Positions 1-54,797 of a stretch of 54,797 nucleotides of DNA are shown here, piece by piece; position 1 is the stretch's first letter; each line of letters opens with the position of its first letter. The notes under the pieces were generated by a model, which did no database searches, had not been told where the DNA came from, and worked only from the letters and a program-made list of their open reading frames with translations. The DNA is from Chlorobiaceae bacterium (GTDB taxonomy: Bacteria; Bacteroidota; Chlorobiia; Chlorobiales; Chlorobiaceae), in assembly GCA_013334865.1 (NCBI GenBank), contig JAAXWS010000016.1:1-54797 (forward strand), given 5' to 3'. The translations under genes were made by a program, and so were the position numbers.

Positions 1-53
1 AGGAGCGGCGTGTTGCCGATCAGGTCGGTGAGTTTTTTAGCGATGCGTGCCAT
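1..53 (-). CDS. cysK: Cysteine synthase, N-terminal fragment cut by the window edge
   Basis: Only the first 17 codons are present. They read MARIAKKLTDLIGNTPL on the minus strand, and the LIGNTPL segment is the characteristic opening of O-acetylserine sulfhydrylases (cysteine synthase, PLP fold type II). The enzyme makes cysteine from O-acetylserine and sulfide in the cytoplasm. The start at base 53 has no obvious Shine-Dalgarno sequence just upstream. A better-looking site (CAGGAG followed by ATG at 103) opens a short out-of-frame ORF that overlaps the start. Its neighbours metY and metB also incorporate sulfide into amino acids. The rest of the gene lies outside the window, so CysK versus CysM cannot be settled. 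Confidence 0.8.
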   Translation of the reverse strand, partial: MARIAKKLTDLIGNTPL

Positions 54-70
54 GGAGTCAGGAGTTTTGG

Positions 71-102
71 TGACGAAATCTCATACTTCATGAATTTCGT
101 CA
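71..102. promoter_or_regulatory. Long inverted repeat in the cysK 5' region
   Basis: Arms TGACGAAAT (71-79) and ATTTCGTCA (94-102) are perfect complements, and TCAT (81-84) pairs with ATGA (90-93), giving 13 base pairs with one bulge. It lies 18-50 bases upstream of the cysK start. No T-run follows on either strand, so it is not an obvious terminator. An operator or a 5' UTR hairpin is possible; which one cannot be decided here. Confidence 0.4.
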
Positions 103-142
103 TAGTCTCCTGCTCCTGAAATCCCGCCGTTACGGTATTTTG

Positions 143-177
143 TCTACCTCAAACAGGGTAGATGTCGTGAGGTAGAT
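143..177. promoter_or_regulatory. Inverted and direct GGTAGAT repeats between response regulator and cysK
   Basis: TCTACCTC (143-150) is the exact complement of GAGGTAGA (169-176), and a further GGTAGAT lies at 157-163, so the heptamer occurs three times within 35 bases. The cluster sits between the 3' end of the response-regulator gene and cysK. It could be the binding site of a transcription factor acting on cysK, or a weak terminator for the upstream gene. Confidence 0.3.
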
Positions 178-181
178 CCGC

Positions 182-826
182 TCAGATGTGGTACTCGATG
201 TTGTCGATGAGCCCGGCCTTGATGGCGAACATCATCAGCTCCGGGCTGCTCGAGACGCCGAGCTTGCGGAAGATGTTTTTCCGGTGGGTCGTGACGGTGT
301 GGAAGCTGACATGCTTCCTGACCGCGATCTCCTTGGTTGTCAGGCCGGTCGAGATAAGGCGGACGATTTCGATCTCGGAGGTGGTGAGCATGCAGGCGTC
401 CTCGGCGGGCCCTTCCTGCTTGAGGAGGATGTCGAGCACGCTGCCGGAGTAGGCTTTTTTGTTCTTCATGGCGGTCGAGACGGCCTGCAGCAGTTCGGTG
501 CGGTCGTCGGTCTTGAGGGCGATATTCCTGATGCCGGCCTGGTTCAGCTCCTTGATCTGCATCTGGTTGATCGAATTCTCGAGCACCAGGATGGGTGGAC
601 CTTCCGGAAGATCGCTGAGTTCCCGGAGGTCGTTGATCGACCTGAAATCGAACAGTACGTAGTCGGTGACGATCAGCGTCACCTCGTTCTGCTTCAGGTG
701 TTCGTGCAGTTCGCTCCTTGTCTCCACCACGTCGACCTCGTATCCCTCGGCGGTCAGTATCGACCTGAGCGCCTCGGTTGTGAGGAACTGCGTGTCGGCG
801 ATGAGTATTGAACCTTTCCGTTTCAT
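182..826 (-). CDS. LuxR/NarL-family response regulator
   Basis: A 214-residue two-domain transcription regulator. The receiver domain (about residues 1-120) has the expected phospho-acceptor Asp in the segment TLIVTDYVL and the conserved Lys in IALKTDD, although the usual Thr/Ser of the fourth strand appears as ENS. The C-terminal part (about 145-210) is a LuxR-type helix-turn-helix with TTKEIAVRKHVSFHTVTTHR and KNIFRKLG. The ATG at 826 is preferred over a TTG at 835 because AGGAG (836-840) sits 9 bases upstream of the ATG and directly abuts the TTG. No sensor kinase is nearby. The gene points the same way as cysK, which begins about 130 bases downstream, so sulfur metabolism is a possible but unproven target. 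Confidence 0.85.
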   Translation of the reverse strand: MKRKGSILIADTQFLTTEALRSILTAEGYEVDVVETRSELHEHLKQNEVTLIVTDYVLFDFRSINDLRELSDLPEGPPILVLENSINQMQIKELNQAGIRNIALKTDDRTELLQAVSTAMKNKKAYSGSVLDILLKQEGPAEDACMLTTSEIEIVRLISTGLTTKEIAVRKHVSFHTVTTHRKNIFRKLGVSSSPELMMFAIKAGLIDNIEYHI

Positions 827-864
827 GTCGATCAACTCCTTCCGGTACTCATGGTTGCGTCAGC

Positions 865-2154
865 TCAAACTCCTGCCAGCGCGTCGTCGAGCGCGGCGAT
901 GAGGTCGTCCGGGTGCTCAAGGCCGACCGAGAGGCGGATGAGGTCGGAAGAGAGTCCGCTTGCGACACGCTGCTCTTCGGTCATCTGGCTGTGCGAGGTG
1001 CTGGCGGGATGCAGGATAAGGCTCTTGGCGTCGCCGACGTTGGCCAGGTGCGAGAAGAGGTCGATCGTGTCGATGATCTTCACGGCAGCATCGTAACCGG
1101 CTTTCACGCCGAAGACCACCATGCCTCCGAAACCGTGCTTCAGGTCTCGCGACGCAAGACTGTAGGACGGGTCGTCCTTCAGGCCGGGGTAGCGCACCCA
1201 GGCCACCTTCGGGTGGTTCTTGAGGTGTTCGGCGACCTTGAGGGCGTTTTCGGAGTGCCGCGCCATCCTGACCGGAAGGGTTTCGATTCCCTGGATGAAG
1301 AGCCACGAATTGTCGGGAGAGATGCAGGCTCCGAGGTTTCTCAGCGGCACGGTGCGGACGCGGAGCGCGAAGGCGATCGGCGCCAGCGGCTCGGGCAGGT
1401 CGATGGCCCAGCGCAGGCCGTGATAGTTCGAATCCGGTTCGGTGAAGAGCGGGTGCCGCCCGGCCTTCCAGTCGAAGCGGCCGGCATCGGTGATGATGCC
1501 GCCGATTCCGGTGCCATGGCCGCCGAGCCACTTGGTCAGCGAGTTGATCACGATGTCCGCGCCCAGCTCGATGGTCTTGAGCAGGTAGGGGGTGGTGAAG
1601 GTGGCGTCCACGATGAGCGGCAGGCCGTTGCGGTGCGCGACCTCGGCGATCGCCTTGACGTCGGCATAGTCAAGCACCGGATTGCCGATGGTCTCGATGT
1701 AGAGCGCGCGTGTCTTTTCGTTGATGGCCTTCTCGAAGTTCGATGGTTCCTTCGGATCCACGAAGGTGACGTCGATGCCGAGCTTGGGCAAGATGGCGTC
1801 GAACTGCGTGTAGGTGCCGCCGTAGAGGTTGTTGGCTGAGACGATGTTGTCGCCGGCTTCGGCCAGCGTGATGATCGTGTAGAAGATGGCTGAGGTGCCG
1901 GAAGCCAGCGCTACCGATGCGGCGCCGCCCTCGAGCTGGGTGACCCGCTGCTCGAGCACGTCGGTGGTCGGGTTCATCAGGCGGGTGTAGATGTTGCCCA
2001 GCTCTTTCAGGGCGAACAGGTTTGCCGCGTGCTCGGTGTTCTTGAAGAGGTACGAGCTGGTGCGGTAGACCGGCACGCCGCGCGACTGGGTGGCGTCTAC
2101 CGGCTGGCCGGCATGCAGGGCGAGGGTCTCGAAATGGTAGGGCTTCTGGCTCAT
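865..2154 (-). CDS. metY: O-acetylhomoserine sulfhydrylase (aminocarboxypropyltransferase)
   Basis: A 429-residue cytoplasmic PLP enzyme of the Cys/Met metabolism family. It makes homocysteine from O-acetylhomoserine and sulfide. The PLP-binding lysine lies in NSLTKWLGGHG, and the family opening FETLALHAGQ and ending RLSVGLEHPDDLIAALDDA are present. The length of about 430 residues fits MetY better than MetB (about 380). It is transcribed away from metB across a regulatory region with a terminator in its own leader. Direct sulfhydrylation suits an organism that lives on sulfide. The ATG at 2154 lacks a strong Shine-Dalgarno sequence, but family alignment supports it. Confidence 0.93.
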   Translation of the reverse strand: MSQKPYHFETLALHAGQPVDATQSRGVPVYRTSSYLFKNTEHAANLFALKELGNIYTRLMNPTTDVLEQRVTQLEGGAASVALASGTSAIFYTIITLAEAGDNIVSANNLYGGTYTQFDAILPKLGIDVTFVDPKEPSNFEKAINEKTRALYIETIGNPVLDYADVKAIAEVAHRNGLPLIVDATFTTPYLLKTIELGADIVINSLTKWLGGHGTGIGGIITDAGRFDWKAGRHPLFTEPDSNYHGLRWAIDLPEPLAPIAFALRVRTVPLRNLGACISPDNSWLFIQGIETLPVRMARHSENALKVAEHLKNHPKVAWVRYPGLKDDPSYSLASRDLKHGFGGMVVFGVKAGYDAAVKIIDTIDLFSHLANVGDAKSLILHPASTSHSQMTEEQRVASGLSSDLIRLSVGLEHPDDLIAALDDALAGV

Positions 2155-2213
2155 ATGGTACTCGGGTTGTTTGGTTATCCTTCTTGATGTGTTTTATGCC
2201 GCCGGGGCAAAAC

Positions 2214-2242
2214 AAAAAAACCGGTGCTGACATGCAGACCGG
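2214..2242 (-). terminator. Intrinsic terminator inside the metY leader (candidate attenuator)
   Basis: Reading the minus strand, CCGGT pairs with ACCGG around a short bulged inner GC/GC step and is followed by seven T residues. It lies about 60 bases upstream of the metY ATG and downstream of its likely promoter, so it would stop transcription before the gene. Upstream on the same strand a 24-codon ORF (ATG near 2369, stop near 2298) has an AGGAAG sequence in front of it. No SAM-I signature is visible in this leader. Confidence 0.6.
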
Positions 2243-2386
2243 CTTCGTGGCGAGTTCGCGACAATGGGAACTTCGGTTCGGGAACGCAGGGGCTTCATGC
2301 AGCAGGTGACACCGGAAAGCGGCGACAAGAGCGGCTGCCATGCGTGATGCTGTAGGACCGGTTCCTCATTTTCTGCGCTTCCTGTG

Positions 2387-2400
2387 TTAACGATTGTTAA
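2387..2400. promoter_or_regulatory. Palindromic operator candidate, metY-proximal copy
   Basis: TTAACGATTGTTAA has inverted TTAAC/GTTAA arms with a 4-base spacer. It is the exact reverse complement of the copy at 2515-2528. The pair lies in the divergent metY-metB promoter region, each oriented the same way relative to its own gene. The cognate regulator is unknown. Confidence 0.55.
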
Positions 2401-2487
2401 GAGTTTCGCAATTTTTCTCCTGATTTCAAAACATTATTTGTGGCTTGACCCTCTTTTTGAGTTGTGAAAAAAAATGTGCGGAGCTGC

Positions 2488-2516
2488 TTGACATGTATGC
2501 TATTTCCATGTACATT
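2488..2516 (+). promoter_or_regulatory. sigma70-type promoter for metB
   Basis: TTGACA (2488-2493), a 17-base spacer, and TACATT (2511-2516). Transcription would start near 2523, leaving a leader of about 315 bases that contains the SAM-I riboswitch. The -10 box touches the palindrome at 2515-2528, so a protein bound there would block initiation. Confidence 0.6.
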
Positions 2517-2528
2517 AACAATCGTTAA
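2515..2528. promoter_or_regulatory. Palindromic operator candidate, metB-proximal copy
   Basis: TTAACAATCGTTAA overlaps the -10/+1 region of the metB promoter and is an exact inverted copy of the element at 2387-2400. Its position at the transcription start suggests a repressor site; this is an inference. Confidence 0.55.
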
Positions 2529-2551
2529 GCGTTCTTTCTCGCAATTGACAG

Positions 2552-2678
2552 TCATCAAGAAAGGCCGAGGGAATAGACCCGACGACGCCTTGACAACCGA
2601 TCCCGCAAGGGACACGGTGCCGCATTCTACCTCTGGTCCGGAATCAGCAATTCGCTGGCGGGATGGAGGAAAGATGAG
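2552..2678 (+). promoter_or_regulatory. SAM-I riboswitch (S-box) aptamer upstream of metB
   Basis: The leader shows the SAM-I signature in order. TCATC (2552-2556) begins P1. GAGGGA follows in the kink-turn region, then ACCCGACGA, CAACC, a P3 hairpin TCCC-GCAA-GGGA, the conserved GGTGC and ATTC, and a CAGC/GCTG P4-type hairpin. GGAAAGATGA follows, and its GATGA (2673-2677) closes P1. SAM binding would stabilise P1 and shut off metB, giving feedback control of homocysteine/methionine synthesis. The expression platform lies at 2746-2781. The match was made from memory of the consensus, not by a covariance search. Confidence 0.88.
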
Positions 2679-2745
2679 TGATTAAGAGTTTGACCGAACC
2701 GGGAGCCGGCAGAAAAGCTGCCTCGCCGGACAGAAAATCAGAAGA

Positions 2746-2781
2746 CCTCTTCCTCGTCACTCATCAGGGAAGGGGTTTTTT
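2746..2781 (+). terminator. Riboswitch-controlled intrinsic terminator before metB
   Basis: CCTCTTCCT (2746-2754) pairs with AGGGAAGGGG (2766-2775), followed by six T residues. The loop segment TCACTCATC (2757-2765) is the exact complement of GATGAGTGA (2673-2681), which includes the 3' strand of riboswitch P1. When SAM is absent that pairing forms an antiterminator; when SAM is bound P1 sequesters it and the terminator folds. Confidence 0.85.
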
Positions 2782-2837
2782 CGTTTCCTCTTCCGTTTGC
2801 GCCCGATTTATCACCAACCATGAACGGAGGAATTGCA

Positions 2838-3974
2838 ATGAGTTTCCAGACCGACACCATCCACGCCGGGGTTGGCCCGGACAAGGCCTATGGCGCCATC
2901 ATGACGCCGATCTACCAGAGTTCGACCTTTGTGTTCGAGGATATCGGCAAGCACAAGGGCTTCGATTACACCCGGAGCGGCAACCCGACGAGGTCAGCCC
3001 TCGAGGACAACATTGCCGCACTCGAAGGGTGTTCGTGCGCGGTGGCAGTTACCACCGGCATGGCGGCCGTCGCCACCGTGCTGCACCTGTTCAGGGCCGG
3101 CGACGAGATCATCTGCACGGATGACTGTTACGGCGGCACGGCCAGGCTGCTGAAGACTATCCAGGAGCATTTCGACATCCGCGTCCATTTCATCAGCCTC
3201 AGGGAACCTGCCGGTATCGAATCCTACATCAACGGGAAGACCAGGGCCATCTGGATTGAGACCCCTTCGAACCCGCTGCTGAACCTGGTCGACATCGAGG
3301 CGGTCACGACCCTTGCGAGGCAGCACGGCCTGCTCTCGATCGTTGACAACACCTTCCTGTCGCCCTACAACCAGCAGCCGTTCAAGCTCGGGGCCGACAT
3401 CGTGGTGCACTCGACCACCAAGTACCTGAACGGCCATTCCGACGTTGTCGGCGGCGCAGTGCTGTCAAACAGCCCGGAGATCGACGAGAAGCTGAAATAC
3501 CTGGTCAACACCCTTGGTACCTGCGCCCAGCCCTTCGACTGCTGGCTGGTGCTGCGCGGCATCAAGACGCTGGTGCCCCGCATGAAGGAACACGAGCGCA
3601 ACGCCATGGCGGTCGCAAGGTTCCTCGACAGCCACCCGAAGGTGAGCCGGGTCTTCTATCCGGGCCTCGAGACCCATCCGCAGCACGATCTCGCCAGGCG
3701 GCAGCAGCGAGGGTTCGGCGGCATGGTCTCGTTCGAGCTCGACGGCGGCATCGGGGAGGTCAACCGGGTACTGACCGGCACGAAGCTGTTCGCCCTTGCC
3801 GAAAGCCTCGGGGGCGTGGAGTCGCTGATCGAGCATCCGGCGACCATGAGCCATGCATCGATGGGTGCCGAGCACCGCGCCGAGGTCGGCATCACCGATG
3901 GCGTCATCAGGCTGTCGGTGGGTATAGAGGATCCCGACGATCTCATCGCCGACCTCGCGCAGGCGCTGGCCTGA
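2838..3974 (+). CDS. metB: Cystathionine gamma-synthase-type PLP enzyme
   Basis: A 378-residue Cys/Met metabolism PLP enzyme. The cofactor lysine lies in VHSTTKYLNGHSD, with YTRSGNPTR near residue 50 and VESLIEHPATMSH near residue 325, all typical of the MetB/MetC/cystathionine lyase group. The likely reaction is formation of cystathionine from an activated homoserine and cysteine. A lyase role cannot be excluded by sequence reading. The start at 2838 is chosen over an upstream ATG at 2820 because GGAGG (2826-2830) sits 7 bases before it. The gene is preceded by a SAM-I riboswitch, so it is expected to be off when SAM is plentiful. Its divergent partner metY offers the direct sulfhydrylation route to homocysteine. 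Confidence 0.85.
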   Translation: MSFQTDTIHAGVGPDKAYGAIMTPIYQSSTFVFEDIGKHKGFDYTRSGNPTRSALEDNIAALEGCSCAVAVTTGMAAVATVLHLFRAGDEIICTDDCYGGTARLLKTIQEHFDIRVHFISLREPAGIESYINGKTRAIWIETPSNPLLNLVDIEAVTTLARQHGLLSIVDNTFLSPYNQQPFKLGADIVVHSTTKYLNGHSDVVGGAVLSNSPEIDEKLKYLVNTLGTCAQPFDCWLVLRGIKTLVPRMKEHERNAMAVARFLDSHPKVSRVFYPGLETHPQHDLARRQQRGFGGMVSFELDGGIGEVNRVLTGTKLFALAESLGGVESLIEHPATMSHASMGAEHRAEVGITDGVIRLSVGIEDPDDLIADLAQALA

Positions 3975-4078
3975 ATTTGCCGTACGGATCTTCCGTTCTG
4001 CCCGCAGACCGTTCAGAGCAGGAGCGGTCCCCGTGACGCACCCCATGCGAACGGGGCGGGTGGGGCGGGGGATCCGTT

Positions 4079-4106
4079 TTGTTTATCCCGTCTCGAGCCA
4101 TATTAT
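4079..4106 (+). promoter_or_regulatory. Promoter candidate for the YgjP-like gene
   Basis: TTGTTT (4079-4084), 16 bases, TATTAT (4101-4106). It places transcription start near 4112 and therefore supports the ATG at 4144 over the GTG at 4033 as the start of the following gene. Confidence 0.4.
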
Positions 4107-4143
4107 TCCGTATCCCGGTTTCGTTTCAACCAGACCTGTCTTC

Positions 4144-4875
4144 ATGACCAATCCTGGAAAGGAGATTCCCTACACGCTCAGGGTAAGCCCCCGGGCCAGG
4201 TACGCACGTCTGAAAATCTCCCCGCACGAGGGCCTGATCGTCGTCATTCCGCAACATTTTGATAAAAAGAGGGTTCCCGGGCTGGTCGAGAGCCGGAGGG
4301 AGTGGATAATCAAGGTGCAGGGATCGTTCGACCTGCGTCGCCTGGACGGTGTATCCGACACCGGGGAGGCGCTTCCGTCGAGGATCGAGCTCAACGGGAT
4401 CGGCGAGACGTGGCGGGTCACCTATCGAAGCGAGGCGCGGGCAAGGATATCTGTGCGGGAGGCTTCGGAGGACGAGCTCCTGGTTGTCGGCCCGGTGCAC
4501 GACGAAGCATCCTGCCGGCTAGCCCTCGAGTCCTGGCTGAAGCGGCGGGCCGACCTGAAGCTCGTGACGCAGCTGGGACGGATCGCGTCGGCACACGGGT
4601 TCAGCTATTCGTCGGTGTCCGTCAGGAAGCAGCGTTCACGGTGGGGAAGCTGCTCGTCGAAGGGGCGGATCAGCCTGAACCTCAAGCTGCTCTTTCTTCC
4701 GCCTCTCCTGGTCCGCTACATCATGGTGCACGAGCTCTGCCATACCCGCCACATGAACCACTCGCGCCGCTTTTGGAGCGAAGTTGCCGGTGTCGATCCC
4801 GACTATGCGGCCCATGACCGCGAGATGAAGCATGCGTGGCGGTTCGTGCCGGGATGGCTTGTTGCCGGCAGCTGA
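4144..4875 (+). CDS. YgjP/SprT-like zinc metallopeptidase-domain protein (DUF45)
   Basis: A 243-residue protein of the YgjP (DUF45) family. The zinc motif HELCHTRHMNHSRRFW near the C-terminus is the diagnostic HELxH-x4-NHxxxFW signature, and the preceding KQRSRWGSCSSKGRISLNL block is the usual partner motif. The family is fused to, or associated with, type I restriction systems in some bacteria and is otherwise poorly characterised; the E. coli homologue has been linked to UTP hydrolysis. A GTG at 4033 with AGGAG upstream would add 37 residues. The ATG at 4144 is preferred for family length and because a promoter lies between the two. No restriction genes are adjacent. Confidence 0.8.
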   Translation: MTNPGKEIPYTLRVSPRARYARLKISPHEGLIVVIPQHFDKKRVPGLVESRREWIIKVQGSFDLRRLDGVSDTGEALPSRIELNGIGETWRVTYRSEARARISVREASEDELLVVGPVHDEASCRLALESWLKRRADLKLVTQLGRIASAHGFSYSSVSVRKQRSRWGSCSSKGRISLNLKLLFLPPLLVRYIMVHELCHTRHMNHSRRFWSEVAGVDPDYAAHDREMKHAWRFVPGWLVAGS

Positions 4876-4953
4876 CGCCGCAGGGTGTTTTCAGCGCGGC
4901 AAGGCTTGCGTAACTTACGTCAAGCACATCCGGAACGCAAAACAGTATGTCCC

Positions 4954-6057
4954 ATGAACATTGGAATTCCCAAAGAGATCAAGGTCCGTGAACACCGGGT
5001 AGCCTGCACGCCGGCCGGTGTTCGCCACCTGGTCGGTGCCGGGCACCGGGTCGTCGTCGAGAGCGGTGCAGGACTGGGCAGCGGATACAGTGACGAGAAG
5101 TACCGGCTGGCCGGTGCGGTCATCTCTTCCACGGCACAAGAGGTCTGGCGGAACGAACTGGTCGTCAAGGTCAAGGAGCCGCTCGAACAGGAGTACCGTT
5201 TCCTCAGGAAGGATCTCATCCTGTTCACTTTCCTGCATCTGGCCGGGGTGCCGACCCTGGCGCGGCAGCTTGTCGAGTCGGGCACCACGGCCATCGCCTA
5301 CGAGACTGTCGAGGTAGGCGGACGCCTGCCCCTTCTTGCTCCGATGAGCGAGATCGCCGGCAAGATGAGCATTATCATGGGAGGATACTACCTTTCACGG
5401 CACCAGGGCGGGGAGGGAAAGCTTCTCGGCGGCGTGCCGGGGGTACTGCCGGGCAGGGTTCTCGTACTCGGGGGCGGCTCGGCAGGCATGAACGCTGCAC
5501 GCTCCGCGGCTGGCCTGGGCGCCGAGGTGACCGTGATGGAGTCGAGCCAGGAACGGATGCGGGAACTCGAATCCCAGCTGCCTTCGCAGGTGCATACGAT
5601 CTACTCGAACGAGCAGCATCTCGAGGAGCTGCTTCCCGAAACCGACCTGCTGGTCGGAGCGGTGCTCCTGCCCGGCGCGAGCGCTCCTAAACTGGTGACG
5701 CGTTCCATGGTGTCGTCGATGAAGCGGGGTGCGGTTATCGTCGATATCGCCATAGACCAGGGGGGATGCGTCGAGACCTCCCGTCCGACGACCCATGACG
5801 AACCGGTGTTCGTCGAAGAGGGGGTTGTTCACTACTGCGTTGCCAACATGCCTGGTGCGTTCCCGGGTACCTCTACCGAAGCACTGGCCGGAGTCACCCT
5901 CCCGTATGTCAGGAGACTCGCCGATCTCGGCCTGGTGAGCGCGAGCGTCGTCATGCCGGGGCTTGCCGGGGGTCTGAACGTCTGGGAGGGCAAGGTGGTC
6001 CACCCGGTCGTCGCGGCATCTCTGGGAATGGAGTGCCACGAGAATCCGTTTGCGTAG
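4954..6057 (+). CDS. ald: Alanine dehydrogenase
   Basis: A 367-residue NAD-dependent alanine dehydrogenase that interconverts alanine with pyruvate and ammonia in the cytoplasm. It opens [20 protein letters not shown], the standard start of the family. It has the catalytic-region motif [10 protein letters not shown], the Rossmann loop [17 protein letters not shown] near residue 170, and the closing [19 protein letters not shown] block. An in-frame upstream extension to 4885 is rejected because the family starts at MNIG. It is monocistronic and convergent with the PPC-domain gene, with a large inverted repeat between them. Confidence 0.95.
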
Positions 6058-6073
6058 TATTGGGGGGAAAAGG

Positions 6074-6183
6074 AAAAGGACAACAAGGACTAAAGGACGT
6101 GAAGGACGAAGATGAAGACAGTGCAATGTCGTATTGCCTTCTTTTTTTGTCCCTGATGTCCTTGCAGTCCTTTACGTCCTTTT
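6074..6183. repeat. Imperfect long inverted repeat of AAGGAC units with a nested terminator
   Basis: The left arm (6074-6107) repeats AAGGAC four times with 2-4 base spacers. The right arm (6149-6183) is the complement in similar phase. Nested inside is GCAAT-gtcgt-ATTGC followed by CTTC and a T7 run (about 6116-6148), a likely terminator for ald. The element lies between convergent genes and could stop transcription from both sides. Confidence 0.55.
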
Positions 6184-6184
6184 G

Positions 6185-6628
6185 CTATGGCTGAAGCAGC
6201 TTGAATCCCGTCGCACTTTCCGGCAGGCGGCGGGCGGTGGCGTTGAGCAGTTCGACAAGGATCACCTCCATAACGTGCCATACTTTTACACCGCTGCGCA
6301 CGCAGCCGGTGACGGAGTTCTCTTCGCGGCCGCAGGTCATGTGCAGGTGCACGACCGGATTGCCTTCGTCGTCGGGGAAGAGGGTGCCGGTGCCGACGAT
6401 CTCGTGAGCGTCATACAGCTCGTGCACCATCGGGTTGACGGGCAAGGCCCGGCTCTGTTCCGGGCCCACCACCAGCCGGCTTCCCCTGTCGGCGCCGCCG
6501 ACCACGTTCAGGAACGCCCGCCCGATTCCCTTCTCCCTGGCGAATCGTTCGATCTCTTCATGGAAGATCTCTCCATCCTCCAGCCTGATGATGAATGTCC
6601 GGCCCAGTGCCGCTTCAGAATATTTCAT
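6185..6628 (-). CDS. PPC (DUF296)-domain DNA-binding-type protein
   Basis: A 147-residue single-domain protein that matches the PPC/DUF296 fold, best known from plant AT-hook proteins and found stand-alone in many bacteria. Recognisable blocks are FIIRLEDGEIFHEEIERFA at the N-terminus, NVVGGADRGSRLVVGP, and GNPVVHLHMTCGRE with the conserved His pair, followed by GCVRSGVKVWHVMEVIL. Bacterial members are trimers, some binding metal through the His residues; the cellular role is not established. It ends at the edge of the AAGGAC inverted repeat and is followed upstream by a small exported protein on the same strand. Confidence 0.8.
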   Translation of the reverse strand: MKYSEAALGRTFIIRLEDGEIFHEEIERFAREKGIGRAFLNVVGGADRGSRLVVGPEQSRALPVNPMVHELYDAHEIVGTGTLFPDDEGNPVVHLHMTCGREENSVTGCVRSGVKVWHVMEVILVELLNATARRLPESATGFKLLQP

Positions 6629-6655
6629 GTCAACGCCGCTCTCTTGCCGTTGGAA

Positions 6656-7138
6656 TTACTTGAAATAGTAACGGAGTCCAAGTGCGCCGTTGAGCCGAAG
6701 GGAGACATAGGGGGCGATATCGACGATCGGGGCGACTTCGGCGAAGAAGTCGAGCGGCGCATCGGCGAACATGTAGCTGATGCCGAGGGGCACCCTCACG
6801 CCGACCCGGGTGTCGCCGTCATCTGCCTTGACACGTCCACCGATGCCATAGTACCAGGGCAGGTTTCCTTTCAGCTCCGGAATGGAGCCTGATGTTTCGT
6901 GGATCAGGTAGTCTGCATGGAACTGGAAGGCGTTGCCGTTCGTGAGGGAGAACGCGAGCGCCGCGTCGACGGCATGGGTGTCGTCGGTCCATTTCTTGAG
7001 GCTGATGCCGGTCGGCTCGCCGACGATGACGCCCACGCCGAATCCGTCTTTGGTTGCAGCTCCGGCATTGGTGGTGCATGCAGCGCAGATGGCCGTAGCC
7101 ACCGCCATGCTCTTCATGGCTTTCAGTCGTGATTTCAT
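6656..7138 (-). CDS. Small exported beta-barrel-like outer membrane protein
   Basis: A 160-residue protein with an N-terminal signal peptide (MKSRLKAMKSMAVATAIC, then a small-residue cleavage region AGAATKDG). The mature part alternates hydrophobic and polar residues with many Gly and aromatic residues and ends in GLRYYFK, a typical C-terminal strand ending in Phe-Lys. This suggests a small outer-membrane beta-barrel of unknown function. The ATG at 7138 gives a proper signal peptide; an upstream in-frame start at 7213 would add an unrelated polar stretch. No operon partner beyond the PPC gene about 30 bases downstream. Confidence 0.65.
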   Translation of the reverse strand: MKSRLKAMKSMAVATAICAACTTNAGAATKDGFGVGVIVGEPTGISLKKWTDDTHAVDAALAFSLTNGNAFQFHADYLIHETSGSIPELKGNLPWYYGIGGRVKADDGDTRVGVRVPLGISYMFADAPLDFFAEVAPIVDIAPYVSLRLNGALGLRYYFK

Positions 7139-7275
7139 GGTTGTAACTGTCGTGACAGGGTTATGGTTTGATTGCGGGCGGGGATTTGCTGGATCGTCTC
7201 TGTCTATTTCCATTTGCCCAGCGATAATGTACCAATTCCGGGGTTCCCGCTCAAGCCTTTCCTGAATTCCTCCCT

Positions 7276-7312
7276 GTCACGTGTTACGAGTCACGAGTCA
7301 TGTGTTACGGAT
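7276..7312. repeat. Short degenerate intergenic repeat
   Basis: GTCACGTGTTACGAGTCAC is followed by GAGTCATGTGTTACGG: two near-copies of a TCA(C/T)GTGTTACG unit around ACGAGTC. It overlaps the stop of the 7305-7610 gene. It looks like another member of the short simple-repeat cassettes seen between genes in this window. Confidence 0.35.
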
Positions 7313-7610
7313 TGAACGATATCCTGAGGTTGTCGTTCTCATCCTCGACCATGGTATAGGTGCCCTTGCGGTTTACCGAAAGACCTTTGCCGGCAGCGGC
7401 TGGCAGCAGCCTTGTCGTAATGGTCTCTGCATCGCCGTCCGGGCACTCCGTATTGAAATAGAGCTGAAGCAGGTTCGGATCGCTTCCGAACTGGAGCAGG
7501 AAATCGTTATGATCGACGAAAACCAGGTCGTCGTAGGCGTAGGTTATCTGGAGGCCGATCTCTTCGACCACCTCTTTGACGATGCCGAGCGGGCGCAGCT
7601 GTGTTTGCAT
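7305..7610 (-). CDS. Small hypothetical protein
   Basis: A 101-residue soluble acidic protein with no domain I can name. It starts MQTQLRPLGIVKEVVEEIG and contains AYDDLVFVDHNDFLLQFG, compatible with a small alpha/beta fold. Its last codons run into the short repeat at 7276-7312. It is 14 bases downstream of the NifO-like gene on the same strand, so the two are probably co-transcribed. Confidence 0.6.
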   Translation of the reverse strand: MQTQLRPLGIVKEVVEEIGLQITYAYDDLVFVDHNDFLLQFGSDPNLLQLYFNTECPDGDAETITTRLLPAAAGKGLSVNRKGTYTMVEDENDNLRISFNP

Positions 7611-7624
7611 GGCGCAGTCCTCCT

Positions 7625-8068
7625 TTATGGTGTGCAGGTGTTGTCTGGTGAATTCGGGCAGTTTTCAATGTCGAGTTTCCTGAAAGTCTCGACCGCCGTT
7701 TCGGCGCCCGCGACCGGTTCGAGCGTGATCAGCGTTTTCAGCAGGCCAGTGTCGAAGCCCTGAAGGTGACGTCCCTCGACAACCATGAGCGGCCTCCTGA
7801 TCAGCAGGGGGGTTGCGACCATCAGCTCAAGTGCCGCCTCGAACGTGCAGGACGACGGGTCGATACGTCCGTCACGAACGTCCGGTGCTGAAGGGTTGAA
7901 ACATTCGCTGACCGGTTTTCCCTCGAGGAACGGCCGCAACTCCTCCTTCGACCATGCATGTGCAACCAGGTCCACAACCTCAAGCGTATGGCCCGAGAAA
8001 AGGAGCCACTCCTTCTGGCGGCGGTTGTTCTTGCAGCCGGTTTTTTCGAAGAAAATGATATTGACCAT
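7625..8068 (-). CDS. NifO-like nitrogenase-associated protein (ArsC/Spx thioredoxin fold)
   Basis: A 147-residue ArsC-like protein. The segment FFEKTGCKNNRRQKEWLL matches the nitrogenase-associated (NifO) family, with a single Cys in the ArsC active-site position and the block SECFNPSAPDVRDGRIDP typical of it. The family is usually encoded in nif regions; its biochemical role is unclear, though NifO affects nitrate versus nitrogen-fixing growth in Azotobacter. No nif structural genes lie in the window. The ATG at 8068 is chosen because the family begins with the beta strand MVNIIFFEKTG; the 22 residues upstream have no support. It is divergent from the 8188 gene across an AT-rich spacer. Confidence 0.75.
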   Translation of the reverse strand: MVNIIFFEKTGCKNNRRQKEWLLFSGHTLEVVDLVAHAWSKEELRPFLEGKPVSECFNPSAPDVRDGRIDPSSCTFEAALELMVATPLLIRRPLMVVEGRHLQGFDTGLLKTLITLEPVAGAETAVETFRKLDIENCPNSPDNTCTP

Positions 8069-8187
8069 CTGTTGTGAGACCCTGATGCTTTGTGAAATCG
8101 CTTGAAATAATAAAATATTAAGCCTAATTTGCAATAATTCCTAAAAGAATAAGGATTATCTTTAATGTCATTTTATCGGGAGGTGTT

Positions 8188-8442
8188 ATGGCCACAGGAG
8201 CCCTGCAGACGTGGGAAAAGGTGCTTGAATACGCATCGGTTCCGCTTCACGGAACCATGTCGAGGAAGATCAGGAAAGGTGTCAGGCTGCAGATCAACGA
8301 GGGCAAGGTGTACGAAGATGCCGTGCTCTTCATCAGTGATCTGTTTCTGAGAGTTACCGAAGAGGGGGACGGTACCGCCGTCAATACCTATTACGATATC
8401 GACGCTATCGCCAGCATCCGCACCTATAGCAGCAAGGAGTGA
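8188..8442 (+). CDS. Small hypothetical protein with strong RBS
   Basis: An 84-residue protein I do not recognise. The sequence MSRKIRKGVRLQINEGKVYEDAVLF suggests a small beta-rich domain with alternating basic and hydrophobic residues. There is no signal peptide or membrane segment. GGGAGGT ends 4 bases before the ATG, so translation should be efficient. It is transcribed alone from an AT-rich spacer shared with the NifO-like gene. Confidence 0.65.
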   Translation: MATGALQTWEKVLEYASVPLHGTMSRKIRKGVRLQINEGKVYEDAVLFISDLFLRVTEEGDGTAVNTYYDIDAIASIRTYSSKE

Positions 8443-8530
8443 ACTGAGGGGAGGTTTTCGGGTGCTTTAGGACAGCTGTACGATCCAGCCATGCAATGGC
8501 CCTTCAAGATGGATCGTGCGGCTGTTTTTA

Positions 8531-10240
8531 TTATTTCTCCCGCTCTCTGTTGACGGTCGGTACGAAGTTCGCCGGACGGCCTTCGAGCGGCAGGCCAAGC
8601 AGCTGCCGGGAACGGTCGAGGGCGTCGTCGATGTTGCCGAAGATGTTCTCTTCGCCTATCTCGCTTTCCAGGCCGAACTGCTGCATTGCGAACAGCGGCT
8701 GGACATGGACGCCGGAAAGGATGAGCGTCGTGCTGGTTTTCCTGCAATCCTCGAGCATCTCCCTCATCATGTTCAGTCCGGTCGCATCGATGGAGAGAAC
8801 CTTGCGCATGCGGATGATCCGGATCCGGGGTGTTTTCCCCACGATATGCATGGCGTCCTTGAATTTCGAGGCGGCGCCGAAAAAGAAGGGCCCGCTGATT
8901 TCGAATACTTCGACCCCTTCCGGGATGTGCCTGGAGACGATGGCGTTGGGGTCGTCCTTCTCCTCCTCGTCCTTGAGTTCCCCGGTTATCACGCCGACAT
9001 TGGTAAGTCCTGCCATGCGTTGCATGAAGAGGATGACCGAGAGCAGCATGCCGATCTCGATGGCGATCGTAAGGTCGAACAGGACGGTGAGTCCGAAGGT
9101 GGTGAGCAGTACGACGACGTCGCTGCGGGGGCTTTTGAGCAGCTGACGGAAGACATGGTGTTCGCTCATGTTCCAGGATACGACGATCAGGATGGCTGCC
9201 AGAGTGGGCATCGGTATGAGCTTCGCCCAGGGACCGAACAGCATCATGATGCAGAGAAGGGTGATGGCATGCACGATCCCTGCTACTGGCGTTCTTCCTC
9301 CGTTCTTGACGTTCGTGGCGGTGCGGGCGATCGCTCCGGTGACCGGTATGCCGCCGAACAGCGGGGAGGCGATGTTGGCGATTCCCTGCGCGATCAGCTC
9401 CATGTTCGATTTGTGGCGGCCGCCGATCATGCCGTCGGCTACCACGGCCGAGAGCAGTGCCTCGATGGCACCGAGCATGGCGATGGTAGTCGCCGGCATG
9501 ATGAGGTTTTTTATGGTCGCCAGGTCAACAGCGGGGAACATGGGAGCCGGAAGGGCCGACGGAATGTTGCCGAACCGGGAGGCGATGGTGTCAACCTCGA
9601 GATTCAGGAAACGGACGGCAGCGGTTGTGGCCAGGATGGCGACCAGCGGTCCGGGGATTTTTTTCGAAACCTTCGGCCAGAACAGGATGATCAGCAGCGC
9701 CGCCATGCCGGTCATGAATGCCTGCGGCCTGAAGCTCGGGATTGCGTGCGCGTAGGCCGACCATTTGTCGATGAAGTCGGCAGGAACCTTCGGAAGGTCG
9801 AGTCCGAGGAAGTCCTTCACCTGGCTGGAGAAGATGATGATGGCGATTCCGCTGGTGAATCCGACGATGACCGGATAGGGGATGAACTTGATGAGCGAGC
9901 CGAACTGCGCAACCCCCATGATGACGAGGATGATGCCGGCCATCATGGTGGCGATCATCAGTCCGTTGATACCATAGTGCTCGACGATGCCGTAGAGGAT
10001 GACGATGAACGCTCCGGTCGGCCCTCCGATCTGTACCCGGCTTCCGCCGAAGAACGAGATGAGGAATCCGCCGACGATGGCGCTGATGAGCCCTTTTTCC
10101 GGGGACACCCCCGATGCGATGGCAAAAGCTATGGCAAGGGGCAGGGCGACGATGCCGACCAGGATTCCGGATATGATGTCGCGGCCGAGCTGATCCTTGT
10201 CCAGCTCGGGAAGAACCGTAAACAGTTTTGGCTTGAACAT
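8531..10240 (-). CDS. SulP-family anion permease with STAS domain
   Basis: A 569-residue inner-membrane transporter of the SulP/SLC26 family. About the first 430 residues contain 10-14 hydrophobic segments, including the family signature region ([20 protein letters not shown]). The C-terminal 130 residues form a cytoplasmic STAS domain with the conserved [10 protein letters not shown] strand-turn. Substrates in the family include sulfate, bicarbonate and other anions; the sequence alone does not decide. In a sulfide oxidiser, sulfate export or bicarbonate uptake are both plausible. It is divergent from rubrerythrin. A 607-residue ORF on the opposite strand is a GC-driven shadow. Confidence 0.9.
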
Positions 10241-10393
10241 TGCTGCAGAACATGGGTGGGAAGGAACGGCAGCCCTGTTGAGCCGGTGGGGCTGCAGGGG
10301 CTGTCAATTGAATACAATGTATCGTTTTCTGTGGATTAACAATGGACCGGCGACGGCAAACGCTGCTTTTTTATGATAATACCCGCCGAGGGG

Positions 10394-10422
10394 TTGCACG
10401 TTTCGGCAACGCTTGCTACAAT
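10394..10422 (+). promoter_or_regulatory. sigma70-type promoter for rubrerythrin
   Basis: TTGCAC (10394-10399), a 17-base spacer, TACAAT (10417-10422). A transcription start near 10429 would leave a leader of about 45 bases. The same -35 and spacing recur at the metK promoter. Confidence 0.65.
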
Positions 10423-10475
10423 GGTAGTAGGTTCATCAATGTGTGTTCAAATCATCACAATAGGAGAAATCGGAT

Positions 10476-10973
10476 ATGCCAACGACCAACGAAAATCTCA
10501 AGACTGCGTTTGCCGGCGAGAGCCAGGCGAACCAGAAATACCTCGCATTTGCCGGTGAGGCCGAAAAAGAGGGTTTCGCCAATGTGGCGAAGCTGTTCAG
10601 GACCACGGCCATGGCCGAACGCATCCATGCAGAGGGCCATCTGAAGGCTCTTGACGGCATCGGCTCTACCGCCGAGAACCTCGAAGCCGCTATCGGTGGC
10701 GAGACGTACGAACATACCGAGATGTATCCGCCCATGTTCGAGCAGGCAGAGGCGGAGGGCCATCCGGCAAAGCGTATGTTCGCCTTTGCCCTTGAGGCCG
10801 AGAAGGTGCATGCCGTGCTGTACCAGAAGGCCCTCGAGGCCGTCCGCAACGGGCAGGACATCGCGGCTTCGGAGATCTGGCTCTGCCCGATCTGCGGACA
10901 TGTCGAACTCGTCAGTCCCCAGGAGAAATGTCCAATCTGCGGCGCGAAGTCATCGGTTTATATCCAGGTCTGA
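10476..10973 (+). CDS. rbr: Rubrerythrin
   Basis: A 165-residue cytoplasmic non-haem iron protein. The N-terminal erythrin domain carries the diiron ligands in paired helices (AFAGESQANQKY, MAERIHAEGHL, GGETYEHTEMYP, LEAEKVHAVLY). The C-terminal rubredoxin-like domain has CPICG near residue 132 and CPICG near residue 149 for a single Fe(Cys)4 site. The role is peroxide detoxification in anaerobes, reduced by rubredoxin or NADH-linked partners. It is monocistronic, with a good promoter and terminator. Confidence 0.95.
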   Translation: MPTTNENLKTAFAGESQANQKYLAFAGEAEKEGFANVAKLFRTTAMAERIHAEGHLKALDGIGSTAENLEAAIGGETYEHTEMYPPMFEQAEAEGHPAKRMFAFALEAEKVHAVLYQKALEAVRNGQDIAASEIWLCPICGHVELVSPQEKCPICGAKSSVYIQV

Positions 10974-10994
10974 TTTTTTAATCAGCTATTCAGT

Positions 10995-11025
10995 AAAAAA
11001 AGCCGTCCTGACGACGGCTTTTTTT
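10995..11025 (+). terminator. Intrinsic terminator after rubrerythrin
   Basis: AGCCGTC (11001-11007) pairs with GACGGCT (11013-11019), flanked by an A-run before and a T7 run after. Confidence 0.9.
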
Positions 11026-11128
11026 ACGTCAACAATGGCTCGACATGGGAATAATGACGTAGGGAGGGGAGATAATTATTTGTAATTTATGTAGTCAGGC
11101 TTTTGTGAACCCCTCACCTTCGTAAGCC

Positions 11129-12085
11129 ATGGGAAACATGCCCACCCCCTCCTCCAGGAAATTCCGGGATTACCGCGAAAAACTCCTCGTCCGCCAGCAG
11201 TCACAGAATACCGCGGAGCGCCGAAAAGCCACCTACGAACTGTCGCTCATGGAGCACAGCCATTTCATCGACGTCGGGGGAATCCTGCACCATTACCACG
11301 ATTCAGGCCCGAAGAATGCAGCTGAGACCGTTCTGCTGATCCACGGATGGGACTGCTGGTGGATGTGGTGGCACCATGTCATCAAGGCGCTGAACGATGC
11401 GGGGATCAGGACCGTTGCCTACGACATGAAGGGGCACGGCTGGTCGGAGAACGATCCGGCGAACCATTACCACATCGACCACTTTGCGCGCGACCTGGAC
11501 GAACTGGTCCGGAAACTCGACCTCAGGAACTTCCACGTGGCTGCTTTTTCGTTCGGACCTTTCGTGGCGCTGGACTACGTCCGACGCTATGAGAACTCGG
11601 TCAAGTCGATGGTGTTTTTCAACTTCGGGTTCCTGCCGAACAGCGAGATGATCTCCAAGGTAGCGACGACGACCCTTACCTTCGTGTTCAACAACCTGAT
11701 GCGCAAACTGACCTGGTGGCTTCCCGCCTACATCTTCGCACGCCTTGTGCTGGCGAAGAACACGGTCATGCAGCACGATATCATGATCGGATTCGAGAGC
11801 CTGGGGCTCTGCGCCTCGGAAGCCATCGAACAGACGACCCGTCAGATTACCGCACTCGAAACGACCACGATGCTGCCCGAGATGGTGAAATCGGTGAAGG
11901 TGCCGATCCTGTTCGTCGCGGGGGAGGGAGACTCGATCATGACCTGCGAGAATACGAAAAAGCTCCAGGAACTGACCGGCACCGGAAGCTATGTCTGCGT
12001 TCCGGAATGCGGCCACCTGATTACGCTCGAGCTTCCCGATACCGCCTCAGAGATCGTGCTCCAGCAAGTCATCAGCCACCGCTGA
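11129..12085 (+). CDS. Alpha/beta-fold hydrolase
   Basis: A 318-residue alpha/beta hydrolase. Visible elements are LIHGWDCWWMWWHHV (oxyanion-hole strand), DMKGHGWSE, the nucleophile elbow AAFSFGPFVAL near residue 145 (Gly-X-Ser-X-Gly with the first Gly replaced by Ala), an acid in VAGEGDSIM and the catalytic His in CGHLITLELPD. The substrate is unknown. A lid-like insertion near residues 180-220 (LTFVFNNLMRKLTWWLPAYI) is hydrophobic and may touch a membrane or a lipid substrate. The last 14 bases overlap the convergent trpF gene. Confidence 0.8.
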   Translation: MGNMPTPSSRKFRDYREKLLVRQQSQNTAERRKATYELSLMEHSHFIDVGGILHHYHDSGPKNAAETVLLIHGWDCWWMWWHHVIKALNDAGIRTVAYDMKGHGWSENDPANHYHIDHFARDLDELVRKLDLRNFHVAAFSFGPFVALDYVRRYENSVKSMVFFNFGFLPNSEMISKVATTTLTFVFNNLMRKLTWWLPAYIFARLVLAKNTVMQHDIMIGFESLGLCASEAIEQTTRQITALETTTMLPEMVKSVKVPILFVAGEGDSIMTCENTKKLQELTGTGSYVCVPECGHLITLELPDTASEIVLQQVISHR

Positions 12086-12734
12086 CCATCAGGTCGGCTT
12101 CACGCACAGCCCTGACGAATGCGGCCATGAGGCCGTGGTCCTTGACGCCGGGAGCGGCTTCCACGCCGCTCGCGGTGTCAACCCCCCAGGGGCGGACCTG
12201 ACGTACCGCTTCCCCGACGTTGTCCGGCCTGAGGCCGCCGGCAAGCAGCGACCACGCGAAATCCCTTGTCCCGTCGAACAGCTCCATGGCCGTCGTCGAT
12301 TCGATTCTCTGCCCGGTCCCGCCCGCCATCCCGGGGTTGTAGGCGTCGAAGAGGAACCAGTTGCAACCGCTCAGCCGGGAGAAATCCTGTACCTCGCGGA
12401 TCACGAAGCCTGGCCCCGGCCTGAACACCCGCATCACTTTCGCAGACGTCACTGCCATCGCCTGTGCCGGCGTGTAGGCTTCTGCATGGAGCTGCGCGAC
12501 CTGCAGGCCGCAGTAATGGCATAGGTCGTTGATCTCTTCCGGTGAGTGTTCGACGAAGACACCGGCGGGAGTGACCAGCGGAGGCAGCTTCGAGATGATC
12601 CTGCGGGCCAAGTCGGGAGCGATTGCTCGGGGGCTCGAGCGGCTGAAGTTGAAGCCGAGGGCATCTGCGCCGGCAACACTTGCGGCAAGGGCGTCTTCCA
12701 TGCTGGTGATGCCGCAGATCTTGATTCTGGTCAT
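12072..12734 (-). CDS. trpF: Phosphoribosylanthranilate isomerase
   Basis: A 220-residue TIM-barrel enzyme for the third step after anthranilate in tryptophan synthesis. The catalytic Cys is in TRIKICGITSMEDA, the catalytic Asp in WFLFDAYNPGMAGGTGQ, and the phosphate-binding end is LLAGGLRPDNV and GVDTASGVE. The start codon overlaps the stop of the upstream hydrolase by 4 bases, indicating translational coupling. It is separate from other trp genes in this window. Confidence 0.95.
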   Translation of the reverse strand: MTRIKICGITSMEDALAASVAGADALGFNFSRSSPRAIAPDLARRIISKLPPLVTPAGVFVEHSPEEINDLCHYCGLQVAQLHAEAYTPAQAMAVTSAKVMRVFRPGPGFVIREVQDFSRLSGCNWFLFDAYNPGMAGGTGQRIESTTAMELFDGTRDFAWSLLAGGLRPDNVGEAVRQVRPWGVDTASGVEAAPGVKDHGLMAAFVRAVREADLMVSGG

Positions 12735-13585
12735 GGGGTCGTTAGGGATGCGTTCGGTGAGTTTGCCATGCTGTCGATCAGGGTGAGGCCTGCCAAAAAC
12801 TCCTCGATCAGTGAACGTACGGTTTCCGGCGTTTCGAAAAAGAAGTTGTGGCCGGCGTCGCTTATCACCTCGAGTCTGGCATTTGGGATCTTCCCGGCAA
12901 GCAGCCTCGAATTTTCGGGGGGAATCAGGCGGTCTTCGCTTCCCGTGACGACCAGCACCGGCACACGGATCTGTTCAAGGAGCCCTTCCGCATCGAACCC
13001 CATCAATGCCTCCATCTGGAATATGGCGCATTGCCGCGTCAGGGCATGTTCGACGCTCACCCGGATGTAGCTCTCGACGCGCTCTTTCTCGCTTTCGACG
13101 AACCTGTCGGAAAAAAGGATCGGCACGAGCATCCTTGCGGACGCTTCCACGGTGAGGCCGGGGTTGGCTACCGCTTCGAATGCCTTTACGGTTAACGGCG
13201 GCGCCGGGATCGCATGCCTGCCTCCATGGCTGGTACAGCCAAGTATCGCTTTCCTGACGCGATCGGGATGCCTCGCGCACAGCATCTGGGCGATCATCCC
13301 TCCCATGGAAACCCCGAACACGTGTGCGGAGTCGATGTCCAGGAAGTCCATAATGCCTGCGGCATCCTCTGCCATGTCGGCGATAGAAAACGGTTCGGCG
13401 GGGAGTGTGCTTTCACCCGAACCTCGGTTGTCATAGACGATCACCCGGAAGCGTTCAGCAAGGGCTGCGGGCAGCGTGCCCCAGAACTCGCGGGTCATGC
13501 CGAAGCCCCCGATAAGCAGCAATGGTTCCCCTGAACCGAGGATGTCGTAGGCGATATCAATGCCGTTTGTTTTCAGCAGGGGCAT
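12731..13585 (-). CDS. Alpha/beta hydrolase, enol-lactonase/esterase-like
   Basis: A 284-residue alpha/beta hydrolase with a complete triad: the nucleophile in FGVSMGGMIAQML, an Asp in VVTGSEDRLIPP, and a His in SDAGHNFFFETPE. LLLIGGFGMTREFW and VIVYDNRGSGES mark the oxyanion strand and following loop. It resembles 3-oxoadipate enol-lactonases and related esterases; the substrate is not predictable. The open frame extends a further 91 codons upstream through the antisense of tRNA-Gln, but MPLLKTNGIDIAYDI at 13585 is the family start. It forms a two-gene operon with trpF. Confidence 0.82.
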   Translation of the reverse strand: MPLLKTNGIDIAYDILGSGEPLLLIGGFGMTREFWGTLPAALAERFRVIVYDNRGSGESTLPAEPFSIADMAEDAAGIMDFLDIDSAHVFGVSMGGMIAQMLCARHPDRVRKAILGCTSHGGRHAIPAPPLTVKAFEAVANPGLTVEASARMLVPILFSDRFVESEKERVESYIRVSVEHALTRQCAIFQMEALMGFDAEGLLEQIRVPVLVVTGSEDRLIPPENSRLLAGKIPNARLEVISDAGHNFFFETPETVRSLIEEFLAGLTLIDSMANSPNASLTTP

Positions 13586-13728
13586 GGCAACAAGGGTTTG
13601 TTGGTGTTTTTCAGCTTTCCGGCAGGTGGCGGTTGCCGCTTGTCGTACCTCGATGCAATGGATGCCATCAGCACAAGGAATATACGACACGATCACGTTC
13701 GGACGAAGTATCCCTAAGGGTGCGCGGG

Positions 13729-13758
13729 TTGTGTTTTTAAACGATTTTTGCGTATACT
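13729..13758 (+). promoter_or_regulatory. Promoter for tRNA-Gln
   Basis: TTGTGT (13729-13734), 18 bases, TATACT (13753-13758), about 25 bases before the tRNA. Confidence 0.45.
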
Positions 13759-13783
13759 TGAAGCCGGTTTTTAACCGGGTCAT

Positions 13784-13855
13784 TGGGGTGTCGCCAAGTG
13801 GTAAGGCATCGGCCTTTGGAGCCGACATTCGCAGGTTCGAATCCTGCCGCCCCAG
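13784..13855 (+). tRNA. tRNA-Gln (anticodon TTG)
   Basis: The acceptor stem TGGGGTG pairs with CGCCCCA. The D arm is GCCAAGTGGTAAGGC. The anticodon stem-loop TCGGC-CTTTGGA-GCCGA gives anticodon TTG, and the T arm is GCAGG-TTCGAAT-CCTGC. The 3' CCA is not encoded. Confidence 0.95.
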
Positions 13856-13862
13856 CAAGAGC

Positions 13863-13904
13863 AGCGGGTGTGCTTGCCGTTATTGGCAAACACACCCGCT
13901 TTTT
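13863..13904 (+). terminator. Intrinsic terminator after tRNA-Gln
   Basis: AGCGGGTGTG (13863-13872) pairs with CACACCCGCT (13891-13900), with an inner TTGCC/GGCAA helix and a T5 run. Confidence 0.9.
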
Positions 13905-13923
13905 ATTTATTGGGGGCCGCTTA

Positions 13924-14058
13924 CCCCCGGCTGAAGCCGGGGGCAATGGAAGAGTGATGTGTTTCCCCGAGCTTCAGCCTCCCATATTCAGGAGGGTTTT
14001 AACCCGACGGACATTCAACTCTTCTATTTTCTCCATTGCCCCGGGCTTCAGCCCGGGG
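13924..14058. repeat. MITE-like element with 27-bp terminal inverted repeats
   Basis: The left end (CCCCCGGCTGAAGCC followed by GGGGGCAATGGA) and the right end (TCCATTGCCCCGGGC followed by TTCAGCCCGGGG) are inverted copies with about two mismatches. Each end is itself a hairpin. The interior contains GGAGGGTTTTAACCCGACGG followed by ACAT, a motif shared with the larger element at 24599-25054. No coding capacity. It sits between two terminators. Confidence 0.7.
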
Positions 14059-14079
14059 AGGCAACCCTCAAGAATACGA

Positions 14080-14126
14080 AAGCAAAAAAGGCATCCAGAC
14101 TGCTGTCGGGATGCCTTTTTTGCTTT
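14080..14126 (-). terminator. Terminator of the metK-ahcY operon
   Basis: AAGCAAAAAAGGCATCC and GGATGCCTTTTTTGCTT form a 17-bp hairpin with A and T runs on both sides, so it can work in either direction. It lies 24 bases beyond the ahcY stop. Confidence 0.85.
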
Positions 14127-14149
14127 TCGAGTGCCTTACTTCTCGCCGA

Positions 14150-15565
14150 TCAGTAGCGATAGTGTTCGGGCTTGTAGGGGCCTTCGACCGGCACGCTGAT
14201 GTAGTCGGCCTGCTCTTTGGTGAGCTTGGTCAGCTTGACGCCGATCTGCTCGAGGTGCAGGCGTGCAACCTCTTCGTCAAGCTGCTTCGGCAGGCGGTAG
14301 ACGTCCACCTTGTAATCGTTCTTCCAGAGTTCGATCTGGGCGAGCGTCTGGTTGGTGAAGGAGTTGCTCATCACGAACGACGGGTGGCCGGTTGCGCAGC
14401 CGAGGTTCACGAGGCGGCCTTCAGCGAGCAGATAGATGCAGTGACCATCTGCGAAGATGTACTTGTCGACCTGCGGCTTGATGTTCAGGCGGGTAACGCT
14501 CGAGTCGGCGTAGAGCTTCTCGACCTGGATCTCGTTGTCGAAGTGGCCGATGTTGCAGACGATCGCTTCATCCCTCATCTGCTTCATGTGCTCGAGGGTG
14601 ATAACATCCTTGTTGCCGGTGGTGGTCACGAAGATGTTGCCCTCCTTGACGGCGATATCCATGGTGGTGACTTCGAAGCCCTCCATGGCGGCCTGCAGGG
14701 CGCAGATCGGGTCGATCTCGGTGACGATCACCCGGGCGCCATAGGTGCGCATGGAGTGGGCGCAGCCCTTGCCTACGTCTCCGTAACCGAGCACGACAAC
14801 CACCTTGCCGGCGATCATGACATCGGTGGCGCGCTTGATGCCGTCGGCGAGCGACTCGCGGCAGCCGTACAGGTTGTCGAACTTCGACTTGGTGACCGAG
14901 TCGTTGACGTTAATGGCAGGGAAGAGCAGTTCGCCTTTTTCCATCATCTGGTAGAGGCGGTGAACGCCGGTGGTGGTCTCTTCGGAGACGCCCTTCATGC
15001 CGGCGGCGACCTTGTGCCAGCGGTTGGTGTCTTCGGCGAAGACATCCTTCAGCTGCTGGTAGAGGGCCTTTTCCTCGGCGTTGCCGGGGACCTTTTCGAG
15101 CAGCGAGGGGTTCTCTTCGATCCTGTAGCCGAGGTGGATCATCAGGGTCGCGTCACCGCCGTCGTCGACGATGAGGTTCGGGCCCAGGCCGCCTTCGAAC
15201 TCCAGGATCTGGCGGGTGCACCACCAGTATTCGTCCAGGCTCTCGCCTTTCCATGCGAATACCGGGACGCCGGCGGCGGCGATGGCCGCAGCGGCATGGT
15301 CCTGGGTCGAGAAGATGTTGCAGCTCGCCCAACGCACTTCGGCGCCGAGGTCGACCAGCGTTTCGATGAGGACGGCAGTCTGGATGGTCATGTGCAGGGA
15401 GCCGGCGATGCGCGCGCCCTTGAGCGGCTTCTGGCCTTCATATTTCTTGCGCGTGGCCATGAGGCCCGGCATCTCTTTTTCAGCGATTTCGATCTCTTTG
15501 CGGCCCCATTCGGCGAGCGAAATATCGGCTACCTTGTAATCGAGCACTGCAGATTCAGTGGTCAT
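14150..15565 (-). CDS. ahcY: S-adenosylhomocysteine hydrolase
   Basis: A 471-residue cytoplasmic NAD-dependent enzyme that splits S-adenosylhomocysteine into adenosine and homocysteine. The NAD-binding loop [18 protein letters not shown] is near residue 250, and [16 protein letters not shown] and the C-terminal [10 protein letters not shown] are standard. The length includes the roughly 40-residue insertion seen in many bacterial enzymes compared with the 430-residue human form. It is the second gene of an operon with metK (78-base gap), so SAM synthesis and SAH removal share one leader RNA. Confidence 0.97.
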
Positions 15566-15643
15566 GTTCTCAGTGTCTGTGTTATGGGTTTCAATGGCGT
15601 GCGCCCCTGCGGTTGGCAGAGGCGCGCGTCGTAGTGGTGGTGA

Positions 15644-16855
<1,212 letters not shown>

Positions 16856-17063
16856 GTTGCAGTACGGTTTTGGTTGATCGGACGACAATACACAATAAAC
16901 AGCGGGGCGTTCCTGCCGTTGCAGAAAGGATTTTCGTGCGGGTGAATGTCGGGAGGGGACAGACTGGACACGGAAAGCCTTTCGGCAAGCCCGCAGAGAG
17001 ACTCCTGCTGAGAGCTTTTGGCACCGTGTCCATAGATAATGGGAGTGCCGGGGTAAAAATCAA
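16856..17063 (-). ncRNA. metK-ahcY leader RNA, SAM-Chlorobi-type structured 5' UTR
   Basis: The untranslated leader, about 208 bases long, folds around a perfect 8-bp helix: GGACACGG (17031-17024) with CCGTGTCC (16973-16966) on the minus strand. Inside are AGCTCTCAGCAGG pairing with the later CTGC-GG-GCT, and a GCC-GAAA-GGC tetraloop hairpin. SAM-Chlorobi RNAs have been described in Chlorobi only upstream of metK/ahcY operons, which is exactly this setting. The assignment rests on position, lineage and visible pairing, not on a covariance search. No T-run terminator is apparent between the structure and metK, so any regulation is more likely translational or of unknown type. Confidence 0.7.
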
Positions 17064-17069
17064 CGACCA

Positions 17070-17098
17070 ATAATAAACAATCCGTAGCTATCGTGCAA
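17070..17098 (-). promoter_or_regulatory. sigma70-type promoter of metK-ahcY
   Basis: On the minus strand, TTGCAC (17098-17093), a 17-base spacer, TATTAT (17075-17070). Transcription would start near 17063. This is one of the best promoter matches in the window. Confidence 0.7.
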
Positions 17099-17110
17099 AA
17101 AGAAAGAACA

Positions 17111-17180
17111 GTTGATAGTTGATAGTTGATAGTTGATAGTTGATAGTTGATAGTTGATAGTTGATAGTTGATAGTTGATA
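17111..17180. repeat. (GTTGATA)10 heptanucleotide array
   Basis: Ten perfect tandem copies of GTTGATA, followed directly by about three copies of a related heptamer GGATGGT (to about 17203). It lies 13 bases upstream of the metK -35 box. The same heptamer recurs at 17299-17319 (inverted), 33098-33117 and 43348-43403. Confidence 0.95.
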
Positions 17181-17298
17181 ATGGATGGTGGATGGTGGAT
17201 GGTTGACTAGCGGAGGGCGGCTCTTTCCATCAGATGTCCCATGCCATCACTCGGAAACGCGGATTCCGAAAACCGTTTATCTCTTAATATCTTATAAC

Positions 17299-17319
17299 TA
17301 TCAACTATCAACTATCAAC
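17299..17319. repeat. Inverted (TATCAAC)3 array
   Basis: Three copies of the reverse complement of GTTGATA, just beyond the stop of the nucleotidyltransferase gene. With the array at 17111-17180 it can form a hairpin of up to about 21 bp that loops out the 120 bases between them. No gene is seen in 17204-17298. Confidence 0.9.
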
Positions 17320-17324
17320 TGCTT

Positions 17325-18302
17325 TCACCCCATCCTGATTTCCGAGTAGTCCCCGATATTGACCTGATGGCCCATGCCCGAAAGGGTTGCGTTGTTGCCG
17401 ACGATCGAGTGGTCGAGCATGATGTCGGACACCTGCGACTTTTCGCCGATGATGGAGTTCCGGACAATGGAGTCCGAGATGACGGCATCTTCGGCGATGG
17501 TTGCGTTTGGACCGATGATGGAGTTGGAAACGGAGGCAGAGTCGGCAATGAAGACCGGCGGGTTGATGATGCAGCCCGGCATCGGCCTGTCGGTGTGGAG
17601 GCGGTGGAGCAGCACCTCATTGGTCGACAGCAGCGTCTCAGGTTTGCCGCAGTCGTACCAGCCCTGCACGGGGAAGGTGGTGAACTTCTCGCCACTGTCG
17701 ATCATGTGCTGCAACGCGTCGGTGAGCTGGAATTCGCCTTTCGTCCTGATGCCCCCTTCGATGATATGGTCGATGCTGCGGAACAGCATTCCGGCCTCAC
17801 GCAGGAAGTAGAGCCCGACGATGGCCAGGTTGCTTACAGGCTGGTCCGGTTTCTCGACGAGCCGCATGATGGTGCTGCCCTCGGTCACGGCAACGCCGAA
17901 TCGCCTCGGATCGGCAACCTCCTTGACCCCGAGCGTCGAGACTCCTCCGGCGAGGACCGGCATCAGGTCGACATCGAAAATGGTGTCGCCGAGGATGATG
18001 AAGAGGGGCTCCTTTTCGACCACATATGGCCGGCACATGTGTATCGCATGCGCCAGACCGAGTTGTTCGGCCTGCGTGACGAAGGTCAGTTTGATCGAGT
18101 AGTTCGCCTTCAGGTACTCCTCGATCATCTCGCCCAGGTAGCCGACGATGATCACCGCCTCGTCGATGCCCGAATCGATCAGCTTGTCCATGATATGGCC
18201 GATGATCGGCTTGCCTGCGACGTTGAGCATGACCTTCGGTTGGGAAAAGGTGTGCGGACGTAGTCTGCTGCCGACTCCGGCAACCGGGATGATGGCTTTC
18301 AT
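17325..18302 (-). CDS. Sugar-phosphate nucleotidyltransferase with left-handed beta-helix tail
   Basis: A 325-residue cytoplasmic nucleotidyltransferase. The N-terminal Rossmann-like domain has the G-X-G-X-R-type loop VAGVGSRLRPHTFSQPK and the metal-binding Asp in IILGDTIFDVD. The segment GWYDCGKPETLL resembles glucose-1-phosphate thymidylyl/uridylyltransferases. The C-terminal 80 residues carry hexapeptide-repeat-like steps (SIIGPNATIAEDAVISDSIV) as in bifunctional or self-associating members. The sugar and nucleotide cannot be fixed from sequence. It is monocistronic and ends at the GTTGATA-type repeats. Confidence 0.85.
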   Translation of the reverse strand: MKAIIPVAGVGSRLRPHTFSQPKVMLNVAGKPIIGHIMDKLIDSGIDEAVIIVGYLGEMIEEYLKANYSIKLTFVTQAEQLGLAHAIHMCRPYVVEKEPLFIILGDTIFDVDLMPVLAGGVSTLGVKEVADPRRFGVAVTEGSTIMRLVEKPDQPVSNLAIVGLYFLREAGMLFRSIDHIIEGGIRTKGEFQLTDALQHMIDSGEKFTTFPVQGWYDCGKPETLLSTNEVLLHRLHTDRPMPGCIINPPVFIADSASVSNSIIGPNATIAEDAVISDSIVRNSIIGEKSQVSDIMLDHSIVGNNATLSGMGHQVNIGDYSEIRMG

Positions 18303-18544
18303 GGTCCTGAACGGTAGATGTTGTTGTGCTCGTATACTGGTAACATATCCAATAACCGGAAATTATCACAACGCCAACAGACCGATTTGCTGAGGCTGAC
18401 GACAGGAGCGCCTTTCCGCTTCCCCTGAAAAGAAATTCAGATGGCAGGAGAGGGAATTGAAGTATTTTTCGCAACTTCACCCATATCCGGATAATCCCGG
18501 TTCTCCCCCGATTTTGGTCGAACCCTGATCCCTGAAATACTTTC

Positions 18545-18955
18545 ATGGCCGATGGAATGGAAAATCTCTATTTGCAGTCCGGTGTACTGCCCATGACAGG
18601 GGATGGCGTCATGCTGATCACGGCGCGCCGCTCAGGGAAGTGGATCATCCCGAAAGGGCATATCGAAAAGGGGATGACGCCTGCGGAATCCGCTGCCAAG
18701 GAGGCATGGGAAGAAGCCGGTGTCAGCGGAAGGGTCGGCGCCGAGCCTATCGGGACCTACCGGTACCGCCGGTCGCGCGGGCTATACTCTGTCGAAATCT
18801 ATCCGCTCGAAGTCATGGAGATCCATGAGGACTGGCTTGAACGTCAGTTCCGGCGTCGAATGGTCGTTTCGCCGTCCGAAGCGGTCGCCTTGCTTTCCAA
18901 TGATGAGCTTCGTGCGGTTGTCGCCGGGTTTTTCGCGAAGCGCCAGGAGTCATGA
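18545..18955 (+). CDS. Nudix hydrolase
   Basis: A 136-residue Nudix-fold pyrophosphohydrolase. The Nudix box reads GHIEKGMTPAESAAKEAWEE followed by AGV, which fits G-x5-E-x7-(A)-E-x-x-E-E-x-G-hydrophobic with Ala at the usual Arg. The family removes nucleoside diphosphate-linked compounds; members close to this type include diphosphoinositol-polyphosphate/diadenosine-type hydrolases. The substrate is unknown. It is the last protein gene before a tRNA operon on the same strand. Confidence 0.88.
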   Translation: MADGMENLYLQSGVLPMTGDGVMLITARRSGKWIIPKGHIEKGMTPAESAAKEAWEEAGVSGRVGAEPIGTYRYRRSRGLYSVEIYPLEVMEIHEDWLERQFRRRMVVSPSEAVALLSNDELRAVVAGFFAKRQES

Positions 18956-19019
18956 CGTGGTTGCAAGTTGCAGATGGATTTTTAAGTCTTTTCGGGCCAG
19001 CTTTCCGTGAAATTATTTT

Positions 19020-19047
19020 TTGGCAATCACTGTTCTTGTCGTATATT
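19020..19047 (+). promoter_or_regulatory. Promoter of the tRNA operon
   Basis: TTGGCA (19020-19025), 16 bases, TATATT (19042-19047), 18 bases before tRNA-Pro. Confidence 0.5.
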
Positions 19048-19065
19048 ATGAGCCTTCCGTTCAAA

Positions 19066-19141
19066 CGGGGCATGGCGCAGCTGGTAGCGTGCCTGCTTTG
19101 GGAGCAGGAGGTCCCGAGTTCGAGTCTCGGTGCCCCGACCA
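19066..19141 (+). tRNA. tRNA-Pro (anticodon TGG)
   Basis: Acceptor CGGGGCA/TGCCCCG. The anticodon stem-loop CCTGC-TTTGGGA-GCAGG gives TGG. T arm CCGAG-TTCGAGT-CTCGG; the 3' ACCA is encoded. First of four tRNAs in one cluster. Confidence 0.96.
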
Positions 19142-19163
19142 GAAGAGCCGCGACAGAAGTGAT

Positions 19164-19236
<73 letters not shown>

Positions 19237-19261
19237 CGACGGATGGTGAACGGAATTACAT

Positions 19262-19336
19262 GGTGATTGTAGCTCAGGTGGTTAGAGCGCCAGGTTGTGG
19301 CCCTGGAGGTCGGGGGTTCGAGTCCCCTCATTCACC
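19262..19336 (+). tRNA. tRNA-His (anticodon GTG)
   Basis: Anticodon stem-loop CCAGG-TTGTGGC-CCTGG gives GTG. An extra G at the -1 position (19262) faces the discriminator C (19336), as expected for tRNA-His. The acceptor GTGATTG/CATTCAC contains one T-T mismatch at the fifth pair. T arm GGGGG-TTCGAGT-CCCCT. Confidence 0.95.
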
Positions 19337-19349
19337 CTCGTTGACATAA

Positions 19350-19421
19350 GGCCCCATCGACTAGTGGTTAGGTCACCACCCTTTCAAGGTGGCAGCACGG
19401 GTTCGAATCCCGTTGGGGTCA
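19350..19421 (+). tRNA. tRNA-Glu (anticodon TTC)
   Basis: Acceptor GGCCCCA/TGGGGTC. Anticodon stem-loop CCACC-CTTTCAA-GGTGG gives TTC. T arm ACGGG-TTCGAAT-CCCGT. CCA is not encoded. Last tRNA of the cluster. Confidence 0.95.
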
Positions 19422-19500
19422 CGCAGTACCACTCTCCCGATCCGCTCGCCGGACACCTGTCGACATGCGGGGGAGCGTCGAAACAGCTTACGGTTACAGT

Positions 19501-19534
19501 GCTCTGTTCTTCAAAGGTTCAGGGCTTTTTTTTT
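19501..19534 (+). terminator. Terminator of the tRNA operon
   Basis: GCTCTG (19501-19506) pairs with CAGGGC (19520-19525), with an inner CTT/AAG, followed by nine T residues. It lies 80 bases before pheT, so it may also act as an attenuator for that gene if transcription continues. Confidence 0.75.
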
Positions 19535-19615
19535 GGGTATCCCTGAAGATCCGCACCAGGTGCTATCCGGCGATGTTCAGGGGCGCCCCTTCATGAATAC
19601 AGCGGAACCCTTCCC

Positions 19616-22051
19616 ATGAAAATCTCCGTCAACTGGCTCAAGGAGTTCATTCCCGCCTTCTCCCCAGAGATCCCCGAACTTGTCGATCGCCTGACCTTCC
19701 TCGGCCTCGAGGTCGAAGAGGTGCTCACCCTCAAACTGCCTGACCAGAAGGTCGTGGTTGGCAGAGTCGGAGAGGTTCGCCCGCACCCGAACGCCGACCG
19801 GCTGCGTATCTGCATGGTCGATATTGGTGACGGCGAACCGAAGCAGATCGTCTGCGGTGCCCCGAACGTGGCTGCCGGGATGATCGTTCCTGTCGCCACC
19901 ATCGGCGCCGTACTGACGACCGCCGGGGGAGAGACCTTCACCATCAAGCCGGCAAAGATCCGCGGGGAACACTCTTCCGGGATGATCTGCGCCGCCGACG
20001 AGCTGGGGCTTTCCGATGACCATGACGGGGTCATGGTTCTTGATGACGCATGCACGGTGGGCGAACCTTTGGGCACCTACCTCGAGGCCGATACGGTGCT
20101 CGAAATCGCCGTGACGCCGAACCGCCCGGACGCACTTTCGCACCTCGGCGTGGCTCGCGAACTGGTCGACTGCAGCGACATCTCCTATCCCTCAGCCCCC
20201 GTGCTCGAGTTCTCCAGGGGTGGGGGGCTGGTCGAGGTGCACGATACCGAGGGCTGCCCCTACTATTCCGGCACGGTCATCAAGGGGGTCAGGGTCGGCC
20301 CGTCACCCGCCTGGCTTGCAGGGCGGCTCGAGAAGATCGGCCTGCGTCCGAGGAACAACATCGTCGACATCACCAACTACATCCTGCACTCCTTCGGCCA
20401 GCCGCTCCATGCCTTCGACTTCCGTAAGCTCAACGGCCGCCGGATCATCGTCCGGAACGATGTGGACGCCTCGATCGCGGCTCTCAACCAGTCCGAATAC
20501 CGCCTCGAACCGGGTATGACGGCCATCTGCGACGCCGAAGGCCCCGTAGCCATCGCCGGCGTGATGGGCGGCCTGCACTCAGCGGTCACCGGGGAGACGA
20601 CCGACATCCTCCTCGAGGCGGCGTACTTCAGCCCGGCATCCATCAGGAAGACTGCCAAGCTGTTGCAGCTCTCCTCCGACTCTTCCTACCGTTACGAACG
20701 CGGTATCGATCCCTGCAACGTGAAGCGGGCGGCCGAGTATGCCATCGCCATGATCCTCGAACTTGCCGGTGGATCCATCGCATCTGCCGAAGAGTGCGGC
20801 AGCATGCCATCGACGCCGAAGATCGTCTCCCTCAGGCCGAAACGCGTCAATGCGATGCTCGGGACCAGGATCGGCGTGTCAGACATGGTGAAGCTGCTCG
20901 GCAGGATCGGCATTTCCGCCCCTTCCCAGGGTTATGTACCGGAGGAGGTCGACTCCGTAGCCTTCTCGGTGCCCTCTTTCAGGGTCGACATCGATGCCGA
21001 GATCGACCTGATCGAAGAGGTGGCGCGCCTGCACGGTTACAACAACATCGAAGCGTCGTCGGCCATGGTCTCCAGCTATCCTGTTTCGCGCAAGGTACCG
21101 GAGTATTTCCCGGATTACCTGCGCGGCGTCATGATCGGCCTGAACTTCAGGGAGGCATTGACCAACCCGCTCATCAGGAAGGAGGAGGCAGACCGCTTCG
21201 GAGGCATCCATGTCAGGGCGCTCAACCCCATAAGCGAAGAACTGGAGGTGCTGAGGCCGAACGTCGCATCGTCCCTGCTCAAGGTCGTCGCGCATAACCT
21301 CCGCCACGGCAACAGGGACCTCCGACTGTTCGAGGTCGCCCACGGTTTCTCCATGCTGGCTGAAGCGGAGCGCGAAGGAACCGGGCCGCTTGCTGCCTAC
21401 AGTGAACGTGAGCTGCTGGCCATCGTCATGACCGGTCGCAGGGAGCCGAGGAACTGGAGCCAGGGCAACGCCCAGATCGATTTTTTCGATATCAAGGGGG
21501 CCTCGGAGATGTTGCTTGAGAAGCTGAATTTACTTGATAAATCAGCACTTAATATTTATAATGATTTTACGATTGGCATTGAGATCGCAGTGGCAGAGAA
21601 CGGGAAACGCTGTATCATGAAGGCCGGTACGGTTCAGCAGATCGGGAGTGAGATGCTTGATGCATTTGGCCTCGATCAGGATGTTTACCTCGCTGAACTG
21701 GATGTCGCGGTCCTTGAGAAATGTTTCGATGCGGGCGTCGTATACGAGCCCCCGTCGAAGTTTCCTGTTGTCGAAAGGGATCTTTCATTTGTTATACCAC
21801 GCCATATTCCGGTACAGCGCCTTGTCGACCTTGCGGCAAAAAGCGACCAGCTGGTCAGGGCTGTACGGGTCTTCGACGTGTTCGAGCGCAACTGCGCCGA
21901 CACCGTGGCAGACGAGACGCGCAGTGTGGCGATTTCGCTGGAGCTGGCGGACAGGAAGGGAACGATGGACGAGGAGCGTATCAGCTCCGTTATCTCCAAA
22001 GTCACTGACAATGTCAGGAGTGAGCTTGGTGCGGTGATTCGGCAAGTTTGA
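19616..22051 (+). CDS. pheT: Phenylalanyl-tRNA synthetase beta subunit
   Basis: An 811-residue subunit that, with PheS, charges tRNA-Phe. It has the usual order: MKISVNWLKEFIP start, the tRNA-binding (EMAP-like) domain around residues 40-150 with VVGRVGEVRPHPNADRLRIC, B3/B4 editing region, B5 domain with PSFRVDIDAEIDLIEEVARL near residue 455, and a C-terminal FDX-ACB anticodon-binding domain (about 715-811). pheS is not in the window. It is first in the series pheT - coiled coil - zapA, with gaps of 6-13 bases. Confidence 0.97.
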   Translation: MKISVNWLKEFIPAFSPEIPELVDRLTFLGLEVEEVLTLKLPDQKVVVGRVGEVRPHPNADRLRICMVDIGDGEPKQIVCGAPNVAAGMIVPVATIGAVLTTAGGETFTIKPAKIRGEHSSGMICAADELGLSDDHDGVMVLDDACTVGEPLGTYLEADTVLEIAVTPNRPDALSHLGVARELVDCSDISYPSAPVLEFSRGGGLVEVHDTEGCPYYSGTVIKGVRVGPSPAWLAGRLEKIGLRPRNNIVDITNYILHSFGQPLHAFDFRKLNGRRIIVRNDVDASIAALNQSEYRLEPGMTAICDAEGPVAIAGVMGGLHSAVTGETTDILLEAAYFSPASIRKTAKLLQLSSDSSYRYERGIDPCNVKRAAEYAIAMILELAGGSIASAEECGSMPSTPKIVSLRPKRVNAMLGTRIGVSDMVKLLGRIGISAPSQGYVPEEVDSVAFSVPSFRVDIDAEIDLIEEVARLHGYNNIEASSAMVSSYPVSRKVPEYFPDYLRGVMIGLNFREALTNPLIRKEEADRFGGIHVRALNPISEELEVLRPNVASSLLKVVAHNLRHGNRDLRLFEVAHGFSMLAEAEREGTGPLAAYSERELLAIVMTGRREPRNWSQGNAQIDFFDIKGASEMLLEKLNLLDKSALNIYNDFTIGIEIAVAENGKRCIMKAGTVQQIGSEMLDAFGLDQDVYLAELDVAVLEKCFDAGVVYEPPSKFPVVERDLSFVIPRHIPVQRLVDLAAKSDQLVRAVRVFDVFERNCADTVADETRSVAISLELADRKGTMDEERISSVISKVTDNVRSELGAVIRQV

Positions 22052-22064
22052 TCCAGTGTAAGTC

Positions 22065-22367
22065 ATGGATGCAGCAGATGAGCGAAGCGGCAACGATGTG
22101 CTGGCCGTTCTTGAACAGAGCGTCGAAAGGCTCGTTGCTCAACTGACCGAATGCCGGAAGGAAAATGAGTTGTTGAAATCTGAGGTTTCGAGCCTGCAGA
22201 ACATATTGAGGTCCTTCAAGCTTCCGGGAACCGAGGGGACTTCCCCTGAACTGACGGTTGCCGGTGACGGCTTTTCATCGTATGAAAAGCTTCAGGTCAA
22301 GCAGAAGCTTGCCCTGATCCTGCAGAAGATCGAGAGGGAACTCAGAGGCGAACAGGTCAGATTTTAA
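22065..22367 (+). CDS. Small coiled-coil protein between pheT and zapA
   Basis: A 100-residue protein. Residues 10-52 form a likely coiled coil (VLEQSVERLVAQLTECRKEN, then ELLKSEVSSLQNIL), and the C-terminal 30 residues are helical and basic (KLQVKQKLALILQKIERELR). The length, coiled coil and position just before zapA suggest a small cell-division-associated partner, analogous in position to ZapB-like proteins; this is an inference from context. The zapA start follows 6 bases after its stop, so translation is coupled. Confidence 0.6.
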   Translation: MDAADERSGNDVLAVLEQSVERLVAQLTECRKENELLKSEVSSLQNILRSFKLPGTEGTSPELTVAGDGFSSYEKLQVKQKLALILQKIERELRGEQVRF

Positions 22368-22373
22368 TGGTCC

Positions 22374-22637
22374 ATGGAAAAGATCAACGTCAATGTTTAC
22401 GGCGACAACTATCCCTTGAGGGTAGAGAGCAGCGAACTGACCGGCAAGGCTGCCAGGGAGGTTGATGGAGTCATGAGGCGCTTCGCCGAAAAGGCCCCCG
22501 ACCTCGAACCGAAAAAGCTGGCAGTGCTGGCGGCAATCCAGTTTGCTGAGAAGAAGAATGAACTCGAGGAGGAGCTGTTGCAGCTCAGGCAGAAAATGAC
22601 TCGTGTCAACGAATTAATCGAGCAGAATTTGCACTGA
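22374..22637 (+). CDS. zapA: Cell division protein ZapA
   Basis: An 87-residue FtsZ-ring-associated protein. The N-terminal globular part (MEKINVNVYGDNYPLRVESS) is followed by helix VDGVMRRFAEKAPDLEPKKL, the AVLAAIQFAEK helix and a C-terminal coiled coil rich in Glu/Leu, matching short ZapA proteins. It promotes FtsZ bundling at mid-cell. A structured RNA follows it at once, echoing the zapA-6S RNA neighbourhood known in other bacteria. Confidence 0.85.
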   Translation: MEKINVNVYGDNYPLRVESSELTGKAAREVDGVMRRFAEKAPDLEPKKLAVLAAIQFAEKKNELEEELLQLRQKMTRVNELIEQNLH

Positions 22638-22665
22638 AGCGTTACATTGAAAGTAGACGAAATAT

Positions 22666-22889
22666 CCGCACCACGACTTGAGGTGTATTGTAAGTAAAAG
22701 AACTAACAGGATAGAACAGGGAGCCCAACTCTTCATTTCGATTGCAGGCCTTGCTGTCTGGCGGTCACGAACCGCGGGCATCGGTGCTCTTGAGGCATCG
22801 CGTTGGAAGCAAGATATCTGAAGGAGGCGCCCACCGTGTCACAGCGGGTTCTTGAATCTTACACATCTCACCATGGTGCGGTTTTTTTT
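22666..22889 (+). ncRNA. ssrS: 6S-like structured RNA candidate between zapA and rny
   Basis: A non-coding stretch of about 216 bases with an extended rod-like fold. CCGCACCA (22666-22673) pairs with TGGTGCGG (22874-22881). TGAG/CTCA and GTGTA/TACAC continue the helix, then GTAAG/CTTAC, then AAGAAC/GTTCTT after an internal loop; an apical GCGGT-CACGA-ACCGC hairpin is present. Eight T residues follow. The size, the long interrupted helix with internal loops and the position beside zapA suggest 6S RNA, the regulator of sigma70 RNA polymerase. The alternative is a regulatory leader of rny. The conserved 6S primary-sequence motifs are not clearly recognisable, hence moderate confidence. Confidence 0.5.
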
Positions 22890-22941
22890 GTTCAATTTTA
22901 AGGTGTGGCCGCTTCAGGCCTGTCGAAAAGGAGGTTTTTTA

Positions 22942-24516
22942 ATGGGAATAGTCATAAACCTGTTTCTCATTATTTTTGCATCGGTTGTGTTCTTCGCGGT
23001 TGGATTCTACATCGGGAGGGTTTTCCTCGAGCGCATTGGCACCACCAGGGTCCTTGATGCAGAGGAACGAGCCGTCCAGGTGATCCAGGAGGCCCAGAAG
23101 GAGGCTAACGATTACAAGGAGCTGAAGGTCAACGAGGTCAACCAGGAGTGGAAGAAGCGCAAGCGCGAGTTCGATTCCGAAGTGACCATCAAAAACAACA
23201 AGTTCGCCCAGCTGCAGAAGCAGATCCGCCAGAAAGAGGAGACCCTGAACAAGCAGACCAGGGAGGTGCGGGAGATGGAGAGGAAGCTCCAGCAGCAGCA
23301 GGAGGAGCTTCGCCACCAGACCGAAAATGTCCAGAGCCGGGCAACCGAGCTCGATCGGATCATCAACGAGCAGAACCTGCGCCTCGAGAGCCTCTCGAGC
23401 CTGACGGCCGAAGATGCCCGTCAGATGCTTGTCGACAACATGATCTCCAAGGCCAGGGAAGAGGCAACCGAGACCATCCACAGGATCCACGAAGAGGCCG
23501 GGCAGCAGGCCGACCGCATCGCCGAAAAGACCCTCCTGACGGCCATCGAGCGGGTTTCATTCGAGCAGGCCACCGAAAGCGCACTCTCGGTCGTTCACAT
23601 CCAGAGCGACGAACTCAAGGGGCGCATCATCGGCCGTGAAGGACGAAACATCAAGGCCTTCGAGAACGCCACCGGCGTCGATATCATCGTGGACGATACC
23701 CCGGAAGTGGTCATCCTCTCCTGCTTCGATCCTCTACGCCGAGAGCTGGCCAAACGAACGCTGCAGAAACTTCTTGTCGACGGCGTCATCCATCCTGTAG
23801 CCATCGAGAAAGCCTACCAGGACGCCAAAAAGGATGTTGATGACGTGATCATGTCCGCCGGTGAGGAGGCGCTCTCCTCGCTCCAGATTCCGGACATGCC
23901 GGCCGAGGTCGTGTACCTCATCGGCAAGATGAAGTTCCATACCGTCTACGGGCAGAACCTCCTCTTGCACAGCCGCGAGGTTGCCATGCTGGCCGGCCTG
24001 ATGGCTGCAGAACTGAAGCTCGACGCCCGTCAGGCGAAGCGTGCAGGCCTTCTTCATGACATCGGCCTCGTGCTGCCCGAGAGCGACCAGCCCCACGCCC
24101 TTGCCGGTATGGAGTTCCTGAAGAAGTTCAACGAGTCCGCCGTGGTGCTCAACGCCATCGGTGCCCATCACGGCGAGGTCGGCAAGGATTCGCCGATCGC
24201 CGAGCTTGTCGACGCGGCCAACGTCATCTCTGTCTCACGGCCGGGCGCTCGCGGAGCCGTCACGGCAGAGGGCAACGTCAAGCGGCTCGAGAGCCTCGAA
24301 GAGATCGCCAAGACATTCCCCGGTGTCATCAAGACCTACGCGCTTCAGGCGGGCCGCGAGATCAGGGTGATCGTCGAAGGCGACAACGTCAGCGACTCGC
24401 AGGCCGACGTGCTTGCACACGACATTGCCAGCAAGATCGAATCAGAGGCCCAGTATCCCGGCCAGATCAAGGTGACCATTCTCCGCGAAAAGCGCTCGGT
24501 AGCCTTCGCGAAGTAA
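22942..24516 (+). CDS. rny: Ribonuclease Y
   Basis: A 524-residue membrane-anchored endoribonuclease that initiates mRNA decay. An N-terminal membrane segment ([20 protein letters not shown]) precedes a long charged coiled coil (about residues 40-200), a KH domain with [20 protein letters not shown] near residue 230, and an HD domain with [14 protein letters not shown] near 375 and [10 protein letters not shown] near 420. The Lys usually found after HDIG is replaced by Leu here. The ATG at 22942 has AAAAGGAGG 7 bases upstream; the longer frame from 22852 runs through the preceding RNA terminator and is rejected. A strong terminator follows. Confidence 0.95.
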
Positions 24517-24530
24517 GAGATTGCCGACAA

Positions 24531-24580
24531 AAAGAAACGCAGAAGGGCGGGGTTATTCCCTGCCCTTCTGCGTTTCTTTG
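24531..24580 (+). terminator. Strong intrinsic terminator after rny
   Basis: AAAGAAACGCAGAAGGGC (24531-24548) pairs with GCCCTTCTGCGTTTCTTT (24562-24579): an 18-bp perfect stem with A/T-rich base, usable from either side. Confidence 0.9.
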
Positions 24581-24598
24581 TTGTTTGTTCCTGGCAAA

Positions 24599-25054
24599 CC
24601 CCCGGCTGAAGACGGGGGCAATTGGAAGATGCGACATGAATGCTCTCAATTGCATCGGCTTACCAACTTTCATACACAGGAGAGACCGAAAAGTCGGGAC
24701 GACGGACATAAACCTCTTACATCCTCTTCAGTTGCCCCGGGTTTTAACCTGTTACAAGTAGGAGGGCTTCAGCCCGACGGACATGAAGATCTTGCATGCT
24801 CTTGTGATGCCCCGGGTTTTAACCTGTTACAAGTAGGAGGGCTTCAGCCCGACGGACATGAAGATCTTACATGCTCTTGTGATGCCCCGGGTTTTAACCT
24901 GTTACAAGTAGGAGGGCTTCAGCCCGACGGACATGAAGATCTTGCATGCTCTTGTGATGCCCCGGGTTTTAACCTGTTACAAGTAGGAGGGCTTCAGCCC
25001 GACGGACATGAAGATCTTGCATGCTCTTGTGATGCCCCGGGTTTTAACCCGGGG
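24599..25054. repeat. Repeat element expanded into a 75-bp minisatellite
   Basis: It begins with the same CCCCCGGCTGAAG hairpin as the element at 13924 and ends with GCCCCGGGTTTTAACCC then GGGG. Between them a 75-bp unit (starting GCCCCGGGTTTTAACCTGTT) repeats four times at 24734, 24809, 24884 and 24959, with a partial fifth at 25034. Copies differ by only a base or so (for example CTTGCATG versus CTTACATG). Because 75 is divisible by 3 it leaves a spurious 178-codon open frame. No gene is seen in 24581-25139. Confidence 0.9.
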
Positions 25055-25078
25055 TAGAGAGCCGTCCGCCGCACAATA

Positions 25079-25114
25079 ACATGAGAGCCGCGCTGTTCGG
25101 CGCGGCTCTCATGT
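25079..25114 (-). terminator. Hairpin after hisB
   Basis: ACATGAGAGCCGCGC (25079-25093) pairs perfectly with GCGCGGCTCTCATGT (25100-25114), a 15-bp stem with a 6-base loop, 25 bases beyond the hisB stop. On the minus strand it is followed by TTATTG, so the T-tract is weak. Confidence 0.6.
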
Positions 25115-25139
25115 CTTTCACCAAGGCAGACCCCCCGGC

Positions 25140-25742
25140 TCAGATCACGCCCTTGGTCGAGCGGATATCAGATCCCTCGATCCTTACGGCCTGCTTCATC
25201 GCGTAGGCCAGCGACTTGAAGAGCGCTTCGATCATGTGGTGCGTGTTCTTGCCGTCGAGCACCGCCAGGTGGACGTTAGCCTGCATCGTCCTCGAGAGGG
25301 ATACGAAGAAGTGTTCAACCATCTCGGTCGACAGACCCTGGATCACCGGGCGTGCGAACTCCGCCCTGAAAACGCAGTAGCTCCGTCCGCCAAGATCGAT
25401 CGAGCACTGAGCAAGAGCCTCGTCCATGGGGATGATCGCCCATCCGTACCTGCCGATCCCTTTCTTGTCTCCGAGTGCCTCCGTAATCGCACTCCCCAGC
25501 ACCAGGGCCACGTCCTCGACCGAATGGTGGTCGTCCACGTCGAGGTCACCCTTGCATTCGAGTTTCACGTCGATACCAGAGTGGCGGCTGAAACTGGCAA
25601 GCATGTGGTCGAGGAAGACCACGCCTGTGCTGATCGACGACGAACCTGTTCCGTCAAGGTCTACGGTCGCGGTGATGTCTGTTTCTGCGGTTTTCCTGTT
25701 GCGCGATGCCATGCGGCGCTCAGCGCCTGATGATGATGTCAT
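25140..25742 (-). CDS. hisB: Imidazoleglycerol-phosphate dehydratase
   Basis: A 200-residue single-domain enzyme for a late step of histidine synthesis. Manganese-binding His motifs are [11 protein letters not shown] near residue 75 and [14 protein letters not shown] near residue 165, and [14 protein letters not shown] is also diagnostic. The phosphatase domain found fused in enterobacteria is absent. The ATG at 25742 is preceded by AAGGA and followed by a short variable N-terminus. The upstream DUF2905 gene ends 8 bases before it, suggesting a two-gene operon. Confidence 0.96.
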
Positions 25743-25750
25743 GGAGGTCC

Positions 25751-25981
25751 TTACCTGATGAGTTTGTTGATGATCGACAAGATGAGGCTCAGGATGATCG
25801 ACAGAAGTATCGAACTCCCGATGGGGAAGTAAAAACGGAAATTCTCCTTTTCGAGCCGGATGTCAAACGGCAGGTTGCCGAACCATCCGAACCAGCCGGT
25901 GGCCCCGGATTTCTGGGCGAGAACCACCAGGAGGCCGAGCAGTGAGATTGAAATCCCGGTAAAAATCAAAAATTTCCCCAT
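25751..25981 (-). CDS. DUF2905 small membrane protein
   Basis: A 76-residue protein with two membrane segments ([20 protein letters not shown] and [18 protein letters not shown]). Between them [20 protein letters not shown] is the typical DUF2905 core with the L-P-G/F-D-I pattern. The function of the family is unknown. The ATG at 25981 is chosen because MGKFLIFTG is the family start; an extension to 26011 lacks support. It lies in an operon with hisB and is divergent from secG. Confidence 0.75.
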
Positions 25982-26081
25982 ACTTAAAAACAGTACTTGC
26001 AATTTGGTCAAAAGTTGCTAAATTATGCCCACTGTAATGACAAGATACGATAGTATCAGAAAAATTCATCAGTTGGCCTAT

Positions 26082-26459
26082 ATGCACCTGTTTGTCGTCA
26101 TCCTTGCCCTGCTTGCTTCGATCCTGCTGATTGCAGCGGTCCTGTTGCAGAGCCCGAAGGCTGGAAGCGGTCTGACCGGCGGCATTGCAAGCCTCGGTAC
26201 TGTGCAGACGCTCGGCGTCAGGCGGACCGGTGATTTTCTGAGCAAGACCACGGCTGTGCTTGCAGGCCTTGTCATGATTCTTTGCTTCATAGCCCAGTTC
26301 ACGCTTCCCGCCCGCCATAAGGCAGGTGAAGCAGACAAGAGCATCCTGCAGAAAGAGGTTCCGGCCTCGCTCCCTGCAAGTGGCCTTCCCCGGTCAGCTC
26401 CTGTCGCACCAGCAGTACCCGCACCGGCAAACAACCTGCCCTCGGCGCCTGCTAAATAA
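26082..26459 (+). CDS. secG: Preprotein translocase subunit SecG
   Basis: A 125-residue inner-membrane protein. The first segment ([20 protein letters not shown]) is followed by [16 protein letters not shown], the second by [20 protein letters not shown], the standard SecG layout with the G-L-x-x-G loop. The C-terminal 45 residues are Pro/Ala-rich. SecG assists SecYE in protein export. The ATG at 26082 is chosen because it begins just before the first membrane helix; an extension to 26025 is polar and unsupported. tRNA-Lys follows 5 bases after the stop, so the two may be co-transcribed. Confidence 0.9.
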
Positions 26460-26464
26460 GATTT

Positions 26465-26540
26465 GCACTCGTAGCTCAGTTGGTAGAGCAACTGACTCTT
26501 AATCAGTGGGTCCAAGGTTCGAATCCTTGCGAGTGCACCA
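26465..26540 (+). tRNA. tRNA-Lys (anticodon CTT)
   Basis: Acceptor GCACTCG/CGAGTGC. Anticodon stem-loop with loop CTCTTAA gives CTT. T arm CAAGG-TTCGAAT-CCTTG; 3' ACCA encoded. Begins 5 bases after secG. Confidence 0.96.
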
Positions 26541-26548
26541 AGTAGAAT

Positions 26549-26590
26549 AAGGACTTACAGACATCGAGCTGTAGGTCCTTTTCTGTTTTT
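26549..26590 (+). terminator. Terminator after tRNA-Lys
   Basis: AAGGACTTACAG (26549-26560) pairs with CTGTAGGTCCTT (26569-26580), a 12-bp stem followed by TTCTGTTTTT. Confidence 0.85.
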
Positions 26591-26854
26591 ACTCATTCTG
26601 GGGTGCTTTCTAGGGTGCTCCTGGCTTTGATGCATCTGCAGCTCTGACGATTATGCCGGTATGAACGCTTTTCATCCTGCTCCTCCGTTTTGCCGCTCAT
26701 CCTGCAACTATTTGGGCCTCACACTAATTATGGCTCTTGTAGGGTAGTAATCCGTTATTGTCTCCCCCAGCTTGGTTGACACTCCATAGAACGCTTGTAA
26801 TGGGCTGTTGACATTTTGTTTATGAACGATACGAATGAACAAACGGGGACGAAC
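26591..26854. other. Gene-free stretch downstream of tRNA-Lys
   Basis: About 260 bases, less GC-rich than its surroundings, with no convincing gene. It contains GGGGTGC-tttcta-GGGTGCT (26601-26620), a short direct repeat of the kind seen at integrase arm sites. This is compatible with, but does not prove, an old integration scar beside the tRNA. Confidence 0.3.
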
Positions 26855-27322
26855 ATGAAAAGGATTAAGCTACTTATCGGAATTTTGTCGTCTTTACCCC
26901 TTGTCATGCAGACTGCATTTGCTACCCCACCGGATGTGACCGTCATGTACAAGGAGGGCGTCGGCAGCTATCTGGCCGATTCCAACGGCAGAACGCTCTA
27001 CTGGAGCAACAAGGACATGCCCAGGAATAGTAAATGTACAGGAGCCTGTCTTGACCAGTGGCAGCCGTTCTACAACGGGGTGATCTTGTCGGCTGACCCC
27101 GAAATGGCCTCATCTGATTTTGGCACCATCATCCGGACGGACGGGAAAAAACAGACCACCTTCAGAGGTTACCCACTCTATTTCTACAGCTTGGACCAGA
27201 TGCGCGGCGATACCAAGGGGCATAAGGCCAACGGAGCCTGGTTTGCCATGATGCCAGGCAAATTCCATCTGGTCGAGAAATACTACACCGGCTATAGCGT
27301 CACGGTCGGTTCCGTCGACTGA
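26855..27322 (+). CDS. Secreted COG4315-type repeat protein
   Basis: A 155-residue exported protein with a clear signal peptide (IKLLIGILSSLPLVMQTAFA). The mature part has two copies of the COG4315 repeat. The first is LYWSNKDMPRNSKCTGACLD followed by QWQPF (Y-x-W-x-x-D, C-x-G-x-C, W), the second LYFYSLDQMRGDTKGHKANG then AWFAM. The family is widespread and uncharacterised, usually periplasmic or lipoprotein; this one lacks a lipobox. The ATG at 26855 is preferred because GGGGA precedes it and it gives a proper signal peptide. It is monocistronic with its own terminator. Confidence 0.75.
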   Translation: MKRIKLLIGILSSLPLVMQTAFATPPDVTVMYKEGVGSYLADSNGRTLYWSNKDMPRNSKCTGACLDQWQPFYNGVILSADPEMASSDFGTIIRTDGKKQTTFRGYPLYFYSLDQMRGDTKGHKANGAWFAMMPGKFHLVEKYYTGYSVTVGSVD

Positions 27323-27368
27323 CCGGTTCAGGATGGTCGGGAAGGCAATGCTCGGTAAAGAGCCAGAG

Positions 27369-27402
27369 GACTTACGGGTTCAAGCCTGTAAGTCTTTTTT
27401 TT
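27369..27402 (+). terminator. Terminator after the COG4315 gene
   Basis: GACTTACGGG (27369-27378) pairs with CCTGTAAGTC (27385-27394), followed by eight T residues. Its GACTTAC core matches the terminator after tRNA-Lys. Confidence 0.88.
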
Positions 27403-27590
27403 GAGCCATTCTCATACTCCGAAAACATCTCAGCAACTTGATCTCATCCTGGAACCCGTTTTAGACGGAAAGCAGCGAAAGATCCGTTCATAATAAACGT
27501 ATTAACTGTTGTGGACAGGACAGCGCGCGTTCCTCCAGATATCGATGATGAGTTCATGAAAGACTGTTTTCAACCAAAAGAGAGGCACCT

Positions 27591-28082
27591 ATGAAAAATC
27601 AGATTTTGTTCGCGATCGGTGTTGCCGGGCTGTTTGCAGCCCAACCGATGCCCGAGGCTCAGGCAAGGGTAAGCGTCGGGGTCAACGTCCCCGGCGGGCC
27701 GAGTTTCTTTTTCTCCGACAGGCCGGATTTCGTCTACCTTCGGGATCGCGGTTACTCGGTATCCTACGGCGCCCCCTATGATGTGGTCTATTACGGTAAC
27801 GCCTATTTCCTTTTCCATGACGGGGGCTGGTATCGTTCGTATGACTACCGTGGACCCTGGGCCCGTGTAAGGGATTTCGAGCTTCCGCCTCCCATCCGGC
27901 GTCATCGTATCAATGATATACGCAGGTTCCGCGACATGGAGTACCGCAGGCACGACCCCAGGTTCTGGGATGACAGGTTCAGGCGTGACCGTGACGACTG
28001 GAGGGGACGCGACATGCGCCGAGGTCCTGATGATCGCCGAGGCCCGGACGACCGGCGAGGCCCCGATTTCGACAGGCGGTGA
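27591..28082 (+). CDS. Small secreted protein with basic Arg/Asp-rich tail
   Basis: A 163-residue protein with a signal peptide (MKNQILFAIGVAGLFAAQPM, cleavage near AQA-RVS). The central part is tyrosine- and glycine-rich (VSYGAPYDVVYYGNAYFLFH, then DGGWYRSYDYRGPW), a pattern shared by many uncharacterised exported proteins of anaerobes. The C-terminal 60 residues are dominated by Arg and Asp with three GPDDRR-type repeats. The function is unknown; the highly charged tail may bind polymers or the cell envelope. AGAGAGG precedes the ATG. Confidence 0.7.
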   Translation: MKNQILFAIGVAGLFAAQPMPEAQARVSVGVNVPGGPSFFFSDRPDFVYLRDRGYSVSYGAPYDVVYYGNAYFLFHDGGWYRSYDYRGPWARVRDFELPPPIRRHRINDIRRFRDMEYRRHDPRFWDDRFRRDRDDWRGRDMRRGPDDRRGPDDRRGPDFDRR

Positions 28083-28206
28083 TCTTCAGGATCCCTCAGG
28101 AATCCAGTTCCGGCAAAGGGGGGCGAACCTGCCCCCCGATTGCTGGTAAAGCGCCCGGCCCTTGATGTCCGGGCTTCGTGCAATCAATAATGAAAGGAGT
28201 GATCGT

Positions 28207-28437
28207 ATGGTGCAGGAGTGGTACCATTCATGGCTTTGGTCCTCGTCATCCCCGGTCGCGGCATTTTTCCTGACCGTGATGCTCTGGGCGATCTATTTGA
28301 TCCCGTCGATTGTCGCCGTCAGGCGTAACCATCGCAGCTGGGGAGGTATCATCGTCCTGAACCTGCTGCTCGGCTGGACATTCTTCGGGTGGGTAGGCGC
28401 CCTGGTCTGGTCGCTCTCCTGGCCCGGTCACAAGTGA
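28207..28437 (+). CDS. Superinfection-immunity-family small membrane protein
   Basis: A 76-residue protein with two membrane segments (AAFFLTVMLWAIYLIPSIVA and GIIVLNLLLGWTFFGWVGAL). The intervening RRNHRSWGGI and the ending W-x-L-x-W-P match the superinfection-immunity (T4 Imm-like) family. T4 Imm blocks DNA injection by related phages; chromosomal homologues are common and their role is usually unknown. AAAGGAG sits 6 bases before the ATG at 28207; an upstream ATG at 28162 lacks such a site. Neighbours are small exported proteins. Confidence 0.75.
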   Translation: MVQEWYHSWLWSSSSPVAAFFLTVMLWAIYLIPSIVAVRRNHRSWGGIIVLNLLLGWTFFGWVGALVWSLSWPGHK

Positions 28438-28573
28438 CCACACAGGTTTCCGGTGTTCGCAAAAAAGTGTGCCTCCGTGAAGAATTGATGAAAGACACCG
28501 CCCCTCACGGTCGTAATAAGTAATGAGCGGTGTGGCCATATCGGCCCCGCCGAATTCAACCAAAAGGACAACG

Positions 28574-28855
28574 ATGAACAAGAAGCTGATTTACGGAGTG
28601 ATCGCAGCATTTGCGATGAGTGGTGTTTTCAGTGGAGTTTCATTTGCGGCTGACGCCGTGACGCCCAAACCGGCCGGAACGCCGAAGCCTGCCGTTACCT
28701 CACCGGCGGCAGCCCCCGAGCCTGCGGCGGAAAAGAAGGTCGAGACGACGACGACCGAAAAGAAGCCAGTGAAAAAGTCTGCCAAGAAAGTGAAGAAAGC
28801 CCCGAAGACAGCCGTCAAAAAGGTCGAGGCGAAGCCTGCTGAAGCGGGAAAGTAA
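28574..28855 (+). CDS. Secreted Lys/Ala/Pro-rich small protein
   Basis: A 93-residue protein with a signal peptide (MNKKLIYGVIAAFAMSGVFS, cleavage near FAA-DAV). The mature 65 residues are of low complexity: Pro/Ala in the first half (TPKPAGTPKPAVTSPAAAPE), Lys-rich in the second (KKSAKKVKKAPKTAVKK), histone H1-like in composition. The function is unknown. A periplasmic polycation that binds envelope polymers is possible. AAAAGGA precedes the ATG and a strong terminator follows. Confidence 0.7.
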   Translation: MNKKLIYGVIAAFAMSGVFSGVSFAADAVTPKPAGTPKPAVTSPAAAPEPAAEKKVETTTTEKKPVKKSAKKVKKAPKTAVKKVEAKPAEAGK

Positions 28856-28891
28856 ATCCTGGCGGCAGAGCATCCCTGCTCCAGTTATTCG

Positions 28892-28923
28892 AAAAACCCC
28901 TTCCCGGTATGGAAGGGGTTTTT
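28892..28923 (+). terminator. Terminator after the Lys-rich protein gene
   Basis: AAAAACCCCTTCC pairs with GGAAGGGGTTTTT around a 6-base loop; a T-run is present. Confidence 0.92.
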
Positions 28924-29125
28924 CGTTTCAAGATATCGGCCTTCATCGTGGCGCCCCATGCTGGCGCTGATGCTTCCCGTGATGATATTCAGGGTTATGG
29001 CCAGGTCGAGGATGGTTAACCCGTCCGTTGTCTGGAAAAGCACAAAGCGGGGCTACGAAAGCGTAAAAATGATTTTATTAGTGGTGTAGCCGTTCTGTCA
29101 TCGTTCAACCCAAGCATTGTCATCC

Positions 29126-30004
29126 ATGAAGAAGGTCCTTGTCGCCGGAGCGACCGGTTATCTCGGCCGTTATGCCGTGCAGGAGTTCAAGAATCAGGGG
29201 TACCAGGTCCGCGCGCTGGTGCGCAACCCGGAGAAGTTCAGGACGCCGGGACCGTTCTTTGCCCCGACGATCGACAACCTGGTCGACGAGGTCGTGTTCG
29301 CCGACGCTACCAGGCCGGAGACCCTTGCGGGCATCTGCGACGGCATCGACGTGGTTTTCTCATCGCTCGGCATGATCAAGCCCGATTTCGTGCACACGGT
29401 TTTCGACGTGGATTACCAGGGGAACATGAACATCCTGGAACAGGCGCTGAAGTCCGGCGTCGGGAAATTCGTTTACGTGTCGGTGTTCGATGCGCACCGC
29501 ATGATGAACATTCCCAACGTGCAGGCGCACGAGAAGTTCGTCAAGGAGCTGCAGGCCGCCAATATAGGGAGTACGATCATCAGGCCGAACGGCTACTACT
29601 CGGAGATCGGTCAGTTCGTCAAGAGGGCAAAACGCGGTTTCATGTTCTGGATCGGCGACGGCTTCGTGCGCTCCAACCCCATCCACGGGGCGGATCTCGC
29701 AGAGGTGTGCGTGCAGGCGGCCGACGGGTCGGAGCGTGAGGTCGAGGTCGGCGGGCCCGAGGTGTTCACCTACTACGAGATGGTCGATCTTGCCTGCGAG
29801 ATTGCCGGCGAGAAGCCGATCATGCTGCCCCTGCCGTTCTGGCTCGCCGACGGGCTGGTGGCCGCCGTAGGGCTTTTCAACAAGGAGGTGCACGACGTCG
29901 CCCTGTTTGCGACCACACTCAGCAAGATCGATATCGTGTCGCCGAAGTACGGTACCCGACGCCTGCGCGACTTTTTTTCGCAGTGCAAAACCCTCCCCGG
30001 TTGA
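29126..30004 (+). CDS. Atypical SDR NAD(P)-binding protein
   Basis: A 292-residue atypical short-chain dehydrogenase/reductase-type protein. The nucleotide-binding loop is VLVAGATGYLGRYAVQEFKN at the N-terminus; DVVFSSLGMIKPD and VYVSVFDAHRMMN occupy the positions of the second and third family motifs, and the Tyr-x3-Lys catalytic pair is not intact. This pattern matches the NmrA/Ycf39-like atypical group. The substrate or regulatory role is unknown. In photosynthetic bacteria such proteins can act in pigment or quinone metabolism, but nothing here fixes that. The ATG at 29126 is preferred to a TTG at 29117. Confidence 0.75.
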   Translation: MKKVLVAGATGYLGRYAVQEFKNQGYQVRALVRNPEKFRTPGPFFAPTIDNLVDEVVFADATRPETLAGICDGIDVVFSSLGMIKPDFVHTVFDVDYQGNMNILEQALKSGVGKFVYVSVFDAHRMMNIPNVQAHEKFVKELQAANIGSTIIRPNGYYSEIGQFVKRAKRGFMFWIGDGFVRSNPIHGADLAEVCVQAADGSEREVEVGGPEVFTYYEMVDLACEIAGEKPIMLPLPFWLADGLVAAVGLFNKEVHDVALFATTLSKIDIVSPKYGTRRLRDFFSQCKTLPG

Positions 30005-30078
30005 GGGGAGCTGGCAGCGAGTTAAATTTTCATTTGAGAGGTGACCGGATATCCAATCACTGAACCAATGGAGGGGAG

Positions 30079-30339
30079 ATGCTGAAAGAAGCCGCAGGTA
30101 TAGCAGGCGGGGCGCTCCTGCTGCCGCCGCTTGGACTTTCCCTGGTAGCCTGCGGGCTGCCGGGGCTGCTGGTGGCCGGCGCAGGCATGATGGTCGTCGA
30201 CGCGATCATGAAGGAGAGGAATGCATCAGAGGATCGGAACCGGGCAGCGGTGGCACCTCCGGAGACGGAGAGCCTCGAAGAACGGCTTTCCGACCCGTTT
30301 TCCCGTCGGGTGCGTCCGGGATCCAACCTCAAATCGTGA
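30079..30339 (+). CDS. Small hypothetical membrane protein
   Basis: An 86-residue protein with one long hydrophobic Gly-rich segment (residues 6-45, including LLLPPLGLSLVACGLPGLLV) and a charged C-terminal half. It is not recognised. GGAGGGG lies just before the ATG. Its stop codon overlaps the GTG start of the next gene by 3 bases (GTGA), so the two are translationally coupled. Confidence 0.6.
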   Translation: MLKEAAGIAGGALLLPPLGLSLVACGLPGLLVAGAGMMVVDAIMKERNASEDRNRAAVAPPETESLEERLSDPFSRRVRPGSNLKS

Positions 30340-30878
30340 CGATTATGGGTGAACTTGCATCAGGTGCACTTCTGGAGGAGCTCTTCGAGGAGTATTCGGA
30401 GTGGTACCTTTGTCTTGCCGGGGATGATGGGGTTTTGCCGAGGTCGATTTCAGGAGTTTCCGGAGACGGGCGGCAATTCATCTATATGATCGACGATCTC
30501 GAGCTGCATCACATGGCCAGAAACAAGTACCTGCGCTTCGTTCTAGACCAGAACGCCGCGATGGCATACGCATATGCCGGTCTGGCCCTGAGAGGAGACA
30601 GCGACCAGGCTGAGATCGATGAGGTTCTGGACGTCGTCGTCGCCGATGCTGAACGGTATATCATCGGCCACTGGAAGGTTATCCGCAGAGAGGACGGTGC
30701 CATTGCCGGCCTGAAGAACCTCGGTACGCGCCAGGGCGATGATCTCCAGAAGCAGCCGGCCTCATGGTTCCTTTCAGGATCGATCAGATTCAATGAGGCC
30801 GAAATGGCGAGGTTCGGCTCGATATGGGAGGCAGACAGGCCGGGAGTTACCTTCAACGACCGGTCCGCCTGGTCCTGA
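30336..30878 (+). CDS. Hypothetical soluble protein
   Basis: A 180-residue acidic protein that I do not recognise. Readable features are a Glu-rich first helix (LLEELFEEYSEWYLCLAG) and a region DDLELHHMARNKYLRFVLDQ that could be helical. The end is aromatic and polar. The GTG at 30336 overlaps the previous stop; an ATG at 30345 is the alternative start. A 13-bp hairpin overlaps its stop codon. Confidence 0.6.
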   Translation: MTIMGELASGALLEELFEEYSEWYLCLAGDDGVLPRSISGVSGDGRQFIYMIDDLELHHMARNKYLRFVLDQNAAMAYAYAGLALRGDSDQAEIDEVLDVVVADAERYIIGHWKVIRREDGAIAGLKNLGTRQGDDLQKQPASWFLSGSIRFNEAEMARFGSIWEADRPGVTFNDRSAWS

Positions 30879-30896
30879 GCAGCCTCAGGACCAGGC
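30867..30896. terminator. Hairpin between convergent hypothetical genes
   Basis: GCCTGGTCCTGAG (30867-30879) pairs with CTCAGGACCAGGC (30884-30896). There is no T-run, so termination efficiency is uncertain. It overlaps the stop of the 30336 gene. Confidence 0.5.
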
Positions 30897-30910
30897 CTGG
30901 TTCGCCGGTT

Positions 30911-31276
30911 TCAGACCTCTTCGCCGTTGATCAGCAGGATGACCTGTCGGTTGTCGCCCAGGGCCTCCTTCACCTCCAGGGACCACTCGATCGATGCCTC
31001 CTCGAGTTCGAAGATCACGAAATCCTCAAAATCCTCCAGGACCTCCTCGTCGGCGTCGACGTAAAGGTCGTCGGGCGTGGTGACCCTGATCAGGATGCTG
31101 GGTTCCTCCTCCTTGCCTTCACCCCATATGCCGAATTCGATCGTGACGCTACTTGCCACGGTTCCGGTAAGCTCGACGAGCTTGCCGTTTTCGAGCAGAC
31201 TGGTTTCGATATTGTCAAGGTCGGCGAGGACGCGTGCGAATTTAGGATCGTCGTGGAGGTTGATGGTCTGGCTCAT
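30911..31276 (-). CDS. Small acidic hypothetical protein
   Basis: A 121-residue very acidic protein (EEVLEDFEDFVIFELEEASI) with no signal peptide or membrane segment. It alternates short beta-strand-like segments with acidic turns. It is not recognised. It converges with the 30336 gene and diverges from the LptF/G-type permease gene. Confidence 0.6.
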   Translation of the reverse strand: MSQTINLHDDPKFARVLADLDNIETSLLENGKLVELTGTVASSVTIEFGIWGEGKEEEPSILIRVTTPDDLYVDADEEVLEDFEDFVIFELEEASIEWSLEVKEALGDNRQVILLINGEEV

Positions 31277-31522
31277 GGATGTTACGGTTTACGGTTGGTT
31301 TCAGGTTCATTTCCGGCAAAATAGTCATAAACCCGTTACGGGAACGAACAAAAACGGTTTTCCGCCCGGATCGTCAACGCTGCCGCGACCCCGTTCGCTG
31401 CTTCGATCAGTACAAGGGTGTATTGCAGTCGACCGGTTCCGCCGTATATTGAGTCCGTCCCGATCGCGTCGCACGGCATGAACACCGTGAGGCTTGAAAT
31501 TCCCTGTATCAACGATCCTTTG

Positions 31523-32698
31523 ATGAAAATATTCGATCGATACATCCTTAAGGCGCATGCGGGGCCGCTGTTCTTCGGGTTTTTCACCATCATGTTCGTC
31601 TTCATCATCTCGTTCCTGACCAGATTCATCGACCATCTGGTCGGCAGGGGGCTAGATCTCTGGGTCATGGTTGAGATGATCCTGCTCGAATCCGCATGGA
31701 TGGTCAGCCTCGCCCTGCCCATGTCGGTGCTGATAGCCACGGTCATGGCTTACGGTAACCTCACCAACAGCTCGGAGATGACGGTCATGCGTTCGGGTGG
31801 CGTTTCGGTCTACCGGCTGGCGATGCCGGTACTGCTCGCGAGCCTCCTCCTTGCCGCCGGCGATGAAAGGTTCAACAACGTGCTGCTGCCGGAAGCCAAT
31901 TTCCGGGCCAAGGCCCTCATGTCCGACATATCCCGTCTTAAGCCGGGTTTTGCGGTCAGCCAGGGCGCTTTTTCCGACTTCATCAAGGGGTATTCGCTCA
32001 TGGCAAGGAAGGTCGACAGTTCGACCGGAAAGCTGGAAGGGGTGCTCATGTACGACCGGGACCGCCCGAACGTCAGGACGGTCATCATGGCCGGAAGCGG
32101 GCGCATCGCCTTTACCCCCGACTACCGCTACCTGGTCATGACCCTCGAGGACGGGCAGATCCACGAACTGTCCCTGCCCGCCATGGACAAGTACCGGCGC
32201 ATCTCCTTCAGGAAGCATCGCTATGTGTTCGAGGCCACGGGATACGGTTTCGAACGGTCCGACAGCAACAGCGGGCCGAGGGGCGGTGGAGAGCTTTCAG
32301 CCTCCGAACTCCTGTCGATGGGCAGGGAGTTGAAGGCGAGGGCTGATGCCTCGCAGCGCACCGGCTCACCAGACATGGAGAACTTCAGGCAGCAGTACTT
32401 TGAGACCATGATCGAGTACCACAAGAAGTTCTCGCTTGCCGTCGCCTGCGTGGCGTTCTCGCTGGTCGGTATTCCGCTCGGCGTGATGGCACGCAGGGGC
32501 GGGTTCGGTGTCGGCGCCGGCCTGTCGCTCCTATTTTTCGTCCTCTACTGGGCCCTGATGATCGGCGGGGAGAAGATCGCCAAGACCGGGCTGCTTACTC
32601 CCGGGGTATGGGTCTGGCTGCCCGACATCCTGCTTTCTTCGATCGGTGTAACCATGCTCTACCGCCTGAACCGCTCGATTACCGGCTCCACGCGCTGA
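31523..32698 (+). CDS. LptF/LptG-family lipopolysaccharide export permease
   Basis: A 391-residue inner-membrane permease of the YjgP/YjgQ family. Three membrane helices lie near the N-terminus (FFGFFTIMFVFIISFLTRFI, LPMSVLIATVMAYG, LAMPVLLASLLLAAG) and three near the C-terminus (LAVACVAFSLVGIPLGVMAR onward). A soluble jellyroll-like domain lies between. With LptB and a partner it extracts lipopolysaccharide from the inner membrane. MKIFDRYILK at 31523 is the family start; upstream extension to 31418 is unsupported. No other lpt gene is in the window, and LptF versus LptG is not separable here. Confidence 0.85.
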   Translation: MKIFDRYILKAHAGPLFFGFFTIMFVFIISFLTRFIDHLVGRGLDLWVMVEMILLESAWMVSLALPMSVLIATVMAYGNLTNSSEMTVMRSGGVSVYRLAMPVLLASLLLAAGDERFNNVLLPEANFRAKALMSDISRLKPGFAVSQGAFSDFIKGYSLMARKVDSSTGKLEGVLMYDRDRPNVRTVIMAGSGRIAFTPDYRYLVMTLEDGQIHELSLPAMDKYRRISFRKHRYVFEATGYGFERSDSNSGPRGGGELSASELLSMGRELKARADASQRTGSPDMENFRQQYFETMIEYHKKFSLAVACVAFSLVGIPLGVMARRGGFGVGAGLSLLFFVLYWALMIGGEKIAKTGLLTPGVWVWLPDILLSSIGVTMLYRLNRSITGSTR

Positions 32699-32707
32699 CA
32701 GCCTGCT

Positions 32708-33088
32708 TCACGAAGCGTCGCCGCGAACTTTCCTGCTGCAGATTGCCTGTTTCTTTCCATGTCCGTCGACGCTCACGAAGGTGATGCGTGTGGTGAACAC
32801 CAGCTCCTTCTGGCCGCTGGTGATCTCTTCGCGGGTGACGTTGACCACATATTCCACCGACGTGGTGCCCAGCCTGCCCTGGGTCGATTCGAAGCAGAGG
32901 ATGGTGCCCTCCCTGATGCTTTTCCTGAACTCGATCTTGTCCATGCCGACCGTGACGAAGTTGCAGCCGGGGTAGTCGAGGGTGACGGCGATGTAGGCGA
33001 TCTCATCGGTCCACCTGAGCAGGTTGCCGCCGAACAGGAACCCGAAGTGGTTCAGGTGTCCGGGCATGACGAGCTTGTATGTTTCCAT
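32708..33088 (-). CDS. Acyl-CoA thioesterase (hotdog fold)
   Basis: A 126-residue hotdog-fold thioesterase of the YciA/BACH type. The active-site Asn/Asp region reads [20 protein letters not shown], the usual pattern for this group (N-x-x-G-x-x-x-G-G-x-L-x-x-x-D). It hydrolyses acyl-CoA; chain-length preference is unknown. [11 protein letters not shown] at 33088 is the start; further upstream lies a GTTGATA-type repeat, which would be translated if an earlier start were used. The 10-base gap to lptF/G is convergent. Confidence 0.8.
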
Positions 33089-33097
33089 GATGCGGTA

Positions 33098-33117
33098 GTT
33101 GATAGTTGATAGTTGAT
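33098..33117. repeat. (GTTGATA)2.9 array
   Basis: Two full and one nearly full copy of the heptamer found at 17111 and 43348, here just upstream of the thioesterase start. Confidence 0.85.
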
Positions 33118-33122
33118 CTGTA

Positions 33123-33144
33123 GGGGCACGGCGAGCCGTGCCCG
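33123..33144. repeat. REP-like hairpin
   Basis: GGGCACGGC (33124-33132) and GCCGTGCCC (33135-33143) form a 9-bp stem with a 2-base loop, within TAGGGGCACGGCGAGCCGTG. Short palindromes of this kind are dispersed in many genomes. It lies beyond the 3' end of the NFACT gene; no T-run. Confidence 0.55.
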
Positions 33145-33166
33145 TCAAGTGTCACGCGTCTCGGAT

Positions 33167-34798
33167 CTACTCCTTCCTGGGTTTTACCATGAGCACCTTC
33201 TCCCGTTCGACGTGGACGCTGCCCGGTGCTCCTTTCGCCTTCCTCACGTACTTCTTCAGGACGTACATGACCGGGACGAGGCCGGAGTTCTTTGCGGCTG
33301 AATACCATGCGGCGATCTCGGCCGCACGGCGGATCTCGCTCATGTTGTGCATGCCCGCCCCCTTCAGGATGCAGTGCGAGCCCGACGTGCCCCGGGCGTG
33401 GAGCCAGATGTCGTCCGGGCGTGCGTGGCCGAAGGTCAGGAGCTCGTTGTTGCGGGCATCCTTGCCGACATAGAGGGTGATCCCGTCGGCAAGCGGTACG
33501 GTCCTGAACCTTGCCTGACGCTGGTCGCTTTTGTTGCCATGGCCGGGTGCGAGCTTGCCGCCACGGCTCCCTTTGCCGATGATCTGCCGCAGCTCGTCGC
33601 CCGATTCCGCCACGTCCAGCCGGTCGAGCTTCATGCGGAGCGAACGGAGGCTTGTGTCGAGTTGCATCCGCCGCTCCTCCGAAGCCTTGATCTTTTCGCG
33701 GCATTTTGCGGCCCGGGAGAAGTACCACGCGGCGTTCTCCTGCACGTTCAGCCCGGGTTTCACGGCTATCGTGACCAGGGGTGCACCGGGAGCGAAGATG
33801 TCGGTTACCGCGACCTCGCCGGACCCCGGGTCGGCAGAACCGATGGCCCCGGTCAGCAGGTGCCCGTATGTCTCGTACCGTTTGGCGGTTTCGATGAGGT
33901 CGGCCGATTCGAGTTCGTTGATCTCCTTCTCCGCCCGGCCGATCTGCTGCAGAAGCTCCCTCCGCAAGTCGCCGGCGCCGGACTGGAGGTGCATGAAGCG
34001 GTGCATCCGCCGGGCGTAGTGGTTCATGGCTTCGAGCACGCTGCCGAAGGGTGCGGACTCGATCCCGTCATGAGCTTCGAGCATCGAAAAGTCCGGCGGC
34101 TGGCCAGGGTTTTCGATAACGCACGGTGCAGGAGAAGCAAGTTCGTAGAAGATCGCCTCGAGGCATCCGTAGAGCTTTTCGGGGGAGTGGTCCCCTGCGG
34201 TGCGGGCGATCAGCCGCCTGGCGAGGTCACGGTCGAACCCGGGCAGGAAGGATGCGAGCCTCCGTTCCAGGGGAAGGCCGGCATCGGTGGCCGCGAGCAG
34301 TTCGAGGAATCGCTCCCTGTCGCCGGCAAGCCGTTCAATCGAGCGGAACACCGGTTCGTCGGACATTCCGTTCTCATAGGAGCTCCCTTCGAGCTCACGG
34401 GCATCCTTGAACGCATCGACGATGCGCCCTTCGTGCACCAGCAGCACGTTGGTCTCAGCGCTGAAGAACCTGAGCACGATGAGCCAGCCGCCTTCAAGGG
34501 TGATGCGGATCTCGCGGTCGAGGGGCGCCATGTCGACGCGTTCGACCTTCAGCTCGTAGATCCGGCTCATGATGGCGGCCGAGTTTCGCCGTCTCCTGTT
34601 CAGCCCCTCCCTCGTCGAGAGCGAGAACTCCCGGGAGCGGACCGTGACGATGAGCTGCAGGTGCCTTCCGTCGTGCGTGATGAATCCGAGGGTGAGTTCG
34701 TTGCGCTCCTGCGAGTGGATTTCGAACAGGAACCCGCCGGAAATCTCCTCATGCAACTCCTGTGCGGCATGGTAGAACGTGAAGTAGTTTCGGATCAT
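33167..34798 (-). CDS. NFACT-family ribosome quality-control protein (RqcH-like)
   Basis: A 543-residue NFACT protein. The N-terminal NFACT-N domain contains the Asp-Arg pair (MAPLDREIRITL) that in RqcH contacts the tRNA anticodon. The middle is a coiled coil (about residues 270-390). The C-terminal NFACT-R (DUF814) domain has LPLADGITLYVGKDARNNEL then LTFGHARPDDIWLHARGTSG. RqcH-type proteins add C-terminal Ala tails to nascent chains on stalled 50S subunits. The older label is fibronectin-binding protein A; a direct adhesion role is unlikely here as no export signal is present. Divergent from dCMP deaminase. Confidence 0.88.
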   Translation of the reverse strand: MIRNYFTFYHAAQELHEEISGGFLFEIHSQERNELTLGFITHDGRHLQLIVTVRSREFSLSTREGLNRRRRNSAAIMSRIYELKVERVDMAPLDREIRITLEGGWLIVLRFFSAETNVLLVHEGRIVDAFKDARELEGSSYENGMSDEPVFRSIERLAGDRERFLELLAATDAGLPLERRLASFLPGFDRDLARRLIARTAGDHSPEKLYGCLEAIFYELASPAPCVIENPGQPPDFSMLEAHDGIESAPFGSVLEAMNHYARRMHRFMHLQSGAGDLRRELLQQIGRAEKEINELESADLIETAKRYETYGHLLTGAIGSADPGSGEVAVTDIFAPGAPLVTIAVKPGLNVQENAAWYFSRAAKCREKIKASEERRMQLDTSLRSLRMKLDRLDVAESGDELRQIIGKGSRGGKLAPGHGNKSDQRQARFRTVPLADGITLYVGKDARNNELLTFGHARPDDIWLHARGTSGSHCILKGAGMHNMSEIRRAAEIAAWYSAAKNSGLVPVMYVLKKYVRKAKGAPGSVHVEREKVLMVKPRKE

Positions 34799-34901
34799 CA
34801 GGATGCGCTAAAGGGTTGCCGGGGGTTGCGGAGAGGGTTTCTTTGCTCTATTTTACATGAAAAAGCGCACTTGTCTCCCAAATGTATAAAAAATCACCGC
34901 C

Positions 34902-35426
34902 ATGCATGAAGAGGACAACAACTCCTGCTGCTGCGGCGCCCCAGGCGAAGTCGGCGGATCCGGCCAGGAGCAGCGGCTCGGATGGCACGAGTACTTCATG
35001 AGCGTCGCGCACCTGATCTCCCGCAGGGCCACCTGTACCAGGGGTCATATCGGTGCCGTCATCGTCAGGGACCACAATATCCTGTCGACCGGATACAATG
35101 GCGCCCCGTCGGGCCTTCCCCACTGCAACGACATCAACTGCCGCATCTACCGGAGCACCCATCCGGACGGCACGGTCGAGGAGAACTGCGTGAACACCAT
35201 CCATGCGGAGATCAACGCCATCGCGCAGGCGGCCAAGCACGGGGTGTCGATCAAGGACGCCGATATCTACATCACCGCGAGCCCCTGCATCCACTGCCTG
35301 AAGGTGCTGATCAACGTCGGCATTCATACGATCTACTACGAGAAGCCGTACAAGATCGAAAATATCTCGGAACTTCTGCGCCTGTCGGGCATCCGGCTCG
35401 TGCAGGTAACGGCCTGTCAGCCCTGA
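34902..35426 (+). CDS. dCMP/cytidine deaminase-family protein (ComEB-type)
   Basis: A 174-residue zinc-dependent deaminase. The catalytic motif [17 protein letters not shown] and the zinc Cys pair [11 protein letters not shown] are both intact. The middle segment [17 protein letters not shown] and the overall length fit deoxycytidylate deaminase, which provides dUMP for thymidylate synthesis. The N-terminal 20 residues contain four Cys ([12 protein letters not shown]), which is unusual and could bind an extra metal. ribD follows 8 bases after its stop on the same strand, with AGACCGGAG at its start, so they form an operon. Confidence 0.88.
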
Positions 35427-35434
35427 GACCGGAG

Positions 35435-36547
35435 ATGGCTGGCGCTCCCGACATGATGCGCGGCGACGAGGCTTTCATGCGGCGATGCCTCGAGCTTGCC
35501 GTGAGGGGCGCCGGCACCGTGAGCCCCAATCCGATGGTCGGTTCGGTGGTCGTGCATGAGGGCCGGGTCATCGGCGAGGGCTGGCACGAACGGTATGGGG
35601 GACCGCATGCCGAGGTCAACGCCATCGCTTCAGTTCGCGAACCGGAGCTGCTTCCGGCTTCGACCCTCTATGTCAACCTCGAACCCTGCTCCCATTTCGG
35701 GAAGACGCCGCCGTGCAGCGACCTGATCGTCTCGACGAAGATCCCGAGGGTGGTCGTCGGGTGCGTCGACCCGCACGAAAAGGTTGCTGGCCGTGGCATC
35801 ACGAGGCTCCGCGAGGCTGGCGTCGACGTATCGGTCGGCATCCTCGGCGAAGAGTCCGAACGCATCAACGAGGCGTTCATGACCAGCCACCGGAAGGGGA
35901 GGCCGTTCGTGATGCTGAAGATCGCCCAGACGCTCGACGGGCGCATCGCCACGTCGCTGGGGGCTTCGAAGTGGATCACCGGCGAAGAGTCGCGGCTCGA
36001 GGTGCACCGCCTTCGCAGCAGGTTCGATGCGGTGCTGACCAGCTCGTCGACCGCCGTCTTCGACGATGCCGAACTGACGGTAAGGCACTGCGAAGGGCGC
36101 CAGCCGCTCAGGGTCCTGCTGGACCGGCAGCTCCGAGTACCGTTGGAATCGAAGCTCTTCGGTCCTGAGGCCCGGACACTTGTCTTCGCCTCTGCAGACG
36201 CTACCGAACCCGCTCGTGTTGCGATGCTCGGGTCTCGTGGCGTCGAGGTGGTCACGGTGCCGTCCCCTTCCGGCAGGATGAGCCTTCAAGGAGTGCTTGC
36301 CGAGCTCCATCGCCGCAGGGTGCTTTCGGTGATGGTCGAGGCTGGCAGCAGCCTCGCGGCGGCGTTCGTCAGGGAGCGCCTCGCCGACAAGCTCTGCCTG
36401 TTCGTCGCACCCCGCCTGTTCGGGGGCGACGGCCTGCCTTCGCTAGCTTCGCTCGACGTCCTGCTTCCCGGGCAGTCGGTGAACCTTCGGTTCTCCGGAA
36501 CCCGCATGGCAGGCATGGACCTCATGATCGAAGCCTATTTCGACTGA
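35435..36547 (+). CDS. ribD: Bifunctional riboflavin-specific deaminase/reductase
   Basis: A 370-residue two-domain enzyme for the second and third steps of riboflavin synthesis. The N-terminal deaminase domain has zinc motifs PHAEVNAI near residue 55 and EPCSHFGKTPPCSD near 83. The C-terminal reductase domain (about 150-370) has KIAQTLDGRIATSLGASKWI and the EAGSSLAAAFV segment. ATG at 35435 has GGAG very close; ATG at 35453 is the alternative. The other riboflavin gene here, ribE, lies 8 kb away. Confidence 0.95.
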   Translation: MAGAPDMMRGDEAFMRRCLELAVRGAGTVSPNPMVGSVVVHEGRVIGEGWHERYGGPHAEVNAIASVREPELLPASTLYVNLEPCSHFGKTPPCSDLIVSTKIPRVVVGCVDPHEKVAGRGITRLREAGVDVSVGILGEESERINEAFMTSHRKGRPFVMLKIAQTLDGRIATSLGASKWITGEESRLEVHRLRSRFDAVLTSSSTAVFDDAELTVRHCEGRQPLRVLLDRQLRVPLESKLFGPEARTLVFASADATEPARVAMLGSRGVEVVTVPSPSGRMSLQGVLAELHRRRVLSVMVEAGSSLAAAFVRERLADKLCLFVAPRLFGGDGLPSLASLDVLLPGQSVNLRFSGTRMAGMDLMIEAYFD

Positions 36548-36640
36548 ATATCTTCAACCATTACCAGCGATTTGCCCATGTCGGCTTTTTTCAGGAAAAA
36601 CAACAGGGGAGGACGGAAAGGTTCCAAAGGAGATGCGTAC

Positions 36641-37042
36641 ATGAGAGATGACGATTTCGGAAAACTGCTGCTCAGGCTCTCCGTCGGTGGCCTGATGCTG
36701 TTCCATGGTATCGGCAAGCTGATCCACGGGCACGGATTCATCGTCGCCAAACTCAAGGCTGCAGGGCTGCCTGAGCTTCTGGTTGCCGGTGTGCCTATCG
36801 GCGAGGTGGTCGCGCCCCTGCTCATCGTGCTCGGCCTCTTTACCCGCCCGGCAGCGCTCATCGAGGCCATCCTTATGGCCATGGCTGTCTGGCTCGTGCA
36901 CATGGGGCAGCTTACCGCCATATCGGAGACGGGGGGCTACGCGCTGGAACTTCAGGCATTCTACTTCTTCGGGTCGCTGGCGGTCTTTTTCCTGGGGGCA
37001 GGGAAGTACAGTTTCTCGCGGGGTGCCGGCAAGTGGAACTGA
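36641..37042 (+). CDS. DoxX-family membrane protein
   Basis: A 133-residue protein with four hydrophobic segments typical of the DoxX family: [58 protein letters not shown] and [20 protein letters not shown]. DoxX-like proteins include subunits of thiosulfate:quinone oxidoreductase and many of unknown function. AAAGGAG precedes the ATG at 36641; the upstream frame to 36572 is unsupported. Its last 10 bases overlap the ABC ATPase start, so the pair is coupled. Confidence 0.85.
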
Positions 37043-37917
37043 ACGCTCCGCAGGAACTTCCGGAGTGCTGCGACGCAACCCCTGATCATCACGGCACCCC
37101 TTGCGGTTGCGTGCTGGAGTGCGTGAACGTACGTGCGTACCGTGGGGGTACGCTCGTGTTCGACGGCCTTGACCTGTGCATTGAAAAAGGGCAGAATACC
37201 GCGATCATCGGCCCGAACGGTTCCGGGAAGTCGACCCTGCTGAAGCTTCTCTCGCGGGAAATCTACCCGGTAGACGATCCGGCAAGCCGCCTGCTTGTCT
37301 ATGGCCGCGACCGCTGGAATGTCGAGGAGCTGCGTTCAATGCTCGGCATCGTCTCCAACGACCTGCAGCAGGAGTACGGCCGGCATTCCCCGGGGCGGAA
37401 CGTGATCCTCTCCGGATACTATGCAAGCATCGATACCTGGCCCCACCAGCAGTTCAGCCCCCCTGAGCTCACTCGTGCCGAAGTTCTCATGCATCGGCTC
37501 GGCATCGCCGACCTGGCCGATCGTCCGTTCGGCACGATGTCGACCGGGCAGCAGCGTCGCTTCCTGCTCGGCAGGGCGATGGTGCATGCGCCGGAAGCCC
37601 TGGTTCTTGACGAACCCACCAGCGGCCTCGACCTGCCGGCGACCTTCCGATACATCGATACCATCAGGCGGCTGATGCGCTCCGGCACGCAGATCATACT
37701 GGTCACGCATCATATGCACGAAATACCGCCGGAGGTCACCCGCATTGTTTTCATCAGGGATGGCCGCATCTTCGCGTCCGGGGACAAGGAGGCGCTCCTG
37801 ACCTCCGAAGCGGTTTCGGAGCTGTTCGGCTGCCCAGTGGACGTGATGTGCTGTAACGGCTTCTATCAGGCGGTACCCTCCTCGTCAGGTGAATATGATG
37901 CGGGTGATGGCATGTGA
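37033..37917 (+). CDS. ABC transporter ATP-binding protein
   Basis: A 294-residue ATPase. Walker A is [16 protein letters not shown] near residue 60, the signature is [15 protein letters not shown] (Q-Q-R-R rather than S-G-G-Q), Walker B is [14 protein letters not shown], and the switch His is in [11 protein letters not shown]. The overall form resembles the ModF-like/molybdate-type stand-alone ATPases. The N-terminal 30 residues contain five Cys ([18 protein letters not shown]). No permease or binding protein is encoded beside it; the only neighbour is DoxX, which overlaps it by 10 bases. GTG start. Confidence 0.85.
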
Positions 37918-37938
37918 AGTATATGTGATATATATTGT

Positions 37939-37955
37939 TTGTTGTTGGTGTGATG
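37939..37955 (+). promoter_or_regulatory. 17-mer shared with the tpsA upstream region
   Basis: TTGTTGTTGGTGTGATG differs at one base from TTGTTGTTGGTGTTATG at 48009-48025. Both lie in AT-rich spacers upstream of the two halves of the secretion system. It may mark a common promoter or regulator site. Confidence 0.4.
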
Positions 37956-38019
37956 CTGTTGACCAATGGTATCCGGAAAGAGCTGACCGCCAATCTTTCA
38001 ATCACTTCTCACATCCCTC

Positions 38020-39741
38020 ATGATGAGACACCTCTTGCGCTTGCAGATTGTTGCCTTGTGCAGCCTCGTATTGCCAGGCATCCTTCATGCTGCGGCGATA
38101 CCCGATGCGGGAAGCCTCATTCGTCAACTGGAGCAGCAGACGGCGTTTCCGGACAGAAAACCGAAACCGGATGCTGCGGAGCCGAAGGGTGAGGGCCCCG
38201 AAACCGGCACGACCATAACGGTTTCCAGGTTCGTGTTCAGTGGGCATGAAGGGATAGCGACCGACGCGGAGCTTCAGGCGCTGGTTACCGGCTCGGTCAA
38301 CAGAGGCCTTACGATGGGTCAGCTCGATTCGCTGGTGAAGAACGTTTCGATGTGGATCAGGGGGCGGGGCTGGTTTCTTTCCCGCGCATACCTGCCCGAG
38401 CAGGACGTTACTGACGGTGTTGTTGAAATCCGCATAGAACAGGGGAGGGTCGACGGCAGGCTCACCTATTCACCTGACGCTTCGGTCAGGATCCGGCACG
38501 CGCAGTTGAGAGGCATGGGGAACTATGCCATGAGAAACGGAGGGGCGTTGAACATGAAGCGCCTGGAACGTGGCCTCCTGCTGATGAACGACCTCCCCGG
38601 CATCAGGGCGACGGCTATGGTGAGCCCCGGCAGCACGACAGGAACAAGCGCCCTGAAGATCAGTGTGTCGGAAGGGCCGCTGATTGGCGGCACGGTCTGG
38701 GGCGACAATATGAACAACAGGTATACGGGCTCATGGCGAGGGAATGCGCTGCTTTTCCTGAACGACCCGTTGCGGTCAGGCGACCAGGTCGAATCCATGC
38801 TGACCAGCAGCGAGGCGATGTTGCAGGGACGTGTTTCATATGTCTTCCCTCTTTTCTGCGACGGCCTCAAGGCAAGGCTTTCATATACCGGGATGCATTA
38901 CAGCCTTATCTACGGAGAGCTTTCATCGCTGGATTATTCAGGTTACAGCAAGGGCGGGGAGGCCGGTTTGAGCTATCCGCTGCTCAGGACCCGTAACACG
39001 AACATCACCGCGCTGGCTGGTTATGGAGTGCGAACCCTGGTCGACCGTCAGGGTGACCAGGATATCCACGACAAGCTTTCCCGATATGGTACGTTTGGGC
39101 TGAACGGCGACTGGTACGAATCGGTGTCCGGCGAGGCCTATTCGACGTGGAACATCGGCCTGACGACCGGAGTGCTGCATGAGAACATCCCGTCCGCATC
39201 GGTTGATGCCGAAGCGAACGGGACCGTGGGTGGATTCACACGGGTCAATCTCGGCCTTGGCCGAGTGCAGACGATCACCGAGCGAACGACCCTTAAGCTT
39301 GCCTGGAGTTCGCAGGTCGCCTTCGGGAACCTGGACAGCAGCGAAAAGTTCTCCCTTGGAGGACCCAACAGCGTGAGGGCCTATCCTCTGGGGGAAGCTT
39401 CCGGTGACCACGGGCACCTGTTCAATGCGGATTTGCGGTACGCCATTCCCATCCCGTTTTTATGGGGCCGACTGCAGGTTGGCGGGTTTTACGATGCGGG
39501 CAGGATCACCGTACAGAACGATCGCGGGATGGCCCCTCTCGGCACGGCGACCGAACGGAATACCTACTGGCTTCAGGGGGTGGGTGTCGGGCTGACCTAT
39601 TCGAACGGCGGCGGGTTGAGCATCAGGACCACCTGGGCCCGTACGATCGGCGAAAATCCAGGCAGGAGCGTCTCCGGAAACAACTACGACGGCAATCCGG
39701 ACAGGGCAAGATTCTGGGTCCAGGCAGCATACGGGTTTTAA
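38020..39741 (+). CDS. TpsB outer-membrane transporter (ShlB/FhaC/HecB family)
   Basis: A 573-residue two-partner secretion transporter. A signal peptide (RLQIVALCSLVLPGILHAAA) is followed by a Lys/Pro-rich linker, a POTRA domain region (about residues 65-220, with VFSGHEGIATDAELQALVTG and a long LRGMGNYAMRNGGALN segment) and a C-terminal 16-stranded barrel. The L6-loop-type motif reads SLGGPNSVRAYPLGEASGDH, with VRAY where many family members have VRGY. It ends in QAAYGF, a canonical C-terminal barrel strand. It threads a TpsA protein across the outer membrane. The probable substrate is encoded at 48450. The next gene starts 82 bases after its stop on the same strand. Confidence 0.9.
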   Translation: MMRHLLRLQIVALCSLVLPGILHAAAIPDAGSLIRQLEQQTAFPDRKPKPDAAEPKGEGPETGTTITVSRFVFSGHEGIATDAELQALVTGSVNRGLTMGQLDSLVKNVSMWIRGRGWFLSRAYLPEQDVTDGVVEIRIEQGRVDGRLTYSPDASVRIRHAQLRGMGNYAMRNGGALNMKRLERGLLLMNDLPGIRATAMVSPGSTTGTSALKISVSEGPLIGGTVWGDNMNNRYTGSWRGNALLFLNDPLRSGDQVESMLTSSEAMLQGRVSYVFPLFCDGLKARLSYTGMHYSLIYGELSSLDYSGYSKGGEAGLSYPLLRTRNTNITALAGYGVRTLVDRQGDQDIHDKLSRYGTFGLNGDWYESVSGEAYSTWNIGLTTGVLHENIPSASVDAEANGTVGGFTRVNLGLGRVQTITERTTLKLAWSSQVAFGNLDSSEKFSLGGPNSVRAYPLGEASGDHGHLFNADLRYAIPIPFLWGRLQVGGFYDAGRITVQNDRGMAPLGTATERNTYWLQGVGVGLTYSNGGGLSIRTTWARTIGENPGRSVSGNNYDGNPDRARFWVQAAYGF

Positions 39742-39823
39742 GCTGCGACGCGATGCCGGCAGCCTCCTGGCGGATTCTCCGCCATTACGGGCCTGAACAG
39801 GGAACCTGAAAGATAAGAACACC

Positions 39824-42800
39824 ATGAATCGTTATCTCATCGGCAAGGGCAGCGAAATGTTCGGAGACAGGTTCCATGCCCTCGCTTCTGCAGTTACGAT
39901 GGCAGCGCTGTTCAACATGACGCTGCTCGTCGATTGGGATGATCCGTTCTGGCCGGATGCAAGGGGTGGCTTTTACCGGTATTTCACCCTGGCCGACCTT
40001 CCGTATGTGACAGCTGCGGAGATGGTTCCTTCCGACCTTGAAACCTATCCTGCATGGTGGCGCCACGGCCGAAAATTCGAAATCGACGAACAGGGGTTCA
40101 CCATGGCGGAAGCGCCGTCGTACGATCCCCGTGAAGGACTTCATCGCGAACCTGTCTGGGTCTACGGGGGATTCGGGGCGCCAGCCGGAGATTATCATCT
40201 GCTGAAAGAGCACCTTCGCCTGACTGCCGAAGCCGTCGAGGCTTTGCGGCCACAGCTTGTAAAGGTCCCTGCAGGACGTCCGCTCGTGTTTCTGCCCGCT
40301 TCGGCTAGCGGGTCGGACCAAAGCCGCTGGGCCGAGTCACGGGGTGCATTGGATCAAGCACTGATCGATGCCGAGCACGAATTGCCTGCCCGACTCTGGA
40401 TCAGGCAGAATCCCGGTTCAACCTTGCTCGATGATCTTTTCGGCGGCAATGGCATTCCGGATGCCGGCGACCGCTTCGGAGCCTCGATTCGAAGATTGGC
40501 CAGCTTCCTGGTGCTCGCTTCGGCCAGCGAGGCCTACTCGCCTGACGAACAGGACCCGTATTTCATGGCGGCCCGTTCCTTCGGCCAGGCAGGTGGTGTC
40601 CGCGCCCTCTTCGCTCCCGTTCCGGAGGCGGTAAGCCTGCCATCCGGCTATCCCGGGTACGGTTATCATTACCGTTGCAGCAAAGGCGTGTGGCAGCAGG
40701 GAGGCTCCGCCGAAACAGTTCAAGGGGTTCCTGATGCCCATCAGGCAACCATGCAGCAGGCCGTCGCCCTGCACCAGCAGGGGGAGATAGCCGGCGCTGA
40801 ACGGCTGTTCAACCAGCTGCTTTGCGCCATCCCTGGGGATGCGGATGCCCTGCATATGCTTGGGGTGATCGATTGCCAGCGGGGCGATTTCGCCGGTGCG
40901 GTCGACCGTATTGCCCGGGCCATTGCCGGAAACCCTCGCAACGCGGCGTACCATTCCGATCTGGGGTTCGCCCTGCAGTTGCTCGGCAGGTTCGAAGAGG
41001 CGCTCGAGCAATACGATCAGGCCCTGACGCTCAACCCGGCCCTGGCGATTAGCCACCTCAACAGGGGCGATGTCCTGACCGAGCTCAATCAGGAGGTCGC
41101 TGCCGCCGAAAGCTACAGCCGTGCCGAGATGATCCTCAGAATCCAGTCGACGGATGCGGAGTCGTTGCATCGGCTCGGATTGCTCGAACGGAGGAAGAAG
41201 CATATGTCCCGGGCGGCTGAGTTGTTCAGCCATGCCGTGATGATCGAGCCGCATCGGCCGGAATGGCATCAGGATCTGGGTATCACCCTGCAGGAACTTC
41301 GGCGGTTCGACGAAGCCCTGCAGAGTTACGACCGGGCACTGGAGATCAATAGCGGCCTGTTGACCGCCCAGCTGAACCGGGGCAATATCCTCAGGACGCT
41401 CAAACGGATGGGTGAGGCTTCGGACAGTGATGAGAAGGCGGCGTTGATCCTCGTGAAGCACCCCGAAGACGCCGAGTCAATGCACCTCCTGGGGATCATC
41501 GAATTCCGCCGCAAACGCTACCGTGAGGCTGTCGTCCTCTTCGACCGTGCCCTCGGGATAGACCCTGCCAATGCCGCCTGCCATTCGGACCGAGGCCTTG
41601 CGTTCCGGGAACTCCGCCAGTTCGGGGATGCGCTTGCCTGTTACGACCAGGCATTGCGTCTCGATCCCGACCTTGCCGTCACAGAGTTGAACCGGGGCAA
41701 TCTCCTCCGGCTGATGAAAAGGAACGTTGATGCCGGCGAGAGCGACCGGCTTGCCGCCGCTCTGCTTGAAAAACACCTTGACGACGCCGATTCGCTGCAC
41801 ATGCTGGGCCTGGTCGAGTACCGCAGGAAAAACCTCGAACGGGCAGTCGACCTGATCGGCCGGGCCATCGAGATCAATCCGCATAACGCAGCGTTCTACT
41901 CCGACCGGGGCTACGCCCTGCAGGACATGCGCTGTTTCGATGCGGCACTGGCGTGTTACGACAAGGCGCTTGCCCTTGATCAGACGCTCGCCATCACCCA
42001 CCTGAACCGGGGCAACGTCCTGCGCGAATTCATGGTCAACGCCCCGGCGCTCGAGTCGTATGCCCGGGCGCAGGAGCTGATCGAACAGCAGCCGCAGACA
42101 GCCGAAAACCTCCATCTTCTGGGCACCATCGCATTCCGTATGCGAAACCTCGAAGCGTCGGTCGACCTCATCGGCCGGGCGATCGATCTGGAACCGGAGA
42201 ACGCCGGGTACTACTCGGACCTTGGGCTCGCCCTGCAGGAAATGACCCGTTACGACGATGCCCTGAGGAATTACGACAAGGCGCTCTCCCTCGATCCGGG
42301 GCTCGAGGTGACCCATTTCAACCGGGCGAACACCTTCAGGGCGCAAAAACGGTTTGATGCCGCCTTCGAGTGCTATGACAAGGCCCTTTCAATAAAACCC
42401 GACTACTGGGACGTCTACTGGAACAAGTCGCTCGACCTGCTGATGATCGGCGATCTCGATCAGGGGTTCGAACTCTACGAGTGGCGCTGGAAGCGCAACA
42501 GCTCCCCGCAGCCGATGAGAAATTTCCATCAACCCGTATGGCATGGCCGTGAGACGTTGGAGGGCAAGGTCATCCTGCTGCACAGCGAGCAGGGCCTTGG
42601 CGACACGCTCCAGTTCTGCAGGTATGTCAGGATGGTCAAGGCGCTCGGACCGACGGTCGTACTCGAGGTGGATCCACCCCTCCTCGAACTGCTCAGGCCG
42701 GTTGATGGCGCCGACATGGTGGTCGCGAGGGGAGATGCGCTGCCGCCGTTCGATACCCATTGCCCGCTGCTGAGCCTGCCCCTTGCGTTCAAGACGAGGC

Positions 42801-43366
42801 TCGAGACCATCCCTTCGGGCGTGAAATACCTGCAGAGCAGCCAGGAAAAGCTCGAAGATTGGGCCCGCCGCCTCGGGCCGCGCACCATGCTCCGCGTGGG
42901 CATCGCCTGGAGCGGACGCGCCGAGCACCTGAACGATCACAACCGCAGCATGACGCTCGCGCCCTTCCTGGAGCAGCTTCCCGAAGGGTTGCAGTATGTC
43001 AGCCTCCAGAAAGAGGTTCGTCCTGCGGACCTTTCCGCGCTGCTGTCGACTGGCCGCATCCTCCATTTCGGGGAGTTGCTCATCGACTACGCAGACACGG
43101 CGGCATTGTGCGACCTGATGGACCTTGTCGTCACGATAGATACGAGCGTGGCCCATCTCGGGGCGGCACTCGGCAAGCCTGTCTGGATCATGCTGCCGTT
43201 CATGCCGGACTGGCGCTGGCTGCTCGACCGTGAAGACTCTCCCTGGTATCCGACGGTGCGCCTCTTCCGCCAGCATGCGGTCGCCGACTGGAGCGAAGTC
43301 TACCGCAGGGTACGCTGCGGCCTGGAGCTGTTCAGGGAGGAGGGGGTGTTGATAGTTGATAGTTGA
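39824..43366 (+). CDS. TPR protein with glycosyltransferase-like domains at both ends
   Basis: An 1180-residue cytoplasmic-type protein (no signal peptide). Residues 1-290 resemble fucosyltransferase-like (NodZ/O-FucT type) folds in their opening MNRYLIGKGSEMFGDRFHAL. Residues about 305-890 are TPRs, arranged as five super-repeats of exactly 105 residues beginning DADALHMLG, DAESLHRLG, DAESMHLLG, DADSLHMLG and TAENLHLLG (base 40838 and every 315 bases). Residues about 910-1175 match a GT9/heptosyltransferase-like domain (HSEQGLGDTLQFCRYVRM and VVTIDTSVAHLGAALGKPVW). Following tpsB, it is a candidate glycosyltransferase for the TpsA, like HMW1C for HMW1. Its last codons lie in the GTTGATA array. 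Confidence 0.8.
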   Translation: MNRYLIGKGSEMFGDRFHALASAVTMAALFNMTLLVDWDDPFWPDARGGFYRYFTLADLPYVTAAEMVPSDLETYPAWWRHGRKFEIDEQGFTMAEAPSYDPREGLHREPVWVYGGFGAPAGDYHLLKEHLRLTAEAVEALRPQLVKVPAGRPLVFLPASASGSDQSRWAESRGALDQALIDAEHELPARLWIRQNPGSTLLDDLFGGNGIPDAGDRFGASIRRLASFLVLASASEAYSPDEQDPYFMAARSFGQAGGVRALFAPVPEAVSLPSGYPGYGYHYRCSKGVWQQGGSAETVQGVPDAHQATMQQAVALHQQGEIAGAERLFNQLLCAIPGDADALHMLGVIDCQRGDFAGAVDRIARAIAGNPRNAAYHSDLGFALQLLGRFEEALEQYDQALTLNPALAISHLNRGDVLTELNQEVAAAESYSRAEMILRIQSTDAESLHRLGLLERRKKHMSRAAELFSHAVMIEPHRPEWHQDLGITLQELRRFDEALQSYDRALEINSGLLTAQLNRGNILRTLKRMGEASDSDEKAALILVKHPEDAESMHLLGIIEFRRKRYREAVVLFDRALGIDPANAACHSDRGLAFRELRQFGDALACYDQALRLDPDLAVTELNRGNLLRLMKRNVDAGESDRLAAALLEKHLDDADSLHMLGLVEYRRKNLERAVDLIGRAIEINPHNAAFYSDRGYALQDMRCFDAALACYDKALALDQTLAITHLNRGNVLREFMVNAPALESYARAQELIEQQPQTAENLHLLGTIAFRMRNLEASVDLIGRAIDLEPENAGYYSDLGLALQEMTRYDDALRNYDKALSLDPGLEVTHFNRANTFRAQKRFDAAFECYDKALSIKPDYWDVYWNKSLDLLMIGDLDQGFELYEWRWKRNSSPQPMRNFHQPVWHGRETLEGKVILLHSEQGLGDTLQFCRYVRMVKALGPTVVLEVDPPLLELLRPVDGADMVVARGDALPPFDTHCPLLSLPLAFKTRLETIPSGVKYLQSSQEKLEDWARRLGPRTMLRVGIAWSGRAEHLNDHNRSMTLAPFLEQLPEGLQYVSLQKEVRPADLSALLSTGRILHFGELLIDYADTAALCDLMDLVVTIDTSVAHLGAALGKPVWIMLPFMPDWRWLLDREDSPWYPTVRLFRQHAVADWSEVYRRVRCGLELFREEGVLIVDS

Positions 43367-43403
43367 TAGTTGATAGTTGATAGTTGATAGTTGATAGTTG
43401 ATA
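43348..43403. repeat. (GTTGATA)8 array at the 3' end of the TPR gene
   Basis: Eight perfect tandem copies. The TPR gene reads GVLIVDS then stop inside it. Because the 7-base unit contains TGA and shifts frame each time, all three frames are closed within 21 bases, so copy number changes would not alter the protein end much. Confidence 0.95.
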
Positions 43404-43529
43404 GGCGGGGGCTTGCAGTTCGATTATCATCGGTTTTATTGGACAGGAGGAACTTAGAAGCTCTCGGGGATGGTTGATGGGGCATGTTCCGAGACGTTAT
43501 TCGCTAAAAACAATAAATCAGTATACATC

Positions 43530-44030
43530 ATGGCAACGATCACCCTGAAGGGCAATGCGATCAACACCTCCGGCCAGTTGCCGGCTACCGGCAGCGCCCT
43601 GCCGAAGTTCAAGCTTGTCAAGAGCGATCTGTCCGAGGCCGGTCTCTCGGATTTTGCTGGAAAAAAGCTGGTCCTGAACATCTTCCCGAGCCTGGATACC
43701 CCGGTCTGCGCCGCTTCGGTCAGGCGTTTCAACCAGGATGCGGCTTCGCACGGGGACGCCGTGGTGCTCTGCATCTCTGCCGACCTTCCGTTCGCGCATA
43801 GCCGCTTCTGCGTGGCCGAAGGGATAGAGGGCGTCGTGTCGCTTTCGACCTTCCGCTCGCCTGAATTCGCCGCAGCATACGGGGTAGGCATCGTCGACGG
43901 GCCGCTGAAAGGGCTCCTTTCCAGAGCCGTGATCGTGGCGGATGCATCGGGCAAGGTCCTCTACTCGGAACAGGTGCCGGAGATCGTCCAGGAACCGGAC
44001 TACGAAAAGGCGCTCACCGCGCTCTCCTGA
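43530..44030 (+). CDS. tpx: Thiol peroxidase
   Basis: A 166-residue 2-Cys peroxiredoxin of the Tpx group. The peroxidatic Cys lies in FPSLDTPVCAASVRRFN and the resolving Cys in SRFCVAEGIEGVVSLSTF, with the expected spacing. It reduces peroxides using thioredoxin. The ATG at 43530 begins MATITLKGNAINTSGQLP, the family start; an extension to 43470 is unsupported. Monocistronic between the TPR gene and ribE, with no clear relation to secretion. Confidence 0.93.
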   Translation: MATITLKGNAINTSGQLPATGSALPKFKLVKSDLSEAGLSDFAGKKLVLNIFPSLDTPVCAASVRRFNQDAASHGDAVVLCISADLPFAHSRFCVAEGIEGVVSLSTFRSPEFAAAYGVGIVDGPLKGLLSRAVIVADASGKVLYSEQVPEIVQEPDYEKALTALS

Positions 44031-44078
44031 AGGCTTTTTGCCGCCGTTGCCGGGCTTGCCGGCAGCGGCGGCAAGCCT
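44031..44078 (+). terminator. Large hairpin after tpx
   Basis: AGGCTT (44031-44036) pairs with AAGCCT (44073-44078) and GCCGCCG (44040-44046) with CGGCGGC (44066-44072), around an inner GCCGG/CCGGC. No T-run follows, so it may be rho-dependent or structural. Confidence 0.55.
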
Positions 44079-44322
44079 GTCTGCGGTTCATTCCCATCGT
44101 TGCCCCCGACGACCAAGGAACCCCTCGGCTTCTTCCGCTCTCAATATCCTGTCGTTCTCAGGGCTGCTTCATTCGCTTGGGATTTTCCTGAACAGCGTGA
44201 TCCGTTTCTTTCACGAGGTGATCATGAACGGCGGCGGTCGATGAGTGGCAAGAGCCTGTTTCCGATTTTTTGTTACCTTGAACCATATGACTTATCCGCA
44301 ACCGCCAGAGAATTACTACTGC

Positions 44323-44979
44323 ATGTTTACAGGAATCGTCAAGGATGTCGGCACGGTCGCGGGGAGCTCGCCACGAGGGGGTGGCCTCCGGTTGCGGGTC
44401 GACTACACCTCCGCCGCTGAGTTCGGCGATCTGTCGGTCGATGAAAGCGTGAGCGTGAACGGGGCCTGCCAGACCGTCGTTTCCTGCGGCCCGGGATGGT
44501 TCGAGGTGGATACCGTTGCCGAGACCCTCAAGAAGACCACGCTCGGTTCATTCCGCACCGGCACGAAGGTCAACCTTGAACGTGCCGTCCGGCCGATGGA
44601 CCGGCTCGGCGGCCATTTCGTGCTCGGCCATGTGGACTGTGTCGGCAGGGTTGCGCGGATCGGGGCGGCAGGGGATAGCCGGATGGTCTCGATCGCCTAT
44701 CCCGAGGGGTTCGACTCCTGGATCGTGCCGGTAGGGTCGATCTCCATCGACGGCGTGAGCCTGACGGTCGCCCGTGTCGAGCCGTCGCTCCTTACGGTGG
44801 CCCTTATTCCCTATACGCTCGGCAACACCACCATCGCCTCGCTGCGCGAGGGGAGCGAGGTGAACCTCGAGTTCGACATCCTCGGGAAGTACGTGGCGCG
44901 CCAGGGCAAGACGGCAGGAGGCTCGGGCAGCACCGGCCGCATCAGCGAATCATGGCTGACGGAGCAGGGCTTCTCATGA
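44323..44979 (+). CDS. ribE: Riboflavin synthase alpha subunit
   Basis: A 218-residue enzyme of two lumazine-binding repeats that makes riboflavin from two 6,7-dimethyl-8-ribityllumazine molecules. It opens [10 protein letters not shown]. The first repeat has [20 protein letters not shown] and the second [12 protein letters not shown] and [13 protein letters not shown] at 44323 matches the family start exactly; the frame extends upstream without support. No FMN riboswitch is visible in the 290 bases before it. The stop overlaps the ATG of rarA by 3-4 bases (ATGA). Confidence 0.95.
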
Positions 44980-46322
44980 GTGCAGCCGATCTCTCCCAGC
45001 AGGACCTCTTCGGAACCGGCGGCGGTGAGGCCGCGGCGAGCCGCTTCCGGCCGCTTGCCGAGCGGGTAAGGCCGATGAGAATCGACGACCTGTTCGGCCA
45101 GGCGCATCTCGTCGGGCCCGAAGGGCCGGTCAGGCGCTACCTGGAACAGGGCAAGATCCCCTCCATGATCTTCTGGGGGCCTCCGGGCTCGGGCAAGACA
45201 ACGCTTGCCGAAGTGTGCGCCCGTTCGCTGAACTACCGGTTCGAGCAGCTCTCGGCCACAGACGCCGGCGTGAAGGATGTCAGGCGGGTGCTGGAAACCG
45301 CCGAGAAGACCCGCAGGATCGAAGGGCGCCAGACGCTCCTCTTCATCGACGAGATCCACCGTTTCAACAAGGCGCAGCAGGATACGCTGCTGCACGCCAT
45401 CGAGCAGGGGCTGATCGTGCTCATCGGCGCCACCACCGAAAACCCGTCGTTCGAGGTCAACCGGGCGCTCCTTTCAAGGATGCAGGTCTACATCCTCGAG
45501 CCTCTCGGGGACGACGATATCCGCCGGGTCGTCGATCGTGCGATCTCCGGAGACGAGTCGCTTGCAGGATCGGGCGTCCAGGTCGATGACATGGAGTTCC
45601 TGCTGCAGTATGCCGGAGGAGATGCCCGGAAAGCACTCAACGCCCTGGAGGCGGCGCGCTCGCTCCTTCCTGCCGATACCGGCCACGCCGTGCTCGACAG
45701 GCGCCTTTTCGAACTGGCGCTCCAGCACCGTGCGCCGGAATACGACAAAGGCGGTGAGGCGCACTACGATACGGTGTCGGCCTTCATCAAGTCCCTTAGG
45801 GGGTCCGATCCCGATGCGGCGCTCGTCTGGATGGCGAAGATGATCGAGGGCGGGGAGGATCCCAAGTTCATCGCCAGGCGCATGGTGATCTTCGCCAGCG
45901 AGGACATCGGCAACGCCGACCCCTACGCGATCACGCTCGCCATGTCGGTGTTCCATGCCGTGGAGGTGATCGGCATACCGGAGGCGCGCATCAACCTCGC
46001 GCAGGGGGCGACCTACCTGGCGAGCTGCCCGAAGTCGAACGCCAGTTACGCCGCGCTCAACGAAGCCTCGGCTGCGGTGAAGTCAGCCGGTTCGTTGACG
46101 GTTCCCCTGCATCTTCGCAATGCGCCGACCTCGTTCATGAAGGAGATCGGTTATGGAGAAGGGTACCGTTATCCCCACAGCTACCCGGGCCATTTCGTCG
46201 AAGAGCTATATTTCCCTGAACAGATCGGCCCGAAGGCTTTCTATCGTCCGGATGGCGAGGGTCGCGAGAAGTATCTCAGGGAGCGGCTTGATGCACTCTG
46301 GAAAGGCCGCTACGGGGGCTGA
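44976..46322 (+). CDS. rarA: Replication-associated recombination protein A (MgsA/WHIP)
   Basis: A 448-residue AAA+ ATPase of the RarA/MgsA family. [20 protein letters not shown] is the family opening. Walker A is [15 protein letters not shown] near residue 65, Walker B is [16 protein letters not shown] near 120, and the C-terminal tetramerisation region includes [20 protein letters not shown]. It acts at stalled replication forks. The ATG at 44976 overlaps the ribE stop, so the two are translationally coupled. No role in secretion is expected. Confidence 0.95.
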
Positions 46323-46383
46323 TTGGCGTAGTCACTCCGCAAGCCTATATTTGTAGACAAACATTAACATCGATCCCTGAGTC

Positions 46384-47757
46384 ATGAGCCCGATTCGAAT
46401 CCTCCGACTGCTCACCGCCTTCATGCTCGTTGCCGGACTTTCTGCCAGGGGAGCGTCTGCCGAGCCCGAAGAGCCCCGAAAAATGGTGCTCAGCCTGGAT
46501 GATGCCGTACGTATCGGCATGCAGCGGAACCGCTCGCTCGAGATCGCCAGGCTCGACCGGCAGATGGCCGGCCAGAAGGTGCGGGAGTCATGGGCCGAGG
46601 TGCTGCCGCATGTCTCGACCGGCCTGACATACACCCGCTCGATCAAACCGACGGTACTGTTCCTTCCGTCAAATTTCCCCGGAGGTGGCGGACCGATTTC
46701 GATAAGCCAGGACAATGCCTTCACCGGATCGGTGAACGTTAACCAGAACATTTTCAAGCTCTCCGCGATCGCCGGTATCAGGGCCTCCTCCCTGGTGAGG
46801 CAGATCAGCGACGAGGCCTACCGCCAGTCAAACGCCGATGTGGTGACCTCCATCCGCCGGGCTTACTACGATGCCCTCATCTCTGCCGAAAAGCTCAAGC
46901 TGGTGGTGCAGAGCATCGCCCGATGGGAGGCCGCCCGCAAGGATACCGGTGCGCTGTTCAGGCAGGGGGTTGCCGCGGACATCGACACCCTCAAGGCCTA
47001 CCTTTCAGTTGAGAACCTCAAGCCGGAGTTCATTCGCGCCAGGAGTGACGTCTCCATCGCCGCGACGAGGCTCAAGTCGGTCATGGGGGTAGATCAGGAG
47101 ACCCAAATCGCCCTTTCCGATTCGCTTGCATTCCGTGAGCGGAAGTTTCCTGCCGACATCGCATCCGCTTACGCCGAGGCGCTCCAAAAACGCCCTGACG
47201 TGCGCAGCCTAACCCTGCAGCTGGCGGCCGAAGGGGAGAAGGTGACTGCTGCGCGTTCGGAAGGGTTGCCGACGCTCGGCGCGTTCGGACAGCTGCAGAC
47301 CCAGACCCAGTTCAATGACGGGACCCCTCTCGACAAGAGCCATTGGCCGGTCTCCTCTTCGGTCGGCCTGCAGCTCAGCGTCCCCATTTTCTCCGGATTC
47401 GCCACCAGCGCCAGGATCGAACAGGCCAAGATTTCAAGGTTGCAGACCCGCACGAGGCTGGAGGACCTGAAGGCCCAGGTCAGGGCCGAAGTAGAAGTGC
47501 GCCTGGCAAACCTGGCCGAATCGCAACGGAGGATCGAGGTGCAGTCCAGGACAGTCGGCGTGGCTGAGCGGAGCTACAGGATCACGAGGCTGCGACTGCG
47601 CGAAGGGGTCGGTTCGCGGCTTGAGCTGAAGGATGCCGAACTTCAGTTGAACACGGCACAGATCAACTACCTGCAGGCGGTATACGACTATCTCCTGTCG
47701 TCGGCCGAACTGGAGAAGTCACTGGGCATCATACCCCAGGAGCTCTCGGGCTCCTGA
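46384..47757 (+). CDS. TolC-family outer-membrane efflux protein
   Basis: A 457-residue outer-membrane channel protein. A signal peptide (LLTAFMLVAGLSARGASA) is followed by two OEP repeats with long Ala/Glu/Leu-rich periplasmic helices (DDAVRIGMQRNRSLEIARLD; DVRSLTLQLAAEGEKVTAAR) and short barrel segments. It forms the exit duct of an RND- or ABC-type system, or of a type I secretion system. No inner-membrane partner is next to it. Its position between tpsB/TPR and tpsA is unusual, as TpsA proteins do not normally need TolC. A second export route is possible. Confidence 0.88.
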   Translation: MSPIRILRLLTAFMLVAGLSARGASAEPEEPRKMVLSLDDAVRIGMQRNRSLEIARLDRQMAGQKVRESWAEVLPHVSTGLTYTRSIKPTVLFLPSNFPGGGGPISISQDNAFTGSVNVNQNIFKLSAIAGIRASSLVRQISDEAYRQSNADVVTSIRRAYYDALISAEKLKLVVQSIARWEAARKDTGALFRQGVAADIDTLKAYLSVENLKPEFIRARSDVSIAATRLKSVMGVDQETQIALSDSLAFRERKFPADIASAYAEALQKRPDVRSLTLQLAAEGEKVTAARSEGLPTLGAFGQLQTQTQFNDGTPLDKSHWPVSSSVGLQLSVPIFSGFATSARIEQAKISRLQTRTRLEDLKAQVRAEVEVRLANLAESQRRIEVQSRTVGVAERSYRITRLRLREGVGSRLELKDAELQLNTAQINYLQAVYDYLLSSAELEKSLGIIPQELSGS

Positions 47758-48008
47758 TGCTGCTGCCATGCAGGCCGTTGCTGCAACGGTCTGCATGGTC
47801 TCCCCGCTTAAAGCTCACCCGGTTTACGTTTGTACTCCATGCTCCTCTCTGCTTGCAATCCCTGACCGTCTGTTTTTCCCTTCATCTTATCCTGATGCAG
47901 TAATGTCCTGAGTTGGATTTACTCTTTTATACTTTATATATTTGAATTACGTTAAAAACGCATATTCTCGTTTGGTGGTTTCTTTGGATTTATGTAAATA
48001 TACAAATA

Positions 48009-48025
48009 TTGTTGTTGGTGTTATG
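48009..48025 (+). promoter_or_regulatory. 17-mer shared with the tpsB upstream region
   Basis: TTGTTGTTGGTGTTATG, one base different from 37939-37955. Within the AT-rich spacer and followed by TATATAG (48031-48037). Confidence 0.4.
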
Positions 48026-48085
48026 TTTGATATATAGATTATGTGCATGTATGCCTGAATGATTGTCGCTCAGAGAGGTTTTTTC

Positions 48086-48190
48086 ATGACAGGGAAATCA
48101 AGGAGTTTCCTGATATGTATTGTTCTGATGACCCCAGCATTGGCAGCAGTACGCAACAGCGAAGGTGTGCCGCAATTGTGCCTGGTTTAG
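48086..48190 (+). CDS. Possible 34-residue exported peptide or gene remnant
   Basis: ATG with AGAGAGG upstream opens a 34-codon frame MTGKSRSFLICIVLMTPALA, then AVRNSEGVPQLCLV and stop. It has the form of a signal peptide (positive start, hydrophobic core, Ala-x-Ala cleavage) with only about a dozen residues after it. It may be a small secreted peptide, or the 5' end of a decayed gene. Coding status is uncertain. Confidence 0.3.
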   Translation: MTGKSRSFLICIVLMTPALAAVRNSEGVPQLCLV

Positions 48191-48449
48191 CGAAAGGGCT
48201 ATTCCTCTTGTTCTGCGTTAAAGGAGCGAATCAACCGTTATCCTGTCTGATTACCGCCCCCGTTTATTTTATTCGATATTTCCCCTTCCCACGTCTTCTC
48301 ATCATAGCAGGCAGCTTCAGCTCTTTGCATCCGTCAAGCCCTGCATATCCCGTCCGTCATGCAGGATGGTTTCGGGATCCCGTCAGCAATGCTCCGGCAA
48401 CTCTTTCAGTTAATCGCCGATTCAGGAGCAACCGGTCACCCATGGTCTC

Positions 48450-51400
48450 ATGAACAGGATTCACAGGATCATATGGTCGGAGATCAAGTCGCGATGGATC
48501 GTGGTTTCCGAGAAGGCAGGAAGCAAGGGCTGCCCGATCCTGACGTTCGGTGCGCTGAGCCTTGCCGCACTCGTCTCGACAGCTCGCCCGGCTATGGGCC
48601 TGGATCCGGGCTCTTTGCCCACTGGCGGTGCGGTCGTTGCCGGAAGCGGAACGATCACGACCGATGGCCTGAAGATGACCGTGAGGCAGAACACCCCGCA
48701 ACTCATAGCGAACTGGTCGAGCTTCAACATCGGTGAAAAAGCCGGCGTTGAGTTCGTCCAGCCCGGTCAAACCGCAACGGCGCTCAACCGCATCAGCGAT
48801 GAGAACCCGAGCGTGATCATGGGCTCGTTGACCTCGAACGGCCAGCTCTTCCTGCTGAACCGCTCCGGCGTAATCTTCGGCCGGACGGCCAGGGTCGACG
48901 TGGGCGGCCTCTTGGCGAGCAGCCTGAACCTGCTGGACAGCGACTTCCTCGCCGGCAGGTACAAATTCACCGGCGAAGGCGGTGCAGGAGCCGTCATCAA
49001 CCGGGGAGAGATTACCGCCAGGCAGGGAGGCGTGGTCGCGCTTATGGCGCCAACAGTATCGAACGAGGGTACCATATCGGCACAGGGGGGCAGCGTGCTG
49101 CTGGCTGCGGCCAACGAGGTGACGCTCGATTTCGGAGGAGACGGCCTCATCAGCTACACGATCGACAAGGGAGCGGTTGACGCCCAGGTGTTGAACTCAG
49201 GCCTCGTCAAGGTAGACAGGGGCATGGTGGTGATGACGGCGCAGGCGGCCGATGCGCTGACGACGGCGGCGGTGAACAACACCGGCATCGTCGAGGCCCG
49301 GACCCTGCAGAACCGGGGCGGCAGGATCCTGCTGCTGGCGGACATGGAGCGGGGGACGACGACGGTTGCAGGCACGCTCGACGCCTCGGCGCCGGAGGGC
49401 GGCGACGGCGGATTCGTGGAGACCTCCGGCGGCAGGGTGAAGATATCGGACGGTACGGTGGTGGATACGCATGCTGTTTCCGGTAGTGCAGGAACCTGGC
49501 TGATCGACCCGGCTGATTTCACCATCGCTTCAGGCAAAACCGGATCAATCAACGGTGGAACACCTTCGGGTGACGTCTCCGGTCAAACGCTTTCTAATGC
49601 TCTCGGTTCGGGCAACGTGACGATCCTGTCGAGCCAGGGCTCAACCGCCAACGGGTACGGCGACATCAACGTCAACGATACGGTGAGCTGGAGCGCGAAC
49701 ACCACGCTGACGCTTACGGCCGCACGGAACATCTGTATCAATGCGCAGATGACCTTGACGGGCAGCTCGAACCTCGCCATGAACCCCGCGACGACCAACA
49801 CGACAGGTGTCGTGACCGATAATTCTATTACCGGCGGTACGGTGCTGGTTGGCATGAACTCTGACGGCACCTTCAAGGGAAAGATCGATTTCTTTCAGGC
49901 TGATGGTGTGACACCTCGATCGGGAACCGGCCACCTCTCGATCGGTGGAACGGGCTGTACACTTGTAAGTTCGCTCTCCGCCCTTCAGGGGATCACTGGC
50001 GGGCTTGCCGGATCGTACGCCCTCGGGGCCGACATCTCCGGTTCAAATTTTACGGCCATCGGGACTACATCGAGCAGGTTTACCGGCCAGTTCGAAGGAC
50101 TCGGGCATACGATCTCGAACCTCGCCATAACAGGCACGACCGGCGTCGGGCTCTTTGGCGCCATTGGGCCATCCGCGACCATCCGCAACCTCATTCTCGA
50201 TCTGGGAAGCTCCACGATCAGCGGCGTTACCTATGTGGGTGGGCTGGTCGGCTACAATACAGGCGGTACGATCAACAACAGCGTGGTGAACGGGGGGACG
50301 TTGACCGCGTCCGGAAACTACGCCGGGGGTCTGGTGGGGTACAATAGCGGAGGGCTCATCATGGGGGCGACCGTGAGGGGATCGACATTGTCAGGATCCG
50401 GTTCGTACCTCGGCGGTCTTGTGGGGGGCAATACTGGGACGGTGAGCGCCTCCAGCGTGACCGACACGAACGTGACAAGCTCCTATGCCGGGAACACCTA
50501 TGCCGGAGGCCTGGCAGGATCAAATTCGGGGACGCTGGCCGGTGTGAGGGTGAGTGGCGGATCGGTAAAGGGCATTACGCATCTCGGCGGCCTGGTGGGG
50601 AGCAACACCGGCACGGTGAGCGGTTCGAGCGTCACCGGCTCAACAGTGACGAGTACGTACAACGCGGATGCCTTCGTCGGCGGTCTTGCTGGCGCCAACT
50701 CGGGGACGCTGACAGGAGTGAGCGTGACGAGTGCGACGGTGAAAGGCAAGAGCTATATCGGGGGCATGGCCGGTACCAACGCAGGGACGATCGTAGACGC
50801 CAGCGTGACGAATGCGACGGTGAACGGCAGTAGCTATATCGGCGGCATGGCGGGCTACAATGCCGGCACCGTGATCGCTTCGGGTGTTACCGATACGAGT
50901 GTGACTGGAACTTACAGTGACTCATATCTCGGTGGTCTGGTAGGGTACAATAGCGGGACGCTGGACAGGGTGAGCGTGACGAATGCGACGGTAAGTGCTG
51001 TGGGTCAGGCTGGCGGGCTTGTTGGGCGCAATGCCGCTACTGGCATCGTTGTCAATTCGAGTGTGACCGGGGGTACGGTTACCGGAGTACAGTATATCGG
51101 TGGCATGGCGGGCTACAATGCCGGCATCCTGAGCGCTTCGAATGTTACCGATGTGACGGTGACGAGTACGTACAACGTTGATCCCAACCTCGGCGGGCTG
51201 GCGGGTTTCAATTCGGGGACGTTGGCCGGCGTGCATGTGACGAATGCTTCGGTAACTGCGGCGGGTCAGTACGTCGGTGGACTGGTCGGAAATAACACGG
51301 GGACGCTGAGCAGCGCGAGCGTGACGAATGCGACGGTGAAAGGCAAAAGCTATATAGGCGGCATGGCGGGCTACAATGCCGGCACCGTGATCGCTTCGGG

Positions 51401-54400
51401 TGTTACCGATACGAGTGTGACTGGAACCTATAACGGGGACTCCCGTATCGGCGGCATTGTGGGTTACAATTCGGGTATGCTGGCGGGCGTGAACGTGACG
51501 AATGCGACGGTAAGTGCTGCGGGTCAGTACGTCGGCGGCATGGTAGGGTATAATAATGGGATGATAACTGCTGCCGATGTGTACGGCGCGACAGTGAGCG
51601 GAAGCAACTATATTGGCGGGCTTGTCGGTAGGAACTATTCACCAGGCAATATCAGCGCCTCGAACGTAACGAATTCGACGGTCAACGGATCGGGTCAGTA
51701 TGTCGGTGGCCTGGTGGGGGACAATACTGGAACCCTGAGCAGCGTGACTGCCAGCGGGACGACGGTTACGGGACATAGTTACGTTGGGGGATTGGTTGGA
51801 AGCAATGGCGGGAACATTGACTCAGTATCACTGACGGACGCGAAGGTGTATGGTTCTGGTACTAATTATGTGGGAGGTTTGGCTGGCCTGAACACCGGTA
51901 CGATCTACAATTCGAGGGTGGCCGGGGGTACGGTGTCCGGAAGTATCAATATGCAGGATATCGGAGGGCTTGTCGGCCGTAATTCTGCGGGTGGCATGAT
52001 CAGCGGATCGGGCGTGAGCGGTACGGCTTTGGCTGGCACTCGCGCTAATGTTGACATTGGTGGACTGGTAGGCCAAAACTTTGCTGCTATCAGCCAATCT
52101 GGTGTGACCAGCGTAACGATTACCGGGACCAATTATATCGGAGGAATGGTAGGCCTGAACGTTTCGGGCGGGACGGTCAATGGCGGAACGGTGACGAATG
52201 CAACCCTGTCGGGGACGAACGCTACGTCTTCCTATATCGGCGGGTTGGTTGGGTATCTCGTCGGCGGCTCGATAACCGGCTCGAGCGTGATCGGTGGTTC
52301 GGTAAAAGGTGCAGGCCAGTATGTGGGTGGACTTGTCGGTGCGATGCTTCCTTTCTCAGGGTACAACTTTACAGGGGCGGCAATCGTCAGCTCGAATGTT
52401 TCCGGTACCCGGGTGAGCGGAAGCGGGAATAATGTCGGCGGGCTTCTTGGGGCAAATGCGGGTTCTCTGTCCGCCGTGAGCGTGACGGACGCAGCCGTTG
52501 CCGGAGTGGGCAACATCGGTGGACTCGTTGGCAGCAACATGGTATACACAACAACCGGTGCGAACTATACAGGAACGATTGTCAGCTCGGGTGTGGTCGG
52601 CGGTTCGGTGAGCGGCGCCGGGCAGTATGTGGGCGGCTTCGCGGGCATCAACAGCAACAGCGTGATCTGCGGATCCATCAGCGTGAGCGGCACTGCGGTG
52701 ACGGGCTCGTACAGCGGGGCAGGATATATCGGTGGCCTGGTTGGCGCAAATACGGGAACGTTGAGCAGTGCTACGGTTACGAGCGCGAGCGTCGCGGGTT
52801 CGACATCGACCAGCGAGATCGGTGGCCTGGTCGGACGGAACAGTGGAGGTACGATAAATGATTCAGGCGTGCTTGGCGGCTCGGTGAGCGGACTCCAGTA
52901 TATCGGCGGCCTGGTCGGCGACAACAGTTCGGGAGTGCTGAGCGGTGTAAGCGTGAGCGGCACGACGGTATCGGGCAGTTTCAGCGGGTCCGGTTATATC
53001 GGCGGCCTTGCAGGGTACAACGCCGGGACGCTGACAAACGTAGCCGCTACCAGTGTGGCCGTGTCAGGAGCATCGACGACCGACCGGGTCGGCGGGCTTG
53101 TGGGAAGGAACAGCGGGGTCATTGACGCCGGCAAGGTCCTGGGTGGCAGCGTGAGCGGGCGTAATGACATCGGCGGCCTCGTCGGGTATCAGGATGGTTC
53201 GGCCATCAGGAGCTATGCCACCTCCACGGTGACCGGCTCCAGCGATGTCGGCGGGCTGGTCGGCGGAAACTACGGTTCAGTCAGCCAGAGCTATGCGATC
53301 GGCACGGTCTCTGGAAGCGAGAATGTCGGCGGACTTGTCGGACTTCAGGGCACCTCTTCAAGCATTGTCGACAGCTATGCAGCAGGACTCGTCAGGGGCA
53401 CGAATTCCGTCGGCGGGCTTGCCGGACGTGTTACCGCCGGCACCATCTCGAGGTCGTATGCACTTGGAGTCGTCAACGGCAGCTCTTTTGCCGGGGCACT
53501 GATCGGCCAGCGAAGCGCTGGGGTGACGATCGCGAACACCTGTTACAATACCGATATCAATGTCGGGATGAACGGCGTCGGCGGCACGAGCCCTGATCTG
53601 ACCGGCGTGACTGGTGCGGACAGTTCAGCCTTGAGGAGTTTTTCCACCTATTCCGGTTATGATTTCACATCCGTCTGGAATATCGATTCGACCCAAACCA
53701 ATACCAACCTCGGGTATCCCTACCTTAGAGGGTTGGATGTTGCCGTGGGGGTTTACGTGGTGCCTTCAGGCAGCAGCGTCTACGGTGACCAGCCAACGGT
53801 CCCATCCTATATTTACGACTCTGCGGCCAATGGCAACGGAACCGATATTGCCAACGCCAGCCCGACCGGTACTCCCGTTTGGACAACGTTACCCGGTCAA
53901 ACGTCACCCGCAGGCAGTTATGACCTGGCCTATGTCAGCGGAATCACCCTTGGGACTCCCGGATATTGGCTCTATCTGGGTTTGCCAGGAACCTGGACGG
54001 TCCAGAAGGCTCCGCTTGGTGTCACCGTATCGGGAGTCTATAGCGGGTCGACGACGATCGTGCCGACGAGTTTCAGCGTCAATGGGCTGAAGAACAGCGA
54101 GACGATCGATAGCCTGACTTCAGCGACGTTGCATTCTAAGGAGGTGAGCGCGAACGGAAGCAACTATGTGACCTCGCTTTCGATCGGGAGCGGATCGGCG
54201 TCGATGGACAACTACGCGTTGAGCCTTGCCTACAACGCCACCGTTGGCACGACCAGGAACATGGCGACGCTCAGCCGGAAGGCGCTGAACCTTACGATCA
54301 GCAAGACGTACGATGGCAATGCCGAGTTTGAGAAAACGGATACCTATTCGCTTGACGGTTACTGCCAGAATGACAGTGTCGTTCTGAACTCGGGCATTGG

Positions 54401-54797
54401 TGCGGTATGCAGCAAGGATGCCGGGTCATACACTAGCTTCGTGAGTGGCGGGTTTGCGCTGGACAACAACAACTATACCCTTGATGGTGGCGCTGTCAGT
54501 GCGACGATCGGGAGGGCGAGCGCGACGGTGACGGGCAACAGCGCCAGCGGGACCTACAGCGGGGTTGCGCAGGGCGTGAGCGGGTTCACGGTGACGGGCC
54601 TGGTGAACAATGAGAGCGCGAGCATGCTGACGAGCCCCACTGCAAGCGGAGCCACGGGGACCAACGTCGGGAGCTACTCGAACACGGTGAGCGGCAACAT
54701 GGCCGACGGGAACTACAACCTGACCTTCGTCAATGGTACGCTGACGATCGGGAGGGCGAGCGCGACGGTGACGGGCAACAGCGCCAGCGGGACCTAC
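48450..54797 (+). CDS. Giant TpsA exoprotein with GLUG and MBG/YDG repeats, 3' end outside the window
   Basis: An open frame of 2116 codons without a stop. Residues 1-50 are an extended signal peptide (ESPR: MNRIHRIIWSEIKSRW, then VVSEKAGSKG) followed by a hydrophobic core (LTFGALSLAALVSTARPAMG). Residues about 55-330 are a haemagglutination-activity secretion domain with GQLFLLNRSGVIFG; the usual NPNG is here NRSG. Residues about 590-1700 hold about 30 GLUG-like repeats (YVGGLVGYNTGTL-type), consistent with a long beta-helix. Residues about 1945-2015 form a YDG-like unit (KALNLTISKTYDGN) and 2022-2101 an 80-residue MBG-like unit that begins to repeat at the window end. It is presumably secreted by the TpsB at 38020 as an adhesin-like surface fibre. 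Confidence 0.88.
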   Translation, partial: MNRIHRIIWSEIKSRWIVVSEKAGSKGCPILTFGALSLAALVSTARPAMGLDPGSLPTGGAVVAGSGTITTDGLKMTVRQNTPQLIANWSSFNIGEKAGVEFVQPGQTATALNRISDENPSVIMGSLTSNGQLFLLNRSGVIFGRTARVDVGGLLASSLNLLDSDFLAGRYKFTGEGGAGAVINRGEITARQGGVVALMAPTVSNEGTISAQGGSVLLAAANEVTLDFGGDGLISYTIDKGAVDAQVLNSGLVKVDRGMVVMTAQAADALTTAAVNNTGIVEARTLQNRGGRILLLADMERGTTTVAGTLDASAPEGGDGGFVETSGGRVKISDGTVVDTHAVSGSAGTWLIDPADFTIASGKTGSINGGTPSGDVSGQTLSNALGSGNVTILSSQGSTANGYGDINVNDTVSWSANTTLTLTAARNICINAQMTLTGSSNLAMNPATTNTTGVVTDNSITGGTVLVGMNSDGTFKGKIDFFQADGVTPRSGTGHLSIGGTGCTLVSSLSALQGITGGLAGSYALGADISGSNFTAIGTTSSRFTGQFEGLGHTISNLAITGTTGVGLFGAIGPSATIRNLILDLGSSTISGVTYVGGLVGYNTGGTINNSVVNGGTLTASGNYAGGLVGYNSGGLIMGATVRGSTLSGSGSYLGGLVGGNTGTVSASSVTDTNVTSSYAGNTYAGGLAGSNSGTLAGVRVSGGSVKGITHLGGLVGSNTGTVSGSSVTGSTVTSTYNADAFVGGLAGANSGTLTGVSVTSATVKGKSYIGGMAGTNAGTIVDASVTNATVNGSSYIGGMAGYNAGTVIASGVTDTSVTGTYSDSYLGGLVGYNSGTLDRVSVTNATVSAVGQAGGLVGRNAATGIVVNSSVTGGTVTGVQYIGGMAGYNAGILSASNVTDVTVTSTYNVDPNLGGLAGFNSGTLAGVHVTNASVTAAGQYVGGLVGNNTGTLSSASVTNATVKGKSYIGGMAGYNAGTVIASGVTDTSVTGTYNGDSRIGGIVGYNSGMLAGVNVTNATVSAAGQYVGGMVGYNNGMITAADVYGATVSGSNYIGGLVGRNYSPGNISASNVTNSTVNGSGQYVGGLVGDNTGTLSSVTASGTTVTGHSYVGGLVGSNGGNIDSVSLTDAKVYGSGTNYVGGLAGLNTGTIYNSRVAGGTVSGSINMQDIGGLVGRNSAGGMISGSGVSGTALAGTRANVDIGGLVGQNFAAISQSGVTSVTITGTNYIGGMVGLNVSGGTVNGGTVTNATLSGTNATSSYIGGLVGYLVGGSITGSSVIGGSVKGAGQYVGGLVGAMLPFSGYNFTGAAIVSSNVSGTRVSGSGNNVGGLLGANAGSLSAVSVTDAAVAGVGNIGGLVGSNMVYTTTGANYTGTIVSSGVVGGSVSGAGQYVGGFAGINSNSVICGSISVSGTAVTGSYSGAGYIGGLVGANTGTLSSATVTSASVAGSTSTSEIGGLVGRNSGGTINDSGVLGGSVSGLQYIGGLVGDNSSGVLSGVSVSGTTVSGSFSGSGYIGGLAGYNAGTLTNVAATSVAVSGASTTDRVGGLVGRNSGVIDAGKVLGGSVSGRNDIGGLVGYQDGSAIRSYATSTVTGSSDVGGLVGGNYGSVSQSYAIGTVSGSENVGGLVGLQGTSSSIVDSYAAGLVRGTNSVGGLAGRVTAGTISRSYALGVVNGSSFAGALIGQRSAGVTIANTCYNTDINVGMNGVGGTSPDLTGVTGADSSALRSFSTYSGYDFTSVWNIDSTQTNTNLGYPYLRGLDVAVGVYVVPSGSSVYGDQPTVPSYIYDSAANGNGTDIANASPTGTPVWTTLPGQTSPAGSYDLAYVSGITLGTPGYWLYLGLPGTWTVQKAPLGVTVSGVYSGSTTIVPTSFSVNGLKNSETIDSLTSATLHSKEVSANGSNYVTSLSIGSGSASMDNYALSLAYNATVGTTRNMATLSRKALNLTISKTYDGNAEFEKTDTYSLDGYCQNDSVVLNSGIGAVCSKDAGSYTSFVSGGFALDNNNYTLDGGAVSATIGRASATVTGNSASGTYSGVAQGVSGFTVTGLVNNESASMLTSPTASGATGTNVGSYSNTVSGNMADGNYNLTFVNGTLTIGRASATVTGNSASGTY
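50841..51427 (+). repeat. 71-bp identical direct repeats inside tpsA
   Basis: Bases 50841-50911 and 51357-51427 are identical, 516 bases (172 codons) apart, within the GLUG region. Recombination between them would delete or duplicate 172 residues in frame. Confidence 0.85.
54503..54797 (+). repeat. Start of a 240-bp tandem repeat of the MBG-like module
   Basis: Bases 54503-54557 recur identically at 54743-54797 (55 of 55), 240 bases or 80 codons apart. The second copy is cut by the window end, so more modules probably follow. Confidence 0.85.

Follow-up and report, generated by a model that had tools for sequence, protein, structure and literature searches.

The window analysed here is the whole of a 54,797-nucleotide contig from a Chlorobiaceae bacterium (JAAXWS010000016.1), and all positions refer to its forward strand. 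An intact open reading frame at 39824..43366 (+), with 1180 codons and zero internal stops, encodes a TPR glycosyltransferase of 1180 aa. A full-length relative in another genome of the genus, G114, shares 69% identity with it over 1181 alignment columns and has the identical start, MNRYLIGKG. The protein begins with a domain of residues 1-293 (39824..40702, +) that resembles NodZ-type fucosyltransferases at residues 2-60 and whose activity is uncertain. It continues, after an additional TPR-like stretch, with a block of five 105-residue units of three TPRs each at residues 339-863 (40838..42412, +). It ends in a catalytic domain (42407..43363, +) that AlphaFold2 (AF2), Foldseek and sequence motifs predict to be of the GT9 type with a GT-B fold; genes with this combination are called TPR-GT9 genes below.

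The gene lies 82 bp downstream of tpsB (38020..39741, +), which encodes an outer-membrane two-partner-secretion (TPS) pore (ShlB E=1.3e-16, POTRA_2 2.3e-13), and this adjacency is kept in G114. The wider order of DoxX, ABC ATPase, tpsB, glycosyltransferase, peroxiredoxin, riboflavin synthase-type gene, MgsA-type gene and one further ORF is also kept there with one extra gene between, the last genes of the shared order being identified from position and sequence start. Further along the window, separated from tpsB by several housekeeping-type genes and preceded by a TolC-type gene, a tpsA-like exoprotein gene (48450..54797, +; TPS domain PF05860, 113.9 bits) runs off the contig end. Its product has an extended signal peptide (ESPR, 4.7e-07), Glug repeats (6.2e-39) and an NPXG domain (4.9e-20), and is a candidate substrate of the glycosyltransferase. 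No TPS domain was found in G114, although the contig there breaks off where a tpsA would be expected, just past an ORF placed like the TolC-type gene.

One other TPR-GT9 gene, and no more, is present in the genome. This sister gene (contig C16) is the last in a row of tpsB, tpsA and glycosyltransferase and begins 19 bp behind the tpsA of that row. The G121 genome has a TPR-GT9 gene placed between tpsB and tpsA. The three TPR-GT9 genes with an N-terminal extension (the window gene, its G114 counterpart and the sister gene) are all TPS-linked. The linked examples are few, namely two in this genome, one in G114 and one in G121, and two of these are orthologues. No contig of G229 or G032 carries both a TPR-GT9 gene and tpsB.

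The initial annotation had described the TPR arm as five super-repeats of constant length, grown by duplication of a three-TPR unit, and both statements hold. The in-frame blocks start at exactly 40838, 41153, 41468, 41783 and 42098, with zero indels. Each unit consists of TPRs of 34+34+37 residues (Pfam TPR_1 E=8.9e-64), and pairwise identity among the five is 35-51%. At an offset of 105, 188/420 positions of residues 339-863 are identical (44.8%), whereas 2000 shuffles reached at most 53, with a mean of 32. At the DNA level, identity is 53% at offset 315 versus 22-28% at neighbouring offsets, which makes the duplication an old one. In a tree of the units, each of the five in the G114 gene pairs with its own counterpart in the window gene, so the five-unit arm is older than the split of the two species. 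The sister gene carries the super-repeat in two copies, the second of which groups with unit 5. Among about 30 TPR-GT9 proteins in the genus, a period of 104/105 residues was found in only these three; most of the others show a plain 34-residue period or multiples of it. Offset identities, period comparison and unit tree all support growth of the arm from a duplicated unit.

A GT9-like fold had also been proposed for the C-terminal domain, and structure prediction bears this out. The AF2 model, built from 31 sequences, is confident (pLDDT 90.6, pTM 0.90) and shows a GT9-type GT-B fold. Foldseek placed it closest, among solved structures, to the GT9 protein 3tov, then to WaaF (1psw), TibC (4rap) and WaaC (2h1h). 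Both GT9 motifs, GxGD and DTxxAH, are found, as EQGLGD at residue 922 and DTSVAHL at residue 1106, and PDWRW lies at residue 1128. Q-G-x-G-D and D..H-L are invariant across the 31-row alignment of C-terminal domains, and the Asp of Q-G-x-G-D would match the residue that has been described as the catalytic base of TibC. The domain does not reach the Pfam GT9 cut-off (PF01075, 19.5 vs 22.0 bits), and PDB sequence searches with the domain or its profile returned no relative. Scanned alone, it matched GT9 as its sole family and no GT41, and GT41 (PF13844) was not among the best 25 families listed for the full protein; as no GT41 domain was found, the product is not a member of the HMW1C family. 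We take the C-terminal domain to be a working GT9-type transferase, GT9-type by its predicted fold. The genome has a gene for RfaE domain II, which makes ADP-heptose a possible donor.

The N-terminal domain had been likened to NodZ/POFUT-type fucosyltransferases, and this likeness stands for its first part. HHalign against an alignment of five NodZ-type proteins gave 95.2%, for residues 2-60 only, with shuffled and reversed versions of the domain giving 0.1-0.2%, and a two-sequence profile of the domain matched a NodZ-type protein at E=3.8e-10. In NodZ itself (an alpha-1,6-fucosyltransferase, PDB 2hhc, PF05830), the matching region is the first Rossmann stretch. The second half does not follow: the NodZ motifs FLxTD and SxF(S/T) were not found in the domain, and of three HxR matches to HVRxxN none is at the NodZ position, where the sequence reads RPLVFLPASASG. 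Catalysis by this domain is doubtful because these motifs are missing. No Pfam, NCBIfam or PDB family was found for it, Pfam NodZ included, and its AF2 model, predicted from two input sequences, has a pLDDT of 31.5. By sequence comparison, the relationship to NodZ is a real one of limited extent: the first part of the domain, if not more, is related to NodZ, and its role as a second active transferase is at most putative. A scan of genome contigs for the domain returned solely the G114 relative, and nothing was found in viral contigs or plasmids.

We considered whether the sister gene begins with the same NodZ-like domain and rejected this, as its first 285 residues contain a GT2-like stretch with YLDDDNWW where the window gene is NodZ-like. 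With 17.0 bits, this GT2 match stays under the Pfam cut-off of 23.3 bits. The N-termini are modular, NodZ-like in one gene and GT2-like in the other, on a shared TPR-GT9 chassis in one genome. Weak PDB matches of both N-terminal domains were to immunoglobulin chains and were judged to be chance.

The protein belongs to a larger group that NCBI annotates as 'Tetratricopeptide repeat-containing glycosyltransferase family protein'. The genus, Azospirillum, Burkholderia and viral contigs all have relatives with a TPR array directly before this C-terminal domain. The annotated proteins of Azospirillum and Rhodovastum share the TPRs and the same C-terminal domain (about 44-51% identical among the matches listed), but they are shorter, and those inspected have no N-terminal module. 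The family is large in the genus, with 23 matches in G229, arranged in arrays. The initial annotation had called the joining of two sugar-transfer domains and a TPR arm in one chain unusual, and this has to be tempered, since the genus has relatives in which one chain holds two or three TPR-GT9 modules. Such single proteins with three or two tandem modules are encoded at L069 8383-13755 in G032 and at L074 1813-5367 and L076 8916-12392 in G229. Also in G229, one contig (L073 1-20000) has ten head-to-tail TPR-GT9 genes whose TPR lengths differ. Relatives of the C-terminal domain are further encoded on 37 IMG/VR viral contigs (L100-L136), many with TPRs.

Genes for secreted proteins or for secretion lie near some family members outside the window. 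Some plasmid relatives are about 4.5 kb from flagellin, others next to giant calcium-binding proteins, in one case together with type I secretion genes, and a C39-type (C39-peptidase) ABC transporter is near some TPR-GT9 genes of the genus. At L078 of G229 (3492-6926 and 12185-14569), a TPR-GT9 gene, a GT41 TPR gene and an RTX calcium-binding protein lie close together, which suggests that two types of TPR glycosyltransferase might serve one secreted protein.

Three known systems offer comparisons. FlmG of Caulobacter crescentus is a cytoplasmic flagellin O-glycosyltransferase that binds its substrate through the TPR part and glycosylates it before it is exported (PMC7591256). Its architecture is like that of the window protein, with TPRs first and then a C-terminal GT-B domain of about the same size; it differs in its length of 596 aa, in having no extra N-terminal domain, and in placing pseudaminic acid on flagellin. 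HMW1C/HMW2C and EtpC are TPS third partners, and HMW1C builds mono- and di-hexoses (PMC3983070). Like the window and sister genes, they stand beside tpsA/tpsB, and those enzymes are cytoplasmic and modify a huge repetitive TpsA adhesin. HMW1C is however GT41-type with an alpha-helical AAD domain, where the window protein has TPRs and GT9, and its target is N-x-S/T, a motif without clear enrichment in the window TpsA. TibC and AAH (BAHT) are heptosyltransferases of exported autotransporters, and the catalytic base of TibC has been described (PMC4358343, PDB 4rap). TibC is close in fold to the predicted C-terminal domain but has a beta-barrel, a thumb, an iron finger and a dodecameric assembly and no TPR, with about 12% identity in structural alignment; the model of the C-terminal domain has no beta-barrel, and a TPR arm precedes it.

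We favour the reading, with a probability of roughly two in three, that the product of the window gene is a soluble protein glycosyltransferase of the cytoplasm and forms the third partner of a TPS system. It is drawn by analogy with FlmG, whose TPR part binds flagellin, with HMW1C as a TPS third partner, and with TibC. The TPS linkage of the extended genes, the likeness of the C-terminal model to TibC and the relatives near flagellin and RTX genes speak for it; the distance of tpsA from tpsB in the window, the negative TPS-domain result in G114 and the TPR-GT9 genes of G229 and G032 that share no contig with tpsB speak against it. The arm of five three-TPR units would bind the unfolded, repetitive TpsA chain ahead of Sec export. 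The C-terminal GT9-type domain would then move sugar from a nucleotide-sugar donor to many Ser/Thr or, less likely, Asn side chains, and the modified TpsA would exit via TpsB. The N-terminal module may be an interchangeable add-on: it would either act as a second transferase, lengthening the glycan after the first sugar, or serve for binding without being active. The mode of action would resemble that of HMW1C, TibC and FlmG, with a different combination of catalytic domain and arm and with the exchangeable module added. The earlier suggestion, a processive or two-sugar enzyme with a long repetitive substrate, is reasonable as a guess, with the window TpsA as the candidate substrate.

The composition of this TpsA was inspected as well. 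Ser and Thr make up 26% of its residues from 48450 to the contig end, and this richness was dropped as specific evidence because TpsA proteins without a linked glycosyltransferase are equally rich. HMW1C-like N-glycosylation of TpsA is unconvincing, as N-x-S/T occurs 41 times versus 32.9 +/- 4.9 expected. Among 17 TpsA compared, after the data had been seen, GLUG density is highest in the two that share contigs with the genome's extended glycosyltransferases.

The closeness of the C-terminal fold to the LPS enzymes WaaF and WaaC could instead point to a glycosyltransferase for a cell-surface polysaccharide (LPS or exopolysaccharide), in which the TPR arm assembles a biosynthetic complex and the TPS linkage is incidental. 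Some Azospirillum relatives do lie amid such polysaccharide-type genes, namely GT4, GT2 and nucleotide-sugar dehydrogenase genes. We consider this unlikely, since TPS genes adjoin both TPR-GT9 loci of the genome and also the loci of G114 and G121, since no polysaccharide gene was found among the neighbouring genes scanned in the window, and since relatives occur near flagellin and RTX genes. Quite improbable, in our estimate, is a protein that has lost sugar transfer in its terminal domains and serves TpsA as a TPR chaperone: the invariant motifs and the intact predicted fold of the C-terminal domain argue against it, even though the N-terminal domain is without the later NodZ motifs and TPR arms commonly bind unfolded substrate.

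A two-sugar enzyme is a sub-case of the third-partner reading, and its probability overlaps with it. The C-terminal domain would start the TpsA glycan and the N-terminal domain would add a second sugar, fucose-like in this protein and another one via the GT2-like module of the sister. That one genome sets two different glycosyltransferase-like modules on a shared chassis fits this idea, as does the building of di-hexoses by HMW1C. The missing second-half motifs of NodZ, the likeness limited to residues 2-60, the low pLDDT of the N-terminal model and the sub-threshold GT2 match of the sister all weigh against it, and we regard it as less likely than not. More far-reaching, and doubtful, is the picture in which TPS third partners are built on an FlmG/TibC-like TPR-GT9 chassis, with swappable NodZ-like and GT2-like modules giving a different two-sugar glycan to each TpsA adhesin of a single cell and with the super-repeat arm matched to GLUG-type repeats.

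Most descriptions of glycosylated TPS adhesins come from pathogens whose enzymes are HMW1C proteins of the GT41 type. If the third-partner reading is true, TPS third partners arose more than once, in this case with a TPR-GT9 enzyme in a green-sulfur-bacterial lineage, and the principle of FlmG, by which a TPR arm picks an exported substrate, extends to adhesins. No report tying a TPR-GT9 enzyme to TPS was found in the open-licence literature. The paired genes of this genome, with a shared chassis and different N-terminal modules, would make it possible to test directly if the sugar is determined by the module, and the exact 105-residue units could act as a built-in ruler for the way in which a TPR arm follows a repetitive chain.

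Short tandem repeats were noted at other places in the window. A heptamer array, (GTTGATA)8.1 at 43348..43404 (+), overlaps the stop codon of the TPR-GT9 gene and replaces the last residues of the protein relative to G114. Two more GTTGATA arrays lie at 17110-17206 and 17296-17320. Such arrays occur in about 17 places in the genome and many times in G229, with few or none in most congeners, G114 included; the reversed control of this search tells nothing, since reading GTTGATA backwards gives a rotation of the same heptamer. Downstream of the RNase Y gene, at 24700-25049, a 75-bp unit is repeated 4.7 times with 96% identity.
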